From the NCBI GenBank assembly GCA_030248135.1, contig JASANC010001295.1:1-64000 (forward strand): 64,000 nucleotides of DNA, given 5' to 3'. Shown here piece after piece: positions 1-64,000 of this stretch. Source of the DNA: Theristus sp. LFF4_11. Lineage: Eukaryota; Nematoda; Chromadorea; Monhysterida; Xyalidae. Position 1 is the stretch's first letter. The number at the start of each line of letters is the position of its first letter. The translations under genes and the position numbers were made by a program. A model generated the notes under the pieces. The model was not told where the DNA came from. It was given only the letters and a program-made list of their open reading frames with translations, and ran no database searches.

Positions 1-1332
1 CAGAAAAACAAGCACCGTCTATTTGTAGACGACAAAACAAAGATTATTTTCTGGATCGACGAATTCGATCAAAGACACAGGATCATCGTAGCCGCAAAAC
101 ATCAAAGCGCACTGCTGGAGGCAACACACGAGAAGTCAGGCCATTTCAGCCCACGGCGTTCGTTGGCAGCGCTCACGAAACGATTCTGGTGGCGAAACAT
201 GCGACGCGACGTCATCAACCACTACAGAGCGTGTCGGCTGTGTGCAACACGCCAGGGCCAAACTCGGCAGCACAAGAACCAGATGACATCAATCGATGTC
301 ATTCCAGTGCCATTCAAAAAGATCGCACTGGATTTGCTGAAAATCGGCAAAGACAAGTTTGAGAACGACTATGTTCTCGTGATAACATGTTTGTTTTCAA
401 AATGGCCAGAGGTCTACATCGTAAAAGATCAGACCGCTGCCACGTGCATACGCTGCGTGGAACTTTATTTCCGGTTCGGAAAACCGACGGAGATGATCTC
501 CGATAACGGGCCACAGTTTATCTCTAACGAGATGAAAGAGTTCTGCAAATCGGAGGGCATCTTTCAAAAGTTCTCGGCACCGCATCACCCGCAAAGCAAC
601 CCAACGGAGCGCAACCATCAATGGATTCTGGCGTCGTTGGCCAAGGAGTGCAAGCAACCAAGTGAGTGGTCACTGCATCTTCCGAAAGTTCTTTACAACT
701 ATCGGACGTCAGTGCACAGCTCAACGGGCTGCACCCCTTGGGTACTCGTGTTTGGGCGTGATCCGCCCTTTCCTAGCGATGACATTTTCGCTAGGATGCC
801 GAACGAAGGGAATGACGAAATTCCAACCAAACAAGCAGTTCGCCTAAAACAGGCCGAGTCGACGGAGTTGGCGGCGCAAAACATCCGCAAGGTGAACAAG
901 CGCACCAAACAGACGTACGACAAGAAGAAGGGCGCCGATCCTACCGTGCGTCCAGGAAACAGAGTGTTTCGACGCTATACGTTGCGTGATGCAAAGACGA
1001 GAAAACTAAGGAGACAATTCCTTGGTCCATACCGTTTGGTATTTTTGACAAAGCAAGGAGCAGCTTATCTCCTGCCGGTTAACAAACCGGACACACAACC
1101 GATGCTCTGCAATGTGCAAGAGTTGTCATATTGTTATGACCAATATCCAGATCGCTCCTTTTGGGACGGCAAAAAGGAGCATTATTTCAGAAAAAACTGG
1201 TGCTCCGAGCAGCGAACGATTCGAATTCCAATGGACGTGATCGCAAAACTGCCGAGACTGGTGCAAGAGAACCCCGCCGAAACGCAGACTCGCACGTTGC
1301 CACGGCGCGACGGTGCGAGCAAGAAGCAGTGA
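1..1332 (+). CDS. Ty3/Gypsy-type integrase, C-terminal part of pol (5' end outside window)
   Basis: The frame is open from base 1, so this is the end of a longer pol polyprotein. An HHCC zinc-binding module comes first (HEKSGH, then CRLC near base 235). The catalytic core follows, with an aspartate in IALDLL, a second in SDNGPQF and the glutamate in NPTERNHQ, which is the D,D-E triad of retroviral-type integrases. The C-terminal part contains FLGPYRLV, the GPY/F module typical of Ty3/Gypsy (Metaviridae) integrases. No chromodomain is evident after it. The protein would join element cDNA to host DNA. No stop or frameshift is seen up to the TGA at 1330-1332. A donor-like CAA|GTAAGT lies about 10 bases after the stop. 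Reverse transcriptase, RNase H and protease would lie upstream of the window. Confidence 0.93.
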   Translation, partial: QKNKHRLFVDDKTKIIFWIDEFDQRHRIIVAAKHQSALLEATHEKSGHFSPRRSLAALTKRFWWRNMRRDVINHYRACRLCATRQGQTRQHKNQMTSIDVIPVPFKKIALDLLKIGKDKFENDYVLVITCLFSKWPEVYIVKDQTAATCIRCVELYFRFGKPTEMISDNGPQFISNEMKEFCKSEGIFQKFSAPHHPQSNPTERNHQWILASLAKECKQPSEWSLHLPKVLYNYRTSVHSSTGCTPWVLVFGRDPPFPSDDIFARMPNEGNDEIPTKQAVRLKQAESTELAAQNIRKVNKRTKQTYDKKKGADPTVRPGNRVFRRYTLRDAKTRKLRRQFLGPYRLVFLTKQGAAYLLPVNKPDTQPMLCNVQELSYCYDQYPDRSFWDGKKEHYFRKNWCSEQRTIRIPMDVIAKLPRLVQENPAETQTRTLPRRDGASKKQ

Positions 1333-2937
1333 ACTTCAAGTAAGTAGGAGCCGCAGAACTCTGTTTTGCTAGCTCCACAATTTTTAAAGTTTTTTTTTTC
1401 AGGTAAAAAGGAAGCTTCAGCCCAGGTGTTGTCGCTTCAAAAACGCTGATTGAAGGTGTAGTGACAGTTTTGTTTTGTCCTACACAGCAATTCAGATTTC
1501 TGTTTGTTTGTCTGCTTCTGCGTTGGTTTCGATCCTTGTGGTTGCAAAACAGCTGCAGGGACGAAATCGACCGGCGGCAGGCAAAAACAGAGTAACTTGG
1601 ACAAAATTTTTGCAATAAGCAAAAGTTCCAAGTTAGTTTGACAAGGTTTCATTTCGAAACGAAGCAGGACTTCGGTTGAATTCCTGCTTGTCAGTTCAGT
1701 TTTTCACGACTTTAATGTGAAACAAAGCAAATTTCTGTTGTGTTTTTGCTTTACAAACCAGTTTTATTGCATTCTAAAGCAGTGTCATGCCCTACTCACC
1801 ATTTAAATCCCTCATTTTTCGTTAAAAACAACGGGCATGAAAACAACAAAAAGTTTTCACACACGTGTTCATTTGAGTGTGTGTACAGCAGATAGTCAAA
1901 AAAAAATTATGACTATCAGCATACTTCAGTACAAGGAGTGTGCTGAAACATTCACTTTGAAAACAAAACGTTTTCATCAAGCGTAAGCTTGAAACCTAAT
2001 GCAGTTTAGCTGGTAAAAACCAAGCTCTATCAATTTTCAATTGATACAACCAAGAAACCAATCAATATTGATTGGAAATCAACGTTTCAACGTGATTTGA
2101 GTTGAAGAGGAACGACTACCGTAACTGGTACAAACTTCCAGCCAAGACCAGTGTCTAGGTATGACGTCAAGGTGGGTGGATATTGCACCACCCAAGAACC
2201 AAAGGCAATCATGGTTAAGGGGGAGAAGTGACTGAAGAGAGGAGAGGTGACGAAAGTTAGTTCACCTAAACGACACTTTCGGATGTGTCTCTGCTCCCAG
2301 AGCAGATAAAGTAAGACCAACAACAGCACTTGGTGCTGCGTGTGTTGTTTTATTTCCCCTCCCTTTTCTTTTACTTTTATTTCATTAAAATTCAATTTTT
2401 CACATTCAATTTCATTAAAAAACTCCCCCCTAAAATTTAAAAAACACCAAAAACTTAAAATTTTAAAACTTTTTCTTGTCAAGCCAGGCTTGTAAAATAG
2501 CCCATAAGCCTTGACAGGAAAATATTAAATAAATTTCATTCAACTTTCACAAAATTTTCATTCCCTTCAAAAACTCAAAATCACCAAAATTCCATTCTTC
2601 ATAACACACACGTCATCATCACCGCTACGACTTGGTACGTTTCGCTGTTGTGTTTGTGTTGTGCATTCACCAATGCTTATTTACAAAACGTGGCATAAAA
2701 ATCACCTTTCATCAAAAGGTTTAGCATGTTTTACTTGCTAGTGCACCGGGTAACAACTGTTACCTTTGCTTGGGGGCTGGTTCTCCTTTGCAGCTTGCTT
2801 TTGTTTTGTTTGCGTGTTTCAAAAGTTTATTTTTCTGAAATCACAAAATTTTATTTTTCTTTTTTTCCATGTGTTATGTGAATGCTAACAAAACGTTGGC
2901 TTGTGTGTGTGTCCATGGTAAAAGGAGCACACACTAA
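1333..2937 (+). other. Spacer between integrase and the giant ORF, with splice-like sites
   Basis: I see no convincing coding region here. A donor-like GTAAGT lies at about 1338. A polypyrimidine run ending in TTTCAG lies near 1402. Another acceptor-like TTTATTGCAG ends at 2965, just inside the next ORF. I looked for a copy of the putative 3' LTR (9981 onward) and found none, so this does not look like a junction between two elements. Splicing to a downstream ORF, as for env messages of errantiviruses, would fit these sites but is inference. Confidence 0.5.
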
Positions 2938-5900
2938 TTGCACGGTTCTTTTTCATTTATTGCAGGCCAGAAGATACTAAAATATCTGATGAGCCAAAAC
3001 CAAAATGAAACGCAAACGCGAACAGCCGAAACTGCTGCCACGTCGTTGACGGGTGCGCCGACTTCAACAACAGCGCAAACAACAGCGGGCACGCTACCGT
3101 TGGGTGGCTTAGCCCAGAGTGTGGAGGCACTCACAACAACACAATCGACATCAGGCCTCCCACCACAACAAGCTGTGATACCAGGATCACATCACCCAAC
3201 TGGGCACCCGGTTTCAACCGCCGGTCAGCCACCTCCTGGCCAAAGTGCACATCTACCGCAAGGCGCCTTTCAGGCTCCAGAGTCGATGGACGATGGCACA
3301 GGCAACAAGCTGTACAGCGACGTTGCGGAAGTCGAGCTTGAATACGAACCGGTCGATCCGTTGGACGCCCCGCTTGACTTCGACGAATCGCTTGCTCAGA
3401 TGTCGGCCGGTGTACAACCGTCGACGATTTCTCCTGAGCACCAGGCAGCGCTTACGCTGGACGAAGCCATCGAATTGCTTGGCTTCACAGATCAAGGTAC
3501 GTCAGAATTATGCACTGACATCCGGGAACGAACCGGAGCAGACAAAGTCAAAGTGTGGACCGATTATATCGGTGACCTGTATACCAGGGCAAGAGAAGTG
3601 TTCCCTAATGTGGGACTGGGCTGGCTGACATTGTCACAGCTCAATGATTGGTGCCAGGTGCCTCCAATGGATGGCCAACGACCTTTGGTCGTGTTGAGAG
3701 CAGGCAAACGAATCTATCTAATTGATGATGACTTTGCGCGACGAATTTTGTCGCAAGACACAGAATTCGCAGAGATTCCAAGCGATGAGCTGCACCTGCG
3801 CATTACTGCACCACGGGCATCACCAGGCCCATGGGCACCAGTGCCGATCGACGTGCAGCTAAGCAGAGCAAATCTTTTCACGCTATCCAGGCTGACTTCA
3901 ACCTGGACGGAGGCAGAATTTCAGAATGACCATTCGGCGCACGCAGTGCACCTGTTGGTGAAATCGTACTCAGATGTGATGGCCGATCACGCTCTCACGA
4001 TGTACGCACTGACGGCAACGTGCGACGAAAGAATCGCGGAACTACCGGTGCCAACGTACGATTCGTCGAACTTGGCAGCGGACATGCCGGTCTGGCCAAT
4101 CACGCTAGCGCGCTTGGCCGGAAAGAAAGAGAAATCAGGCATGAACCTGGATTGTCTGAAACACGGTAAAGTTTCGACGGTACCAATGCAAACGTACCTG
4201 ATTAAATCAGATGATTACCGCCAAGGTAAGAAAAGGATGAACGTTGCATCCTACACCAGGCAGATTCCTAAGGAACAACGGAAGCCGAAAGAATTGGCGG
4301 CATCGCCAGAACAAGCAGGCTGCTCAAAGCTGCCGTTTGATCTAAAAGAAGAACTTTTGGAAAATTCCAAAGAAAACAGGTTCCCATCGAACATGGATCA
4401 CGCGACAAGTGTGCTGATCCAACGACAGATCAACGAAGTGGTGCATCGATACGCGCCGTACACAAAAGCACGGAGTCGCCTTCCAGGCGAGATTTTGAGA
4501 ACGGATGCATACGATGCATTGTGGACTGGACGTGAGTCCAGTTACACGCTCAGAGAAGCGATGAGGCGCCACTCAAGGTTAGTGGGACGTACCATTGGTA
4601 TGGCAAAAGAAGTGATATGGGTGTCAGACATGCATCCATATCAGCTGAACGAGTTGCTCGATTTCATTCGTCAGCAATCATCAGTGATGAATGGGCATGT
4701 GGCGTTTCACTACACGTTCTTCATGCCAATGAGTGGACACACAAAACCCACTGGCACCGCTGAGCAACCGCACTTCATTCCAGCTTCAGTGCGAGCCAAC
4801 AAAGGCTACGTAGAACAGGTGAAGTACCCGCTGACTCTGTTCATCGCGACAGGCGCGTACTGCGTGGCGATCGATCTGCCGCTGATGTTCGATCCGGCGA
4901 TGCGCAACGAAAACAGGGCGAAAGTCGATCTGCTGGTCAAGTTCCTGAAGGACGACGCAACCAGTTTCCATCACTGGGAAACGATCGACGATTTCTTCGT
5001 GGGCATGAACAATGCCTACTCAGAGGATCTTGAAAAGAAACCTCTGTTCGAAAGGTCGTATCTGCCAAACCACTACGATACGCGCCCGCTCATGCAGAAA
5101 ATTGGCTTTGCCAATATGAGCGAGCGACCGACACAGTTCACGCCGTGGGCGAACACTTACGTGCCGCCAACGCCGGGCACCGTGCTAACAGTGTTCACGG
5201 GCAAAGCGCACGATTTCATCCACTTTTCACAGGATGGCCTGGAGCGCAACCTCATGTACTCTGAGGGCTCCTGGCAACAAAACAGTATCGTACCAAAGAA
5301 GTACATGTTGGACTGGAAAACAAACCAGGGCAGACACTATGCCTTCCACTTCAACTGGGTCGTACTAATCTACGACGCGCTGTTTTTCAGCCTGGCATGT
5401 TCAGATGCGTTCGCAGCGACAGGCTACGAGAAGCGAATCGGCAGCCACGTCAAGCCGTGGTACGACACGTATCGAGCGGCGATCGACGTCGGATTGGCGT
5501 ACATCACGCGTGCTGACGAGAGCCCGTTCGATTGGTACAGCCGACAGCCGGTTGCGCCGCAAGACGTGACGTTCGACAAAACGAACGCGAACTCGCTGAC
5601 GCGACTGATCTTCGCACAGACGTACATTGAGTACGACAGGGCAGTTAGCTTCGTACAGCAACACCCTGAACAACTGATCGAAGGAACGGATCCAGAAATC
5701 CCGCGGGTGAAACACACCCCGACCGAAGAAGAGCCATACAAATATGGCTACGATCTGGTGAAAGATCGACATTTGATGATGCACCAGTACGCACTGAAGC
5801 GTACACAAACATTGCGAACAGCAATTAACATTCAAATCAATGAATGTGTGAAGTCAGTGACGTACACACCGTACGCATTGCACAGCATGGCCGAAACGTG

Positions 5901-8900
5901 TATTCGACATTTCGTATACAGGCTGCTGCAATCAACGACAGGCATCGTGATGACGAACGCCACCAGCAACTACGCGTATCGCCTGGCAAATCTGGTGTAC
6001 AATGAGGTGCGACGCACGAAGGCACTGTGCTATCTGCAAGGTAAGCACATGTGCAAAGGCGGATGCGAACAAATTCCGCCGAACGAGTACGAAATCGAGC
6101 CGTCGGTGCCAAGCAGCTATCTGGGCGTGCAGGTCGAGCCAACTACACCGTGGTTCGACAGGCACTTCTTGAAAGCGGGCACATTGTTGTACAAAGGTGA
6201 CCAGAACCTGCTACAACATTGGACGCAACAATTGCGTTACACCAACGAACAACAGTTTGTATCAGGACAGATACAGGCGTTGACGAGCTGGCCAGGCTCG
6301 TTCCGCATCAGTGGAGTGCGACAGCTAAACAGCTTCGGCTGGGTGGAACCAGTGCCACCCAGCACGAGACGAAGGTTTGTGTCAACGGAAGTTGACGGCA
6401 TGAACAAGTATTCATGCAGAAACGAAGATGTGTATCCAACAGATACGACACCAGAAAAGGTGAATGAGGACTGGAAACGAATAAAAGAAGAAGGTCCGAC
6501 GAACACGCACACGGACATCGACATGCTGCAGACCGTGTCGGCACAAATCAACATGCCGACGTCAAGACTGGCGACGTTGCCGCTGCACATGGAGATGGAC
6601 TTCGCGACAGCGCGGGCGCTGACACTGGCGATCCTCGTGCGCGCATCGTTGGAGCTCGTTTTCCAGAAGCTCTATAACGTTCCGTCGGAACGTTATGACC
6701 AACTGGTCGCTGCACTTGTGCAGTTGAACAGGAACGCGGATCAAACGATCCGGCAGTCTTGCGACTGCAAAACGATTTTCCGATTTTTCAACCCGTTTTA
6801 TTGCAGCCTACAAACGATTCGAAAGCGCACAGATGGCAAAACGACACGCCACTCGCTCCGTTGTGCCAAGGCAGCGCGCATCTGCGATCAGGATTTGTTC
6901 GCAATGCACCAGCTGATCGAATACGTGCGAGTGTGGTGGACAATCGTGTCGAACCACACAAGTTTGCCGTTCAAAGCGGAGTTGATTGAGGCAGTGAAAC
7001 TGCGCAGCCAGGAGCGTATTTTGCGAACGGCTGAATTGATTCGAAAGTTAGTGGGTCAAACAGAAACCCCGCCACGAAAGCTCAACTTGGCGTTACAAAG
7101 ACAACGTCATAAAGAGTACAGGGAACTGTTGTCTCCAACGGAGGCGCCATCGGACATGAACGCTTCCGCGGCAAGTTCGGGCGGCACGCCATTCACGCCG
7201 GATATGATGACGCAGGAGCAACAACGACAGGCGTTGCAGCGCTTGGAATATCAACAGCAACAAAAGATGTTGCAGGCTGCTTGGCAGCCAACACAACAGA
7301 TTCCGTTGCGAGCGAAACATATTCGCGAAAAACAGCAACAAGCCGGACAGCCGAGTTTTCACCCGACTATCCCTGGCGCAATACAGTTTCGGCCGCCACT
7401 GCCAGTCGCACAATCGTCTGGTACGTTCACAATTGGACAAATCACACCACCTAGTGGTTTGCCAGGAACAGCGTGGGCACAGGCCGTCGAAAATCAGGTT
7501 GCACAAGAACGACTGCAACGGTTGCGTTTTACGCAACCACCACCACTGAGAACGCCAGAGCAACAACAGGGCCGAACACAGAGCCAACCGCAGCAAACGC
7601 CGCAGTCGTCACGTTCGTCGTACGGGTCCGAGTACGAGCCACCGCCGAAGCGCACGCCAGTGGACGGTGACCAAAGAAGACGATCACGGTCCACTCGTGG
7701 ACCCGACACAGCGGCGAAACGCCAGCGCGAGAAAGCGGCCGAAGAAATTCGGCGCGACACTCAGCGTCGCCAAGCTCAGGATGAGTTGACAGATTTGCCA
7801 CTAACGTTGCGATGCCCGTTATCCGGTTTTGCTAATCCTAAACCGCGGGCAATACAAAAGAAGGAAAACGAAAAGTTTTTCCGTGACACACAAGAAGTTC
7901 ACGAAACACCAGTTGAATTGCTGTCTGCGATGGCTGCAAACGCAGAACAGTTCACAACACCAATCACGGCACATGATTTGGTGGCCATAAAAGTGCAGGA
8001 AGATCCTCGCAAAGCGCAGAAGTACATGCGACCACCGTACGATGCGCTGCCACGACCGGTGTTCGTGGAAAACGAGACGACGAAGCCGTTGACGGACACG
8101 TCGAAAGAGGCGGAAGAGAGGCGCACGAATTTCTACAACAGTGTGCCGCAACCGCCAGAGGACAACCTGCTGCCGATCGATGCGCCGTCGGTGATCGCAG
8201 TGCAGGACACCGGCCTCAGAATGTTCATGAATCCACGCGGATTCCTCGCAGAACTTCTGCGTCAAAAAGGCTCGCACGTGCAACACGTGATCAAGCACTT
8301 GGCGTATGAAATCAGTCATACGCCACAGACAGAGTTCAATGGGGATCCGCCAGATCCACGCTACATTGGTAACAATAAGCCAATGGAGAATGTGACGATG
8401 ATGCAAACGCTCATGCTCGCAGAAGCAGAGCGTGAAAAGCAGACTGGCGTCAAGCTGCGCTCGTTCCTGCAACCGATGTTCTTGGAGCCAATTAGGGGCC
8501 CAATGCATCGTTGGACGGCGCAGGAACAGTACGCCTTCTACCACAGTTTCACCACTGAGGGTTGTCCGCGAGTCACTGCGGAGCACAAAGATGATCTGCA
8601 AAAGCAGAATGTTCCAGAGCTCACAACAATTGAGTTGACGGACATCAAGGAGGAGCCGATGGACGTCGTGGAAGAGCAGAAGGCGGCGTACGACGAACAA
8701 TTGCAGCGAGAGTTGGCGAAAAGGATGGAGGAACAGCGCCAACGATGGAAGCAGTACCAGCGACCAGCGGGCCTGTCAGCGAGACCGGCTACTTCGCAAT
8801 CGCAGGCAAGTTCGACGACAGTGCAGTCGTCGGAATTGATTCCAGAATTCAATGAAATATTGAGACGCCAAGTGACAGTAAACAGACCAGGTCTGACTAC

Positions 8901-9603
8901 AACCACTTGGGGTGAAGATTCAGATGTGCAATCAGTGATTTCAGGCACGACAGATCCAGACGTCAGTGTCTTTGACTACGCTTGTACCACTTGTGGGTAC
9001 GAGGGTCATGTGAGTACCGAGTGTCCACTTGACCCTAGACTAGTACAGGTGCAAGACCCCTTGCGTACGTTGACTGAAATTCAGTCAACGGCTCCGATTG
9101 GCGATGCGCAAGTGCAACGCTCTGCAGCGGCGATTACCGACTCAGAAAGCATGCGAGCGCAAGCGGCGTCGACAAAACGAAGCAGCCGTGAACAATCGAA
9201 GTCGAGGAGCAAAAAGGACACCGCAACGACAAGTAAAAGTCCAAGAAGACAGAAACCTAAACACGGCATTGAGGTGCCAAAAACGTTGGTGAGACTACCA
9301 CAACAACAACATAGTACTCCGAAAGGAAGTACAGTGCCTTCGGGGCACAGTCACAAAAAGAAGCAAACGGACACTGCTGGAGTGTCGGGTGTTTCAGCAC
9401 AGGCGCGAACGACACAAGGGCAACAGCGGGAAACCCCACGCGCAGTCGATGAAGACGTGATTCGAACGCCGGGCCACTCAAGCGCAACGCCGTCACCGGA
9501 CGAAGCCGCGTGCGAGCTCGGTAGACGCCATCGACGCCCGTTGTCGTTTGCGAAGCCGACTGATCCACCACTGCCACAGAGACAGCAGCCGCCAAAACAG
9601 TAA
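2938..9603 (+). CDS. Giant retroelement ORF with CCHC zinc knuckle, downstream of integrase
   Basis: A single uninterrupted reading frame of 2,221 codons. The first plausible AUG is at 2989 (MSQNQNET), 24 bases after an acceptor-like TTTATTGCAG, so the 17 codons before it are probably not translated. The N-terminal ~120 residues are rich in Thr, Ala, Gln and Pro. Residues ~160-1400 look globular and mixed in composition, with no family I recognise. Residues ~1400-1650 are Gln-rich and then strongly basic (RRRSRSTRG, KRQREKAAEE). One zinc knuckle, C-x2-C-x4-H-x4-C (CTTCGYEGHVSTEC), lies near residue 2016. A basic Ser/Arg/Lys tail follows. No signal peptide or transmembrane helix is apparent, which argues against an envelope protein. 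Knuckle plus basic tail is what a Gag nucleocapsid would show. The ORF lies between integrase and the polypurine tract/3' LTR, so I infer it belongs to that element. A captured host gene remains possible. Confidence 0.8.
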   Translation: MHGSFSFIAGQKILKYLMSQNQNETQTRTAETAATSLTGAPTSTTAQTTAGTLPLGGLAQSVEALTTTQSTSGLPPQQAVIPGSHHPTGHPVSTAGQPPPGQSAHLPQGAFQAPESMDDGTGNKLYSDVAEVELEYEPVDPLDAPLDFDESLAQMSAGVQPSTISPEHQAALTLDEAIELLGFTDQGTSELCTDIRERTGADKVKVWTDYIGDLYTRAREVFPNVGLGWLTLSQLNDWCQVPPMDGQRPLVVLRAGKRIYLIDDDFARRILSQDTEFAEIPSDELHLRITAPRASPGPWAPVPIDVQLSRANLFTLSRLTSTWTEAEFQNDHSAHAVHLLVKSYSDVMADHALTMYALTATCDERIAELPVPTYDSSNLAADMPVWPITLARLAGKKEKSGMNLDCLKHGKVSTVPMQTYLIKSDDYRQGKKRMNVASYTRQIPKEQRKPKELAASPEQAGCSKLPFDLKEELLENSKENRFPSNMDHATSVLIQRQINEVVHRYAPYTKARSRLPGEILRTDAYDALWTGRESSYTLREAMRRHSRLVGRTIGMAKEVIWVSDMHPYQLNELLDFIRQQSSVMNGHVAFHYTFFMPMSGHTKPTGTAEQPHFIPASVRANKGYVEQVKYPLTLFIATGAYCVAIDLPLMFDPAMRNENRAKVDLLVKFLKDDATSFHHWETIDDFFVGMNNAYSEDLEKKPLFERSYLPNHYDTRPLMQKIGFANMSERPTQFTPWANTYVPPTPGTVLTVFTGKAHDFIHFSQDGLERNLMYSEGSWQQNSIVPKKYMLDWKTNQGRHYAFHFNWVVLIYDALFFSLACSDAFAATGYEKRIGSHVKPWYDTYRAAIDVGLAYITRADESPFDWYSRQPVAPQDVTFDKTNANSLTRLIFAQTYIEYDRAVSFVQQHPEQLIEGTDPEIPRVKHTPTEEEPYKYGYDLVKDRHLMMHQYALKRTQTLRTAINIQINECVKSVTYTPYALHSMAETCIRHFVYRLLQSTTGIVMTNATSNYAYRLANLVYNEVRRTKALCYLQGKHMCKGGCEQIPPNEYEIEPSVPSSYLGVQVEPTTPWFDRHFLKAGTLLYKGDQNLLQHWTQQLRYTNEQQFVSGQIQALTSWPGSFRISGVRQLNSFGWVEPVPPSTRRRFVSTEVDGMNKYSCRNEDVYPTDTTPEKVNEDWKRIKEEGPTNTHTDIDMLQTVSAQINMPTSRLATLPLHMEMDFATARALTLAILVRASLELVFQKLYNVPSERYDQLVAALVQLNRNADQTIRQSCDCKTIFRFFNPFYCSLQTIRKRTDGKTTRHSLRCAKAARICDQDLFAMHQLIEYVRVWWTIVSNHTSLPFKAELIEAVKLRSQERILRTAELIRKLVGQTETPPRKLNLALQRQRHKEYRELLSPTEAPSDMNASAASSGGTPFTPDMMTQEQQRQALQRLEYQQQQKMLQAAWQPTQQIPLRAKHIREKQQQAGQPSFHPTIPGAIQFRPPLPVAQSSGTFTIGQITPPSGLPGTAWAQAVENQVAQERLQRLRFTQPPPLRTPEQQQGRTQSQPQQTPQSSRSSYGSEYEPPPKRTPVDGDQRRRSRSTRGPDTAAKRQREKAAEEIRRDTQRRQAQDELTDLPLTLRCPLSGFANPKPRAIQKKENEKFFRDTQEVHETPVELLSAMAANAEQFTTPITAHDLVAIKVQEDPRKAQKYMRPPYDALPRPVFVENETTKPLTDTSKEAEERRTNFYNSVPQPPEDNLLPIDAPSVIAVQDTGLRMFMNPRGFLAELLRQKGSHVQHVIKHLAYEISHTPQTEFNGDPPDPRYIGNNKPMENVTMMQTLMLAEAEREKQTGVKLRSFLQPMFLEPIRGPMHRWTAQEQYAFYHSFTTEGCPRVTAEHKDDLQKQNVPELTTIELTDIKEEPMDVVEEQKAAYDEQLQRELAKRMEEQRQRWKQYQRPAGLSARPATSQSQASSTTVQSSELIPEFNEILRRQVTVNRPGLTTTTWGEDSDVQSVISGTTDPDVSVFDYACTTCGYEGHVSTECPLDPRLVQVQDPLRTLTEIQSTAPIGDAQVQRSAAAITDSESMRAQAASTKRSSREQSKSRSKKDTATTSKSPRRQKPKHGIEVPKTLVRLPQQQHSTPKGSTVPSGHSHKKKQTDTAGVSGVSAQARTTQGQQRETPRAVDEDVIRTPGHSSATPSPDEAACELGRRHRRPLSFAKPTDPPLPQRQQPPKQ

Positions 9604-9970
9604 CGAACACTAAAAACATCGGCGGCAACAGCTGGACGTTTTTTTCTTTTGTTATTCATCTGTGATTAAAAATTACTGATGATTGATCAAACGTTTTTTT
9701 TTTATAATTCACAAGTTTGTGTAACCACTCTGCTTGCGGAGTGGCTTGTTCTTGTTTTTTTTGTTTCGTTTCTTTTCGTCCAGTTGTCACTAATTGTTTT
9801 AAAACTCAAAAATTTACTAGTCTCGTGGCCGTACATTCCAGTTTGCGTGTCTGTGTTTTTTTTTTCTTTTTCTCACAGTTTTTCTTTTCTTCCACCAACA
9901 GTGATCTCTTAATAGTGATTACCTTTCAACACATTCATTTGTGGTCTCGTGGAAGAGACCTTTCTTTTCG
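9604..9970 (+). other. 3' untranslated stretch of the LTR element
   Basis: T-rich sequence between the giant ORF stop and the polypurine tract. I see no gene, repeat or structured RNA in it. Confidence 0.4.
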
Positions 9971-9979
9971 GGGGGACAG
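9971..9979 (+). promoter_or_regulatory. Polypurine tract (plus-strand primer)
   Basis: GGGGGACAG lies directly before a TGTCAGG sequence. A short G-rich purine run immediately 5' of a TG-starting LTR is the usual plus-strand priming site in Ty3/Gypsy elements. It is assigned by position and composition only. Confidence 0.6.
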
Positions 9980-9980
9980 T

Positions 9981-10480
9981 TGTCAGGTCCACTATTGGAC
10001 GCTACTGTGCAACTGTTCCCAAAATCCTAAACTACTCTTTATTTTTACCGTTCAACATCCACATCTACAACAGTTAACCTATTTCTTGTCAATTGGTCAA
10101 CACTTTCCAACTGCATTTAACTGTTTGTGCAGCATGTGTTCTGGATGTACGAATACTCAAACAATAAAAGTTCTTGAATATAGTAAAGACTTGTGTTGTT
10201 TGGGGTTGGATTGCGTGGCCGCCTCCACGGGCGGATACGCAAGGTCGCCTGACCCGTAGGCGTACAGGCGATTTACTGACTACAGCCGGTAACGTATTGC
10301 TGGTCCTCCGGCGCCAGTGTAGATTATACGTTCTGCTTTAAGTCTAATCAACAACAAGAGCTGTAACCAAGAGTAGCAGTTTCTTTTATTTTATTCATTT
10401 AATAATTGTAACACAATAATTCGCTAGTTTGGTCATCCCAAGAGGTGATCACTAACGAAGGACTGAGTCATTCAACAGGT
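9981..10480 (+). repeat. Probable 3' LTR of the Ty3/Gypsy-type element (right end uncertain)
   Basis: It begins TGTCAGGTCC directly after the polypurine tract and contains an AATAAA signal at 10163-10168. The right boundary is a guess, near an ACA at 10474-10478. The 5' LTR lies outside the window, so the two ends cannot be compared and no target duplication can be assigned. Confidence 0.5.
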
Positions 10481-10639
10481 GATGTTCCTCAGTCCAACTG
10501 TCCGTGATGTGAGCATCGGCATGTCGACCGTACGAGACCCCGTTCAGTGTCGGCGAACAGATGTGACGGACCTACGTCGGGAACCCGTGTCGCGGGACGG
10601 TGGAACGGCGGCCGACTGGCTGACTCGGCGCCCTGGCGT

Positions 10640-10995
10640 AGATTCACAATTCACCATTTGTTTACGGGAAGAAATCGGCTAAACGGAAAGACTGGTTTGC
10701 TGTAAACGGCAAGCGCATGTTTGGCGGCACATGACGTCATTTCAGTGGGACACGTTTAAAAAACAGGTCATATCTCAATATACATTGTATGTTTTCTTGT
10801 ATATGTACCAGTTTGTTATACATTTACCACCTTGTACGTCAATGTTTTCAATACTGTACTTCAATATCAAGTCTCACCCGTGCAGCGTGTCTTGTTCGTG
10901 TAGCTTTCAGATGTCCCGAACGAAAATCAAAGCAAAATGTATGACTAGAGAGAGGCCTTGACTGGATGCTGTGGTTTCTGGCACTTTTATTCAAC
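10640..10995. repeat. Dispersed repeat fragments shared with 46.0 kb and 50.8 kb
   Basis: The part at ~10655-10765 recurs inverted at ~50800-50920 (shared landmarks: TTTACGGGAAGAAATCGGC and GGCACATGACGTCATTTCAG). The part at ~10840-10995 recurs inverted at ~46035-46220 (shared landmark: CAAAGCAAAATGTATGACTA). The second part includes TTTCAG followed by a 16-codon ATG frame that ends in TGA. I do not recognise that peptide. Confidence 0.7.
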
Positions 10996-11116
10996 AAATT
11001 AACAATCAACATCAACAATGATAAAAATGTGATAAGTTGTTTTGATAAATTTGATTTTGTGCCTCGTTGTACAATCCTTTCATGCCTACATGTATTTTGC
11101 TCATTAGGCGTCACGT

Positions 11117-12690
11117 TTAAAACAACCGGGTAAGGGCTAAAAAACCGTACAATATGTAATAAACAAGGTTGTGGTGGTCGCCAGTGACGGGAGCCAGCTG
11201 TGTGGGCATGTTTGTGGTCACGCTAGTCGCTGTTGGCTTCGACATGTTTGTGATTGTGGTCTGGGCACTGGCAGTGGTTGACGTTGTTGCCGGCGTGGGT
11301 TGCATGCAGCTGGTGAGTTTGAAATCTGTAAGAACTGCAGAGTGGTCTGATGGCCATGGTCCGAGTATTCGACACCCCATGCATGGTTTGGCACCGAACA
11401 CGAAGGATGATTCGACACGCATTCGATCTACATTGTCGCTGCTCCTGCATATCAGATCGTTGTCGAAGCGAGCGAAAATGTAGTCTATGCGGTCTTGCGG
11501 CTCATAGTTTTTTGAAAACCGGGGACCATGTTTCTCCACCGACCACAGCTGCGTTCTTATGAGTAACTCGAAAAGTGTCTGTAAAGTTGTGGGCATCAAG
11601 AAATTTTGTTGATGCCCAATTGTAGCTGCTATTGCAGTGCTTGACTTTCACATCTTCAGTCCAATCCAAATGCGACGGGGTGTTGAAATCGCCGCCGATT
11701 ATGGCTCCCAGCACTGGATGGCATGAATTCGCATTCTCAGTCACGCAGTGGCCGGCTGCCGTGTGCTTCGCCCATTCCACGACCCGTTTCAGATGTTCAA
11801 GCCTGAAATGCTCTTTGGGCCGGATTACTCTAATTACACTGCAAATACGGTATGGCCGATTAAACATGGCAGCTTTTTTCAGGGTTCAAGGAGCGCGCGA
11901 ATTTTGACTGTAAGAAAAAAGACGTTCAGAAACCAAATTGTGTGCCAAATTTGACGCGTTTTTTTTAAACTAACGGATTATCCGCGCTATTCTGTTCATT
12001 CTTTTTCCGTTGCACGCATGATTGGGAATTACCATATTACCCCCATTACCATATTACCAATAAATCCCCACCCCTAAAAGTCGCTGACGTATTAATCCCC
12101 CATGGGGGTTTATTGGGGGTAATACGGTATGCTGCATTTTTGAAAAAGACAACTCCTACCTAGTCTGCGACTGATCCCGCCTTGATGGACTGCCTCATTT
12201 ATTCGGCCATACTGTAACACAAAGATCACACTGTTTTGTTGCGATCCTTGGTGTCGAACCATCGACATAAAAGCAAATTCAGAAATATACGCACACTGAT
12301 GCACAAAAACACAACCAGCTGTGGATTGAAAAAGTCTACCGTACGCTGACAACAAAAAATAAGATTTGTATTTGAAACTCAGTAGCACCTTACAAACCTC
12401 ATCACTTCGCCGTAATCGAATTCAACTTGTTTCAGGTGCTTGCAGAAGAACTCTGGCCCATACGGGTGTGCGGTCAAGTAGACCGAGGCCACCACTAGGC
12501 AGACCGGTGTTCCGCTGGCGCCCGTTGTTTGCAGCGTTGCGCCAACTGTGGACCCGCCGTGGTTGAGCAGCACTGTGTCGTGCGAGTTCAATTGCAGGCG
12601 AGTCAGGATGCCGGCTTGACGACTGCCGCACCAATTGTATGTTTTGTTGCTGAGGGCGTTCAACTCCTGGGCGATGTTGGAGAGACAGAT
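11117..12690 (-). pseudogene. Endonuclease/exonuclease/phosphatase-domain gene fragment, frameshifted
   Basis: Two blocks read on the minus strand. The upstream block (~12690 to 12398) includes IAQELNAL and ends at a donor-like AG|GTTTGT. The downstream block (11838 to 11117, acceptor TATTTGCAG) carries GGDFNTPSHLDW, then DRIDYIFAR, then WPSDHSAVL. These are the Asp-Phe-Asn, Asp-hinge and Ser-Asp-His motifs of the EEP (DNase I/exonuclease III) superfamily, which hydrolyses phosphodiester or phosphomonoester bonds with a metal. The frame changes at a run of six T on the plus strand (11508-11513): the first part reads GETWSPVF and then stops, while the second resumes at NYEPQDR one base out of frame. 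No N-terminal start is visible. It is either a degraded copy or an intact gene with a homopolymer assembly error. The flanks are dispersed repeat. Confidence 0.7.
12030..12132. repeat. Short inverted-repeat element with GTATTACC ends, in the EEP intron
   Basis: ATTACC-type repeats at the left and GGGGGTAATACGGTA at the right face each other across a CCCCCATGGGGG palindrome. The same building blocks recur in a larger element at 46278-46725. Confidence 0.55.
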
Positions 12691-12699
12691 GTTTGTTCT

Positions 12700-13030
12700 A
12701 TGTGACTGATGACTGTGACTAGGAGAGACAGATGACTGATTGGCTAGTCAGTTTTCAGTGTGAACAGCATAGTGCAAAGAAGGTCAACTTCGCCCCCTCA
12801 CGCACAATGCTTGTGCACTTGTGCGAACGACCAGCCAATCAGCGAGTTGTACATTTTGTAACGTTTTCCAAAAGACACTTTCTTTCTTTGCCGCTTTTTG
12901 GTGGTCTCAAATCAATTGTGTATGCGTTTACGACGATGCACGCTCTGCTGAAAGCACGCTCCAGAAATTTCAGAAACAAAGACTTTATGCGAACAAACTT
13001 TTTCCTACTAGCCATTTTCGCCTAAACAAT
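12700..13030. other. No gene seen; unassigned sequence
   Basis: It contains a CCAGCCAATCAGCG motif near 12830 that resembles the ends of the palindromic MITE family found in SEC63 introns. I see nothing else. Confidence 0.3.
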
Positions 13031-13831
13031 TTGTCATCGTCAAAAAAAAATTTTGGTCCGACCCCCCCCCCCCCTAGAATTTTCGGTCTCGCTCGGGACC
13101 CCCCCCTAGGGTTAGGGGCTTTGAAAAAAAAAAAAATTTTTATTTTTTTTTTCGTTTTTTTTTAAATTTGGATTTTTTTTTCAAACTTAAAAAAAATTTG
13201 AAAAATTTTTCTTCTACTTTGCTCTGAAAATTCGATTTATGGCATAATTTTTTGAAAGTTCAAACCAAATTTTCTTCCCAACTTCTTTGTGTGCTTAGGT
13301 ACATGTCATTATTTGGTCATTTTGACCGACGTACTCCATGTTTTTCGATTTGGATGACTTCTAGAGTCAATTTCTAGCGTTGAAATGACTTAACTGAATT
13401 GAAATATCGTTTCAGAAATCGTTTTCTTGCAACTTAGAACATGTTTTTTCAGTCGGTAGGCCATGAGATGAGTTTTTTTCCCCTAACCCTACCCCCCCCC
13501 AACCAAATCGACCCCCCCCCCACCCGGGACGACCCCCCCCCCAAATTTGGGCGGAACCCCCCCCCCCCCTCAGATTCGCCAAAAATCGGGCTCGACCCCT
13601 GCAAACAAGCAGCTTGTTTGCACAAAATATTCTGTATTTTACAAGAATTTCTGTGTTTTTCTAAGGCAAAAATTTGGTATTACCCGTGCGATCCCGTGCA
13701 CCCCCCCTCACGAAATTTTTCTGCCAGTGCACCCCCCCCCTCACGACACTTTGCTGCCCGGGCACCCCCCCCCCTCACCGAGAAGGCACCTGACCCCCCC
13801 TCTAAAATTAGGCAAACACCCCCCCCTCACC
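13030..13831. repeat. Poly-C/poly-G rich interspersed repeat (host of nested MITEs)
   Basis: Runs of 7-12 C alternate with short unique spacers (ACCAAATCG, CAAGCAGCTTGTTTGCAC). The same spacers recur in the same order at 45.7-46.0 and 47.1-47.5 kb, and inverted at 39.35-39.5 kb, with varying run lengths. The sequence is therefore a repeat family and not random low complexity. A family-D MITE interrupts it at 13107-13491. Confidence 0.8.
13107..13491. mobile_element. hAT-type MITE, family D (short copy)
   Basis: It begins TAGGGTTAGGGGC and ends CCCCTAACCCTA, flanked on each side by eight C. The flanks when joined (GCTCGGGA…CCCC…AACCAAATCG) match uninterrupted paralogous sequence near 45810-45850 read in reverse, which serves as an empty site. 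Its interior matches the reverse complement of the longer copy at 60971-62014. No coding capacity. Confidence 0.8.
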
Positions 13832-14583
13832 TAGAGATGTAAGGGTCAAAAAAAAAATTTTTTTTAATTTTTTTTTTTAAAAAAGTAAAAAAATGAGCAT
13901 TTTTTTTTATTTTTTTTATTAAAAATTTTTGAAATTTTTTCTTTAATGTGCCCTGAAAATGCCGTTTTTGGCATAATTTTTCGAAAGTTCAACAAAAATT
14001 TTCTTTGACTTTACCTTGTCACTTAGTCTTCAACGCTGCAGGTGGTATTCTGGATTGATTTATCGACTGTTTTCAGCCTTGGTGAGTGATGATCGACTCG
14101 CGCATTGAAGTACTTGAGCGTCGCAAAGGCTAGTTCAACAAATTCCGATGTCGCTAAGGTGAGATAGAAGCAGAGAACTCACATTTACGCATCGTTTTTC
14201 AGGATCTCGAAAGGTGGAAATTGCACTGTCTGCCACTGCAAGCGTAACTTCGTTGGTTGCTCGTTGCTGTTTCGCCTCGTGTCGTCAGCATGATCACACC
14301 GGTTTGTTGTGGAACTTGTTTCCATGTTATTTGAGGTGAATTGAGAGGCAAAACACGAGACGTGATGTCGTCGGTGGGAAAATGGGGTCGCCGAAACCAA
14401 GTCTGAAATTTTCACCCTCCTCCCATATGAGTGGGGGTCATATGGTAAGTCGGTGGCTCCTCAGATGGTGATATTCGGACTCCCTGAAAAATTCTGAACA
14501 ACTTTCATTAAAAAAAAAATTAAAAAAAAATTTTTTTTTTTAAAGAAAAAAAATAGAAAATTTTTTTTTTCTTGACATCTCTA
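13832..14583. mobile_element. hAT-type MITE, family A, copy 1
   Basis: Terminal inverted repeats TAGAGATGT…ACATCTCTA lead into A/T-only stretches. It is flanked by the 8-bp duplication CCCTCACC (13824-13831 and 14584-14591). Length 752 bp. A 76-codon frame on the minus strand is conserved between copies but has no recognised domain. It directly abuts copy 2, sharing the middle CCCTCACC. Confidence 0.85.
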
Positions 14584-14834
14584 CCCTCACCTAGAGATGT
14601 AAGGGTCAAAAAAAAAAATTTTTTTAATTTTTTTAAGTAAAAAAATGAGCTTTTTTTTTATTTTTTTATTAAAAATTTTTGAAATTTTTTCTTTAATGTG
14701 CCCTGAAAATGCCGTTTTTGGCATAATTTTTCGAAAGTTCAACAAATATTTTCTTTGACTTTACCTTGTCACTTAGTCTCCAACGCTGCAGGTGGTATTC
14801 TCGATTGATTTATCGACTGTTTTTAGCCTTGGTG

Positions 14835-15547
14835 TAGGGTTGTTAAACAAAAATGAAAATTTTTTTTAAAAAAAATTAATTAAAAAAAACAAAAATGCCG
14901 ATTTAAAAAAAAAAAATCGAAAAATTTTCCTCTAATATGCTCTGAAAACCTCAATTTTGGCACAATTTTTCGAAAGTTCAACAAAAATTTTCTTTGATTA
15001 TACCTCGTAAAACCTTTAGCAGTCGATTTTGGGCCGTTTTACCGACTGATTTTAGGCTTCGACAACATCTGCGATGAAGTTTTTGAGCGTCCCAAAGCTT
15101 AGCCACCATTTCCGATGCAGATAAGGTGACGATTCGCCTCGCAGAGCGTCCGATTGTGCTCGCTGCTCCGTTTGCAAGCGCTACGTTGTCTGGTTGCTGC
15201 TTCGTGTCGTGTCGTCGCGACACCATCAGAAGAATTGATCGAATTTCAAGGCGGTATGTTTGTCTTCACTTTAGCATTAGCTTAGCTGGGGACAATTAGT
15301 GACGTTTTGGAGGTCAAAACACAAGAAGAGGCATGGTGACGGTTTGGAAAAGGGGTAATTGAGGTCACCAAAACAAAATCTGCAAAGTTCCGCCATACGG
15401 GAGTCATTCGGGAGGCGCTTGCATATCATATGTGGTTCTTCGGACTCCCTGATTGATTTAGCACAACTTTGATTTTTGAAATTTTTTTTAAAAAAAAAAA
15501 TTAAAAAAAAACAAAAATGACGATTTTTGTTTTTTTTAACAACCCTA
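14835..15547. mobile_element. hAT-type MITE, family C, nested in family A
   Basis: Ends TAGGGTTGTTAAA…TTTAACAACCCTA with the 8-bp duplication CCTTGGTG (14827-14834 and 15548-15555). Removing it restores the family-A sequence seen at 14080 and 43190. Its interior shares with family A the stretch ATTTTTCGAAAGTTCAACAA, so the two families are related. 713 bp, non-coding. Confidence 0.87.
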
Positions 15548-15907
15548 CCTTGGTGAGTGATGATCGACTCGCGCATTGAAGTACTTGAGCGTCGCAAAGG
15601 CTAGTTCAACAAATTCCGATGCCGCTAAGGTGAGATAGAAGCAGAGAACTCACATTTACGCATCGTTTTTCAGGATCTCGAAAGGTCGAAATTGCACTGT
15701 CTGCCACTGCAAGCGTAACTTCGTTGGTTGCTCGTTGCTGTTTCGCCTCGTGTCGTCAGCATGATCACACCGGTTTGTTGTTGAACTTGTTTCCGTGTTA
15801 TTTGAGGTGAATTGAGAGGCAAAACACGAGACGTGATGTCGTCGGTGGGAAAATGGGGTCGCCGAAACCAAGTCTGAAATTTTCACCCTCCTCCCATATG
15901 AGTGGGG

Positions 15908-16282
15908 TTGTGGCCGTCGCCTCCGTGGCTCGGTGGTTAGCACGTTCGCCTTCAACTCAGAAGGTGACGGGTTCGATCCCCCACGGAGGATGACAAACTG
16001 CCGCCAGTGTAGCTCTCTACTCTAATAACTACACTGGTTTTCAACTAAAGCTTTCGGATTCGCTGCCCTGCGGGGATATAGCGACCGCAGGCCACCGAAA
16101 CCGAAATCGGGCTAAGATCACTGGTGCCCCCAGGACAGAGCGGGGCTTAGAGGCTGTCCCCCTCACGTGGCGAGGGTATTGGTTCCACGGTATGGTGAGC
16201 CGTCCGTTCCCCAATCCCACCGGAGTTTGGTACCTTCGGGTTTCCGGAATCGGTGGGGGGCGTGCTTCAAATATTAAAAAAA
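15908..16282 (+). mobile_element. tRNA-derived SINE, nested in family A MITE
   Basis: The head (15920-15989) has a 7-bp acceptor-like pairing CCTCCGT/ACGGAGG, an A-box-like TGGCTCGGTGGTTAGCAC and a perfect B-box core GGTTCGATCCC, so RNA polymerase III transcription is likely. A ~290-bp unrelated body follows and ends in an A-rich tail (AAATATTAAAAAAA). The tail-proximal body (TTTGGTACCTTCGGGT) recurs at ~48329-48385. Compared with uninterrupted family-A copies, about seven bases of target (GTCATAT) are missing, and I see no clear target duplication. Confidence 0.8.
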
Positions 16283-16424
16283 GGTAAGTCGGTGGCTCCT
16301 CAGATGGTGATATTCGGACTCCCTGAAAAATTCTGAACAACTTTCATTTTAAAAAAAAAATTAAAAAAATTTTTTTTAAAGAAAAAAAAAATGGAAATTT
16401 TTTTTTGACATCTCTACCCTCACC

Positions 16425-16805
16425 CGAGGTCCCACTTTCGCTACTGCTCAGAGAGTATAAAAGGAATTTTTTTTTTAATTCTGCATTTTGGTTTGTTGTT
16501 TTTTATTCAATTTCTTTTAAATTTCGTCTTTGTTTTTGTTTAACAAATCCACCATAATTAATAGGTTAGTAAAAAATAGTAAAAAAATTTTTTTGAACAA
16601 AAATGACGATTTTTGTTTTTTTAACAACTTTACATGCCCCCCGGGCCCCCCCCCCCCCAAGCTACCTATTTATCTGGAAAATTTGCTTTAGCTATCTATA
16701 TCGGCCCCCAACCCCTTGGCTCTGGAACAACTGTGCTTCCTCTTTTTTTCATTTCATTTCCAGCGCTTTTTAAATTTTTTCAGTCTCCTCAAACGCTCGT
16801 GAAAA
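16425..16805 (+). promoter_or_regulatory. Upstream region of SEC63: TATA-like box, repeat remnants, splice acceptor
   Basis: TATAAAAGG lies at 16456-16464 in sequence derived from the C/G-rich repeat. A family-C terminus (TTTTTTTAACAAC) lies near 16610-16630. A C-rich repeat at ~16633-16740 is shared with ~54128-54275. A strong polypyrimidine-AG (AAATTTTTTCAG) ends 24 bases before the SEC63 start codon. That acceptor could close a 5'-UTR intron or be a spliced-leader site. The TATA box as the real promoter is inference. Confidence 0.45.
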
Positions 16806-19800
16806 ATGGCCGGCGCCCAATTCGAGTACGACGAGCACGGGAACACTTTTTATTATGTGATATTATCGTTTTATCTGCTCATTTTGCTTCCGTTGACGTA
16901 TTATCTGTGGCCGAGACAAAGTAAAAAAGGTGAGTTTTTTTTAGTTTGTGGTTGTGGCCATCGGTCGTGTAGTTGTGGTTGTTCCGTTTTATTCACCAGT
17001 TTGATTCGCGTCTTTTTTTCTGTTTACGGTTTTTATTGAATAATGTGACTACTTTTGTGTTTCGACAACCAAACAACCAACCATCGTCTGCAGAAAAAGG
17101 TGTAAAAATCAGACAGCCATGTGTTCCGCAAACTGAGAGAAGACAAAAAAAAACAAGCACTTGCAGATGGACAGCGAGAGAAGCGTCGATGTCGCTGCGA
17201 CGGCTGCGACGCAAAGTTGCTGCGGAAGAAATCAAAGGAACCGTGGTCAAACGCGAAACGACGTCTAAAGTTGGTCGTTTTTTGTTGCAATGTGAAGCGA
17301 AAAACGTTTCTTCTGGACTCTAGTTCTCTTTTTGGCTGTATCTCGAAGAAAAAGGCAAACACCATTGTATTTTTTTATTAAGACCGTCACACTGGTTCGC
17401 TCGGCTTGTGCTAGCTTAACTAACAACAACGGTCATTCCAAGCGGTGTGGATTGGAACGTTTTTTTACGGCACGCATGAAAGTGTTCATCGAGAAATTGG
17501 CTAATCGTTTATGACACTTTAGACGTTTCAAAAAAAACAGTTCCTTGCAAGCATTGCGGTTCAGCTCAGCCAACAAACTCACGACTCATTCCCTGGCCAA
17601 ACCAAAAAAAAACAATTTCCGCCTGAACAAAAACGTCGTTGCAGATTATTCATAATTCTGGTGCTATGGGCGGTGTTCTGTTTGCTCGTCTACAAAGTCT
17701 CGACCATCGAGGTGGAGCATGTCGAGTATGATCCATACAGTATACTCGGATTGGACAGGGTGTGTGCACGTAAAACAGTGGTTTTGTGTTGTTTTTTAAT
17801 TTCAATTGACACGAATAAAAAGTTGCTCTAAAGTTTACCACACGTGTTATATATAATAACGTAGGTAGACTCACTCGTTGACTACATTCAAACTCTAAGT
17901 TATGGGGAATCAGCTGATTGGCTGGCTATCACGTGATACATGCTTTCTGTGCAAGCCAAACTCCGCCCCCACAGCAGTGCCTGCACAGAACGCATCCATA
18001 CCGTAATCCCTACCAATCAGCTGATTCTTCCTAATTTAGTGTTTGACTGTATTCAAATTCACTTCACGTGTTGCTTGGAATGGAAGATAGCGTCGATTTT
18101 GTGGCACCGTTTTCTCAGTGTGCAAAAATAGTACTTCAACATTAATTCACGGACGGCTCGGTAGCGTCCTTGTCTGAAATTGTGAAATCCGTGCACGTTC
18201 TTTGACCGTGTTGTTTTTCGATTTCACTGTCGCACAACACAACACGCAACAGTGTGTTTGTTCGTAGTTGTGCAATAATAATGGTGAAAGATTAATGAAA
18301 CACCAACCACATGGTAAAGGAAAACTGCACAATTAATTGGTTTATTTCGGATTTTTGGTGTTTTTATTCCATCTCATCATACAGGGCGCCAGTGTGGAAG
18401 AAGTGAAAAAGGCGTATCGTCAGTTGAGCAGACAGCTTCATCCGGATCGACCCGGTGGTGATCCGAAGAAGTTTGTCGCCATCGCGAAAGCGCATTTGGC
18501 GTGAGTTTTTTTGGTGCCTTTCTATCGAGTTCTTTTGGATTTTTTTTTCGTGAAATTGAACTGCGTTCCAAAGCGGCGTTCATACATAATGAGTGAATTT
18601 TAAGGGAAGACCATGTCCACAACATCTCGCAGAGATTTGAATTTCGCGCGCGCCTAAAATGCAGTCCCACTAGTGATGGGTGCTGGACAGCGTGTCCTGC
18701 AAAGTGCGGGACGGGACAGTCCGTCCCGCAGAAAAACTCTTGTCCCGCACTGGCCCGTCCCAAACGTATTTTCGTCTGTCCCGTTCCGCTGCTCGCATGA
18801 ATGAGACGTTTTGTTTCAAAGGGAATGGGTGTATAGTTGATCGTTTTGTTATTATGACGATGTTTTTATTTTGTTTCGTTTCAGTTTGACCGATGATGAG
18901 TCAAGAGAGAATTGGGAGAAATACGGCAATCCAGACGGACCGGGCGGTAAGTGACAGTGGTTTTTTTTAAATAATGTTTCAAACGAAGTTTAGATCTTTT
19001 ATTAGTTGGCTGCTGATTGCATCCTGGCAATTACACTTATAAGCTTTACTTTTCTCATTACCACGTCTCGATTTAAGCGTTTTTTAATTTGGTTCGGTGC
19101 ATCCGAAAACGCCTTGTCTTTGATTTCATGACAGTGTTTTGTTTGCAGCCACCACATTTGGCATCGCCCTGCCGAAGTGGATTGTCAGTAAGGAGTATGG
19201 CATCTGGGTGCTGCTGTTATACGGGCTCGTGTTCATGATAGTGCTACCGGTTGGAGTGGTGAGTTTTTTTTGTTTTTTTAGTTTTTTTTGTTTTTCATAT
19301 TTTCTATTTGGTTTTACAGTCGGAACCGCCATGGAAAATAACAGAATTACAGATTGGATTGTAAAATAGCAGAGGCGACTGCTGTAATACGTTGCGCTGA
19401 AACAGTCGCAACCAGGGTTTTTTTGACGCAAAATCGTGCGTCAATGACGAAAAATAATTTGGGCTGACGCAAAAAAATTCGGCCGTTTGCGTCAGCTGAC
19501 GCAAACAAATTTCGAGGACGTCATAAGGCCATTTTTGGGTCATTTATGCACTGATTGAATTTTTTTCCGCGCCTTCGGCGCAGACCACGGACTTCTTATA
19601 ATTTTGTCTGACAATGCATATCATGCAAATGTGATGGATGGCATGGTCAGCTGATTCATCGTTTGTTTTCAATATTGTTGTTCAGTGTTATGTTGACGGT
19701 TCGATGTGACAACACTGTGGCGTATATTGTTGTTTTAAACGTTTCTAGGTTCACCTGCTCCTGTCCTTAGCTAGCCTCCACCTAGCTCCACCTTTTGTTA

Positions 19801-22800
19801 GCTCCGTTCTGTTTCTAATCTGAACTGAACAAGTCTGAACAGGTGTCGTCATAGACGCTCTACAGGTCTAAAAATCAAGTCTAGAAATTGAGAGGCCATT
19901 ACAAAAAGCCTAGACCCCGTAAAGCTTTGTTTCTGTGCAGCAGGGGTTGTCAAATGACAAAATCGCTTTGTTGTTTGACCACAGGCGTAAAAACGCTACT
20001 TTTAGTGATGAATGACGCCGAAATATATTGCTTCTTTATTGTTATTCGTTCGATTTAGACTGGTATCATATTGACGCAAAAAAATTTGTGCTGACGCAAA
20101 ATTTTTTGACCGTTTGCGTCAATTGACGCAAGAAAAATTTGACGAAAAAAAACCCTGGTCGCAACATTGTGTTGTATTCGGAAGACTAATTGATTCAGAT
20201 GCATGTAACATTAGTTTTAATAGTTTTTTTTTCCAGACAACAGACTGGCACCCTCACAGACACACAAACACACCGGCAACACACTCGCTGCTGCAACGCA
20301 ATGCGTGTGCATGTGTGTGTGTGTGTGTGTGTGCCTGTGTGTTTGTCTGTGAGATGCATAACCTTGGACAAGAAACTCGCGTTGATGAAGTGAAGCAAAA
20401 ATTGCCAATCCATTCACAAGACCACAAAAACTTCCAATTTCCAGGGTGTCTGGTGGTACAACTCAATCAAATACAGCGCCGATCAAGTACTGATGGACAC
20501 GACGCATTTGTTCTTTACGTTGTTCAATAAAACCTCAAATATGATTCTCAGAAGTGAGTACAGTCTAGCTCTATAACATATCCAACTGTTGATTGGTTGG
20601 TGATCACGTGATGCATGTATTCTGGTCGAGTTTTTACAGTCAAGTATGTTCTTTGTATGCTGCAAGCTGATTGGCTGAGTTTTCACTGAGCGCAGGTTTA
20701 TCTTTTTTAGCTGAGTAGTTTAGCTTTTTTACATTTTGGTAAAAAAACGATAAACATACGTTTTTATCCATGAACTTGCGGCTGCATTCTGCTGTGGGTT
20801 TCGGACACGTCAATATGCACGGTATGTTTGTTTGAACCGGTCACTTCTTTCGCAGAATACAGAGCTCGCGAATGTAGAAAAAACGGGATATCCTTAAAAA
20901 ATCTATTTCGCCACATTTGGGGTGTTTCTAAACCCGATATATTCGCTCATTTGACTGCAATTCAAAGCTTCGCATTCTGCGCAAAAAAGTGACCGTTGTA
21001 AACACACGTACTTTACTCTGTGGCGAATCGCTCTATTAAGATGAAAACGCACCGACAAACACAGTTATACGTTTTTTTTGTTGCGTTTTTTCCAGGAGCA
21101 ATCACAGTCCTGTCGGGTGCGTTCGAATTCTGGAAACTCTACAACAAAGAGGTGGTCGAACGACCGTCCGATGATCGTGAAGTGCCACAGGTCTGATCAG
21201 AAAAAAACCTAAAAGAGTAGCAGAATTCATTCTTATAAGATTGGCAACAGGTATGGTGCGGGGTCAACTCCGGCCCACGCATTTCCGGCCCACGCATTAG
21301 CGTCCCGACATTTCCGGCCCACCCATTACCGGCCCACCCATTACCGTCCCACCAATTACCGGCCCGACATTTCCGGCCCATTCATTTCCGGCCCACTCAT
21401 TTCCGGCCCGCCCATTACCGGCCCAGCCCAATAATCAGTTCTTCCTTCTCTGTATTTCGCCACGGACAACGAAAATAAACTGAAACCGCAGTCTAAACTG
21501 TACTCCCTGCTCACCGACATGCTTTTAACAAAAATATTTAAATTTTTCATTTCGGATTTAGTTTTCATTTTGCTTTTTTCATTTATTCCTGACATTGGAA
21601 AAAATGTCTCAGTTTGAATTTCGTCGATGAATCATATGATGATGAATCGATGAATAAAAAAAGCTGTGTTTTTATTTATTGTTTTGTTCCGATTAATTTT
21701 GCACTTTCAATTTCAATAACAACAACATGTCTGATAGGTCGACAAAAAAGGAGCTTTCGAACCGCGCTGACGCGCTGAGTTCGAATTTTGCATTGAACAC
21801 AGAGCCAAATTCAATCGTTTTAATCCTTAAAATTAGCAAAAACTTTTATGAAAATTGCTCCTCTAACCAAATTTGGACATGTGGATCAGTGGATCCACAA
21901 CCAGGTTGTGTTTCCTAATCCTAATCATTCCTAATCCTAAACCTAATCCTAAGCCAAGCCTTTTTGATAAGGTGAAAATGATCAATTTAGTTTTTACATT
22001 TTTTCTTTCCTGTGTTATAGGGCAGGGGCACGCAACGCTTCATTATGATATGCACCTGCCCCGCATCCGCATTGCTCATTGCTCATGATCCACTGGCGCG
22101 CGTGCACACACTCCGCGCTCAACAAAAACTCGCTCAAAACGCAGTTATTTTCATTCCTACTTTCTTAAAAAGGCTTGGCTTAGGTCAGGATTAGGTTAGG
22201 AACAGTTTTTACTTAAGATTAGGCTTAGGTTTGGTTTTTAGGTTTAGGTCCGTTTTAGCAATGTCCGAGAACATCCAATTGTGGAGCGTGAGTTAACTGG
22301 AGCGTAATATCATAAAACGTGCCAACCGCAGGGGCACCGCACCGCTACAGCACATGCACATCTCTTAATAATGATGCATCACGAAAAAATCCGATTGAAA
22401 AAAAGAATTAAAAAATCGAACCCTAGTTCAAAGTGTAACCGCTTGATCAATGTGAGTTTCCCAATGAAATATAGCAGTGGGTGGTAGTAGTTGAAGTCAC
22501 TGAAGCGAATTATTGGGCTGGGCCGGTAATGGGTGGGCCGGAAATGAGTGGGCCGGAAATGAGTGGGCCGGAAATGTTGGGCCGGAAATGCGTGGGCCGG
22601 AAATAACGGGACGCAAATGAACGCACGCCGTTTCGTTTCAGCTGATGAAGGAGCTGCCAAAGTTCGCCGACAACACCAAGGATCGCCCGCTGTGCTTTCC
22701 ATACGCCGTGAAAACGCGCGCGATCATACACGCGCATTTGTACCGTATACCGCTGCCTTCCGACACGCTCGATATCGGTTGCTTGCTGATTATCGTTTTG

Positions 22801-25800
22801 CTTACAGTCAATCTCGCTAATATATGCAACTAGCTGATTGGCTGGTCATAGCAACTCTCAGCACTGATTGGTTAATCATGAGGTGATCCTAGCGCTGATT
22901 GGTTGGTCATCACGTCTGTATGTGCTCACTGTATGTGCTTATCTGTTCGTTCATCGACATGAACCAACCTCATTTTATTTGCATTGTTTTCGATCTTTCG
23001 ATTTCCGCAAATGCTTTCGCATTCCATTTCTTCTTCCTCCAGACCGTGCGTTCATCCTGCACAAGGTGCCGCTACTGGTGCAGGAGATGATACAAGTCTT
23101 CTCGCAGCTCGTTATGTTCGCGAGCGCTGGTCGAAGTATGTTTGAATATTATTGTTTAGGATTTGTTGAGTTTTTTTTTTAAATCAATTCTGACGTCATC
23201 GTGGTCTGGTCGCGTTTCCGTGACGTTCTGGTCTGATGATTGTGCACGCGCATTCTGTTTTTGTAACACAGTGATGTTTCAAGTAACAAACGAAACACAC
23301 GCACAGGCACACTGCCACGCTGCAGTAGTAGGAATATGTGGTGTGCGCATGTGTTTTACATTTTTTGTGGCCAGCGGGGGGCATTGGCTCAAAAGACGCG
23401 ACGCTAAGCGCGGTTTTTTATCCCGGTAGAGAAGTTTGGAACTATTTGAGTTCCTGGAACCGGTTACTGCAGGAGTGGAGGCTGAAAAAAACCAAGTCTA
23501 ATCTTACGGTGCAGAAGAACACGTCGAGTGTTGAAACGCCACAAAAAATCTTTTTTTTCTGCACAATTTCAGTCAGTCGAATGCCGAAAATCGACACGCT
23601 TGAGAACGTGATGAAACTGATGCCGATGTTCGTGCAGGCCACTTGGGACACGAGCAGTCCGCTGTTGCAGTTGCCGCATTTCAGAGAGGACATGCTGAGG
23701 CATTGCAACACGAAAAAGGTTGGTGGACACGGCAATGAAGTTTGAGCAGCAACATTGCTATGTGGGCGTTGTGCAGCGGTGTTGTAGTGGCGGTGATTTT
23801 TCGAAAGTTTATGTCCGCGAAAAATCCCAATATTTCATGACCTTATTCACGGTTTCAATGATGTAGCAGAATTGTACTACAAAGTTGTTCATTCAAAACT
23901 TGTCACCGGTCAGAAAAACTCACTTTTTTACACAAAAGCAACTTTTTCTAGATTTTTCACAAAACTGGCCGCAGGTATCAGAAACCAAAAAAAAACATTT
24001 TTTCCCAAAAACCCACTTTTTCCGCAGCGTCGCGTGCGCACGTGCGCGGAGCTGGCGGCGATGCCCGATGCGGAACGTCGTCTGTTGCTGCGCGGTCTCT
24101 CGGCGTCGCAGTACGCCGATCTGATGTGCGTGCTCGCTGCGATGCCAAAGATTGACTGCGACTATAAACTCGAGGGTGCGTGAAGTTGATTTTACGTGAC
24201 TGTTGATTTGGTTTTTCGGTGTTTTGTGCAATTGTGGAACTGTCTCGCGCAACGTTTGGAATGTGTTCGCTGTTTATTTCTTGAATTTTTGCATCACTAT
24301 GACTGACCTTCTGAGAAACTTTTTGTTAAGCTGCCGGCTTCTTCATATTTGAATGTTCCGTTCACTACTCCACTCGCTGATGATGGATGATGGATTCGCC
24401 AAAGCAAAACAGCCAGATACAGAAATAACTAAAGCGCATTCATGAAGCAGTATTTGTGACCGCGTCACACAGCTATGCGTCGCTAAATACTGCTTCATGA
24501 ATGCCGCGTAAAATCCCGTCTGACAGACGCTCAGTCGTCCATCCCATTCTCTACCAAGGCCAAAGCACGCTACAATGGCAGAGAAACCTCGAACAACAAA
24601 ACTCAACAGTCTGGAAATCCACGCCGTTTGTGTTTTTTTCCTGTTTTGCAGTGCCCGGCGAGGAGGACAAGGAGACAATCACGGCCAAGTCGTTGGTGAC
24701 TGTCCGCTGTACGTTGCGCCGGCAGCCGTTGCTCACCGAGTGGGAGGAGTCGGTGAACGTGCCGTCGACGAGTAGCGCAGCTGCGAGACACGCCAATGAG
24801 ATGCAGTTTGATGATGAGGTGGGGGCAACAGAGATATGGAGTCGAATTGCAAATCGTGTACAGTCTATCTCGCTAATGTGTACAATTAGAATTAGCTGAT
24901 TGGTTGATTGCATGCACGTGCTGTTGATACATGCATGGCTGTGGAGGCGGAGTTTGCCTGCACAGAATGCGCGCATCATCAGCCTGCACGTGTGTGCAGT
25001 CAACCAATCGGCTGGTTGTATATATTAGCTAGATGAACTGTGCAGTCGGAACTCTCTACTGGTTGGTTGGTTGGTTGGTAATCGTGATGCTGCATGCATC
25101 GCTGTGCACGTATTGCTGTGGAGGCGGAGTTTGCATGCAATCGAATGCAATCCATTCTTCTCGATTCAACGTTTCGCATGTGACAGATTTAAACAGACGT
25201 ACCTACTTCAGCCGATCCGGCGTGCACATAGAATTTACGTCACCCTCGTGGCCTGGTGGTAGTGCGTTAGACTACAGTCTGTGCGTTCGGGGGATCGAGC
25301 CCCGCCGAGGGGTGTATAGGCACTTAACGACAGAGACAAACTCGATGGGCGCCCTACTCAATGGCGTACTGTACGCTTCTCTGGGTTAGCCCTGGCTAAA
25401 AACATCGCCTAAAAATCACAACAACCACAACAACAAATACTGTTTTTTTGTGTCGTAACTTTCCAGGACGTCAACGACGACGCCTCCTTGCCGTCGAAAC
25501 AGGACGAAAACGAGCTGGCCGATGAGCAGGCGGATGACGCGAAGCCGGCGCAGAAGCAGCGGAGGCCGTGGGAGAAACAGCAGAAGAAGAAAAAGGGTTC
25601 GTGGTGGCGATGATTTTTCAACGCCCGCACGCCCAATTCGACGACAGTTTTGGCGCTGCACATTTGCGATACAGTTTTGTTTGTTTTTATGCTACCCTCT
25701 GGATGCAAAAGCTCGTTTAGACAGAAATTCAGTTCTAAATGCGAGTCTACTTTTTTCTCTCAGGAGCGAAGAAAGGCGGGCAAGCGCAGAAGAAGAAACC

Positions 25801-28800
25801 GCCTGCAAAGAAGCCGACGACGTCGCCGGCAACCAGCTCAACAGTAGCAGCCGATTCGGCGGAGAAACCGCAAAATGAGGTCAGCTGTTGTTGTGTTGCG
25901 GCGGGCGAGTGTTTTTTTATGTAACTCTCATTACATTAGTTAGTAACTCATATCAGTCCGGGTTCAGCCGAAAGCTGCATAACAGTTCTGTGGTTGTTCT
26001 TTTTGCAAGCTCGCGAAAATAGGGAGCAATAATTAAACGTTGAACGTCTTATCCTGCGAAAAATCCTGCGAAAACAATAGTTAAACGCCGCTTTGAGTGT
26101 GATGCCAGGGTACACTAGCCCAGACTCCAATGAACTCTGTTTACGACGGAGGTGCGCGCCAGCAGTCGCCTTGTGTGAACGGTTTTTTTTACAGTGGCCT
26201 CTCTGGCAGACACCGGACCAGAGTGAACGCAAAGTGTGCGGTCTTCACACCAGCACCCAATCAGCATCTAGGGGTGACACGGAAAAGAAACCGGTTTTTT
26301 CCATCCCTATCAGCATCGTTGTTGTTTTTCACTCTTCAGGCAAGCTCACCGACACACGACACGCACGCGAACACGAGCAGAAAGTCGACGGCGCCGTCGT
26401 CGAAAACCCGCGGCGGCAGGACGGCGGATCGATCCGACGACGAAGACGCCAGCGGGGGCAGCGATGCGGCCGACTCCGACTCGGATGATCTGAAAGTGCG
26501 GCTGTTTGAATTTCTGGCTTTCTTATTGCTTTCAAACGGAGCAAACCACTGATGGGCAAACCTTTTTTCTGCTTTTTTGGCTAGCCCGAAATGCCAGAGA
26601 ACCAGCACGTCATACAGTTCGGTTGATTTAATAAAATGCTTTTTGTTTTTGTTTATTACGGTGTTTCTGCTTTTCTCCGTTTCGTTATTAAATTATTTGT
26701 TGCGTCAAAAGTGGCTAAAAGCAAAATCAAGATTTACGCAGTCAAGCACAGCAGTCGACCAAATCAAAGTTTCAAATCAAATCACTGTTCCGAGTCTAGT
26801 GCACCCCCAACTTTAATGCAGCTGATGGTGTGGATGCTTGAGACTTCTATAGCTGCAATTTAAACAAAAAAGCAACATTTCAGGACGCCGTAAAAGACGC
26901 GAACGAACCAGAATCGGAGGATGAAGAGACGTTGGCGTTCGATGACGAGCTGATGAAGAAGGAACGCGTGTTGGAGACGAAATCAAAGATCACACATGCT
27001 GTCCACTGTCCGTATTACCCGGAGGTTCGGTTTCTTTGGTTGAATTTGGTCGAAACAAAACGTCGTGCAGTCGAACTCTTGAAAGTCTAGACAACCAGCT
27101 GATTGGTTGGTGATCTCACGTGCCCGCGTGCTTTACAGAGAGCTCGCATTCACGCGTGCACCAACCAATCAGCTGATTGCCCATGATTTAGAGTTCACGA
27201 CTGTAGATAAAACGATGGCGAGAGTTAGGGATGGAGCCGGTTCCGGTCCGGATTCCGGATTCCGGCGCCTAAAATTGGATCCGGATCCGGTCCGGATTCC
27301 GGCGCAATTTTGCCGGATCCGGCCGGATCCGGCCGGAATGGCCGAGACCCGCGAATTAACCAGTTGATTCCTCCGTTTCAGAGCTGTTCAATGGTTTGAC
27401 AAATTTGTTTCGGTGCTTTGTTGGTTTTGTTGTTGTGCATTTGACATGTGATCAGTGAGCGTTTCACGGCTTTTGTCTTGAGTGGTAAACTTATGTGCAG
27501 CATCGTCCACTTTAAAAAGCGTGGCTGCCAGCTTTTGGCCGACGTTGTTGATGAACAATAGCAGGTTTTTTTGAAATCAGCCATCTTCGTTGGTCATATT
27601 CAGTTAGCTGTCAAACAGTTGCTTTTTGTGAGCCCCAGAACACCAGCGATTTTAGCGACGTGTGTTACCGTGGGTGTGCGGGGGTGCCGTGATCCCCTAA
27701 AACCCGATAAACCCCCCAACGACGAATCCACGAGACGACGAATCCATTTCAATGGTGTTGCCCGCCGTTTGCGCACTGAAGCAGCGCATCGAACAAGTCG
27801 ATGACAGCATCAGTACATTGGTACGACGAAAAAAAAACGCTGCTGACCAGCATCGACACACGCTTCCGTGCGCTTTTCCACAACGAATCCAACATCATGG
27901 CCACGTACGTTGATCCGCGATTCAAGAATACTGCAGTCGTCTTCGAAAATGAAGGCGCGATTCGTTGTGAACTACTTCACATTGCAAAGAAAATCTTGAA
28001 ACGACCGGAGACGCCCACAAACTGCGACGATACATCCGAGATCGCGAACAACGACGATGACGAAAGTGAACGCGAGCCCGAACCAAAAAAGAAATCGACT
28101 GGCCTCTACGGAGGCATCGAGTTTAACGCTGCGCGACCGCGCAACCCGTCAGGCGAATCCAGTCTCGAAGACGAACTGCGCGGCGAAATGAATATGTACG
28201 AGTCGGATGATTTTATCGACGAACCGGACAAAAGTGATCTAATGTAAGACTTTTGGCGGCTGAACTCGTCTAAATACCCCAAACTATCGACAATCGCGCG
28301 CAGATACCTGGCACCGCTACCAACAAGCGTGGCAAGCAACGAATGTTCTCTGAAGCCAGGCAGGTGTTTGTGTACAGCCAATCTCGTCTGTCAACTCAGA
28401 ACGCCGAAAAGGTCATGTTTCTGAATGGAGTGTTGGCAGCACTTGATTATCCCTATGCGATGTGAATTTTGTCAATTGTTGTTGTAATTTTTGGTTGGTT
28501 CACGTGCTGTGTCTTGCTGACTTTGTTTCTGTGTCTGTGCTGTTTTATGCTGAAAATGTGATGAAGAAGCGACGAAATGTGCGTAGATGTTTTTTAGACA
28601 AAAAGGCCATTCCGGTCCGGATTCCGGCAAATTTTGCCGGATCCGGCCCGGCCGGAATGGGCTTTTGCCGGATCCGGCCCGGATTCCGGCAAATTTGCCG
28701 GATCCATCCCTAGCGAGAGTAGAGAGTGCGAGTCCGTGGTGACACAACAATACACCCGTTTTAATTAAGGACAAATACGAATGGTGGTGGGTGTATCTGT

Positions 28801-30633
28801 GCGACCGAAAGGCGCATCTGCTGGTGGCACCGCCGCAGCGAGTCACCACACTCATCAACGAAGAACAGGTGACAGTGGAATTGTGGATTATGATTGAGCA
28901 TCAAATGTCCGCATCTAGGTTTTTTTCAAAAAGTCGGTTCTGCAATTTGCAGAAATTTGGCAAAAAAATTCTGCAAATAAAATTTGGTTTCTGCAAATTT
29001 CAAAAACCTGACGAAAATGGTTTTTGTGCTTGTTTAATGTATTTTTTTGTTCTGAGCAACATATCTTAAAGATGTTCAGAATTGCAATTGCCAATTGCAT
29101 CGTTTTACCGCAGAATTTTTTAAAGATTCAGAAAAAAAAGAACACCAAAACCAAACCAGATTGCCAAACCAACCAAATCACCAACCATTCGTTTCAAATT
29201 CAACCTAACAACAACACAATCAATATCAAATAAAAACCCTCATTGCTCAAATTCCGCAATCAAAGCGATGGCTTCGATCTTCGAATCGGTTGCTGAGATT
29301 CTCGACAAGCTCGACGATAAACTTGCGCATTTCCGCCCATGTCTTATTTTTGCAACTTCTGTTGTGTGGGTGATGGATCACTTCATTCTAATTCCAAACA
29401 GAAAGCCTAACAGCAAACAATAATTTTCGATTTGATCTAATTATGATTTATTTTTCGAATTCAAAATACTCCGATTTTACTTGCGAAGGCAAAACAAAAC
29501 GCCAGTCATTGCGCTACAGCAACAACCGCCGAAACAGCTGTTTTTGACAAAAAACTATTTGAAATTTCTTCCATGTTGATGTGAAACCTCAGTCAAGCGC
29601 CAAGCACAAAATGAATATTGCAGAACCAAAGTTTACATGCAAATCTGTTTCTGCAATTTGCAGAAATCTGCTGAAAAATTTCTGCAAACGCTCCAAAATT
29701 TCTGCAAAAAACCGACGTTTTTCTGCAAAAAACAGGTCCGAATTCTTAGTTTAAGTCACGATTGAGTTTTGAGCCCTTGACACGATCTTTCATTATCGTT
29801 GGAGATTGATCAATTATGGGGGGAATAAACTGAACTTGGAAAACTGGAAGGTCAATCCAATCCTTTCAATCACACAAGTGAAACGCTTGCCCGAGTGGTG
29901 CGGCGTGCAAGAAAAAGAGCAAAGAAAGTAGACCCCACAATTTTTCGACAGTCAATTTCAGCAGCGACACGTTTTTTGCACGTGAGCAGCTGATTATTGC
30001 GTTTGAATGTTCTGTTCGTTTCGTCTTACATGACGTTTTTCTTTCTATTTTTTCAGGTCGAGCTTCGCTTCCCGGCACCGGCACACAAAGGCTCGTACAC
30101 TTACCAGTTGGTGATTCGTTCCGATTCGTATATGGACGCGGACTTCGTGAAGGACATCAAGGTTGGTCAGATTAGTAGTTTTTTTTCGGAGGCTGCTTCA
30201 CAGTTGGCTGACGAACACACCTACACCAAAGTTGGTCAGATTAATCGAGATTTCGAAAAAAGCGCACTCGAAAAAAATGCATTTCGAATCTTGAATGCTA
30301 GAGTAAACGAACACACCGTTTGAGTCCATTTGTAGAAAGTACACAAAAGTAACAACCGAAAGAACTTCTTCTACTGCTTGCTTTCTCAGCTTCTCTCGCA
30401 GCGAGAAAATTTTGCGAAAAAACAAAACAAAAACCTCCGTTGCACCACAAAAGACGCACCTTTTCTCTCCTGTCTCCCTTTTTTCACAGTTCAACGTGCA
30501 CGAGGCCGTGCAAGTGAAGTCGCATCCACAGTGGGACTTTCCCACGGACGACGAAGTGGAACAGGCTTCTGGCGACGAGCACACGGACGTGTCCGTCGAC
30601 TACACGGAGGATGAGGGCGATGATGACGATTAG
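16806..30633 (+). CDS. SEC63: SEC63, ER translocon J-domain protein (20 coding exons)
   Basis: Exons by GT-AG splicing and phase: 16806-16929, 17113-17269, 17645-17759, 18385-18500, 18885-18946, 19149-19258, 20445-20553, 21096-21190, 22642-22777, 23043-23135, 23573-23718, 24028-24175, 24652-24818, 25467-25596, 25764-25879, 26340-26495, 26884-27024, 28770-28868, 30057-30161, 30490-30633. The sum is 2,469 nt, or 822 codons plus TAG; the human protein has 760. Exon 1 opens MAGAQFEYDEHGNTFYY with a membrane helix and YLWPR, the family N-terminus. Exon 3 adds a second helix. Exons 3-5 form the lumenal J domain with the HPD motif (LHPDRPGG) that stimulates BiP. Exon 6 holds FGIALPKWIV and a third helix. 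Exons 8-13 form the Brl/Sec63 domain (LLQLPHF). Exons 14-16 are Lys-rich then acidic. Exons 17-19 give ETKSKITH, EWWWVYL and RSDSYM. The last exon ends in an acidic tail, the Sec62-binding type. No broken exon is seen. Confidence 0.95.
17893..18048. mobile_element. Palindromic MITE, CAGCTGATTGG family, copy 1
   Basis: Arms CAGCTGATTGGCTGG (17911) and CCAATCAGCTG (to ~18023) face each other. The inverted repeat extends outward to about 30 bp of related sequence (AACTCTAAGTTA / TAATTTAGTGTT). The core has a CACGTGA box and an inverted GTGCAAGC…GCCTGCAC. In SEC63 intron 3. Related copies lie at ~20571, ~22822, ~24850, ~27065, ~36045, ~36205 and ~37850. Confidence 0.75.
18670..18790. repeat. GGGAC-repeat remnant in SEC63 intron 4
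   Basis: Short inverted repeats of GGGAC/GTCCC (GTGCGGGACGGGACAGTCC … GTCCCGCACTGGCC) follow TAGTGATGGG. The composition resembles sub-terminal arrays of hAT elements elsewhere in the window, but no partner end or target duplication was found. Confidence 0.4.
19413..20157. mobile_element. hAT-type MITE, family G, in SEC63 intron 6
   Basis: Ends CAGGGTTTTTTTGACGC…CAAGAAAAATTTGACG…ACCCTG with an exact 8-bp duplication GTCGCAAC (19405-19412 and 20158-20165). TTTGCGTCA/TGACGCAAA motifs repeat in both orientations near each end and make an imperfect sub-terminal array. 745 bp, no coding capacity. It lies within an intron and leaves the splice sites intact. Confidence 0.88.
20310..20332. repeat. 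(GT)n microsatellite
   Basis: About ten GT units in SEC63 intron 6, a little over 100 bp upstream of exon 7. Confidence 0.9.
20571..20690. mobile_element. Palindromic MITE, CAGCTGATTGG family, degenerate copy
   Basis: TTGATTGGTTGGTGATCACGTGATGCATG at the left and AAGCTGATTGGCTGAG at the right. Core motifs are shared with the other copies, but the right arm is not in full inverted orientation. In SEC63 intron 7. Confidence 0.5.
21270..22612. mobile_element. Fold-back element with GGCCCA-array inverted repeats, in SEC63 intron 8
   Basis: The left arm (21270-21430) is about ten imperfect copies of a 14-16 bp unit (CCGGCCCACNCATTWC) ending GGCCCAGCCCAATAAT. The right arm (22512-22612) is the same array inverted, starting ATTATTGGGCTGGGCC. 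The arms bracket ~1.1 kb that holds CCTAATC-type telomere-like repeats and part of the AAGCCAAGCC dispersed repeat. No target duplication was found. The right arm ends only ~30 bp before SEC63 exon 9. Confidence 0.75.
22822..22920. mobile_element. Palindromic MITE family, tandemly arranged remnant
   Basis: CTGATTGGCTGGTCAT, CTGATTGGTTAATCAT and CTGATTGGTTGGTCAT occur in direct orientation within 100 bp, with no inverted partner arm. In SEC63 intron 9. Confidence 0.5.
24435..24506. repeat. Small palindrome, GAAGCAGTATTTAGTG family, copy 1
   Basis: GCATTCATGAAGCAGTATTT and its inverted counterpart AAATACTGCTTCATGAATGC surround a ~30-bp centre containing GTGACCGCGT. In SEC63 intron 12. Other copies lie at 31481, 32569 and 34463. 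Confidence 0.8.
24850..25150. mobile_element. Palindromic MITE, CAGCTGATTGG family, long copy plus adjacent partial copy
   Basis: AGCTGATTGGTTGATTGCATG (24895) pairs with AGTCAACCAATCGGCTGGTT (to 25018). GGAGGCGGAGTTTGCCTGCA lies in the core. A second partial copy follows (GGTTGGTTGGTTGG, GGAGGCGGAGTTTGCATGCA). The outer ends carry TGTGCAGTCGGAACTC. In SEC63 intron 13. Confidence 0.7.
25241..25440 (+). mobile_element. tRNA-derived SINE in SEC63 intron 13
   Basis: CCCTCG/CGAGGG pair as an acceptor stem at 25243 and 25306-25311. An A-box-like TGGCCTGGTGGTAGTGCG and a B-box-like GGGGATCGAGCCCC occupy the expected positions. A ~100-bp body follows and ends in an AAC-rich tail (CACAACAACCACAACAAC). 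The body differs from the SINE at 15908, so this is a second family. It ends a few tens of bases before exon 14. Confidence 0.75.
27065..27210. mobile_element. Palindromic MITE, CAGCTGATTGG family, best-preserved copy
   Basis: The left arm CAGCTGATTGGTTGGT (27099) is inverted as ACCAACCAATCAGCTG (to ~27176). The outer arms CAGTCGAACTCT and AGAGTTCACGACTG extend the inverted repeat to about 45 bp per side. In SEC63 intron 17, immediately next to the family-I hAT element. Confidence 0.78.
27226..28712 (+). mobile_element. hAT element remnant, family I, GGATCC-array ends
   Basis: Ends TAGGGATGGA…TCCATCCCTA with an exact 8-bp duplication GCGAGAGT (27218-27225 and 28713-28720). Just inside each end is a G/C-rich array of TCCGG/GGATCC motifs, in inverted orientation between the two ends, ~100 bp each. 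The interior retains degraded transposase coding sequence (27801-28247). 1,487 bp within SEC63 intron 17. A partial relative lies at 63090-63297. Confidence 0.9.
27801..28247 (+). pseudogene. hAT/ZBED transposase C-terminal remnant
   Basis: A 148-codon frame contains LTSIDTRFR and IMATYVDPRFKN, matching the conserved (A)-T-(Y/F)-(L/V)-DPRFK block of hAT and ZBED transposases. An acidic linker follows. The usual dimerisation block with a WW core downstream is not visible in frame, and the N-terminal BED finger is absent. It is non-functional on its own. Confidence 0.75.
28915..29735. mobile_element. Putative hAT-type MITE, family H, TTTCTGCAAA-rich
   Basis: It starts CTAGGTTTTTTTC and ends GCAAAAAACAG, between GTCCGCAT (28907-28914) and GTCCGAAT (29736-29743), a 7/8 match. 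Both end regions are packed with TTTCTGCAAATTTC-type motifs in inverted orientation. In SEC63 intron 18. The terminal match is weaker than in the other families. Confidence 0.65.
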
Positions 30634-30635
30634 TG

Positions 30636-31075
30636 TGTTGATGGCTTGTTGATGTGCACGTTGATGGGTTGTTGATGTGCACGTTGATGGCTTGTTGATG
30701 TGGACGTTGATGGCTTGTTGATGTGCACGTTGATGGCTTGTTGATGTGCGCGTTGATGGCTTGTTGATGTGCACGTTGATAGCTTGTTGATGTGCACGTT
30801 GATAGCTTGTTGATGTGGACGTTGATGGGTTGTTGATGTGCACGTTGATGGCTTGTTGATGTGCACGTTGATGGCTTGTTGATGTGCACGTTGATGGCTT
30901 GTTGATGTGCACGTTGATGGCTTATTGATGTGCACGTTGATGGCTTATTTATGTGCACGTTGATGGCTTGTTGATGTGCACGTTGATGGCTTGTTGATGT
31001 GCACGTTGATGGCTTATTGATGTGCACGTTGATGGCTTGTTGATGTGCACGTTGATGGCTTGCTGATGTGGACGT
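30636..31075. repeat. 23-bp minisatellite directly after the SEC63 stop
   Basis: About 19 copies of a 23-bp unit (GTTGATGGCTTGTTGATGTG plus CAC), with single-base variants (GTGGAC, GGGTTG, TAGCTTG). The array begins within a few bases of the SEC63 stop codon, so it should form most of that 3' UTR. 23 is not a multiple of 3, so the open frames across it are by-products of periodicity. Confidence 0.95.
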
Positions 31076-31480
31076 GGAATGGGGTGGTTGCGGATGTTGA
31101 CGTCACAGACATGCGCGTCACAACCAACGACCGCGTGCGTTACGAGAGACTGCACTGTTCCGACTCGATCTACAACCACCACCGTTCAGTGTTGGTTGAC
31201 GTTGAGAGTCCGCACGTCGACGTCAACACACAAATGTTGCATCACCTCTGTAGCCAGTCGAAAACACGCACACAAGCGGATGCTTTGCTGTTTGCAGTCA
31301 GCGCTGATTGAGTGGTTTTAATAGCGCAACTATAATTAGGTCAACCCGCTTGTAGTGCATCGGGTCTTGACACGAGCTGCTGCAAATGTCCCTGAACGTC
31401 AGGAACAGAACCGGTCGGTTGTGTGTGTTCCACGGTATTTATGCAGACTTTTATGCGAGTTGTTTCTGACCGCTAAGCGG

Positions 31481-31562
31481 CATTCATATCTGGAAGCAGT
31501 ATTTAGTGACGCATACCTATTTAACATGCTTCATGAAAACCAAACACTGCTTCATGAAAACC
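31481..31562. repeat. Small palindrome, GAAGCAGTATTTAGTG family, degenerate copy 2
   Basis: GGAAGCAGTATTTAGTGACG is followed by CATGCTTCATGAAAACC and CTGCTTCATGAAAACCCC. The right arm appears duplicated. Confidence 0.6.
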
Positions 31563-32568
31563 CCGTTTATTGTTTGTGCAGTCCATTTGGTGGTTGGTTA
31601 TTTTAATTATTGTGGTTGTCTTTTAATTTTTTGTCATGTCCCATTTTTAACAAAGATTTAGCTCCACTATTATTCTATTGATTTCGCTTCTTTCATTGTT
31701 TATTTACCATTCGTGTGATTGTTTCTGTTTTTGGCGATTTTTTTAGGAAAACATTATTATTTGGTGATTCTATTGGGTTTTCTGAATTGCGTTCCGAAAT
31801 TCCAAATTTTTGTTTTTGCATTGTAGCTTTCCACGGCTTTCTGTTTTTTATTGGTTGTCGAACAAAAAGTTGGTTTCTCAATAACTTTTTCTGAATGACG
31901 GTATTGTAGCAAATGAACAATGTAAGCTAAAAAAATTTAATTACCATATCACAGTTTTTTGCTTGATTTGAAATACCAATCTGAGAATGGAAAACACTCA
32001 ATCCAGACCAGAAACAAAAAAATAAACAACCCCAGAAAAATGCCGCACTTTTACCCAAATCTCCAATAATGTTTGTGAGTAAAAAATTTGTTATCCAAAT
32101 GTGACTAGTATTACACACACAACTGATTAACAAAGTTCCAGAAACGACAAGAAAGCCATTTACACAAAGAATACTCAAATGGTACAAAAACTTATTAAAA
32201 AAACTAAAGTTCTTGACTACATTTTCGTGCAACACCTGAGAAACCCGAAGAATGTAAAACGGAAACCGACACTTGTACAAACCAGACCACGAACAGAAAC
32301 GAGCATTTCATTATTGTTCGGAAAAAATTTGTTCCGAAAAAACACGCAAGGCAAACAGCGCAAGCATTCAACGAATCGACAAACGACAACGAGCAAGCTT
32401 CACGTGAACATAAAGAACATCCTTTTTTATTAATGTTCAAAAATGACAGTACGACGTTTGCAACGTCCATACTTCACTTGACTTCCGCAGTGTCCCGGAT
32501 TCCGAGAGCGAGTGTTCGCGTTCAGGAGGTTGTCAATAACAGTGACGTTATAGCTCCCGCTAAAGGGC

Positions 32569-32650
32569 CATTCATGAAGCAGTATTTAGTGACGCGTAGC
32601 TATGTTAGCACAGCGATGCGCCACTTAAATTATGTACTGCTTCATGAACG
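32569..32650. repeat. Small palindrome, GAAGCAGTATTTAGTG family, copy 3
   Basis: ATTCATGAAGCAGTATTTAG at the left, CTGCTTCATGAACG at the right, with GCGTAGCTATGTTAGC in the centre as in copy 4. Confidence 0.75.
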
Positions 32651-33099
32651 TGGCTTAACGCTAATTGCGCAGTGCACTGAAGTTCATAATCGCAGCGGTA
32701 ACAGTCGAGCCGTAAGCCATGGGCGGTCACATTGAATGCTGTTGAATTGCTCTCAATGAAAACTGTTCAAACCTGCTAACGATGCAGCCAACAAACAACC
32801 TGCATAACATGTTTCACAGTGTTTGTTCGCAACCACATCACACACCATTCCCTCGTTTCAGACAGTCTATAAACTGAAAAGTTTCACGCTCTCGGAGAAG
32901 CCGCACAGCGGAAGCAAAGAAAAAATCCAAAAGCGACGGCATTACATTGCGCAAATATTGAATTGTCTATGAATAAGTTTTAAAATGGCAACATCACGCA
33001 CGATACTATTTAATTTATGCGAGTCGCAGGACCAGCAAAAAGCGTAGATTACACACTGATTGATCACAACTCAGGGTCGTCATTCCGTCTAGTCGCCAG

Positions 33100-33474
33100 C
33101 GGCGTTGCGCATACGGGGGGGGGGGGGGGACTTTTCAGACCATTTCCGTGCTAAAACCGACGCGAAACACAAAATGCCGAACAAAAAAACCCGAGTCGCA
33201 GGACCAGAAAAAAAATCTATACACACAGCCAGAGAGATCAGAGCTCGTGATCGTCGTTCATATCAACGTTCAACATCAACGACTCCGTCTCGTCGCCGGC
33301 GGCGGTGCGCGCGTCGTCGTGTCGCAGGCGGTGCAGCAGCAACGCGCCGGAACTGGTGACGCCGCCGGTGACGCCGGACGAAACGGGCAGGAACCGTCGA
33401 CAGCAGCGGCCGAACAACGCGCACGACCTGCGACGGACGGAAGAGCAGAACGGTGCTCGGGAAGTGGATCGGCT
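33100..33474 (+). other. Unassigned sequence with a poly-G run and a small internal duplication
   Basis: A run of about 15 G lies near 33115. CGAGTCGCAGGACCAG occurs at ~33019 and ~33185, each copy followed by a related GTCTAGTCGCC / GTCTCGTCGCC segment. An Arg-rich open frame continues across the family-E insertion if that is removed, which hints at a degraded exon or retrocopy. I do not recognise a product. Confidence 0.35.
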
Positions 33475-33807
33475 TAGGGTTGGCTTAAGAAAAAAACCGG
33501 TTTTTTTCGTTTTAAAAACCCGGTTTTTCAGTTTTTTTCCTAAAAATTTTAAAAAAACGGTTTTTACCTTAAAAATTTTCAAACTTCGTGGTCAAAAATC
33601 GCCAAAAACAGCAAATTGGGTAGGTTGTATGCTCCAAAAACAGCTGCTCAAAAGCATAAAATTTTGATGTATTTCCTATTTTGAGCTCAAGGTGCCAAGT
33701 TCTGGAAAGTTTAGGAGCTGGGAAAAAATTGGTTTTATTCGGTTTTAAAACGGAAAAGAAACCGGTTTTTTTCTGGCAATATAAAAAACCGGTTTTTACC
33801 AACCCTA
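33475..33807. mobile_element. hAT-type MITE, family E, AACCGG-rich
   Basis: It starts TAGGGTTGGCTTAAG and ends ACCAACCCTA, with an exact 8-bp duplication GATCGGCT (33467-33474 and 33808-33815). AAAACCGGTTTTT palindromes occur at both ends. 333 bp, non-coding. Confidence 0.87.
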
Positions 33808-34043
33808 GATCGGCTAAAGTTCCACCGAAGCCAAAAACATGGTCCTCCGTTCACTGTGAATGCAATTCACAATTTCGCGTGCTTTGATGAAACCCATAAA
33901 CACTGCATATTCGCCTTTCTAAAACAACCAGTCGCGAAACGACAAATGAAAAATGATTATGCGCTCTTCAATTCAGCCTGGACCATCATGGAATGGTTCT
34001 CAAATACCGTTGAGAATGGTCTCAAAGCTCAAAAACCGAACAA

Positions 34044-37000
34044 CTACCGTTGACAGGATCGACGGAGCAGCCATAGGGCCGGATCGCAATTATCGTGGTG
34101 CGCCAATAAGGTGACGCCGAGAAAACTGAACAAAATCGGAACGGCACCCGCAAAGAACAACCACGGATAGCTCTCCTGGAAGAAATTAGGTCGTTCGTTT
34201 CCATTTTGCAGTTCAACTTTCAGGGTGCAGAAGATGAACAGAGCTGCAAAAAACCATCATAGCCAATCAAGCGAAGTAACAATTTAAGAGTGTGAGAAAA
34301 AAACAAGCCACAAATACGAAATCAACGTTTCTCATTGAAGGCTGCACTCATATTGCTTCTTTAACTTGCTTTCCTTTCAGTCGCAAGCAAACAACCGAAC
34401 ATGCGGACGTGCGGATCTACAGTGTTTGCCAGTGTGTTCGTTTGTGACTAGGCAACTTTAAGGGGCATTCATGAAGCAGCATTTAGTGACCGCGTAGCTA
34501 TGTTTCAACTCAGCTGCGCGCCACTAAATACTGCTTCATGAATGCCGCTTTAGCCTGAGATACAGGTTCAACAAAGTGGATGATTTTCGGACAAGAACAG
34601 TACCTTCCATAAAATACTGTCCGCTACGACGGTCATTGGAATGGTCAGACTCAGTGCGAGCGTTGCGATAAGTGAATTGGTCAGAAAGCAGCCCCTGAAA
34701 TGAGACAAGCCAAAACAAATATGGAGCACCGCATCGCAATGTGAGAAATGTCGTCTCACTCTGTACCGTTTCGAACTCGGCGTCGAGAAACGCAGAACAC
34801 AAAACGGACTCGCGAAACTATCATTGTGGAATTTTAACCAGCATTACTCTCATTTTACCACTCTCACAACCAAAACACTCAAAACTACAACCTAAATCAG
34901 TTGCATCTGCCCTACAACGCGCGGTAATGCGTTGAAATCGGACCAATTTTTACAAAACGTTTGCCAGATACCAGAAATCAGTAATACAGAAACGTTGTCG
35001 AAGAGCGACAATTCAAAAAATCCAAAAATCCAAGATACAACACCCAAACACACCAACCAAAGCCAGAGGTACTCCGACAAAACGGTACCGATCAGTCCGT
35101 TGACGGCAATGTACGCAAATTGTGTCCGGTTTGGCAACGGGTAGAACGGCTCAAGGTTGGTCGCGTGCAACAAATAGAGGCCCGGCCAGAAGAAGACCAG
35201 ACAGAAGAGGCCGACGAAACCTGCGAACGAAACGATGGTCATTCGGAGAGAGCATATGTCAGCGACTGGAGGTGACATCGGAAAAACACCCGGTTTTATT
35301 CCTCATAACAACCGATTTTTTCGAAAAAAACTGGCAAAAAGAGCCATTTTTACCAAACCTTTTTGCTGAAAATCATATCACATTGTTGGTCTGGCATGGG
35401 TGCAAAAGTAACGCATAAAAATGGGCACTAAAGACTTACTATTACCATAAAACCAAATTACCATACTATAAACCAAAAACAAAATGAAAACACACAAAAA
35501 CACCACAGCCGCACCAAAAAACATCGGAATGTCGAGTTTCTCCTCCGAGTCCACTTTTCGCCGCAGCATCACGAAATAAATGGCGTACCCAACGGCGCCA
35601 ACGAGCGCCCACAAGGCGCCGACGGGAAACGTCAGCTCCAGCGACGTGCCGTCACAATAGACGACCAACGTCACGCCGGACAAACTGAAATTTGGTGGCC
35701 AATTTTTGCATTTGTTCTTCTTGTTTGCCTTTCTTTTAATTTTCACAACCAAAAACGCACATTTGAATAAAAAATTTTTTTAAAACTTTTATGCCACCAA
35801 TGGCGCACAACGGAAGCAAATTCCACCGAAACCTGATAGCGACCAGCAGCAGCTTGCTCAACGTGAAGCGATCGCCTGAATTCGACGGGAAAAACGCCGC
35901 CAGGATCAGCGTAAATAAAGCGGACGACGAGGAAAGCACGTTTACGATGCCAGCGTCAGTGTCGCTCAGTGCTGCTTGATAGCCGTAGTTCGCTATGAAC
36001 CACTGAAAGATAAGTGCAGCCTATTTTTATATCGTGTGAAGTTAGCTGATTGGTTGGTGACCAAAACAATCTGATTTCATTATTCGGAAACGCCTGTACC
36101 AAATTTCCGCATTATTGTTCAACGTGACATGATTTCTAACGAAAATGTGACCATAATTTTGGACCTCTCCGATTCTGGATAGTAGCGCTCGCTAATTTGT
36201 GGCATTAGCTGTTTGGTTGGTGACCACGTGATAGCATGCATTCATCCTCTGCGCAGGCATTGCCGTGGCGGCGGAGTCCAGAGGTCTGCACAGCAATGCA
36301 CGCTTCACGATGTTAAACAACCAATCAGCAGATATCTAGATAATAGCCAGTTATGCACAACGAGATGACATCATGTGCTCTAAAACTCCCCTGTCATGCA
36401 AAACACCAAAAACGGACTTTCATAGCAGGAAGGCACCCAAAACGAAAAAAAATCCCACAAAAAAAACCGAAACGAAACGAACAATCAAGCAGAACTGCAA
36501 CGACAGGTGGGCGACATGGCGAATCGGCAGTCGATTTCGGTAGCGCTGTGCGAATCGCGCCACGCGCAGCCAGAGCTCGTACGGCAGGCGACTCAGTTTC
36601 GCGTCATGCGCTTCGCATTCTGCATTTCGAACAGAAAAAAAAAACGATTTTTTTTCGAAAAAAGGCAACTGTTGCTGATGGTCGTGATGAAGCGATAGGG
36701 AGAAAACGGTTTTTCCTGTGAAAAGGTAAGAACCACTTGCTGATCTTTTTCAATAAAAAAACACTGCACTGTTGGCCGCAAATGACTGAAGCTTGATGCA
36801 GGCAGAGTAAAGCAGTGTGATAAACAATAGCGACGCGAGGTGACCGACTGCGAATTGTAAAATACACTGAAATTTTGCAAAAATGTGTCAGGCTCAGCTC
36901 TCACCAAGTGAATAAATAAAAAGAAACTACATCGATTGAAACCGGTGAACTTGAACTTTATGAACCAGGAAGTGACCAATTGCATGATGGAGACAGATAT

Positions 37001-38816
37001 AATGGACCAACATCAATTATTACACACACTGGGAAAAACCGCACCAGGCATCCGTCGAATTTCGTGGATTTTTGCGAATCGAACATTTTTCGACGGTTGC
37101 GGATCGTCGGGTGGCTCTGAAGAAAAAAGCGCAAAATAAAATCGCGTAATTTCATCATCTGCACACGAACACAAAACTACAGCACAGTGGAAGGACAATG
37201 ATGTCGCTTCTCATGATGACCATTCTGTTTTGATTCTCTTTCTCCTGTTTTCTATGCGGGGGTACTTGCCGGACCGTCCATATGCCCAAATAGAAAATGG
37301 TGACCCGCGTTTCTGTGAGTGCGCGCGCGAAGCTCGCATATCGGCATTATCAGCAGCTTTTCCTTGAGAATCAATCACTATCAAAAAGCAGTGTCGTTTG
37401 TTTCAGCTTCCCGAACCGGCTGTTAAAAGAAAGACGGAATGCAAGATCATCATGAAACAAAAAAAAGAACCCGACGCTAACCGGCGCCCACTGCAGCTGC
37501 CGCGTTCTCTCGGGCGTCCACCTCCGAAATGACGCTGCTTCGCTCGCTGTCGCTGCACGAATGGATCGGCTCGAATTGCGGATCGCTCTGCACAGAAAAG
37601 AAAAAAAACTTTTTTTCGACAATGTTGAGCGTTCAACGGTGCGGGCGGTACACGTACAATGTCCGAAACGAGATACGAGAATCCAGAACAATGCTTGCAT
37701 AAATAAATTAAAAAAAACGTCATTGACCCACCAAATGACGCGTCATTGTCGGCAGCTCATCCAGCTGTAGCTCGTCAAAATCAATTTCCTGAAAAGAAAA
37801 ACGGGGCCACAAAATTTCTAGCAACTCATAAAAATTGATCACATTGAAATAGTCGCCTTGGCTAATTGGTCGGTTGGTACTACACGTGTGCACATGTTGC
37901 ACGCATTCGGTGTGCGCCTGACTCCGCCTCCACCGAAATGCCTGCACGGAATGCGTGAATCACATGCGCAACAACCAATCAGCTAATATCAAGAATTAGC
38001 CATGTGTGCCCTTTCAATTTAATCAAACCAGTCTCTTGAAATGCATATTTCTGCCAAAATTCGGAGGAAGAAGTTAGAGAGACTGATCATGGAGCATTCA
38101 AAAAAAAGCAGTGGCCCGTTGGTATCAATAATGACATTTTATATCAGGCGCAAGCGCAACAACTTACCTTAGACAGTTCTCCTAGTCCTCAGCCAACCTA
38201 TAATTAGCTCGCAAAAAAGTGTGAGTTTGAACAATAGCAGCAACTTACCGCGTGATTCAGGCACTGGTCTCGCCACGGTCGATGAAACAAAAAGCCGAGC
38301 AGGTACAGCATGAACATGCACGTCTTCATGTAGGTCGTGAAGAACGGCCGTCGGAAGTGTTCGTCCGTGAAGATGTACTGCACAAGAAAAAAGTAAAAAA
38401 AAAACTTGAAAAACAATGAACGAACATGAATTTAGCGGCGAGAATTGTGGTGGCCACAACGGCCGATTGCTTAAAGCTGGGCACACACCCACAGTTGCGC
38501 ACACACAACGAATTTTCTGGTTTCGTCAGTAAACTGCGATATTCAAAAGCTGCGTGCAGATTTTCTCAGAAACGTTGTGGTGAACACAAGTTAAAATCAA
38601 AGCACGGCGCTTTACACGGCGACGGCAGTGCAAAAAACTAAACTCCCTTGCTCTCACTCCATTTCGTAAGGCGCAAAAGAAGCTCACCCGAGTCAACTCA
38701 GACGACGACACCCAAAGAAAGTCGACGAAAATCAAAACGCCGAATCCAATGATCAGACGTCGCGTCCGCAGACCGGCCGCTCGCTCGACCGACGGCGCCG
38801 CACCACCGGGCGTCAT
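34044..38816 (-). CDS. SLC35F5: SLC35F5-like predicted transporter (10 coding exons)
   Basis: Exons in transcript order (minus strand): 38816-38688, 38377-38249, 37788-37732, 37587-37482, 36619-36483, 36002-35833, 35684-35515, 35220-35058, 34694-34604, 34175-34044. The phases agree and give 427 codons plus TAG; the human protein is ~520. Exon 1 begins at the first in-frame ATG and holds transmembrane helix 1. Exon 2 has [17 protein letters not shown]. Exons 3-4 are an acidic/Ser-rich cytosolic loop. Exons 6-10 form the EamA/DMT transporter fold: [16 protein letters not shown], then [36 protein letters not shown] and [13 protein letters not shown]. These blocks are diagnostic for SLC35F5, a drug/metabolite-superfamily member whose substrate is unsettled. 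It is convergent with SEC63. Exon 3's donor (GTGGGT) and exon 10's acceptor (TTCTTCCAG) were chosen to keep phase. Confidence 0.93.
34463..34547. repeat. Small palindrome, GAAGCAGTATTTAGTG family, copy 4
   Basis: GCATTCATGAAGCAGCATTT and AAATACTGCTTCATGAATGC are near-perfect inverted arms around GTGACCGCGTAGCTATG. It lies in the last intron of the SLC35F5-like gene. Confidence 0.82.
36045..36340. mobile_element. Palindromic MITE, CAGCTGATTGG family, in an SLC35F5 intron
   Basis: TTAGCTGATTGGTTGGTGACC (36046) starts a solo left end. A fuller copy runs ~36205-36340, with TAGCTGTTTGGTTGGTGACC at the left and ACAACCAATCAGCAGATATC at the right. Its core has GGCGGCGGAGTCCAGAGG. Confidence 0.65.
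37850..38005. mobile_element. Palindromic MITE, CAGCTGATTGG family, in an SLC35F5 intron
   Basis: GGCTAATTGGTCGGTTGGTA at the left and CAACAACCAATCAGCTAATA at the right. The core contains CTCCGCCTCCACCGAAATGC, the reverse complement of the GGAGGCGGAG core of other copies, so the insert is in the opposite orientation. Confidence 0.7.
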
Positions 38817-39350
38817 TTTGGTCCACTTATTGCCGTTTCATTCTGCATTTATTGATTCTCTCTGGGGTTCCAAATTTTTTATTTTAATTTATTTTAAATT
38901 TTATTTAAATTTTAAACTTCAAAAAAATTTCAACAAATTTTCCCATCAAAAGTTCAACTTTCTTCTGAAGTAATTTGGTTGGATGATTTATCGTGTGGTG
39001 TGGACTTTGTTTCTGGCAGATTTTTTTGACAATTTTCACTTTCAGGCGAAAGAAAGATCGACGAGCAAAGTTCAGGTACTGGCGCACAAGCTTCTAATTG
39101 GTTTCATGAGCTCGTTATTCGGTAATAGACTGGAAGACAGCAAAAAGAAAACATAAAAATTTACGTACTGGATCCCCCCCGTAATGCATCATTATTAAAA
39201 CAGCTGCATCTGCAGTTCCGGTGCTCCTCCTCCATAACACAGGAAAGAAAAAAATGCAAAAACCAAATTGATCATTTTCACCTTATCAAAAAGGCTTGGC
39301 TTAGGATTAGGTTTAGGATTATTAACCTACAACGACCAGTAGCGAAAGCG
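38817..39350. other. Region upstream of SLC35F5; dispersed-repeat end
   Basis: No clear TATA box or 5'-UTR splice site is seen for the minus-strand gene. At ~39190-39310 there is a copy of the AAGCCAAGCCTTTTT-ended repeat also found at ~21940-22080, ~54560-54710 and the window's right end. Confidence 0.45.
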
Positions 39351-39351
39351 G

Positions 39352-39620
39352 GACCTCGGGTGAGGGGGGGGGGTGTTTGCCTAATTTTAGAGGGGGGGGG
39401 GGTCAGGTGCCTTCTCGGTGTGGGGGGGTGCACGGGCAGCAAATTTTCCTAGGGGGGGGGGGGGTGCACTGGCAGAGGAGAGGGGGGGGAAAAAAAAAAA
39501 ATTTCGTGGGGGGGGGGAGAGAAAATGGGGGAAATTGAAAAATAAAATCAAAAGTAAAGAAAAAAAAAATAGGGGAGAGGGGGGTGTGGGGGGGGGGGGG
39601 GGAGGAGGGTGGGGGGAAAA
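39352..39620. repeat. Poly-G interspersed repeat
   Basis: CAGTAGCGAAAGCGGGACCT followed by long G runs with spacers TTTGCCTAATTTTAGA and CAGGTGCCTTCTCGG. These are the reverse complements, in reverse order, of spacers at 47290-47410. It ends in an A/G-only stretch. Confidence 0.8.
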
Positions 39621-39631
39621 GGTTTTTTTAA

Positions 39632-41046
39632 ACTAGCCTATTGACCCGAGCGTATGTGGCTTAATCAATGCCAAGCCTTTTTGGTGAAGTGGCATTGACT
39701 TAGAAAGAAAAAACAGTAACGTTTACTGAATAATAACCCTGAAGAAAATTTACCTTGTGCTGCCGTGAAGTCGCCTACAATACAATATTTTTTAATGTAT
39801 TTAAATAAATAAAGAATGCGAAGTTTGTGATTTTGCTATTTTTACCCGTTTACCCTAACCGAAGGCAAGCCTTTTTGTAAGTGAAGTAAAATTGAATAAA
39901 AAATATAAAAACTAACGTTTTTTTCATTTACCCGTTTTACAAAGCTTTACCCGTTTACCTAAGCCAAGCCTTTTTTGTAAAGTGAAAATGCGAAGTTTAT
40001 GATTTTGCTATTTTTCCCCGTTCACCCTAACCTAAGTCAAGCCTTTTTGTATGTGAAGTAAGATTGAATAAAAACATAAAAACTAACGTTTTTTTCAATT
40101 ACCCGTTTTAAAAATCTAATGCTTCTTTTACCCGTTTTCCTAAGCCAAGCCTTTTTTGCAAAGTGAAAATGCGAAGTTTATGATTTTGCTATTTTTACCC
40201 GTTCACCCTAACCTAAGTCAAGCCTTTTTGTAAGTTAAGTAAGATTGAATAAAAAATATAAAAATTAACTTTTTTTCATTAAAAAATACCCGTTTTAAAA
40301 AGCTGATGCTTCTTTTACCCGGTTACCCTAACATAAGCCAGCCTTTTTTCTAAAGTGTAAATGAATAGAAGAAACAAAAAAGTGACGTTTATAATTTCGT
40401 TTTGCAGTCATTGAAGCTTTACCCGTTTACCCCAACATGAACCAAAAATTTTGCAAAGTGAAAATGAATGGTAAATACCATTTCCACCCAATTAAAAAAC
40501 TAACTTATTTCAAATACGGTTTTGTTACATCTTTCGCAGTCGCTCGTCAAGTTTTGAGCAGCAACAATTGCCAGTAGCCCATCGTGCGTTACGTTGAAAT
40601 TATCGCTCATAACCATGGAGTATCAATTTGAAAATGAAACATTGAGTATCAATTTCAATGAAATTTACTTGTTTTGAATCCAAAGTGCAACTTGCAATGC
40701 CGATGTCGATGTGCGTTTTGCAACCCGATTTTTAAAAACAAAAAAGTTCAAACTTTTTTCAAAGACGGTTTTGTTACATCTTTCCCAGTCGATCATCAAG
40801 TTTTGATCAGCCACGCTTCCGTTTGCCTATGCTGCGCCGAACTGTCTCTGTTGACCAAAGAGTATCATGATGACTCCAGCTATGAAGAGCGACGTTTTGA
40901 GAAAACAATCTCAACTGGCATTAATAAAAAATAGGTAAAGGAAATTGAGATGGAGTTTTCTTAAGTAGCAAAAAAGGGCGCCAATTCAAATTGCAAAAAA
41001 GTGCCACGCACAGACACACAGACACTTTGTAAATTTAATAATATAG
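39632..41046. repeat. 1.4-kb direct repeat, copy 1
   Basis: It begins ACTAGCCTATTGACCCGAGC. The same sequence restarts 1,415 bp later. Inside are four or five imperfect ~180-bp sub-repeats built on TTTACCCGTTTACCTAAGCC + AAGCCTTTTT + GTGAAAATGCGAAGTTTATG. The last third is different and includes a short frame (40674-40934) conserved in copy 2 with Cys-rich CNLQCRCRCAFCN. The end CAGACACTTTGTAAATTTAA plus ATATAGACTAG resembles 3' termini of some rolling-circle or tailed repeats. Confidence 0.85.
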
Positions 41047-42440
41047 ACTAGCCTATTGACCCGAGCGTATGTGGCTTAATCAATGCCAAGCCTTTTTGGT
41101 GAAGTGGCATTGACTTAGAAAGAAAAAAACAGTAACGTTTACTGAATAATAACCCTGAAGAAAATTTACCTTGTGCTGCCGTGAAGTCGCCTACAATACA
41201 ATATTTTTTAATGTATTCAAATAAATAAAAAATGCGAAGTTTATGATTTTGCTATTTTTACCCGTTCACCCTAACCGAAGGCAAGCCTTTTTGTAAGTGA
41301 AGTAAAATTGAATAAAAAAATATAAAAACTAACGTTTTTTAATTTACCCGTTTTAAAAAGCTAATGCTTTTTTACCCGTTTACCTAAGCCAAGCCTTTTT
41401 TGTAAAGTGAAAATGCGAAGTTTATGATTCTGCCATTTTTTACCCGTTCACCCTAACCTAAGTCAAGCCTTTTTGTATGTAAAGTAAGATTGAATAAAAA
41501 ACATAAAAATTAACGTTTTTTACAATTACCCGATTTAAAAAGCTAATGCTTCTTTTACCCGTTTACCTAAGCCAAGCCTTTTTTGCAAAGTGAAAATGCG
41601 AAGTTAATGATTTTGCTATTTTTACCCGTTCACCCTAACCTAAGTCAAGCCTTTTTGTAAGTTAAGTAAGATTGAATAAAAAATATAAAAATCAACGTTT
41701 TTTCATAAAAAATACCCGTTTTAAAAAGTTAATGCTTCTTTTACCCGGTGACCCTAACATAAGCCAAGCCTTTTTTTAAAGTGAACATGCATAGAAGAAA
41801 CAAAAAAGTGACGTTTATAATTTCGTTTTGCAGTTTTGGTTCTTTTTACCCGTTCACCCCAACATGACCCAAACATGTTGCAAAGTGAAAATGAATGGTA
41901 AATACCATTTCGACCCAATTAAAAAACTAACTTTTTTCAGAGACAGTTTTGTTACATCTTTCGCAGTCGCTCGTCAAGTTTTGAGCAGCAAAAATTGCCA
42001 GTTGCCCATCGTGCGTTACGTTGAAATTATCGCTCATAACCACGGAGTATCAATTTGAAAATGAAACATGGAGTATCAATTTCAATGAAATTTACTTGTT
42101 TTGAACCCAAAGTGCAACTTGCAATGCCGATGTCGATGTGCGTTTTGCAACCCGATTTTTAAGAACAAAAAAAGTTCAAACTTTTTTCAAAGACGGTTTT
42201 GTTACATCTTTCCCAGTCGATCATCAAGTTTTGATCAGCCACGCTTCCATTTACCTATGCTGCGCTGAACTGTCTCTGTTGACCAAAGAGTATCATGATG
42301 ACTGCAGCTATGAAGAGCGACGTTTTGAGAAAACAATCTCAACTGGTGTTAATAAAAAAATAGGTTAAGGAAATTGAGATGGAGTTTTCTTAAGTAGCAA
42401 AAATGGGCGCAATTCAAATGCAAAAAATGCCACACACACA
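41047..42440. repeat. 1.4-kb direct repeat, copy 2
   Basis: Same order of elements as copy 1, with scattered substitutions and small indels, including the Cys-rich short frame at ~42115-42368. The end after AAAAATGCCACACACACAC diverges from copy 1. Tandem arrangement with no spacer suggests an unequal crossover or a head-to-tail insertion. Confidence 0.85.
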
Positions 42441-42499
42441 CGCGCGCAAAAATTGAAATAAATAATAAAAGGGAGGGGTGTTTGTTTGGGGCAATTCTA

Positions 42500-42932
42500 A
42501 ATTGAAGACAAAAACCCTTGAAATTCGATCAATTCTTCTGATGGTGTCGCGACGACACGACACGAAGCAGCAACCAGACAACGTAGCGCTTGCAAACGGA
42601 GCAGCGAGCACAATCGGACGCTCTGCGAGGCGAATCGTCACCTTATCTGCATCGGAAATGGTAGGCTAAGCTTTGGGACGCTCAAAAATTTCATCGCAGA
42701 TGTTGTCGAAGCCTAAAATCAGTCGGTAAAACGGCCCAAAATCGACTGCTGAAGGTTTTACGAGGTATAATCAAAGAAAATTTTTGTTGAACTTTCGAAA
42801 AATTGTGCCAAAATTGAGGTTTTCAGAGCATATTAGAGGAAAATTTTTCGAATTTTTTTTTTTAAATCGGCATTTTTGTTTTTTTTAATCACTTTTTTTT
42901 TTAAAAAATTTTATTTTTGTTTAACAACCCTA
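42500..42932. mobile_element. Family C MITE, partial, inverted orientation
   Basis: It ends TTTTTGTTTAACAACCCTA at 42932 and matches the reverse complement of the left ~400 bp of the copy at 14835. The other end is missing. Confidence 0.78.
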
Positions 42933-43348
42933 GGTGGACCTAGAGATGTAAGGGTCAAAAAAAAAATTTTTTTAAATTTTTAAAAAAAAATTAAAAAAAA
43001 TGAGCATTTTTTTTATTTTTTTTATTAAAAATTTTTGAAATTTTTTCTTTAATGTGCCCTGAAAATGCCGTTTTTGGCATAATTTTTCGAAAGTTCAACA
43101 AAAATTTTCTTTGACTTTACCTTGTCACTTAGTCTTCAACGCTGCAGGTGGTATTCTGGATTGATTTATCGACTGTTTTTAGCCTTGGTGAGTGATGATC
43201 GACTCGCGCATTGAAGTACTTGAGCGTCGCAAAGGCTAGTTCAACAAATTCCGATGCCGCTAAGGTGAGATAGAAGCAGAGAACTCACATTTATGCATCG
43301 TTTTTCAGGATCTCGAAAGGTCGAAATTGCACTGTCTGCCACTGCAAG

Positions 43349-45263
43349 CAGTACCGTGGGCCCAAAAAAAATTTCGAGGGGGGGGGGTATGGTACCGTGG
43401 GGGGGGGGGTGCCGACCAAAAAGTGAGGGGGGGGGTCCAACCTATGGTAACGTGGGACCCCCCCCAGGGGGGTCCCATGGGGGGGGGGTGCATTTTTTCA
43501 AAATTTTCTGTGGGGGGGGGGTCCACCCCCCCCCCCCCCCATCAGTACCGTGGGCCCAAAAAAAATTTCGAGGGGGGGTATGGTACCGTGGGGGGGGTGC
43601 CGACCAAAAAGGTGAGGGGGGGTCCCAACTATGGTAAACGTGGGACCCCCCCATGGGGGTCCCATGGGGGGGGGTGCATTTTTTCAAAATTTTCTGTGGG
43701 GGGGGGGGGTCCACCCCCCCACCCCCCATGATAATTTTTCGCTTAAATTTTGAAGGAAAAACGCTAAATTTTGCTGCAAAATCGTTGAAATTACAATGAA
43801 GATGGTCAAGTTATCATATATTCAGCTTATATTATGGACTTTATAGACAAAAAAATCATGATTTTCGAAAAAAATTTTAGGGTGTGCAGAAAATTTTGGG
43901 GGGGGCGGGTGTCCGCCAGACAAAATTTCATGGGGGGGTGGGGGGGGGTCGGCCGGATTTTCGAGGGGGGGGTACGATGGGGGGTGCCCGGTTTTAGGGG
44001 GGGTGGCACGGTGCCCCCCCCCCCCCTCCCCCCCCCCACCCGCCGGTCTCGGGTGCTCGGGGGGGGGGGTACCCCCCCACCCCCCCTCGTCTTCGGTACT
44101 GCCCCCCATGATAATTTTTCGCTTAAATTTTGAAGGAAAAACGCTAAATTTTGCTGCAAAATCGTTGAAATTACAATGAAGATGGTCAAGTTATCATATA
44201 TTCAGCTTATATTATGGACTTTATAGACAAAAAATCATGATTTTCGAAAAAAATTTTAGGGTGTGCAGAAAATTTTGGGGGGGGGGTCTCCACCAGACAA
44301 AATTTCATGGGGGGTGTGGGGGTGTCGGCCAAATTTTCGAGGGGGGGGGGGGGTACGATGGGGGGGGGGGGGGGGCCCGGGTTAAGGGGGGGGTGGCACG
44401 GTGCCCCCCCCCCCCCCCCCCCCCCCACCCGACGGTCTCGGGTGCTCTGGGGGTGGGTGTACCCCCCCCCCCCCCCCCCCGCCTAGAGATGTAAGGGTCA
44501 AAAAAAAATTTTTTTTTTAATTTTTTTTTAAAAAAAAAAGTAAAAAAAATGAGCATTTTTTTTTTATTTTTTTTTATTAAAAATTTTTGAAATTTTTTCT
44601 TTAATGTGCCCTGAAAATGCCGTTTTTGGCATAATTTTTCGAAAGTTCAACAAAAATTTTCTTTGACTTTACCTTGTCACTTAGTCTTCAACGCTGCAGG
44701 TGGTATTCTGGATTGATTTATCGACTGTTTTCAGCCTTGGTGAGTGATGATCGACTCGCGCATTGAAGTACTTGAGCGTCGCAAAGGCTAGTTCAACAAA
44801 TTCCGATGTCGCTAAGGTGAGATAGAAGCAGAGAACTCACATTTACGCATCGTTTTTCAGGATCTCGAAAGGTGGAAATTGCACTGTCTGCCACTGCAAG
44901 CGTAACTTCGTTGGTTGCTCGTTGCTGTTTCGCCTCGTGTCGTCAGCGTGATCACACCGGTTTGTTGTGGAACTTGTTTCCATGTTATTTGAGGTGAATT
45001 GAGAGGCAAAACACGAGACGTGATGTCGTCGGTGGGAAAATGGGGTCGCCGAAACCAAGTCTGAAATTTTCACCCTCCTCCCATATGAGTGGGGGTCATA
45101 TGGTAAGTCGGTGGCTCCTCAGATGGTGATATTCGGACTCCCTGAAAAATTCTGAACAACTTTCATTTTTAAAAAAAAAATTAAAAAAAATTTTTTTTTT
45201 TTAAAAAGAAAAAAAATAGAAAATTTTTTTTTCTTGACATCTCTACCCCCGCCCACGGTACTG
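43349..45263. mobile_element. hAT-type element, family B, poly-G rich, nested in family A
   Basis: Ends CAGTACCGTGGGC…GCCCACGGTACTG with an exact 8-bp duplication ACTGCAAG (43341-43348 and 45264-45271). The interior is two ~195-bp tandem units beginning CAGTACCGTGGGCCC (43349 and 43544), then two ~375-bp units beginning ATGATAATTTTTCGC (43730, 44109). All are studded with G or C runs of 7-20. It carries family-A copy 4 inside. No transposase. Confidence 0.87.
44484..45245. mobile_element. hAT-type MITE, family A, copy 4 (innermost of nest)
   Basis: TAGAGATGT…ACATCTCTA ends with the 8-bp duplication CCCCCGCC (44476-44483 and 45246-45253). 762 bp. The sequence is nearly identical to copy 1 at 13832, which suggests a recent insertion. 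Confidence 0.87.
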
Positions 45264-45625
45264 ACTGCAAGCGTAACTTCGTTGGTTGCTCGTTGCTGTT
45301 TCGCCTCGTGTCGTCAGCATGATCACACCGGTTTGTTGTTGAACTTGTTTCCGTGTTATTTGAGGTGAATTGAGAGGCAAAACACGAGACGTGAATGTGA
45401 TGTCGTCGGCGGGAAAATGGGGTCGCCGAAACCAAGTCTGAAATTTTCACCCTCCTCCCATATGAGTGGGGGTCATATGGTAAGTCGGTGGCTCCTCAGA
45501 TGGTGATATTCGGACTCCCTGAAAAATTCTGAACAACTTTCATTTAAAAAAAAAATTTAAAAATTTTTTTTTTTTTAAAGAAAAAAAATAGAAAATTTTT
45601 TTTTCTTGACATCTCTAGGTGGACC

Positions 45626-46034
45626 CCCCACCCCCCCGCACTTTCGCTACTGACAACGACTCATTACAAGCAACCTCAGATCAAAAATCAAAAAAATCAC
45701 TTTTAAGAATGTATACAAATCGATCCCCTTTACTAGGGGTCGAGCCCGATTTTTGGCGAATCCGAGGGGGGGGGGTCCGCCCAAATTTGGGGGGGGTTGT
45801 CCCGGGTGGGGGGGGGGCGACTTGGTTGGGGGGGGGGGCTCCCGAGCGAGACCGAAAATTCTAGGGGGGGGGGGCGTCCGAGCGAGACCGAAAATTCAAG
45901 GGGGGGGGTCGGACCAAAATTTTTTCTTGACGATGACATTGTCTGGGCAAAAAATGGCTAGTAGGGGTCGATTTGGTTGGGGGGGGTGGGTTCCCGAGTG
46001 AGACCGAAAATTCTAGGGGGGGGGGGGTCGAACC
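45626..46034. repeat. Poly-G interspersed repeat
   Basis: GAGCGAGACCGAAAATTC followed by a G run occurs three times. CGACTTGGTTGGGG and CGATTTGGTTGGGG occur as well. It corresponds to the inverted C-rich repeat at 13.03-13.6 kb and supplies the empty site for the family-D MITE at 13107. Confidence 0.8.
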
Positions 46035-46277
46035 AAAAGTTGTTGAATAAAAGTGCTAGAAACCACAGCATCCAGTCAAGGCCTCTCTCTAGTCTCTAGT
46101 CATACATTTTGCTTTGATTTTCGTTCGGGTCGGGACATCTGAAAGCTGCACGAACGAGACACGCTGCACGGGTGAGACTTGATATTGAAGTACAGTATTG
46201 AAAACATTGACGTACTTTTTTTTGTGGTGGTAAATGTATAACAAAGTGGTACGTATGCAAAAAACATACAATATATA

Positions 46278-46725
46278 CCGTATTACCTCTAATAAACCTC
46301 CATGGGGGTTTATTTCTTCAGCGACTTCTGGGGGTGGGGGTTTATTTTGGGGGGGGGGCTTTATTTTGGGGGGGTTTATTTGGAAACCATTTTTAGGGGT
46401 GGGCAAAATGGCAAAAATACCTTCCATGGCAGGAAGGAAGTCGCAGAAACTTCTACTCTACATAGAAATTTCCTTTTACAACAGCCTTTTGTAATGAAAT
46501 TACCATTAACTCATCCATTTGGGGCCTTTGGTAGCACAATTTCATCATTTTCACTGCAACCAGCCACTGAATTCGCTGGGTATGTGTTTCAAACAGGTTT
46601 CAATAATCCCCCATGGGGGATTATTTTGGGGGGGGGATTATTTGGAAACTTGTCGAGAGGGTGGGGGTTTATTTTTTGGGGGGGGTTTAATTTTGGGGGG
46701 GGGGGTTTAATAGAGGTAATACGGG
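46278..46725. mobile_element. Inverted-repeat element with CCGTATTACCTCTA ends
   Basis: CCGTATTACCTCTAATAAAC at the left is inverted as GTTTAATAGAGGTAATACGG at the right. The interior has CCATGGGGGTTTATT and CCATGGGGGATTATT beside runs of G. No target duplication was recognised. A short relative lies at 12030-12132. Confidence 0.75.
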
Positions 46726-46799
46726 TAATTGAGATACAAACATGCATATAATATAGATACCTACAAATGAGAGAAATACAAGAGAAAATGTCTCCATCG

Positions 46800-47562
46800 A
46801 AAGTCAAAATCAAAGGGGGGGGGGTGGTCAGACGGTCAGGATTTGGTAGGGGGGGGGGGTTGGAAGGTCGAAATCTGGGAGGGGGGGTCTGGCCCAGTAG
46901 CGAAAGTGCGGGGGGGGGGGGGGTCCACCCCCCCTCAGCCGAAAATCCTGCCCGTGCACGGGCAGATACCCATGTACCCCCCCCCCCCCCCTTTACCTCG
47001 ACACGGGTACTACACTCCCCCCCACCCCCTCCGCGAGAAAACACGGGATCGCACCCCCTCACGGTGGTCAATCTCATCTCAATTTTTTTCCAAAAATACC
47101 GTAATTTTTGCATTTTTCTTGACGTTTGTGTCTGTCCCTGCATAGATTTTGTTGTTTCTGACCAAACAAGCAGCTTGTTTGCACAAAATATTCTGTATTT
47201 TACAAGAATTTCTGTGTTTTTCTAAGGCAAAAATTTGGTATTACCCGTGCGATCCCGTGCACCCCCCCCCCTCACGAAATTTTTCTGCCAGTGCACCCCC
47301 CTCAGGAAAATTTGCTGCCCGTGCACCCCCCCTGACCGAGAAGGCACCTGACCCCCCCCCTCTAAAATTAGGCAAACACCCCCCCTCACCCGAGGTCCCG
47401 CTTTCGCTACTGGTCTGGCCCCCCCAAATTCGAGAGGGGGGGGGGGGTATTTTGACCAAAATTTGGGGGGGGGGTTTGCCCGGGTGGGGGGGTGTCGACT
47501 TGGTTGGGGGGGGGGTACCCCCCCCCCCCACCCCCGTCCCCATCTCGACCCCTGCCCCTACC
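46800..47562. repeat. Poly-G/poly-C interspersed repeat with empty sites for two MITE insertions
   Basis: CAGTAGCGAAAGTGCGGGG (46907) is followed by CCGAAAATCCTGCCCGTGCA and ACACGGGATCGCACCCCCTC (47041). Then CAAGCAGCTTGTTTGCAC (47165) and the CACCCCCC ladder follow, ending CTCACCCGAGGTCCCGC (47388). The joins at 47047-47055 and 47388-47396 are uninterrupted where copies elsewhere hold a family-D (60971) or family-A (13832) insertion. Confidence 0.8.
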
Positions 47563-48283
47563 TAGAGATGTCAAAAGAAAAAAATCCCTATTTTTTTTAA
47601 TTTTTTTTAAATTTTTTTTTAATCAAAGTTGTTCAGAATTTTTCAGGGAGTCCGAATATCACCATCTGAGAAGCCACCGACTTACCATATGACCCCCACT
47701 CATATGGGAGGAGGGTGAAAATTTCAGCCTTGGTTTCGGCGACCCCATTTTCCCACCGACGACATCACGTCTCGTGTTTTGCCTCTCAATTCACCTCAAA
47801 TAACACGGAAACAAGTTCAACAACAAACCGGTGTGATCATGCTGACGACACGAGGCGAAACAGCAACCAGACGAAGTTACGCTTGCAGTGGCAGACAGTG
47901 CAATTTCGACCTTTCGAGATCCTGAAAAACGATGCATAAATGTGAGTTCTCTGCTTCTATCTCACCTTAGCGGCATCGGAATTTGTTGAACTAGCCTTTG
48001 CGACGCTCAAGTACTTCAATGCGCGAGTCGATCATCACTCACCAAAGCTGAAAACAGTCGATAAATCGATCCAGAATACCACCACCTGCAGCGTTGAAGA
48101 CTAAGTGACAAGGTAAAGTCAAAGAAAATTTTTGTTGAACTTTCGAAAAATTATGCCAAAAAACGGCATTTTCAGGGCACATTAAAGAAAAAATTTAAAA
48201 AATTAAAAAAAAATTAAAAAAATGCTCATTTTTTTACTTTAAAAAAAAATAATAAAAATTTTTTTTTGACCGTTACATCTCTA
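47563..48283. mobile_element. hAT-type MITE, family A, copy 5 (opposite orientation)
   Basis: TAGAGATGTCAAAAG…GACCGTTACATCTCTA with an exact 8-bp duplication CCCCTACC (47555-47562 and 48284-48291). 721 bp. The interior is the reverse complement of copies 1-4. Confidence 0.87.
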
Positions 48284-48291
48284 CCCCTACC

Positions 48292-48835
48292 CTTCGCTTT
48301 TCCCCTCCCTCCTCCCCACCAAACCACCGGAATTTGGTACCTTCGGGTAAGGTTTCTGGATCTTTAATCGGTGGTGCTTAGTCATCCATCGGTTTTTTAT
48401 TGCCTCTGCTGAATGGGCCGTCTTTGACTTGGTGCACTTGAATTTTTTCTCACTCAATGATTTTGTTACTTCAGTGAAAAAAGGTGTGATTTGCTTCAGT
48501 CATGATAATGTTTTATTTGTTAAGCAAGTCTCGTCTCTAGTGCGCCTAATCTTTTGTGTTTCTGGTACGTCTCAAGTTCTGAACGGTTTTGTGTTTTCAA
48601 TTGTTTTTTTTTGGAATCGCATCGATCATGGAACTACTTATCCACTGATAAAAACGACAAAAAGCTGCTAATTCCACGCTACTAAGTTCACGGTAGAATT
48701 TTTCACTGTCTTCCATCCATCCAACAGGTGAAGTGTGAACTCATTTTTGGTAATGAAATTTTAAATGTCGTTCCTTCCAAAGCTACATGCCTCCACACTT
48801 TTTCCATACTTTACGTTATATTTTCCGCGGCATGC
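48292..48835. other. SINE tail fragment and unassigned sequence
   Basis: At ~48329-48385 there is GGAATTTGGTACCTTCGGGT…AATCGGTGG, matching the body end of the SINE at 15908. I see no gene in the remainder. Confidence 0.5.
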
Positions 48836-49508
48836 GGTCGATCCGGTACCGGTCGATCCGGTACGGTCGATCCGGTACCGGTCGATCCGGTACCAATTGA
48901 AATTTTCAACTGTTTTAGCATTCAATTCAATTTGTTTCTGATTTGTTTTCCATTTTTCTTCGTTTCTCTCATTTTATCTGATGTCTGAAACATTTTACCG
49001 CAGGTTTTTTTGCTGGAAATATGAAAATAAAAACAACAGACATTTTTCCTCAACTGCAAAAGAGAACCGAATCAGTCTTCATATTTTTATTTTGTTCTCC
49101 TTTTCTTGCTGAGCTGATAATTTTGCAAATTTTCACCATCTTGGAGCTTTATTCTTCTGGAAAATAGTTCAGAAAATAAAAAAAACATATGGTACACTTG
49201 TTTTGCTTTTTTCAGAATCAGATTACGATTCCCAAAACCAACCAAGTGTCGCAAGTCGTCGTCATCTCATATCGTATCATCAACAATCGTATCAACAATC
49301 AACCAAAGAAAAATCGAAAACATAACGAATTGAACGCTAAAAACCCGTAAAACAGCTGAAAATTTTAATTGGTACCGGATCGACCGAGTACCGGATCGAC
49401 CTGGTACCGGATCGACCGCCCTAGAAAATTGCCAGGTACCGGATCGACCGGTACCGGATCGACCGGTACCGGATCGACCGTACCGGATCGACCGGTACCG
49501 GATCGACC
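48836..49508. mobile_element. Inverted-repeat element with (GGTCGATCCGGTACC)n ends
   Basis: The left end has four copies of GGTCGATCCGGTACC. The right end has about eight inverted copies, some shortened. Inside the arrays the inverted repeat continues for ~50 bp (ACCAATTGAAATTTTCAACT against its counterpart). 673 bp, non-coding. No clear duplication. Its design parallels the family-I and GGCCCA elements. Confidence 0.8.
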
Positions 49509-50044
49509 TACAGCCATTTCCGCGCATTGTGAAACACCAGCATGAAACATCGAAAAAGTATGCACGAAGCTGTGGGACTTAGTTTAGTAGTGGATGAATA
49601 AAACAGCAACGCAACTATGAACAACCGAGTTCAGTTGTTGAAAAGGTAGTAAAAAGTTGAAGTAGTGCAGTAGTAAATTCAGTAGTAACAGTCTCTCTGT
49701 AGTATAACAAGCAGAGAATAGAACGTTTTTTGTTGGTCAGAAACTTCTCGTTAAAAGAGGACCATATAGACGTACGGCGAAACTCCACTGTTCATAAACA
49801 AATTCGATCATGATTTACAAACGCCGCTAACCTTTGTTTATAATAACTTGTGCAGTTTTTATCCACGTCGCACATGATGCCGTTAACTTGCGGTCACACG
49901 AAATTTGACACCGACGCCATTCTGTTGTTTTGCGGTTCACTGTTTTTTTTTACTCATTTCCAAATAACAAAACTTCGACCGGACCAAACGCATTTTTATA
50001 AGTGAGGTCCCATAAATGCTCATGTACTGTTCTAAAACTACAAC
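49509..50044. other. Sequence upstream of the membrane-protein gene
   Basis: No gene or repeat is identified. No clear TATA box is seen. The start codon at 50045 follows AAACTACAAC. Confidence 0.35.
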
Positions 50045-53000
50045 ATGGATTACATCGACCTCGACAACCCTAAAGATATTGCAGACGTCGTCTTGGGAGT
50101 ACTTTCTTTGATTTCGTTCATTGTCGCGCTTTGCGCGTACTGTTGGATTTTGTGCGTTTACAGAACCTGTAACACCACCGCTTGGTTCCTTGTAAACTGC
50201 TCCATAGCGGAAATGGCTCGCTGTGCCAGCGTTGTTGTCCGGGTAACTACTTTCTTCAAGTGCTTATATTACGCAAAAAAGGCTAAAAGCTAAGCTACAC
50301 ATCCTAAGATGAAGCGATTTTCAGCCTATTCCCAGGCAAGGCAACATTTCCACGCTTCGTTTATTTTTAATAAATGCGGCATGCCCACGCAGACCACCCA
50401 TGCTAAGCGTAAATTGTGGTTTTTGGGTAATTAATTACCTTTGGTGATGAAGGCAAGGCATTTGAAAAATGTCGAAATGTGTAGTGCAATAAAATTTAAT
50501 TCTGATGCTTTTCCTTTTCAGACAATTGTCGCCAGATACTTGAGAGCTGATGGCGGAAACACGGATCTACAGACCAGTTTCGCTGCATTTGAAGTGTGTT
50601 TTTTCATCGTCACCATTTTTGTTGTCGTCTTCATCGGCTAAAATATATGTTGCTTTGCTGTCATCTTCAGTCGTGTGCAACAGCCAGCAAAGAATTGGTG
50701 GCACTGTTTGCGTTTCTCACCGTCTGGCAACGATTGAATGTGCGAGCTCTGCCGATTTCACTGTTCTACATTCTCATCGGGTGTGTGCGTGTATGACTTC
50801 TTTTTTCAAACGTGTCCCACTGAAATGACGTCATGTGCCGCCAAACAGTGCTGCCGTTCACAGCAAACCAGACTTTCCATTTAGCCGATTTCTTCCCGTA
50901 AACAAATGGTGAATGTCGAATCAGTCACACCAAACTGACATTTTAGTGCCTGTACTTTGACAAACGGGCGTTTTTAAAGCAAATGACGTCGTTTTAGTCC
51001 GGACACATTTGAATAAATCCACAATAGTTGAAGAAACTGGTTTTAATCCTTGAAAAACATTTTCGCCTATTAACTTTTTTTATTAAACGTGTCGTAATAT
51101 GCATTTGAAGGCACAGATGCTTTATCTAAATGCTGATTCAGATTCAGATATGTTTGTGCAGAAGCAGATGTATTGGAGAAATGCAGTAATTGCTTCACAT
51201 GCAAAATTCCGCTCAGAAAATGGAATCCGAGTCCCCTGAATAAGGCCGGGTCACTCAGGCTATTCTGAATTACCACATAGTACATACAGATTGAAACTGG
51301 TTTCCTTTCACGTCCACAAACGCATTGAGTCGCAGGTCTTGAAGAAAAGATAATATTTACACGAATAACACTGTTGACAGCAGAAGAATAAAACGGCGCC
51401 GCTTCGATAAAACTCTGTTGACGTACAATAGCCGGGCATGGGTAATTATGCAGTAAGTCACGTGACACTGGATTAACTGGGTTACAAAAGAAATAACAAC
51501 CAATCAACACACAGAACCTGACAAACACACACCATTCAGACACGGCCACAATTACCAATCAGAAACGAGTAGTCAAGTGTCTGCACACACACACCCTGTT
51601 ATACGCAGTCACGCCGCACACTCTCACCCTGCACGAAAAAGGAGAACGGTGCAAGGAGGCATGAGGCTGAAGTACAGGGTGAGCCAAAAAAAAGGTTCCA
51701 ATTCTAAAATGCTCTCACTGGCTTGTGCTGAGTTGTTTCGAGCTGAAAATTGGAACACTATTAGAAAACATTTGGAGGTTTTTCTGACCAAATTTTTGTC
51801 ATGGTATGTTGCCCCTATCACTCACTACAGCAAAATATCCGGAAAATATGAAAAATCGACAAATGTTGTAAAATGCAGAGGGTTGATTTAACTGTAACAA
51901 AGATCAAAAGAATGAACGTTGGTGACAGCCCGAATGTTCACAACACAAAAAAGATGAAAAAAGCAATATGAGTTTAAAGCAGCTTAGAAATGCCGAATGC
52001 TGAGTTGCATTTGAAAAGTTTTTGATCACTCCAATGTTTCACTTCAAGTCTGAGTGTGCGTAAGCGGTTCTGCTCAGAACAGATGCGAATTTATCTTTTC
52101 AAATCAAAATTGTTTTTTTTCCTTTTTTAATACACAAAATTTGCCACTCTGATATTTTTTACCATAGCAGACTGGTTGTTTTTCTGCAGTGAGAGATGCA
52201 CTTCCATTTTCAGTCTTTGCTGCCATCATGGTTAAGTGGACGGCAGAGCAGCGAGTCTGGTCTGCCAATTGGTGGGAACATGCGAATAACTTTTCCACAG
52301 TGGTTCGGCAATGTTGTAAAAGATTCAATTTGACACCGCGTGACGATACATCAGTTCGGAAGATCGTTTATGAGCAACGATAAACAGTGAGATTATGGAT
52401 GAACAGTGTTTTTTTTGTCAAAAATTGCTATTTTTTGAAAATTACACTGTAAAAATGAACTTACGTGTAAGCCAAAAAAATTTTTGATCACAAAAAACTC
52501 CCAAAGTGTTCTAACAAGTGTTCCAAATTTTAAAACACGAGGTCCCTTTGTTACAGCTAAATCAACCCTCTGCATTTCACAACATTTGTCGATTTTTCAT
52601 GTTTTCCAGATATTCTTCTGTAGTGAGTGATAGGCGCAACATACCATAACAAAAATGTGGTCAGAAAAACCTCCAAATGTTTTCTAATAGTGTTCCAATT
52701 TTCAGCTCGAAACACCTTAGCACAAACCAGTGAGAGCATTTTAGAATTGGAACCTTTTTTTGGCTCACTCTGTATTTTTGGGCATTACATGTCTGCATGA
52801 AGATAATCTGCTTCTGCTGAATCTGCACTTTAATTTCTGCGGCTTTCAATAATAGTAGTGGCGATTCTTGAAAGTGTGTCAATTGCTTTAATTAAACGTT
52901 CTAGTTTCACCATTTGGATTCTCGTGATTTCGTGGCACTGCGTCGTGTGGTGGCTGATGAAAATTCTGTTGAACGACGTCTTTTCGAAAGAGGAAGTCGA

Positions 53001-53760
53001 CTATGAAGAGGCCTTCAAATGGATCCGATATGGGTACATCATGAAGAACGCCCTGCAAGGCGTCCTCATCGTGTTTGGTGTAGCGACCGTCTGCGAATTC
53101 ATTTGCTCTGTGGTTCGTACTTCGTATACCGTACTCCAATGTTTTCAAGTCATTTCAGTCCAACACGAATACTACAACACACACGTTGCCGCGTTCATGG
53201 CACACTGCCATATGTCTATTTTCGTTATTTTTTTGAGTGACAAAAAGACTCGCCACGTACTCGTTCAAGTAAAAAAGGAATGCCAAATGCATGAGTCGAT
53301 TGCACAAAAAACGCAAGAGGAAATGCCAAAGCCGCTAAATTTTCGGCAATCCTTTTGGTTTTCCACAAAACTTGGAAACAAAGTTTGAACAATGTCACAG
53401 CACCCCGTGTCGCGAACACGACGATGAATACTAACTCAATAACCGCATAACTAAAATTGTAATTCATCCATTGAATTTTAGTGTCGTCGGCGAATGAATT
53501 GCGATCCAGTGACATTTGTCGCCACGATCGGTCTTCTCATCTCAATTGTCGTGCAATTCGTGGACGTTTCAGTGACATTGTTGCACATGTACAATGTGCT
53601 AAGAATCCGAGGATATCACATTCCCTTGGCTTGGGCGATTGATGCAACTGAGGCTGCCCTACCGCTGTTCTTCGTGTGCTTGCTGAGGCTCGGTCGCGCT
53701 GCAAATGTGACCGTGTTATCGTTTGATCATTATCTTGATCACAAGACCGATGAATTTTAG
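50045..53760 (+). CDS. Multi-pass membrane protein of unknown family (6 predicted exons)
   Basis: Phase-consistent exons: 50045-50242, 50522-50593, 50671-50780, 52905-53116, 53159-53382, 53482-53760, giving 364 codons plus TAG. The start MDYIDLDNPKDIAD precedes a strong helix (VLGVLSLISFIVALCAYCWI). Further helices occur in exon 3 (LVALFAFLTVW and PISLFYILIG), exon 4 (FTIWILVISWHCVVWWLMKI and LQGVLIVFGVATVCEFI), exon 5 (CHMSIFVIFL) and exon 6 (TFVATIGLLISIVVQFV and TEAALPLFFVCLL). That makes seven or eight, so a 7TM receptor-like or transporter-like protein is possible. I find no signature that names it. A 42-bp intron 4 is divisible by 3 and lacks stops, so it may be retained. Exons 5 and 6 are the least certain joins. 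Intron 3 carries a Tc1/mariner-type element. Confidence 0.68.
50781..51672. other. Intron sequence with dispersed repeat
   Basis: The first ~150 bp is the inverted counterpart of 10655-10765. The remainder, including an open frame on the minus strand at 51070-51558, shows no family resemblance and no splice support. Confidence 0.4.
51673..52774 (+). mobile_element. Tc1/mariner-type element, long inverted repeats, internally deleted
   Basis: It begins TACAGGGTGAGCC and ends GGCTCACTCTGTA, with TA at both edges as expected for TA-target elements. The inverted repeats are ~225 bp long (51673-51900 and 52548-52774), about 85-90% alike by eye. Between them only a transposase N-terminal fragment survives (52228-52383). 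It lies in an intron of the membrane-protein gene. Confidence 0.85.
52228..52383 (+). pseudogene. Tc1/mariner transposase N-terminal HTH fragment
   Basis: It starts ATG (MVKWTAEQRVWSANWW) and resembles the N-terminal helix-turn-helix of IS630/Tc1/mariner transposases: a Thr-x-Glu-Gln-Arg start, then VVRQCCKRFNL, then a Thr-Ser-Val-Arg-Lys-Ile helix. It stops after 51 codons and lacks the DDE/D catalytic domain. Confidence 0.7.
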
Positions 53761-54790
53761 TATTGTGATCGACACTTTTCAGATACAAAATTTGCCGTAC
53801 CCAAATTAAATCAACATTCACAAATAAATTGGTAATTAAAAATTTTTAAATTTTTAAAATAAGTGTCAATAACCGGCGTTCAGTGTCCTTAACTTTTTAC
53901 TGGTATTATTGAACAAAATTATGCACAAAATATATGTATTGTTCCTTCTCACACAGAACGTCCAACGAAACAAACTGGAAATAAACTTTTTATTGTTCGA
54001 CCATTTTTGCTCGAAATTTTGCTCTGTTATTTTTGTTGCTTTTCAACGATTTAAAAAAAAACTATCTTAGCTGCAATCTATGTTACAATAATTTCAAAAT
54101 TTTACCTGACTGCCCTCCCCATATAATTTTACATGCCCCCGTGCGGCGCCCTCCCCCCAATTTTGCAGCGACTTTATCTGTCTGGAAAACTTGCTCCACC
54201 TCCAGCTATCTTTCATGCCGGTCGCCGCCCCCTCTAACAGTTCAACTCCAGCCAGCTCTGGAACAACTATTGTATTGACTTACTTGACTTAGTTCGTCGA
54301 TCCGCGTAGCGCGGCTCCCGCTGTTCGGGCCTCGACGCCGTTCACCACCACTATTGTATGTTTGACATTATCTTGTAAACCGTCAGGTCAGCAATCGATC
54401 TTGGACGTACGGCTTCATATTTAAAAGTACATGTGCGGTGAAGGGGTCCTCTTCCTCGAATCGATTTTGGACCGTTTTACCGAAATTGAAAAAAAAATTA
54501 AAGAAATTAAAAAAAAAAATGAGAATTGTTCTTTTTCAAATAACCCCCCCCCCCAATGAAACGAAATCTTCGTGATGCATCATGTGCATGTGCATGTTGT
54601 AGCTGTACCCCTGCCTGCCCGATAACACTGCAAAAAATGGAAAGAAAAAATGCAAAAATTAAATTGATTATTTCATTTTCATTTTTCACCTTATCACAAA
54701 GTCTTGGCTTAACATAGGGTTGTTAAAAAAACAAAAATCGTCATTTTTGTTGTTTTTTAAACAGGAGTCGAGATGGGGGGAGGGGAGATT
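53761..54790. other. Intergenic repeats
   Basis: ~54128-54275 matches the C-rich repeat just upstream of SEC63 (TCTGGAAAAC/TTTGCT … AGCTCTGGAACAAC). ~54560-54710 is an AAGCCAAGCC-family copy in reverse. 54716-54765 is a family-C terminus (TAGGGTTGTTAAAAAAAC). No gene. Confidence 0.5.
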
Positions 54791-54797
54791 CTGTATA

Positions 54798-54893
54798 AAA
54801 ACACCGCAGCGGTGAAAACACCGCACCGATGAAAATCGGTTTTCACCGTGCGGTGTTTTCACCGTGCGGTGTTTTCATCGGTGCGGTGTTTTT
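54798..54893. repeat. Perfect-arm hairpin of ACACCGC/GCGGTGT units
   Basis: AAAACACCGC repeats (with GCGGTG) on the left face GCGGTGTTTT repeats on the right across a CGATGAAAATCGGTTTTCA centre. The stem spans most of ~95 bp. It lies ~28 bp beyond the 3' end of the Penelope-like element. Confidence 0.8.
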
Positions 54894-54920
54894 AGCAATT
54901 ACCGGGAGGGGGTACCCCCC

Positions 54921-55704
54921 AATTGAAGAAAGGAACCATGCAACAGCTGGATAAAGTTGTCCTTGGTTTAAACAAAGCACAGACAATAAAAAACAAAACA
55001 GAAAAACAGTAACAATTTACCGATCAACACACCTGTTCTTCATCGGTGATACAACTGTCATTGTCGTCGTCTTGTGGAGTTTCAACCCGTTGTCGCTTAG
55101 CGGTTGCAAAACGTCGTTTATCATTCGAGCCAGCGTGTTTGTGCGAACGTCCCATTATGTCGTTGTGAAAATGATCGAAATTGAAGCCAGCAACAGTCCT
55201 TTGTCGAAATTCTACAGACGGTGAACCTGGAACAGCACAAAATAGCATGTAGATCAGCGAGAGAAAATTATGGAATCGAACACGTTTCGGGCCCGAATCA
55301 CAGACGTGTTCGACTCGTTCGACTAGTGGCCCATCATCAGTGTGATGCTAGTCGAACAACAAGGAGCTGAAATACAAAAGGCAAAAATCAAACAACAGAC
55401 AGAGCAAAGGCAACCATTTTAGTTGGTTGGTCAAGTCCGAATTTGAGAAGAGCATTAGTATTTGAAGCACCAAAACGGAAAAGACGGCAAAGAATCTTTT
55501 CTCTTGTAAACCCTTGATCAATGAGAGTGGAACAAAGAAGTTTGACGTTGTGAGCAAAGTCTTTTTTGTCGGAACAAACGCGAGCAAAGCGCATGGACTG
55601 GGCAGAAAAAATGTTATAGCCAACAGAGGAATGAGTCAGGCTATCTGCATGAACATACTTGAGCACTTTAAAGTGAAAATCTCGAGTTTTATCGTAAATG
55701 TCAA
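54921..55704 (-). repeat. Downstream terminal repeat (pLTR) of the Penelope-like element
   Basis: 784 bp, matched by 59963-60745 apart from a few changes. It includes the last ~105 codons of the RT ORF, the hammerhead-like motif (55275-55358) and an ORF1 first-exon copy (55248-55024). Confidence 0.88.
55275..55358 (-). ncRNA. Hammerhead-ribozyme-like motif, downstream copy
   Basis: On the minus strand it contains CTGATGA (55340-55334) and GAAAC (55288-55284), the two conserved core strings. Pairings are available: GGGCC/GGCCC for stem II, ATCACA/TGTGAT for stem I, and TCGAACACG/CGTGTTCGA for stem III with a following C as the possible cleavage base. Hammerheads are known in Penelope terminal repeats. 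The linear order of strands here does not close as one ordinary hammerhead. Activity could need a dimer or a different fold. Confidence 0.5.
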
Positions 55705-58423
55705 CCTTCAACCCCCTATCAACGTTGATTTTAAGGTCCAAAAAGTTGGCCTCCGTTTTAACATCGTTAGACTTATTAAGCGGAATGGTAGGGGGATAAA
55801 TATCTTTAGCGATATCCATAAAATTCTCACAATTCAAAACAAGTAAATCATCAATATTACGACATGCATAGCCAAGTTTCACAATATTTTCTTTATTCCT
55901 GCGATCAGTAAGATATTTGTATTCAAGTCCTGTTAAGGTTAAACAAGCAAGTTTAGGAGCACTAACTGAACCCATTGGGATGCCTAGAACTTGGCGGTAA
56001 ATACTCCCTGCAAATTTAACATAAGTTTCTCCAACTACGAATCTAATCATGTCTTTGATCTCAGTGCTGTCGAAGGACAGCAAACCAGGCAGTTTGCTAT
56101 CACAATATTGGTAGTAGTCAGAATGTTTTGACAGACATAGAAATCTCTTTCTGGAGTTTTTGAAACAAATATTGACAATATTGTCAAGGCTGTCATAAAT
56201 AACTTGATGAGGTAAGGCAGTATATAGCGTGCTAAAATCAGCCGAAACAATGCTGTCAATTTTATCAAGACTTTGTAACATACCCAACACGTCCAGGTTG
56301 TTCTTGACGGCCCAAAAACAATGTATGCCGTTGTTTGATAAAACCTGCCTGCAGTAATGCCTGAAATGCGTTTGAAGGGCACACAGAATCTTGTGAAGCA
56401 AGGTATTGATTGCTTTGCAACTGGATTGCCTGGCACCAGCAATAAATCTGAATGAGTACGGATCTTTATGCAGCTTTGGAATAGTGAAGATGGTAGGGAG
56501 AACAAGATCAGAGCTTTGACAAACAACACCAAAGGTTGAGCTAACTTTAGAATGAAAATCAACAATGTCAAACTCATTTTTAGCAACAGGATGATAAACA
56601 TTATTGCCACCATTCCTCATATTCCCTTCTCCATCAAATTGGACTCCCATTTCAGTGCACATAACTTGGAGATAAAACTTTTTACAGATAACAACAAAAT
56701 TGTTACTCGCTTTATCGGATTGGGCAATGACATATCGAGCATGAAGATTTTTGAGTTCGAAATGAGGAAATTTGACAGAGTACGCACTAGAATTGCGATG
56801 AACTGTATTGAAAAAACTGATTCTATTGCAAATCAATTTTTCCAAAAGAATACGAACACGAATAAGCTCATGAACATTAACATGACATAATTTAGCGATT
56901 TTACACAAAAAATCATGTACAGCTTCAATCAAAATATCATGAATTTCGGTCCACGACTTACTTTTATTAGACAGTCTGAATTTTGAACCTTTGCTAAACA
57001 GTTCACGTAGCTTGTCATCTTGAATAATATTAAGGTCCCCAGTGATAACATGATTGAAAACAGGATGCTTGAATTCACTTTGTTCACACTCGCAAACGCC
57101 GTGAATAATTGAAGAGAGAAGAGGGGGCGTAAGGGATTTGAGCAGTTTACTGTGGTTACAGAGCAGTCCACTGATAGGTTTATCATAAGAATACACAACT
57201 CTTACATTTTTCAACTTCTGGATAGTGCGTGTAGGTGCAAGAGACAAAATGCGATGATCTTTAAACAAAGTTTCCAACTTCAGGAATTCAAGCTTCTTAT
57301 CAACAAACGGAATATTGCAAAAAGTCGAGGGCTCTTTACGAGCCCTTTCATCTAGTCTGTTGTGAAACTTGCCTGAAAGAAAAGCTTGAACAATACGTCT
57401 TACGGTTGCACTTTGTCCAGTACAGTTTTCTTTAAGAACTGTCCTTTCGGTCTGAATCAATTCACATCTACGTGCAGAGTTCAGAGTGTGAAACATGCCT
57501 TTTCTATCGGAAGGATTTTCCTGATATAACGTTGCTAACCTATTAGCAGTGTTTGTTGCACATTTCCTTTTGGTTCTGTGTTTCTTCTGACCGTGATTCC
57601 TTCTTCTACGGCGGATTGACTGAGTGAAAAAAGGTGAACCTTTTTGTTTGAAACAAGAAAGATCTTCTGTAATTTTGCCGTAGTTGTCAATCTTGTCATT
57701 CAGACCAAAAGGAAAAGCAGTGCAAAGTAGCCGAATCAAGAAATTCTCAACAATAAGTAATTGAGACCTCATTTTTGAACTATCAACATTTTCGTTCTCC
57801 AGACAGAACAACACCCTCACCTTGAGATCGTCAACACAATGTCCATTTTGCGTAAAGTGACGTACCAGCAACGTCTGTTTATCTTTGTTACGAATACTGC
57901 GTTGATGCTCCATAATTCGTTGTTTCAGCATTCGGGCTGTCTGCCCGACATACTGAAAACCACATTTACGACAGGAGATGAGGTAAACAACATTTTTGGA
58001 TTTGCACGAAGATTGAGAGTAAGAAATCATTTGATATTGGATATTTGTTGCGTGAGCAGTAACTAGTTTATCCTGATCAACACTGACACAAACTTTACAA
58101 AAGCGTTCTCCACAGGCTTTGGTTGCATTGGTTCCAATCAGCTTTTTAGACCACCAACTTACAGCTGGCGAAGTGTCATCATTGAGGTTAAGCTTAATGC
58201 ATGCAACTTTTTTGGTATAAGTATTGTTTTGGTTCGTGGGCCGATGGGTTTTACTTCCGTTCTCATAGGCGACTCCTCCTATGAGATAGAAGATGCCGGA
58301 GGGATCCGCGGGGCTGCCGCGGTTAAGGAAGTCCCTCCCCGGTTTCCCAGGTACGACCACCGTCAGACCGGAGGCTAGGCGCCACATGTGCCGGCATACA
58401 CCGTGACTTTTAACCAGATCCAT
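55388..58423 (-). CDS. Penelope-like ORF: GIY-YIG endonuclease + reverse transcriptase
   Basis: 1,011 codons with no break. Residues ~103-112 hold a Cys pair (CGERFCKVC). Residues ~144-200 form a GIY-YIG nuclease (VVYLISC, CRKCGFQYVGQT, LKQRIMEH) with a CxxC inserted between the GIY and YIG parts. A long basic linker follows. The RT has motif A near residue 728 (VSADFSTLYTALPH), motif B near 814 (RQVLGIPMGSVSAPKLACL), the catalytic doublet near 857 (RNIDDLLVL) and a motif-D-like LDLKINV. Residues before motif A (FRFIAGARQSSCKAI) match the RT fingers of Penelope and telomerase-related enzymes. It should nick target DNA and copy element RNA. The start is the first in-frame ATG, 308 bp after ORF1. 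A short overlapping upstream ATG frame could dampen initiation. The stop lies 29 bases before the downstream CTAGTCGAAC hairpin region. Confidence 0.92.
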   Translation of the reverse strand: MDLVKSHGVCRHMWRLASGLTVVVPGKPGRDFLNRGSPADPSGIFYLIGGVAYENGSKTHRPTNQNNTYTKKVACIKLNLNDDTSPAVSWWSKKLIGTNATKACGERFCKVCVSVDQDKLVTAHATNIQYQMISYSQSSCKSKNVVYLISCRKCGFQYVGQTARMLKQRIMEHQRSIRNKDKQTLLVRHFTQNGHCVDDLKVRVLFCLENENVDSSKMRSQLLIVENFLIRLLCTAFPFGLNDKIDNYGKITEDLSCFKQKGSPFFTQSIRRRRRNHGQKKHRTKRKCATNTANRLATLYQENPSDRKGMFHTLNSARRCELIQTERTVLKENCTGQSATVRRIVQAFLSGKFHNRLDERARKEPSTFCNIPFVDKKLEFLKLETLFKDHRILSLAPTRTIQKLKNVRVVYSYDKPISGLLCNHSKLLKSLTPPLLSSIIHGVCECEQSEFKHPVFNHVITGDLNIIQDDKLRELFSKGSKFRLSNKSKSWTEIHDILIEAVHDFLCKIAKLCHVNVHELIRVRILLEKLICNRISFFNTVHRNSSAYSVKFPHFELKNLHARYVIAQSDKASNNFVVICKKFYLQVMCTEMGVQFDGEGNMRNGGNNVYHPVAKNEFDIVDFHSKVSSTFGVVCQSSDLVLPTIFTIPKLHKDPYSFRFIAGARQSSCKAINTLLHKILCALQTHFRHYCRQVLSNNGIHCFWAVKNNLDVLGMLQSLDKIDSIVSADFSTLYTALPHQVIYDSLDNIVNICFKNSRKRFLCLSKHSDYYQYCDSKLPGLLSFDSTEIKDMIRFVVGETYVKFAGSIYRQVLGIPMGSVSAPKLACLTLTGLEYKYLTDRRNKENIVKLGYACRNIDDLLVLNCENFMDIAKDIYPPTIPLNKSNDVKTEANFLDLKINVDRGLKVDIYDKTRDFHFKVLKYVHADSLTHSSVGYNIFSAQSMRFARVCSDKKDFAHNVKLLCSTLIDQGFTREKILCRLFRFGASNTNALLKFGLDQPTKMVAFALSVV

Positions 58424-58730
58424 ACCCGGTCCCGCTGGTTGTTTTGCTCTTCGCAGGAGGTACAGCTCCCCCCATTAATGCAAAAAGAAAGAAGCAGAAA
58501 CCAAAGCACTAAACAGACTTTTATGCAACTAAAATAGTTAGCAAACTAAAGGTCGAAAACTAAAAACCGCGAAAAACACAAAGCAGCAACAAAAAGGACG
58601 TACTGTCAAATAACCCAAGGGAATAAATGAGACAAAAATAAGAAAAACAAAATCACGAACCAATGGAACTAATACCAGTGACAGAACGCTCAAAGGCTAA
58701 AAACCAAAGCACACAATTTGCCTAAAACAG

Positions 58731-60197
58731 TCAATTTGCCGCCGTCTTATTCTTCATGGCTTCAGCACGTTTCTTATTCATTTGATCGATCACTTCTTTT
58801 TCAAGCCGTGCTTTTGAGATGTCGGCCATCGCAAGAAACTTCGAATAGTGACCTTCAACCGAATCAACGACCAGAAAAACGTGCGTTTTGTTCACGACTT
58901 TCTTTTCTTTCTCTTCCAGACGTTTGCGCACAAGCGCGGCTTTGCGCTGCTCGAAACGGTCGACTTCACTCAGATCTTTGACAATCGACACCGGCTTGTT
59001 CTGCGCATTTGGGTGCTTCTTGAGGTTCTTCTTTAGTTCTAGGACACGATAGAAGTGGCGCGATTCGCAGAAGTTGACGACGACGCACTTGCCTTGCTCT
59101 TCGGTGTGGACGTTGGCAATACGCAGACCAGCTTCTTCTTCGGCGGGCATCTCTAGCGACTTGACAAAAAATTGCCGAACTTGTTGCTCCAGATTCGGAC
59201 CACCGGTTTCGCGATCCATCCAATAGATGCGAATGCCGTTGGCCTTTGTAGCGCGTTCGACGTGGTCAAGTCGTTTAGAAACCGCACCAATTTGCTTGCG
59301 TGCACTCGCACCATTTCGCTCAAGCGCCTCAATTCGCTGAATAGCCTTACGCAACTCAGCCTGTTTAGCAACACTAGAGCCTGAACTCGACTTAGCAGAG
59401 CTGGTAGAGTGCGAACGATTACCAGTATCAGCCTCCTAAATAACAAATAGATCGTAGCAAAACAAGAAGTGACTATGACTAAAAACAGCATATAAAAATT
59501 AATCGAAAAATCTGTATGATCAACTATATCCAAAAGAAGAAAAGAGAAGTGGAAATGGGCCAGAAGGCCCAAAATGCGTACCCCGAAGGGTGGACGACCT
59601 TAGAGGCCGTTAATGCAGTCCCCGACCAGAGTCGGGGCGGTCGGCATACGCCGATAATGCAGTCCCCAAAAGGGGCGTCCGACCGAAGTCGGTAATGCAG
59701 TCCCCAAGAAGGGGCGGCCGACAAACGTCGGTAATGCATGCCACAAGGGCAAAAAGGACAGAAAGGGCTAAAAAGATGATGAGCCAACAATAAAACTAAA
59801 TGCTGTTACTGAAATTGAGCAACAAAGAGAAACAAACTGCAAGCAGACGTAGAAAAGAACGAAAATAAAAACTAGAAAATGGAAACAGTAAGAAAAGCCA
59901 CAATTCTATCTGGAGCGGGTGCCAGAGACACCACGCCTCACACATAGACCTGTGGTAATCCCAATTGAAGAAAGGAACCATGCAACAGCTGGATAAAGTT
60001 GTCCTTGGTTTAAACAAAGCACAGACAATAAAAAACAAAACAGAAAAACAGTAACAATTTACCGATCAACACACCTGTTCTTCATCGGTGATACAACTGT
60101 CATTGTCGTCGTCTTGTGGAGTTTCAACCCGTTGTCGCTTAGCGGTTGCAAAACGTCGTTTATCATTCGAGCCAGCGTGTTTGTGCGAACGTCCCAT
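58731..60197 (-). CDS. Penelope-like ORF1: basic, coiled-coil protein, spliced
   Basis: Exon 1 (60197-60075) begins MGRSHKHAG, is basic with a nuclear-signal-like KRRFATAKRQR, and ends at CAG|GTGTGT. Exon 2 (59435-58731) follows TTATTTAG|GAGGCTGAT. The phases agree and give 275 codons. Exon 2 has a Ser-rich stretch, a coiled coil (~residues 65-105, LRKAIQRIEALERN), a compact alpha/beta part (IRIYWMDRE, CVVVNFCESRHFYRVLELKK) resembling an RRM, and a Lys/Arg-rich end. Coiled coil plus RRM plus basic region is the layout of L1 ORF1 RNA-binding proteins; homology is not shown. Exon 1 lies in the upstream terminal repeat, so the element depends on that duplication. A longer start at 60290 is possible, but an acceptor-like TGTTCCAG intervenes. 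Confidence 0.72.
59575..59755. repeat. Hairpin-unit tandem array in the ORF1 intron
   Basis: Three to four imperfect ~45-bp units contain TAATGCAGTCCCC, then GGGGCG, then GACCGAAGTCGG-like inverted repeats (variants GTCGGCATACGCCGA, CCGACAAACGTCGG). Each unit can form two small hairpins. I know no function. Confidence 0.7.
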
Positions 60198-60745
60198 TAT
60201 GTCGTTGTGAAAACGATCGAAATTGAAGCCAGCAACAGTCCTTTGTCGAAATTCTACAGACGGTGAACCTGGAACAGCACAAAATAGCATGTAGATCAGC
60301 GAGAGAAAATTATGGAATCGAACACGTTTCGGGCCCGAATCACAGACGTGTTCGACTCGTTCGACTAGTGGCCCATCATCAGTGTGATGCTAGTCGAACA
60401 ACAAGGAGCTGAAATACAAAAGGCAAAAATCAAACAACAGACAGAGCAAAGGCAACCATTTTAGTTGGTTGGTCAAGTCCGAATTTGAGAAGAGCATTAG
60501 TATTTGAAGCACCAAAACGGAAAAGACGGCAAAGAATCTTTTCTCTTGTAAACCCTTGATCAATGAGAGTGGAACAAAGAAGTTTGACGTTGTGAGCAAA
60601 GTCTTTTTTGTCGGAACAAACGCGAGCAAAGCGCATGGACTGGGCAGAAAAATGTTATAGCCAACAGAGGAATGAGTCAGGCTATCTGCATGAACATACT
60701 TGAGCACTTTAAAGTGAAAATCTCGAGTTTTATCGTAAATGTCAA
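59963..60745 (-). repeat. Upstream terminal repeat (pLTR) of the Penelope-like element, truncated
   Basis: Direct copy of 54921-55704. Its far end (60745) stops abruptly at GTCAA in RT coding sequence, where poly-C repeat begins. It supplies ORF1 exon 1 and presumably the promoter. Confidence 0.87.
60318..60399 (-). ncRNA. Hammerhead-ribozyme-like motif, upstream copy
   Basis: Same strings and pairings as at 55275-55358, with no difference in the core. Conservation in both terminal copies is expected from recent duplication and is not independent evidence of function. Confidence 0.48.
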
Positions 60746-60970
60746 ACCAAGTCGACACCCCCCCCCACCCGGGCAACCCCCCCCCCAATTTTGGTCAAAA
60801 TACCCTCCTCTCGAATTTGGGGGGGCAGTAGCGAAAGTGCGGGGGGTGGGGGGGGTCCACCGTCCACCCCCCCCTCAGCCGAAAATCCTGCCCGTGCACG
60901 GGCAGATACCCGTGTACCCCCCCCCCCCCCCCCCCCCACCCCCCTCCGCGAGAAAACACGGGATCGCACC
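60746..60970. repeat. Poly-C/poly-G interspersed repeat
   Basis: AAGTCGACACCCCC, CAAATTCGAG-type and CAGTAGCGAAAGTGCGGGG spacers, then CCGAAAATCCTGCCCGTGCA, then ACACGGGATCGCACC. This matches 46905-47055, except that a family-D insertion follows here. Confidence 0.8.
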
Positions 60971-62014
60971 TAGGGTTAGGGAAAAAAAATCCGGATTTTT
61001 TTTTTAAATTAAAAAAAAAAATTTTTTAAATTTTTTTTACAAGTTAGGTTTGTTCGAAGCGTCTCGTCGAGCTGAGTTCATCTAGACTATTTTCAGAACG
61101 ATCCGGAAAACTATAAGAGCGAAAATCGTGTTTTATTGAAATTATGTCCATTTCATAGAGGGAAAGTTGCATTTTCAACAGTAAAACAGGACAATTTTCG
61201 ACGTGTACTTGAATATTGAACCGTTCTTAGTTGTTCCTCTTTAGAAAATTACCAAAATTTGACTGTGTTCAAAAATTCCTGTTTGCTGTAGCTAAGTCGG
61301 CAACCCCTGTCGACCCGGTCGCCCCCCCCCCCCAAGACACTTACTTTCAGGTTCAACCAGCTATGCTATCTGCCACATGGCGAGAGCCCACTCTTCAAAT
61401 CATCGTATCGAAAACACGTACCATGATTTCGCGATCACGTTGCGGGCAACTGACAGACGCAAGTTTAACACGTTAGTTTAGCTCAGCACGCAAGTTTTAA
61501 CATGTGGCCATGTTATCGGGTATCTGAAAAACGGTCGTGTGATGTGGTATTAACCAACATCCCCGCTCCAATTGTTTAACAATATATCGCACAACTCCAT
61601 TGTAGACCTATAACGTACGCCAATCAACAAGATATCATGTTCATCTCATGGCCTACCGACTGAAAAAACATGTTCTAAGTTGCAAGAAAACGATTTCTGA
61701 AACGATATTTCAATTCAGTTAAGTCATTTCAACGCTAAAAATTGACTCTAGAAGTCATCCAAATCGAAAAACATGGAGTACGTCGGTCAAAATGACCAAA
61801 TAATGACATGTACCTAAGCACACAAAGAAGTTGGGAAGAAAATTTGGTTTGAACTTTCAAAAAATTATGCCATAAATCGAATTTTCAGAGCAAAGTAGAA
61901 GAAAAATTTTTCAAATTTTTTTTTAAAGTTTAAAAAAAAAAATCCAAATTTTTTTTTTAAAAAAAACGAAAAAAAAATAAAAAAAAAATTTTTTTTTCAA
62001 AGCCCCTAACCCTA
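60971..62014. mobile_element. hAT-type element, family D (long copy)
   Basis: It starts TAGGGTTAGGG and ends CCCTAACCCTA, between ATCGCACC (60963-60970) and ATCGCAGC (62015-62022), a 7/8 target-duplication match. The joined flank equals the uninterrupted GGGATCGCACCCCCTCACGG at 47046. Its right ~350 bp is the inverted counterpart of 13107-13480. 1,044 bp, no transposase. Confidence 0.85.
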
Positions 62015-63085
62015 ATCGCAGCCCCCCTCACGGTGGTCAATCTCATCTCAATTTTTTCCAAAAATACCGTAATTTTTGCATTTTTCTTGACGTTTGTGTC
62101 TGTCCCTGCATAGATTTTGTTGTTTCTGACCAAACAAGCAACTTGTTTCAACAAAATATTCTGTATTTTACGTGACTGCTCATGTTGCAAATTGAGCGGA
62201 GCGTACTGAACACGCCTTGATAGCTCAGGCAAAATGTTTTTAGACTAGGACTTTTTTGCTAGGAAGGGATTTGCTGCCGCGGAGTGGCTTTCTTCAAGAC
62301 TGCGACCGTTGTTGCTTTGAAAATGAACGAAAAAAATAACAACATTCAGTTTTGAGCTGTTGGTTCAGTTCTTTTGGTTTTTTTATTCGAGAGCTGATGT
62401 GAATAACAATGGTTGAAATAAAAAAACAATGTGGAACGACGGAACGACGACGACAGATTCACATTTCGAGACCAAATTCGAAAACGGTTTGCAAACAGTG
62501 CAGTCATATCCAACGACGACGACTGTATCGGATCGGCTCATCTCATGGTGGATCAAAATATGTCATTGTTACTTTGCAATTGATTGGATTCGTTGGCGAT
62601 TTATCGCCATTCTTTGGAAATCATTTAAACCAAAGCAACAAGCTCAGCTCAAGCTGCATCAGCATTCAGCAGCATTCAGTGGATATGACTTGAATAATGG
62701 GCGTCGAATTGAGCAGAGACTTGTGATTTTTGGATCCTGCCAATTCGACGCTCGTTTGTTCAATCATGAAAAAATTCTTGCTGAAAATTTATGCAAATAC
62801 TCCGCGATTGATACAGTCCATAATTCTGATCTAATTCTGAATCTGAATTGCACTTAACTCAACTGAGAACCGCACTGAACTCGGATGGACACTCAACAGT
62901 GGTTGTTGTGGTGCTTTGTGTTCCATGGCGATGGCGGCTCAGGTAAGTTGCGTTTCAGAGCAGTGTGGCGGGCTGGGCACTGGAAAGAATCATTGAGGGC
63001 GGGAATTTTTTAGTCATATGCATACAAAACTTTTTGTTTGAATTCTTAAAGACAAGTTTGAAGAATTTTCTTTTAATATGCTCTG
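62015..63085 (+). other. Repeat remnant, then possible unique gene sequence
   Basis: 62015-62165 continues the C-rich repeat spacer series (GTGGTCAATCTCATCTCAAT, CAAGCAACTTGTTTC). 62429-62857 has a 142-codon ATG frame (MWNDGTTTTDSHFETKF) with one hydrophobic stretch and no recognised family. At 62924 an ATG starts six codons (MAMAAQ) ending at the strong donor CAG|GTAAGT (62942), a plausible first exon of a gene continuing to the right. Neither is confirmed. Confidence 0.3.
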
Positions 63086-63089
63086 AAAG

Positions 63090-63297
63090 TAGGATGTATC
63101 CGGCAAATTTGCCGGAATCCGGACCGGATCCGGCGCAAGCGTGTTCCGGCCGGGCCGGATCCGGTCGAAATTGCCGGAATCCAGGCCGGAATGGCTTTTT
63201 CATGTCTAAAAACATCCACGCTCATTTCGTCGCTCCTTCATCACGCTTTCAGCATGAACCAGCACAGACACAGACACAGAGTCAGCAAGACACGCAT
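63090..63297 (-). mobile_element. hAT family I terminus, partial
   Basis: TAGGATGTATCCGGCAAATT followed by a TCCGG/GGATCC array and then GACACAGAGTCAGCAAGACA. This matches, inverted, the last ~200 bp of the element at 27226-28712. It is cut on the right by a family-C copy beginning at 63298. Confidence 0.8.
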
Positions 63298-63990
63298 AGG
63301 GTTGTTAAACAAAAATGAAATTTAAAAAAAGTGATTAAAAAAACAAAAAATGCCCATTTAAAAAAAAATCGAAAAATTTTCCTCTAATATGCTCTGAAAA
63401 CCTCAATTTTGGCACAATTTTTCGAAAGTTCAACAAAAATTTTCTTTGATTATACCTCGTAAAACCTTTAGCAGTCGATTTTGGACCGTTTTACCGACTG
63501 ATTTTAGGCCTCGACAACATCTGCGATGAAGTTTTTGAGCGTCCCAAAGCTTGGCCTACCATTTCCGATGCAGATAAGGTGACGATTCGCTTCGCAGAGC
63601 GTCCGATTGTGCTCGCTGCTCCGTTTGCAAGCGCTACGTTGTCTGGTTGCTGCTTCGTGTCGTGTCGTCGCGACACCATCAGAAGAATTGATCGAATTTC
63701 AAGGCGGTATGTTTGTCTTCACTTTAGCATTAGTTTAGCTGGGGACAATTAGTGACGTTTTGGAGGTCAAAACACAAGAAGAGGCATGGTGACGGTTTGG
63801 AAAAGGGGTAATTGAGGTCACCATAACAAAATCAAAGTTGTGCTAAATCAATCAGGGAGTTCGAAGAACCACATATGATATGCAAGCGCCTCCGGAATGA
63901 CTCCCGTATGGCGGAACTTTGGAGATTTTGTTTTGGTGACCTCAATTACCCTTTTTCCAAACCGTTACCAATGAAATTGATCATTGTCAC
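63298..63990. mobile_element. Family C MITE with an internal inversion, partial
   Basis: It begins TAGGGTTGTTAAACAAAAAT and follows the 14835 copy as far as GAGGTCACCATAACAAAATC (~63829). It then continues with the reverse complement of the family's own right half (AAAGTTGTGCTAAATCAATC … GGTGACCTCAATTACCC), making a palindrome. After ~63970 it joins an AAGCCAAGCC-family end (ATTGATCATTGTCACCTTAT) and reaches the edge of the window. Confidence 0.78.
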
Positions 63991-64000
63991 CTTATCAAAA

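Follow-up and report, generated by a model that had tools for sequence, protein, structure and literature searches.

Additional open reading frames after pol are already known in LTR retrotransposons, and the published examples that we compared are, in the cited sections of these papers, short, antisense or recognisable imports. In bdelloid rotifers, an extra sense ORF follows pol instead of env, and the non-envelope ORF3 is said to come from spliced messages (PMC5408684, cited sections). Burro of planarians, a giant gypsy-type element of > 30 kb, encodes a very long polyprotein (4,873 aa) and has extra domains (PMC6431247, cited sections). Plant Retand elements have a long region with coding capacity between pol and the 3' LTR, for which nucleic-acid binding has been proposed (PMC11963269, cited sections), and the MDG1-group contains LTR elements that lack Env and have an accessory ORF, located downstream of pol in some Lepidoptera elements (PMC11952523, cited sections).

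In this general layout they resemble the element described here, part of which lies in the window, i.e. the whole analysed stretch of 64,000 nucleotides from the nematode Theristus sp. However, its second gene, ORF2, is distinct from all of them as far as the cited sections go. The rotifer ORF3s are a GDSL esterase, a DEDDy exonuclease, env or small transmembrane/coiled-coil proteins, while ORF2 is a zinc-knuckle orphan of about 2,200 aa (PMC5408684). Burro is set apart by its description, with additional domains and env homology inside ORF1 and no separate post-integrase knuckle ORF described (PMC6431247). The additional ORFs of Retand are antisense and contain TRP28, while ORF2 is sense and without TRP28 (PMC11963269), and the sORF2 of the MDG1-group is a short transmembrane fusogen-like protein, unlike ORF2 (PMC11952523).

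Organisation of the element

The 5' half of the window copy is out of view because the contig starts at base 1 of the window, inside pol; the remaining features are listed in Table 1. Two other copies, C2891 and C3570 (19.9 and 20.8 kb), have both LTRs and the order LTR, ORF1, ORF2, polypurine tract, LTR. Their ORF1 starts with a long N-extension, followed by the Gag capsid, a knuckle, protease (PR), reverse transcriptase (RT), RNase H (RH) and integrase (INT). The LTR pair of C2891 is 98.8% identical, while that of C3570 has one mismatch in 668, with ATAA on both outer sides. The 5' LTR of C3570, a near-twin of the window copy, differs from the window 3' LTR at 5 of 668 aligned positions.

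From the domain order, the LTR pair, the polypurine tract and the short target-site duplication, the element can be assigned to the Metaviridae (Ty3/gypsy); the best database match of its integrase has 30% identity. ORF2 is a genuine and conserved gene, the second in this unusually large gypsy-type retroelement of about 20 kb, and it is additional, standing in the env position beside an ordinary Gag in ORF1. Between C2891 and C3570 the identity is 39% in ORF2, 38-43% in the ORF1 N-extension and 71% in the Gag capsid, i.e., ORF2 changes about as fast as the N-extension and the capsid changes more slowly.

Table 1. Features of the element copy in the window.
Feature	Position	Strand	Basis
Integrase, 3' end of ORF1 (gag-pol)	1..1332	+	Pfam Integrase_H2C2 and rve core; GPY motif at residue 342
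Spacer from integrase stop to ORF2	1333..2937	+	Only short, chance-like matches to 9604-64000
Predicted 3' splice site TTTATTGCAG ahead of ORF2	2956..2965	+	Sequence
ORF2, 2,204-codon orphan protein gene (probable start), env position	2989..9603	+	Open frame from 2938
ORF2 core, conserved and order-rich (frame residues ~150-1350)	3385..6987	+	Conservation in 7 representatives; composition
ORF2 second conserved block (residues ~1650-1900)	7885..8637	+	Conservation in 7 representatives
CX2CX4HX4C zinc knuckle, then basic tail	8983..9024	+	Sequence; kept in eight groups
Polypurine-tract-like G run, 5' of 3' LTR	9967..9980	+	Sequence
3' LTR, 668 bp, TGTCAGG...TTCACA	9981..10648	+	Match to C3570 5' LTR

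Reading frame and predicted expression of ORF2

The preliminary description reported a long stop-free frame, and 2938-9603 (+) indeed has 2,221 codons without a stop. Among 200 simulated 64-kb sequences (first-order Markov), the longest frames between stops had 318 codons at the composition of the window and 431 codons at that of the ORF region. The TTG that opens the frame is probably not the start, and the first in-frame ATG, at 2989, is the likely one. As the predicted splice acceptor TTTATTGCAG is located 23 bases upstream of this ATG, the ORF2 protein is probably 2,204 aa long.

Predicted acceptors ahead of the ORF2 start are found in groups A, B, E, F and G, and in B, E, F and G the first in-frame ATG follows them at 17-28 bases. 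In C and D the frame runs for 43 and 70 codons before this ATG, which is thus not directly behind the acceptor. No splice donor recurs between the groups read; a donor directly after the integrase stop in the A group is absent from the others. For nematode SL1, no match was seen even when 2 mismatches were allowed, and the Rfam SL1 search detected 0 of 14 controls and is hence uninformative. ORF2 has the env-like place after integrase and a predicted acceptor, with a donor that does not recur.

Copies in the genome and co-inheritance with pol

The genome contains at least eight ORF2 groups, and the seven aligned at full length are 34-68% identical to each other. The genome search for ORF2 gave at least 24 rows at at least 21 places (the best of 296 candidates scored), and 20 places were taken as loci. 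Two of these, L019 and L020, are truncated at the locus ends; in the other 18 the frame spans 1,943-2,328 codons. The end or frame is changed in seven of the 18 (L003, L007, L008, L011, L013, L014 and L016), with the frame of L003 continuing into LTR-like sequence, while 11 loci appear complete. The suggestion that the frame is under selection holds, as dN/dS is 0.14-0.57 in seven close pairs, which is purifying; the pair L001-L004 is saturated.

Integrases at 63% identity or more are found on 23 contigs, excluding fragments at C2900 and the tail of C958. Four of the 23 are outside the set of 19 related contigs used for gene order: C3230 and C769, which lack room, and C140 and C1345. On 18 of the 19, ORF2 sequence follows integrase; nine of these came from the ORF2 genome search, eight from further examination of contigs, and C1837 is recognised by the 3' end of ORF2 only. 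The search for further copies with the same order of pol and ORF, which had been proposed before, therefore found a repeated pairing, and the LTRs that enclose both genes in two copies confirm that ORF2 belongs to an LTR element. The integrase and ORF2 trees show the same groupings for eight copies (8 of the 20 loci, from groups A, B, C, E and F, with D and G left out). Two adjacent elements are ruled out, as the spacer contains no LTR, bases 1-2937 have no LTR-like repeat in common with the sequence after the ORF, and the LTRs of the two full copies surround both genes.

In C351, a more distant element whose integrase has 28% identity, the 8 kb downstream contain no long ORF on that strand.

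The ORF2 protein and its possible function

ORF2 contains a single knuckle, CTTCGYEGHVSTEC, at frame residues 2016-2029, which Pfam zf-CCHC matches at E 0.026, under the Pfam cut-off. The CX2CX4HX4C pattern is present in all eight groups read, the eighth being C142. Behind it follows a basic tail, in the window copy of 192 residues with a net charge of +15, and of +14 to +21 across seven groups. In the seven representatives, 325 residues are invariant over the whole protein, many within the conserved core. AlphaFold models of single window sequences have a pLDDT of 39.7 and 34.3, too low to use, so we can only infer the function of ORF2; the anatomy of the element is solid.

We tentatively suggest, with a probability of roughly 0.45, that the second gene of this 20-21 kb Metaviridae element encodes a soluble protein that binds RNA and serves in the particle or in packaging. 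By analogy with env of related elements, ORF2 would be translated from a spliced subgenomic message, and the product would be soluble, with several domains. The large folded core would be a structural or assembly component associated with the particle, while the C-terminal knuckle and basic tail would bind RNA and aid the packaging of the unusually long genome. ORF2 would then take the place of env and not be a membrane fusogen. However, ORF1 already has a regular Gag with its own knuckle, so RNA packaging is no evident gap, which speaks against a packaging role. The faster change of ORF2 compared to the Gag capsid, the ATG positions in groups C and D, the non-recurring donor and the hydropathy peaks described below also count against the suggestion. 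The conserved knuckle and basic tail, the acceptors, the purifying selection and a rate of change like that of the N-extension are among the points for it. It is unlikely that the element represents a metavirus lineage in which the Gag capsid of ORF1 is accompanied by a second, independent structural system, an unrelated shell, scaffold or packaging protein with a knuckle and about 2,200 aa, which would be translated from a spliced mRNA and enable the genome of about 20 kb.

Alternatively, ORF2 could derive from a host or viral gene that was captured and joined to a knuckle, and its role could be enzymatic, regulatory or that of a silencing suppressor. Rotifer LTR elements contain captured ORF3s of enzymatic type (PMC5408684, cited sections), and the many invariant residues in the core also fit. 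However, no source family was found in protein, PDB, Pfam, NCBIfam or PHROG searches, and we regard a capture as somewhat unlikely. Among 5.8 billion proteins, in a search limited by shared words and length, no credible relative of ORF2 was seen: a single-sequence search (E up to 1e-3) gave no homologue among 5,217 candidates and a 7-row profile (E up to 1) none among 3,572, both limited in the same way. Viral contigs contained no homologue, five pattern matches in prokaryote contigs gave no confirmed one, every match to PDB sequences had E >= 0.37, and NCBIfam had no match. Two hits were taken as chance, one of P0072 to a PHROG terminase (E 0.0099) and one of a single member out of seven to Pfam eIF3g (E 0.0065).

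It is quite unlikely that ORF2 takes over the role of Env in transmission between cells (entry, export or movement), where internal hydrophobic segments might be used and the knuckle would hold the ribonucleoprotein. The preliminary description noted no membrane helix. The customary hydropathy threshold for a membrane segment is 1.6, and the best 19-residue windows in the seven representatives reach 1.73-1.98, so a membrane segment is possible; an acidic residue lies inside the top window of each. In P0001 the peaks are close to residues 632 and 808, other groups have similar ones, and the env position and the acceptor point the same way. However, the N-terminus is polar with no evident signal peptide by eye, and the Pfam search of ORF2 yielded neither an Env nor a fusogen family. 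A membrane sORF2 does occur in Env-less LTR elements, but it is about 63-107 aa compared to about 2,200 aa for ORF2 (PMC11952523, cited sections).

The preliminary description also raised a relocated Gag, with the main capsid gene shifted behind integrase, for which the knuckle close to the ORF2 C-terminus speaks. This is very improbable. In C2891, Pfam identifies Retrotrans_gag (E 4.3e-7), RT, RNase H and integrase in this order in ORF1, with a protease DTGA motif seen by eye, and the capsid region is kept in C3570. These two copies have an ordinary Gag capsid upstream of PR-RT-RH-INT, therefore their Gag is not relocated. ORF2 shares the CCHC knuckle with Gag but follows integrase instead of preceding pol, hhalign shows no similarity between ORF2 and ORF1, and no capsid domain was found in ORF2 by Pfam or PDB sequence matches.

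The chance that ORF2 is an accidental neighbour, a host gene or second element next to an integrase remnant, is close to nil. In favour of it, integrase is missing from the 2.2 kb read upstream of the copy on C1418, and ORF2 from the 2 kb read at the C2090 integrase. However, both genes lie inside LTRs, the pairing is repeated and the trees agree, and on C1418 the spacer is preceded by sequence of the ORF1 N-extension, as would be expected after an internal deletion of pol.

Significance

ORF2 encodes an orphan protein of some 2,200 residues that is kept across eight or more groups, co-evolves with its pol and has a Gag-type knuckle. It provides a handle on how giant retroelements pass the usual size and how retroelements acquire structural or transmission genes.

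An open frame under selection

ORF2 lies on the forward strand behind the integrase end of ORF1, the gag-pol frame, in the env position of a gypsy-type (Metaviridae) element. The preliminary description claimed an intact frame of 2,221 codons here, and the open frame is confirmed, being far longer than the longest frames in simulated sequence, 318 and 431 codons (200 runs each). Codon-position GC differences resemble those of coding DNA along most of it. The product is likely to have 2,204 residues, because the first in-frame ATG sits 23 bases behind a TTTATTGCAG acceptor.

Features of the window, of the ORF2 protein and of related copies
Feature	Position	Remark
Window (contig C825)
Contig start	1
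Polyprotein end	1-1332	H2C2 and rve integrase domains, GPY motif
ORF2 frame	2938-9603 (+)	no stop
First in-frame ATG of ORF2	2989
3' LTR	9981-10648	5/668 positions differ from C3570 5' LTR
GGDFN and SDHSAVLTDF-like stretches	11117-11885 (-)
23-bp tandem repeat	30637-31075	~19 near-perfect copies, 95% matches
Direct repeats	54918-55217, 59960-60259	300 bp each, 100% alike
1,011-aa ORF	55388-58423 (-)	N-terminal GIY-YIG match, E 2e-4
ORF2 protein P0001, numbered from frame start
N-terminal part		P/Q/S/T-rich
Core	~150-1350	conserved, order-rich
P/Q/S/T-rich stretch	~1400-1640
Second conserved block	~1650-1900
Knuckle (CX2CX4HX4C)	2016-2029
Basic tail	behind knuckle	net +15
Other contigs
C2891 direct repeats	L031:1-684, L032:1520-2202	98.8% identical
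C2891 5' LTR end read through	L031:395-684	open ORF1 frame
C2891 Retrotrans_gag	ORF1 residues 1442-1534	E 4.3e-7
C3570 LTRs	~21-688, ~20189-20856	1 mismatch in 668 aligned positions
Frame near C351 integrase	within G000:C351:5600-13600 (L033)	1,041 codons

A search of the same genome (159 Mb, 3,744 contigs) with P0001 gave at least 24 matches at at least 21 places, and 23 of the matches contain no internal stop; the counts are minima, as scoring covered only the best of 296 candidates. Twenty ORF2 loci form seven groups with 34-68% identity between groups: A (C825, C3570), B (C1485), C (C2891), D (7 copies), E (5), F (3) and G (1). A further, more divergent group consists of pieces behind related integrases (C142, C94, C2129), with best matches of about 29-35%. 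Eleven of the 18 uncut loci look complete, and seven have an altered end or frame.

Purifying selection acts on the ORF2 protein, as the preliminary description had suggested. Nei-Gojobori dN/dS lies between 0.14 and 0.57 in seven pairs at dS <0.2 (0.24, 0.35, 0.14, 0.42, 0.57, 0.27 and 0.16) and at 0.14-0.22 in four distant pairs with dS >1; one pair is saturated. Across seven representatives 325 residues are invariant, the knuckle ligands among them, and five of the seven end in RRK. The knuckle of the eighth group reads CGHCESSGHTTDKC in C142.

An LTR-bounded unit

The direct repeats of C2891, with 5' letters TGTCAGGTCC, flank an ORF1 frame of 3,202 codons and an ORF2 frame of 2,274 codons in a unit of 19.9 kb. 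The C3570 unit, in which the ORF1 frame is interrupted, measures about 20.8 kb, since its LTR pair is nearly identical and has ATAA on either outer side. Behind ORF2, groups A, C, D and F have a G run and a TGTCAGG start; within the bases covered, this pattern was not seen in groups B, E, G or the D copy L008. C142 has the G run and a start with one letter altered.

Of the 19 related integrase contigs examined (23 listed), 18 carry ORF2 sequence behind the integrase in the same orientation, and integrase and ORF2 trees of eight copies have identical groupings. The earlier placement of the frame in an LTR element therefore holds: LTRs enclose both genes, the pairing is recurrent and the trees agree. 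C1418 keeps ORF2, N-extension sequence and spacer, but the 2.2 kb read contain no integrase; an internal pol deletion would account for this. In this apparent deletion derivative (L035 with L017) the ORF1 N-extension is fused to the spacer, and the retained ORF2 frame has 2,259 codons.

The frame near the C351 integrase runs on the opposite strand and is open from the piece edge.

ORF1 and its Gag

The preliminary option of a relocated Gag is ruled out: in C2891 ORF1, Retrotrans_gag precedes RVT_1, RNase H, H2C2 and rve, and hhalign finds no similarity between ORF2 and ORF1. Between the gag and pol domains, reading by eye shows a sequence resembling a knuckle, CRKCHELKGHKSNC, and a DTGA motif. 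Identity between C2891 and C3570 is 89% in RNase H, 88% in RT, 79% in integrase, 71% in the capsid, 60% in the protease region, 38-43% in the N-extension, 39% in ORF2 and 31% in the NC region; ORF2 and the N-extension therefore evolve at about the same rate, and the capsid evolves more slowly than ORF2.

The gag-pol N-terminus may be encoded by the LTR, because in both C2891 and C3570 (L034) no stop closes the ORF1 frame across the 5' LTR end; in C2891 this frame begins inside the 5' repeat. The C3570 N-extension matches that of C2891 twice in succession (43% and 39% identity), likely a tandem domain duplication.

Other features of the window

The direct repeats bracket the 1,011-aa ORF, whose GIY-YIG match is just below the cut-off and which had no RT family match in Pfam; it resembles Penelope-like elements with an N-terminal endonuclease. 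The stretches at 11117-11885 resemble an endonuclease/exonuclease/phosphatase domain; Pfam gave no match on 11117-11599. A tandem repeat is also present.

Expression and possible role of ORF2

In groups A, B, E, F and G an acceptor precedes the first in-frame ATG by 17-28 bases, which suggests that ORF2 is expressed from a spliced mRNA, as env is. Groups C and D also have an acceptor, but there the frame reaches its first ATG at codons 44 and 71, respectively; this and the failure to find a splice donor common to the groups count against such a transcript.

Published work (PMC5408684, PMC6431247, PMC11963269, PMC11952523) records both giant gypsy-like elements and LTR elements that captured an ORF behind pol in lieu of env. 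Among the titles and abstract starts listed by searches of an open-licence library, none describes a post-integrase knuckle protein of ORF2 size.

ORF2 could be a transmission factor that replaces Env; a membrane role is kept open because hydropathy peaks in a scan of the seven representatives reach 1.73-1.98. It could also be a captured enzyme or regulator; searches of families, PDB sequences and databases found no credible relative of the protein. In the role that we propose, the product would be soluble, its knuckle and basic tail would bind RNA, and it would serve in particle structure or in packaging of the long genome.
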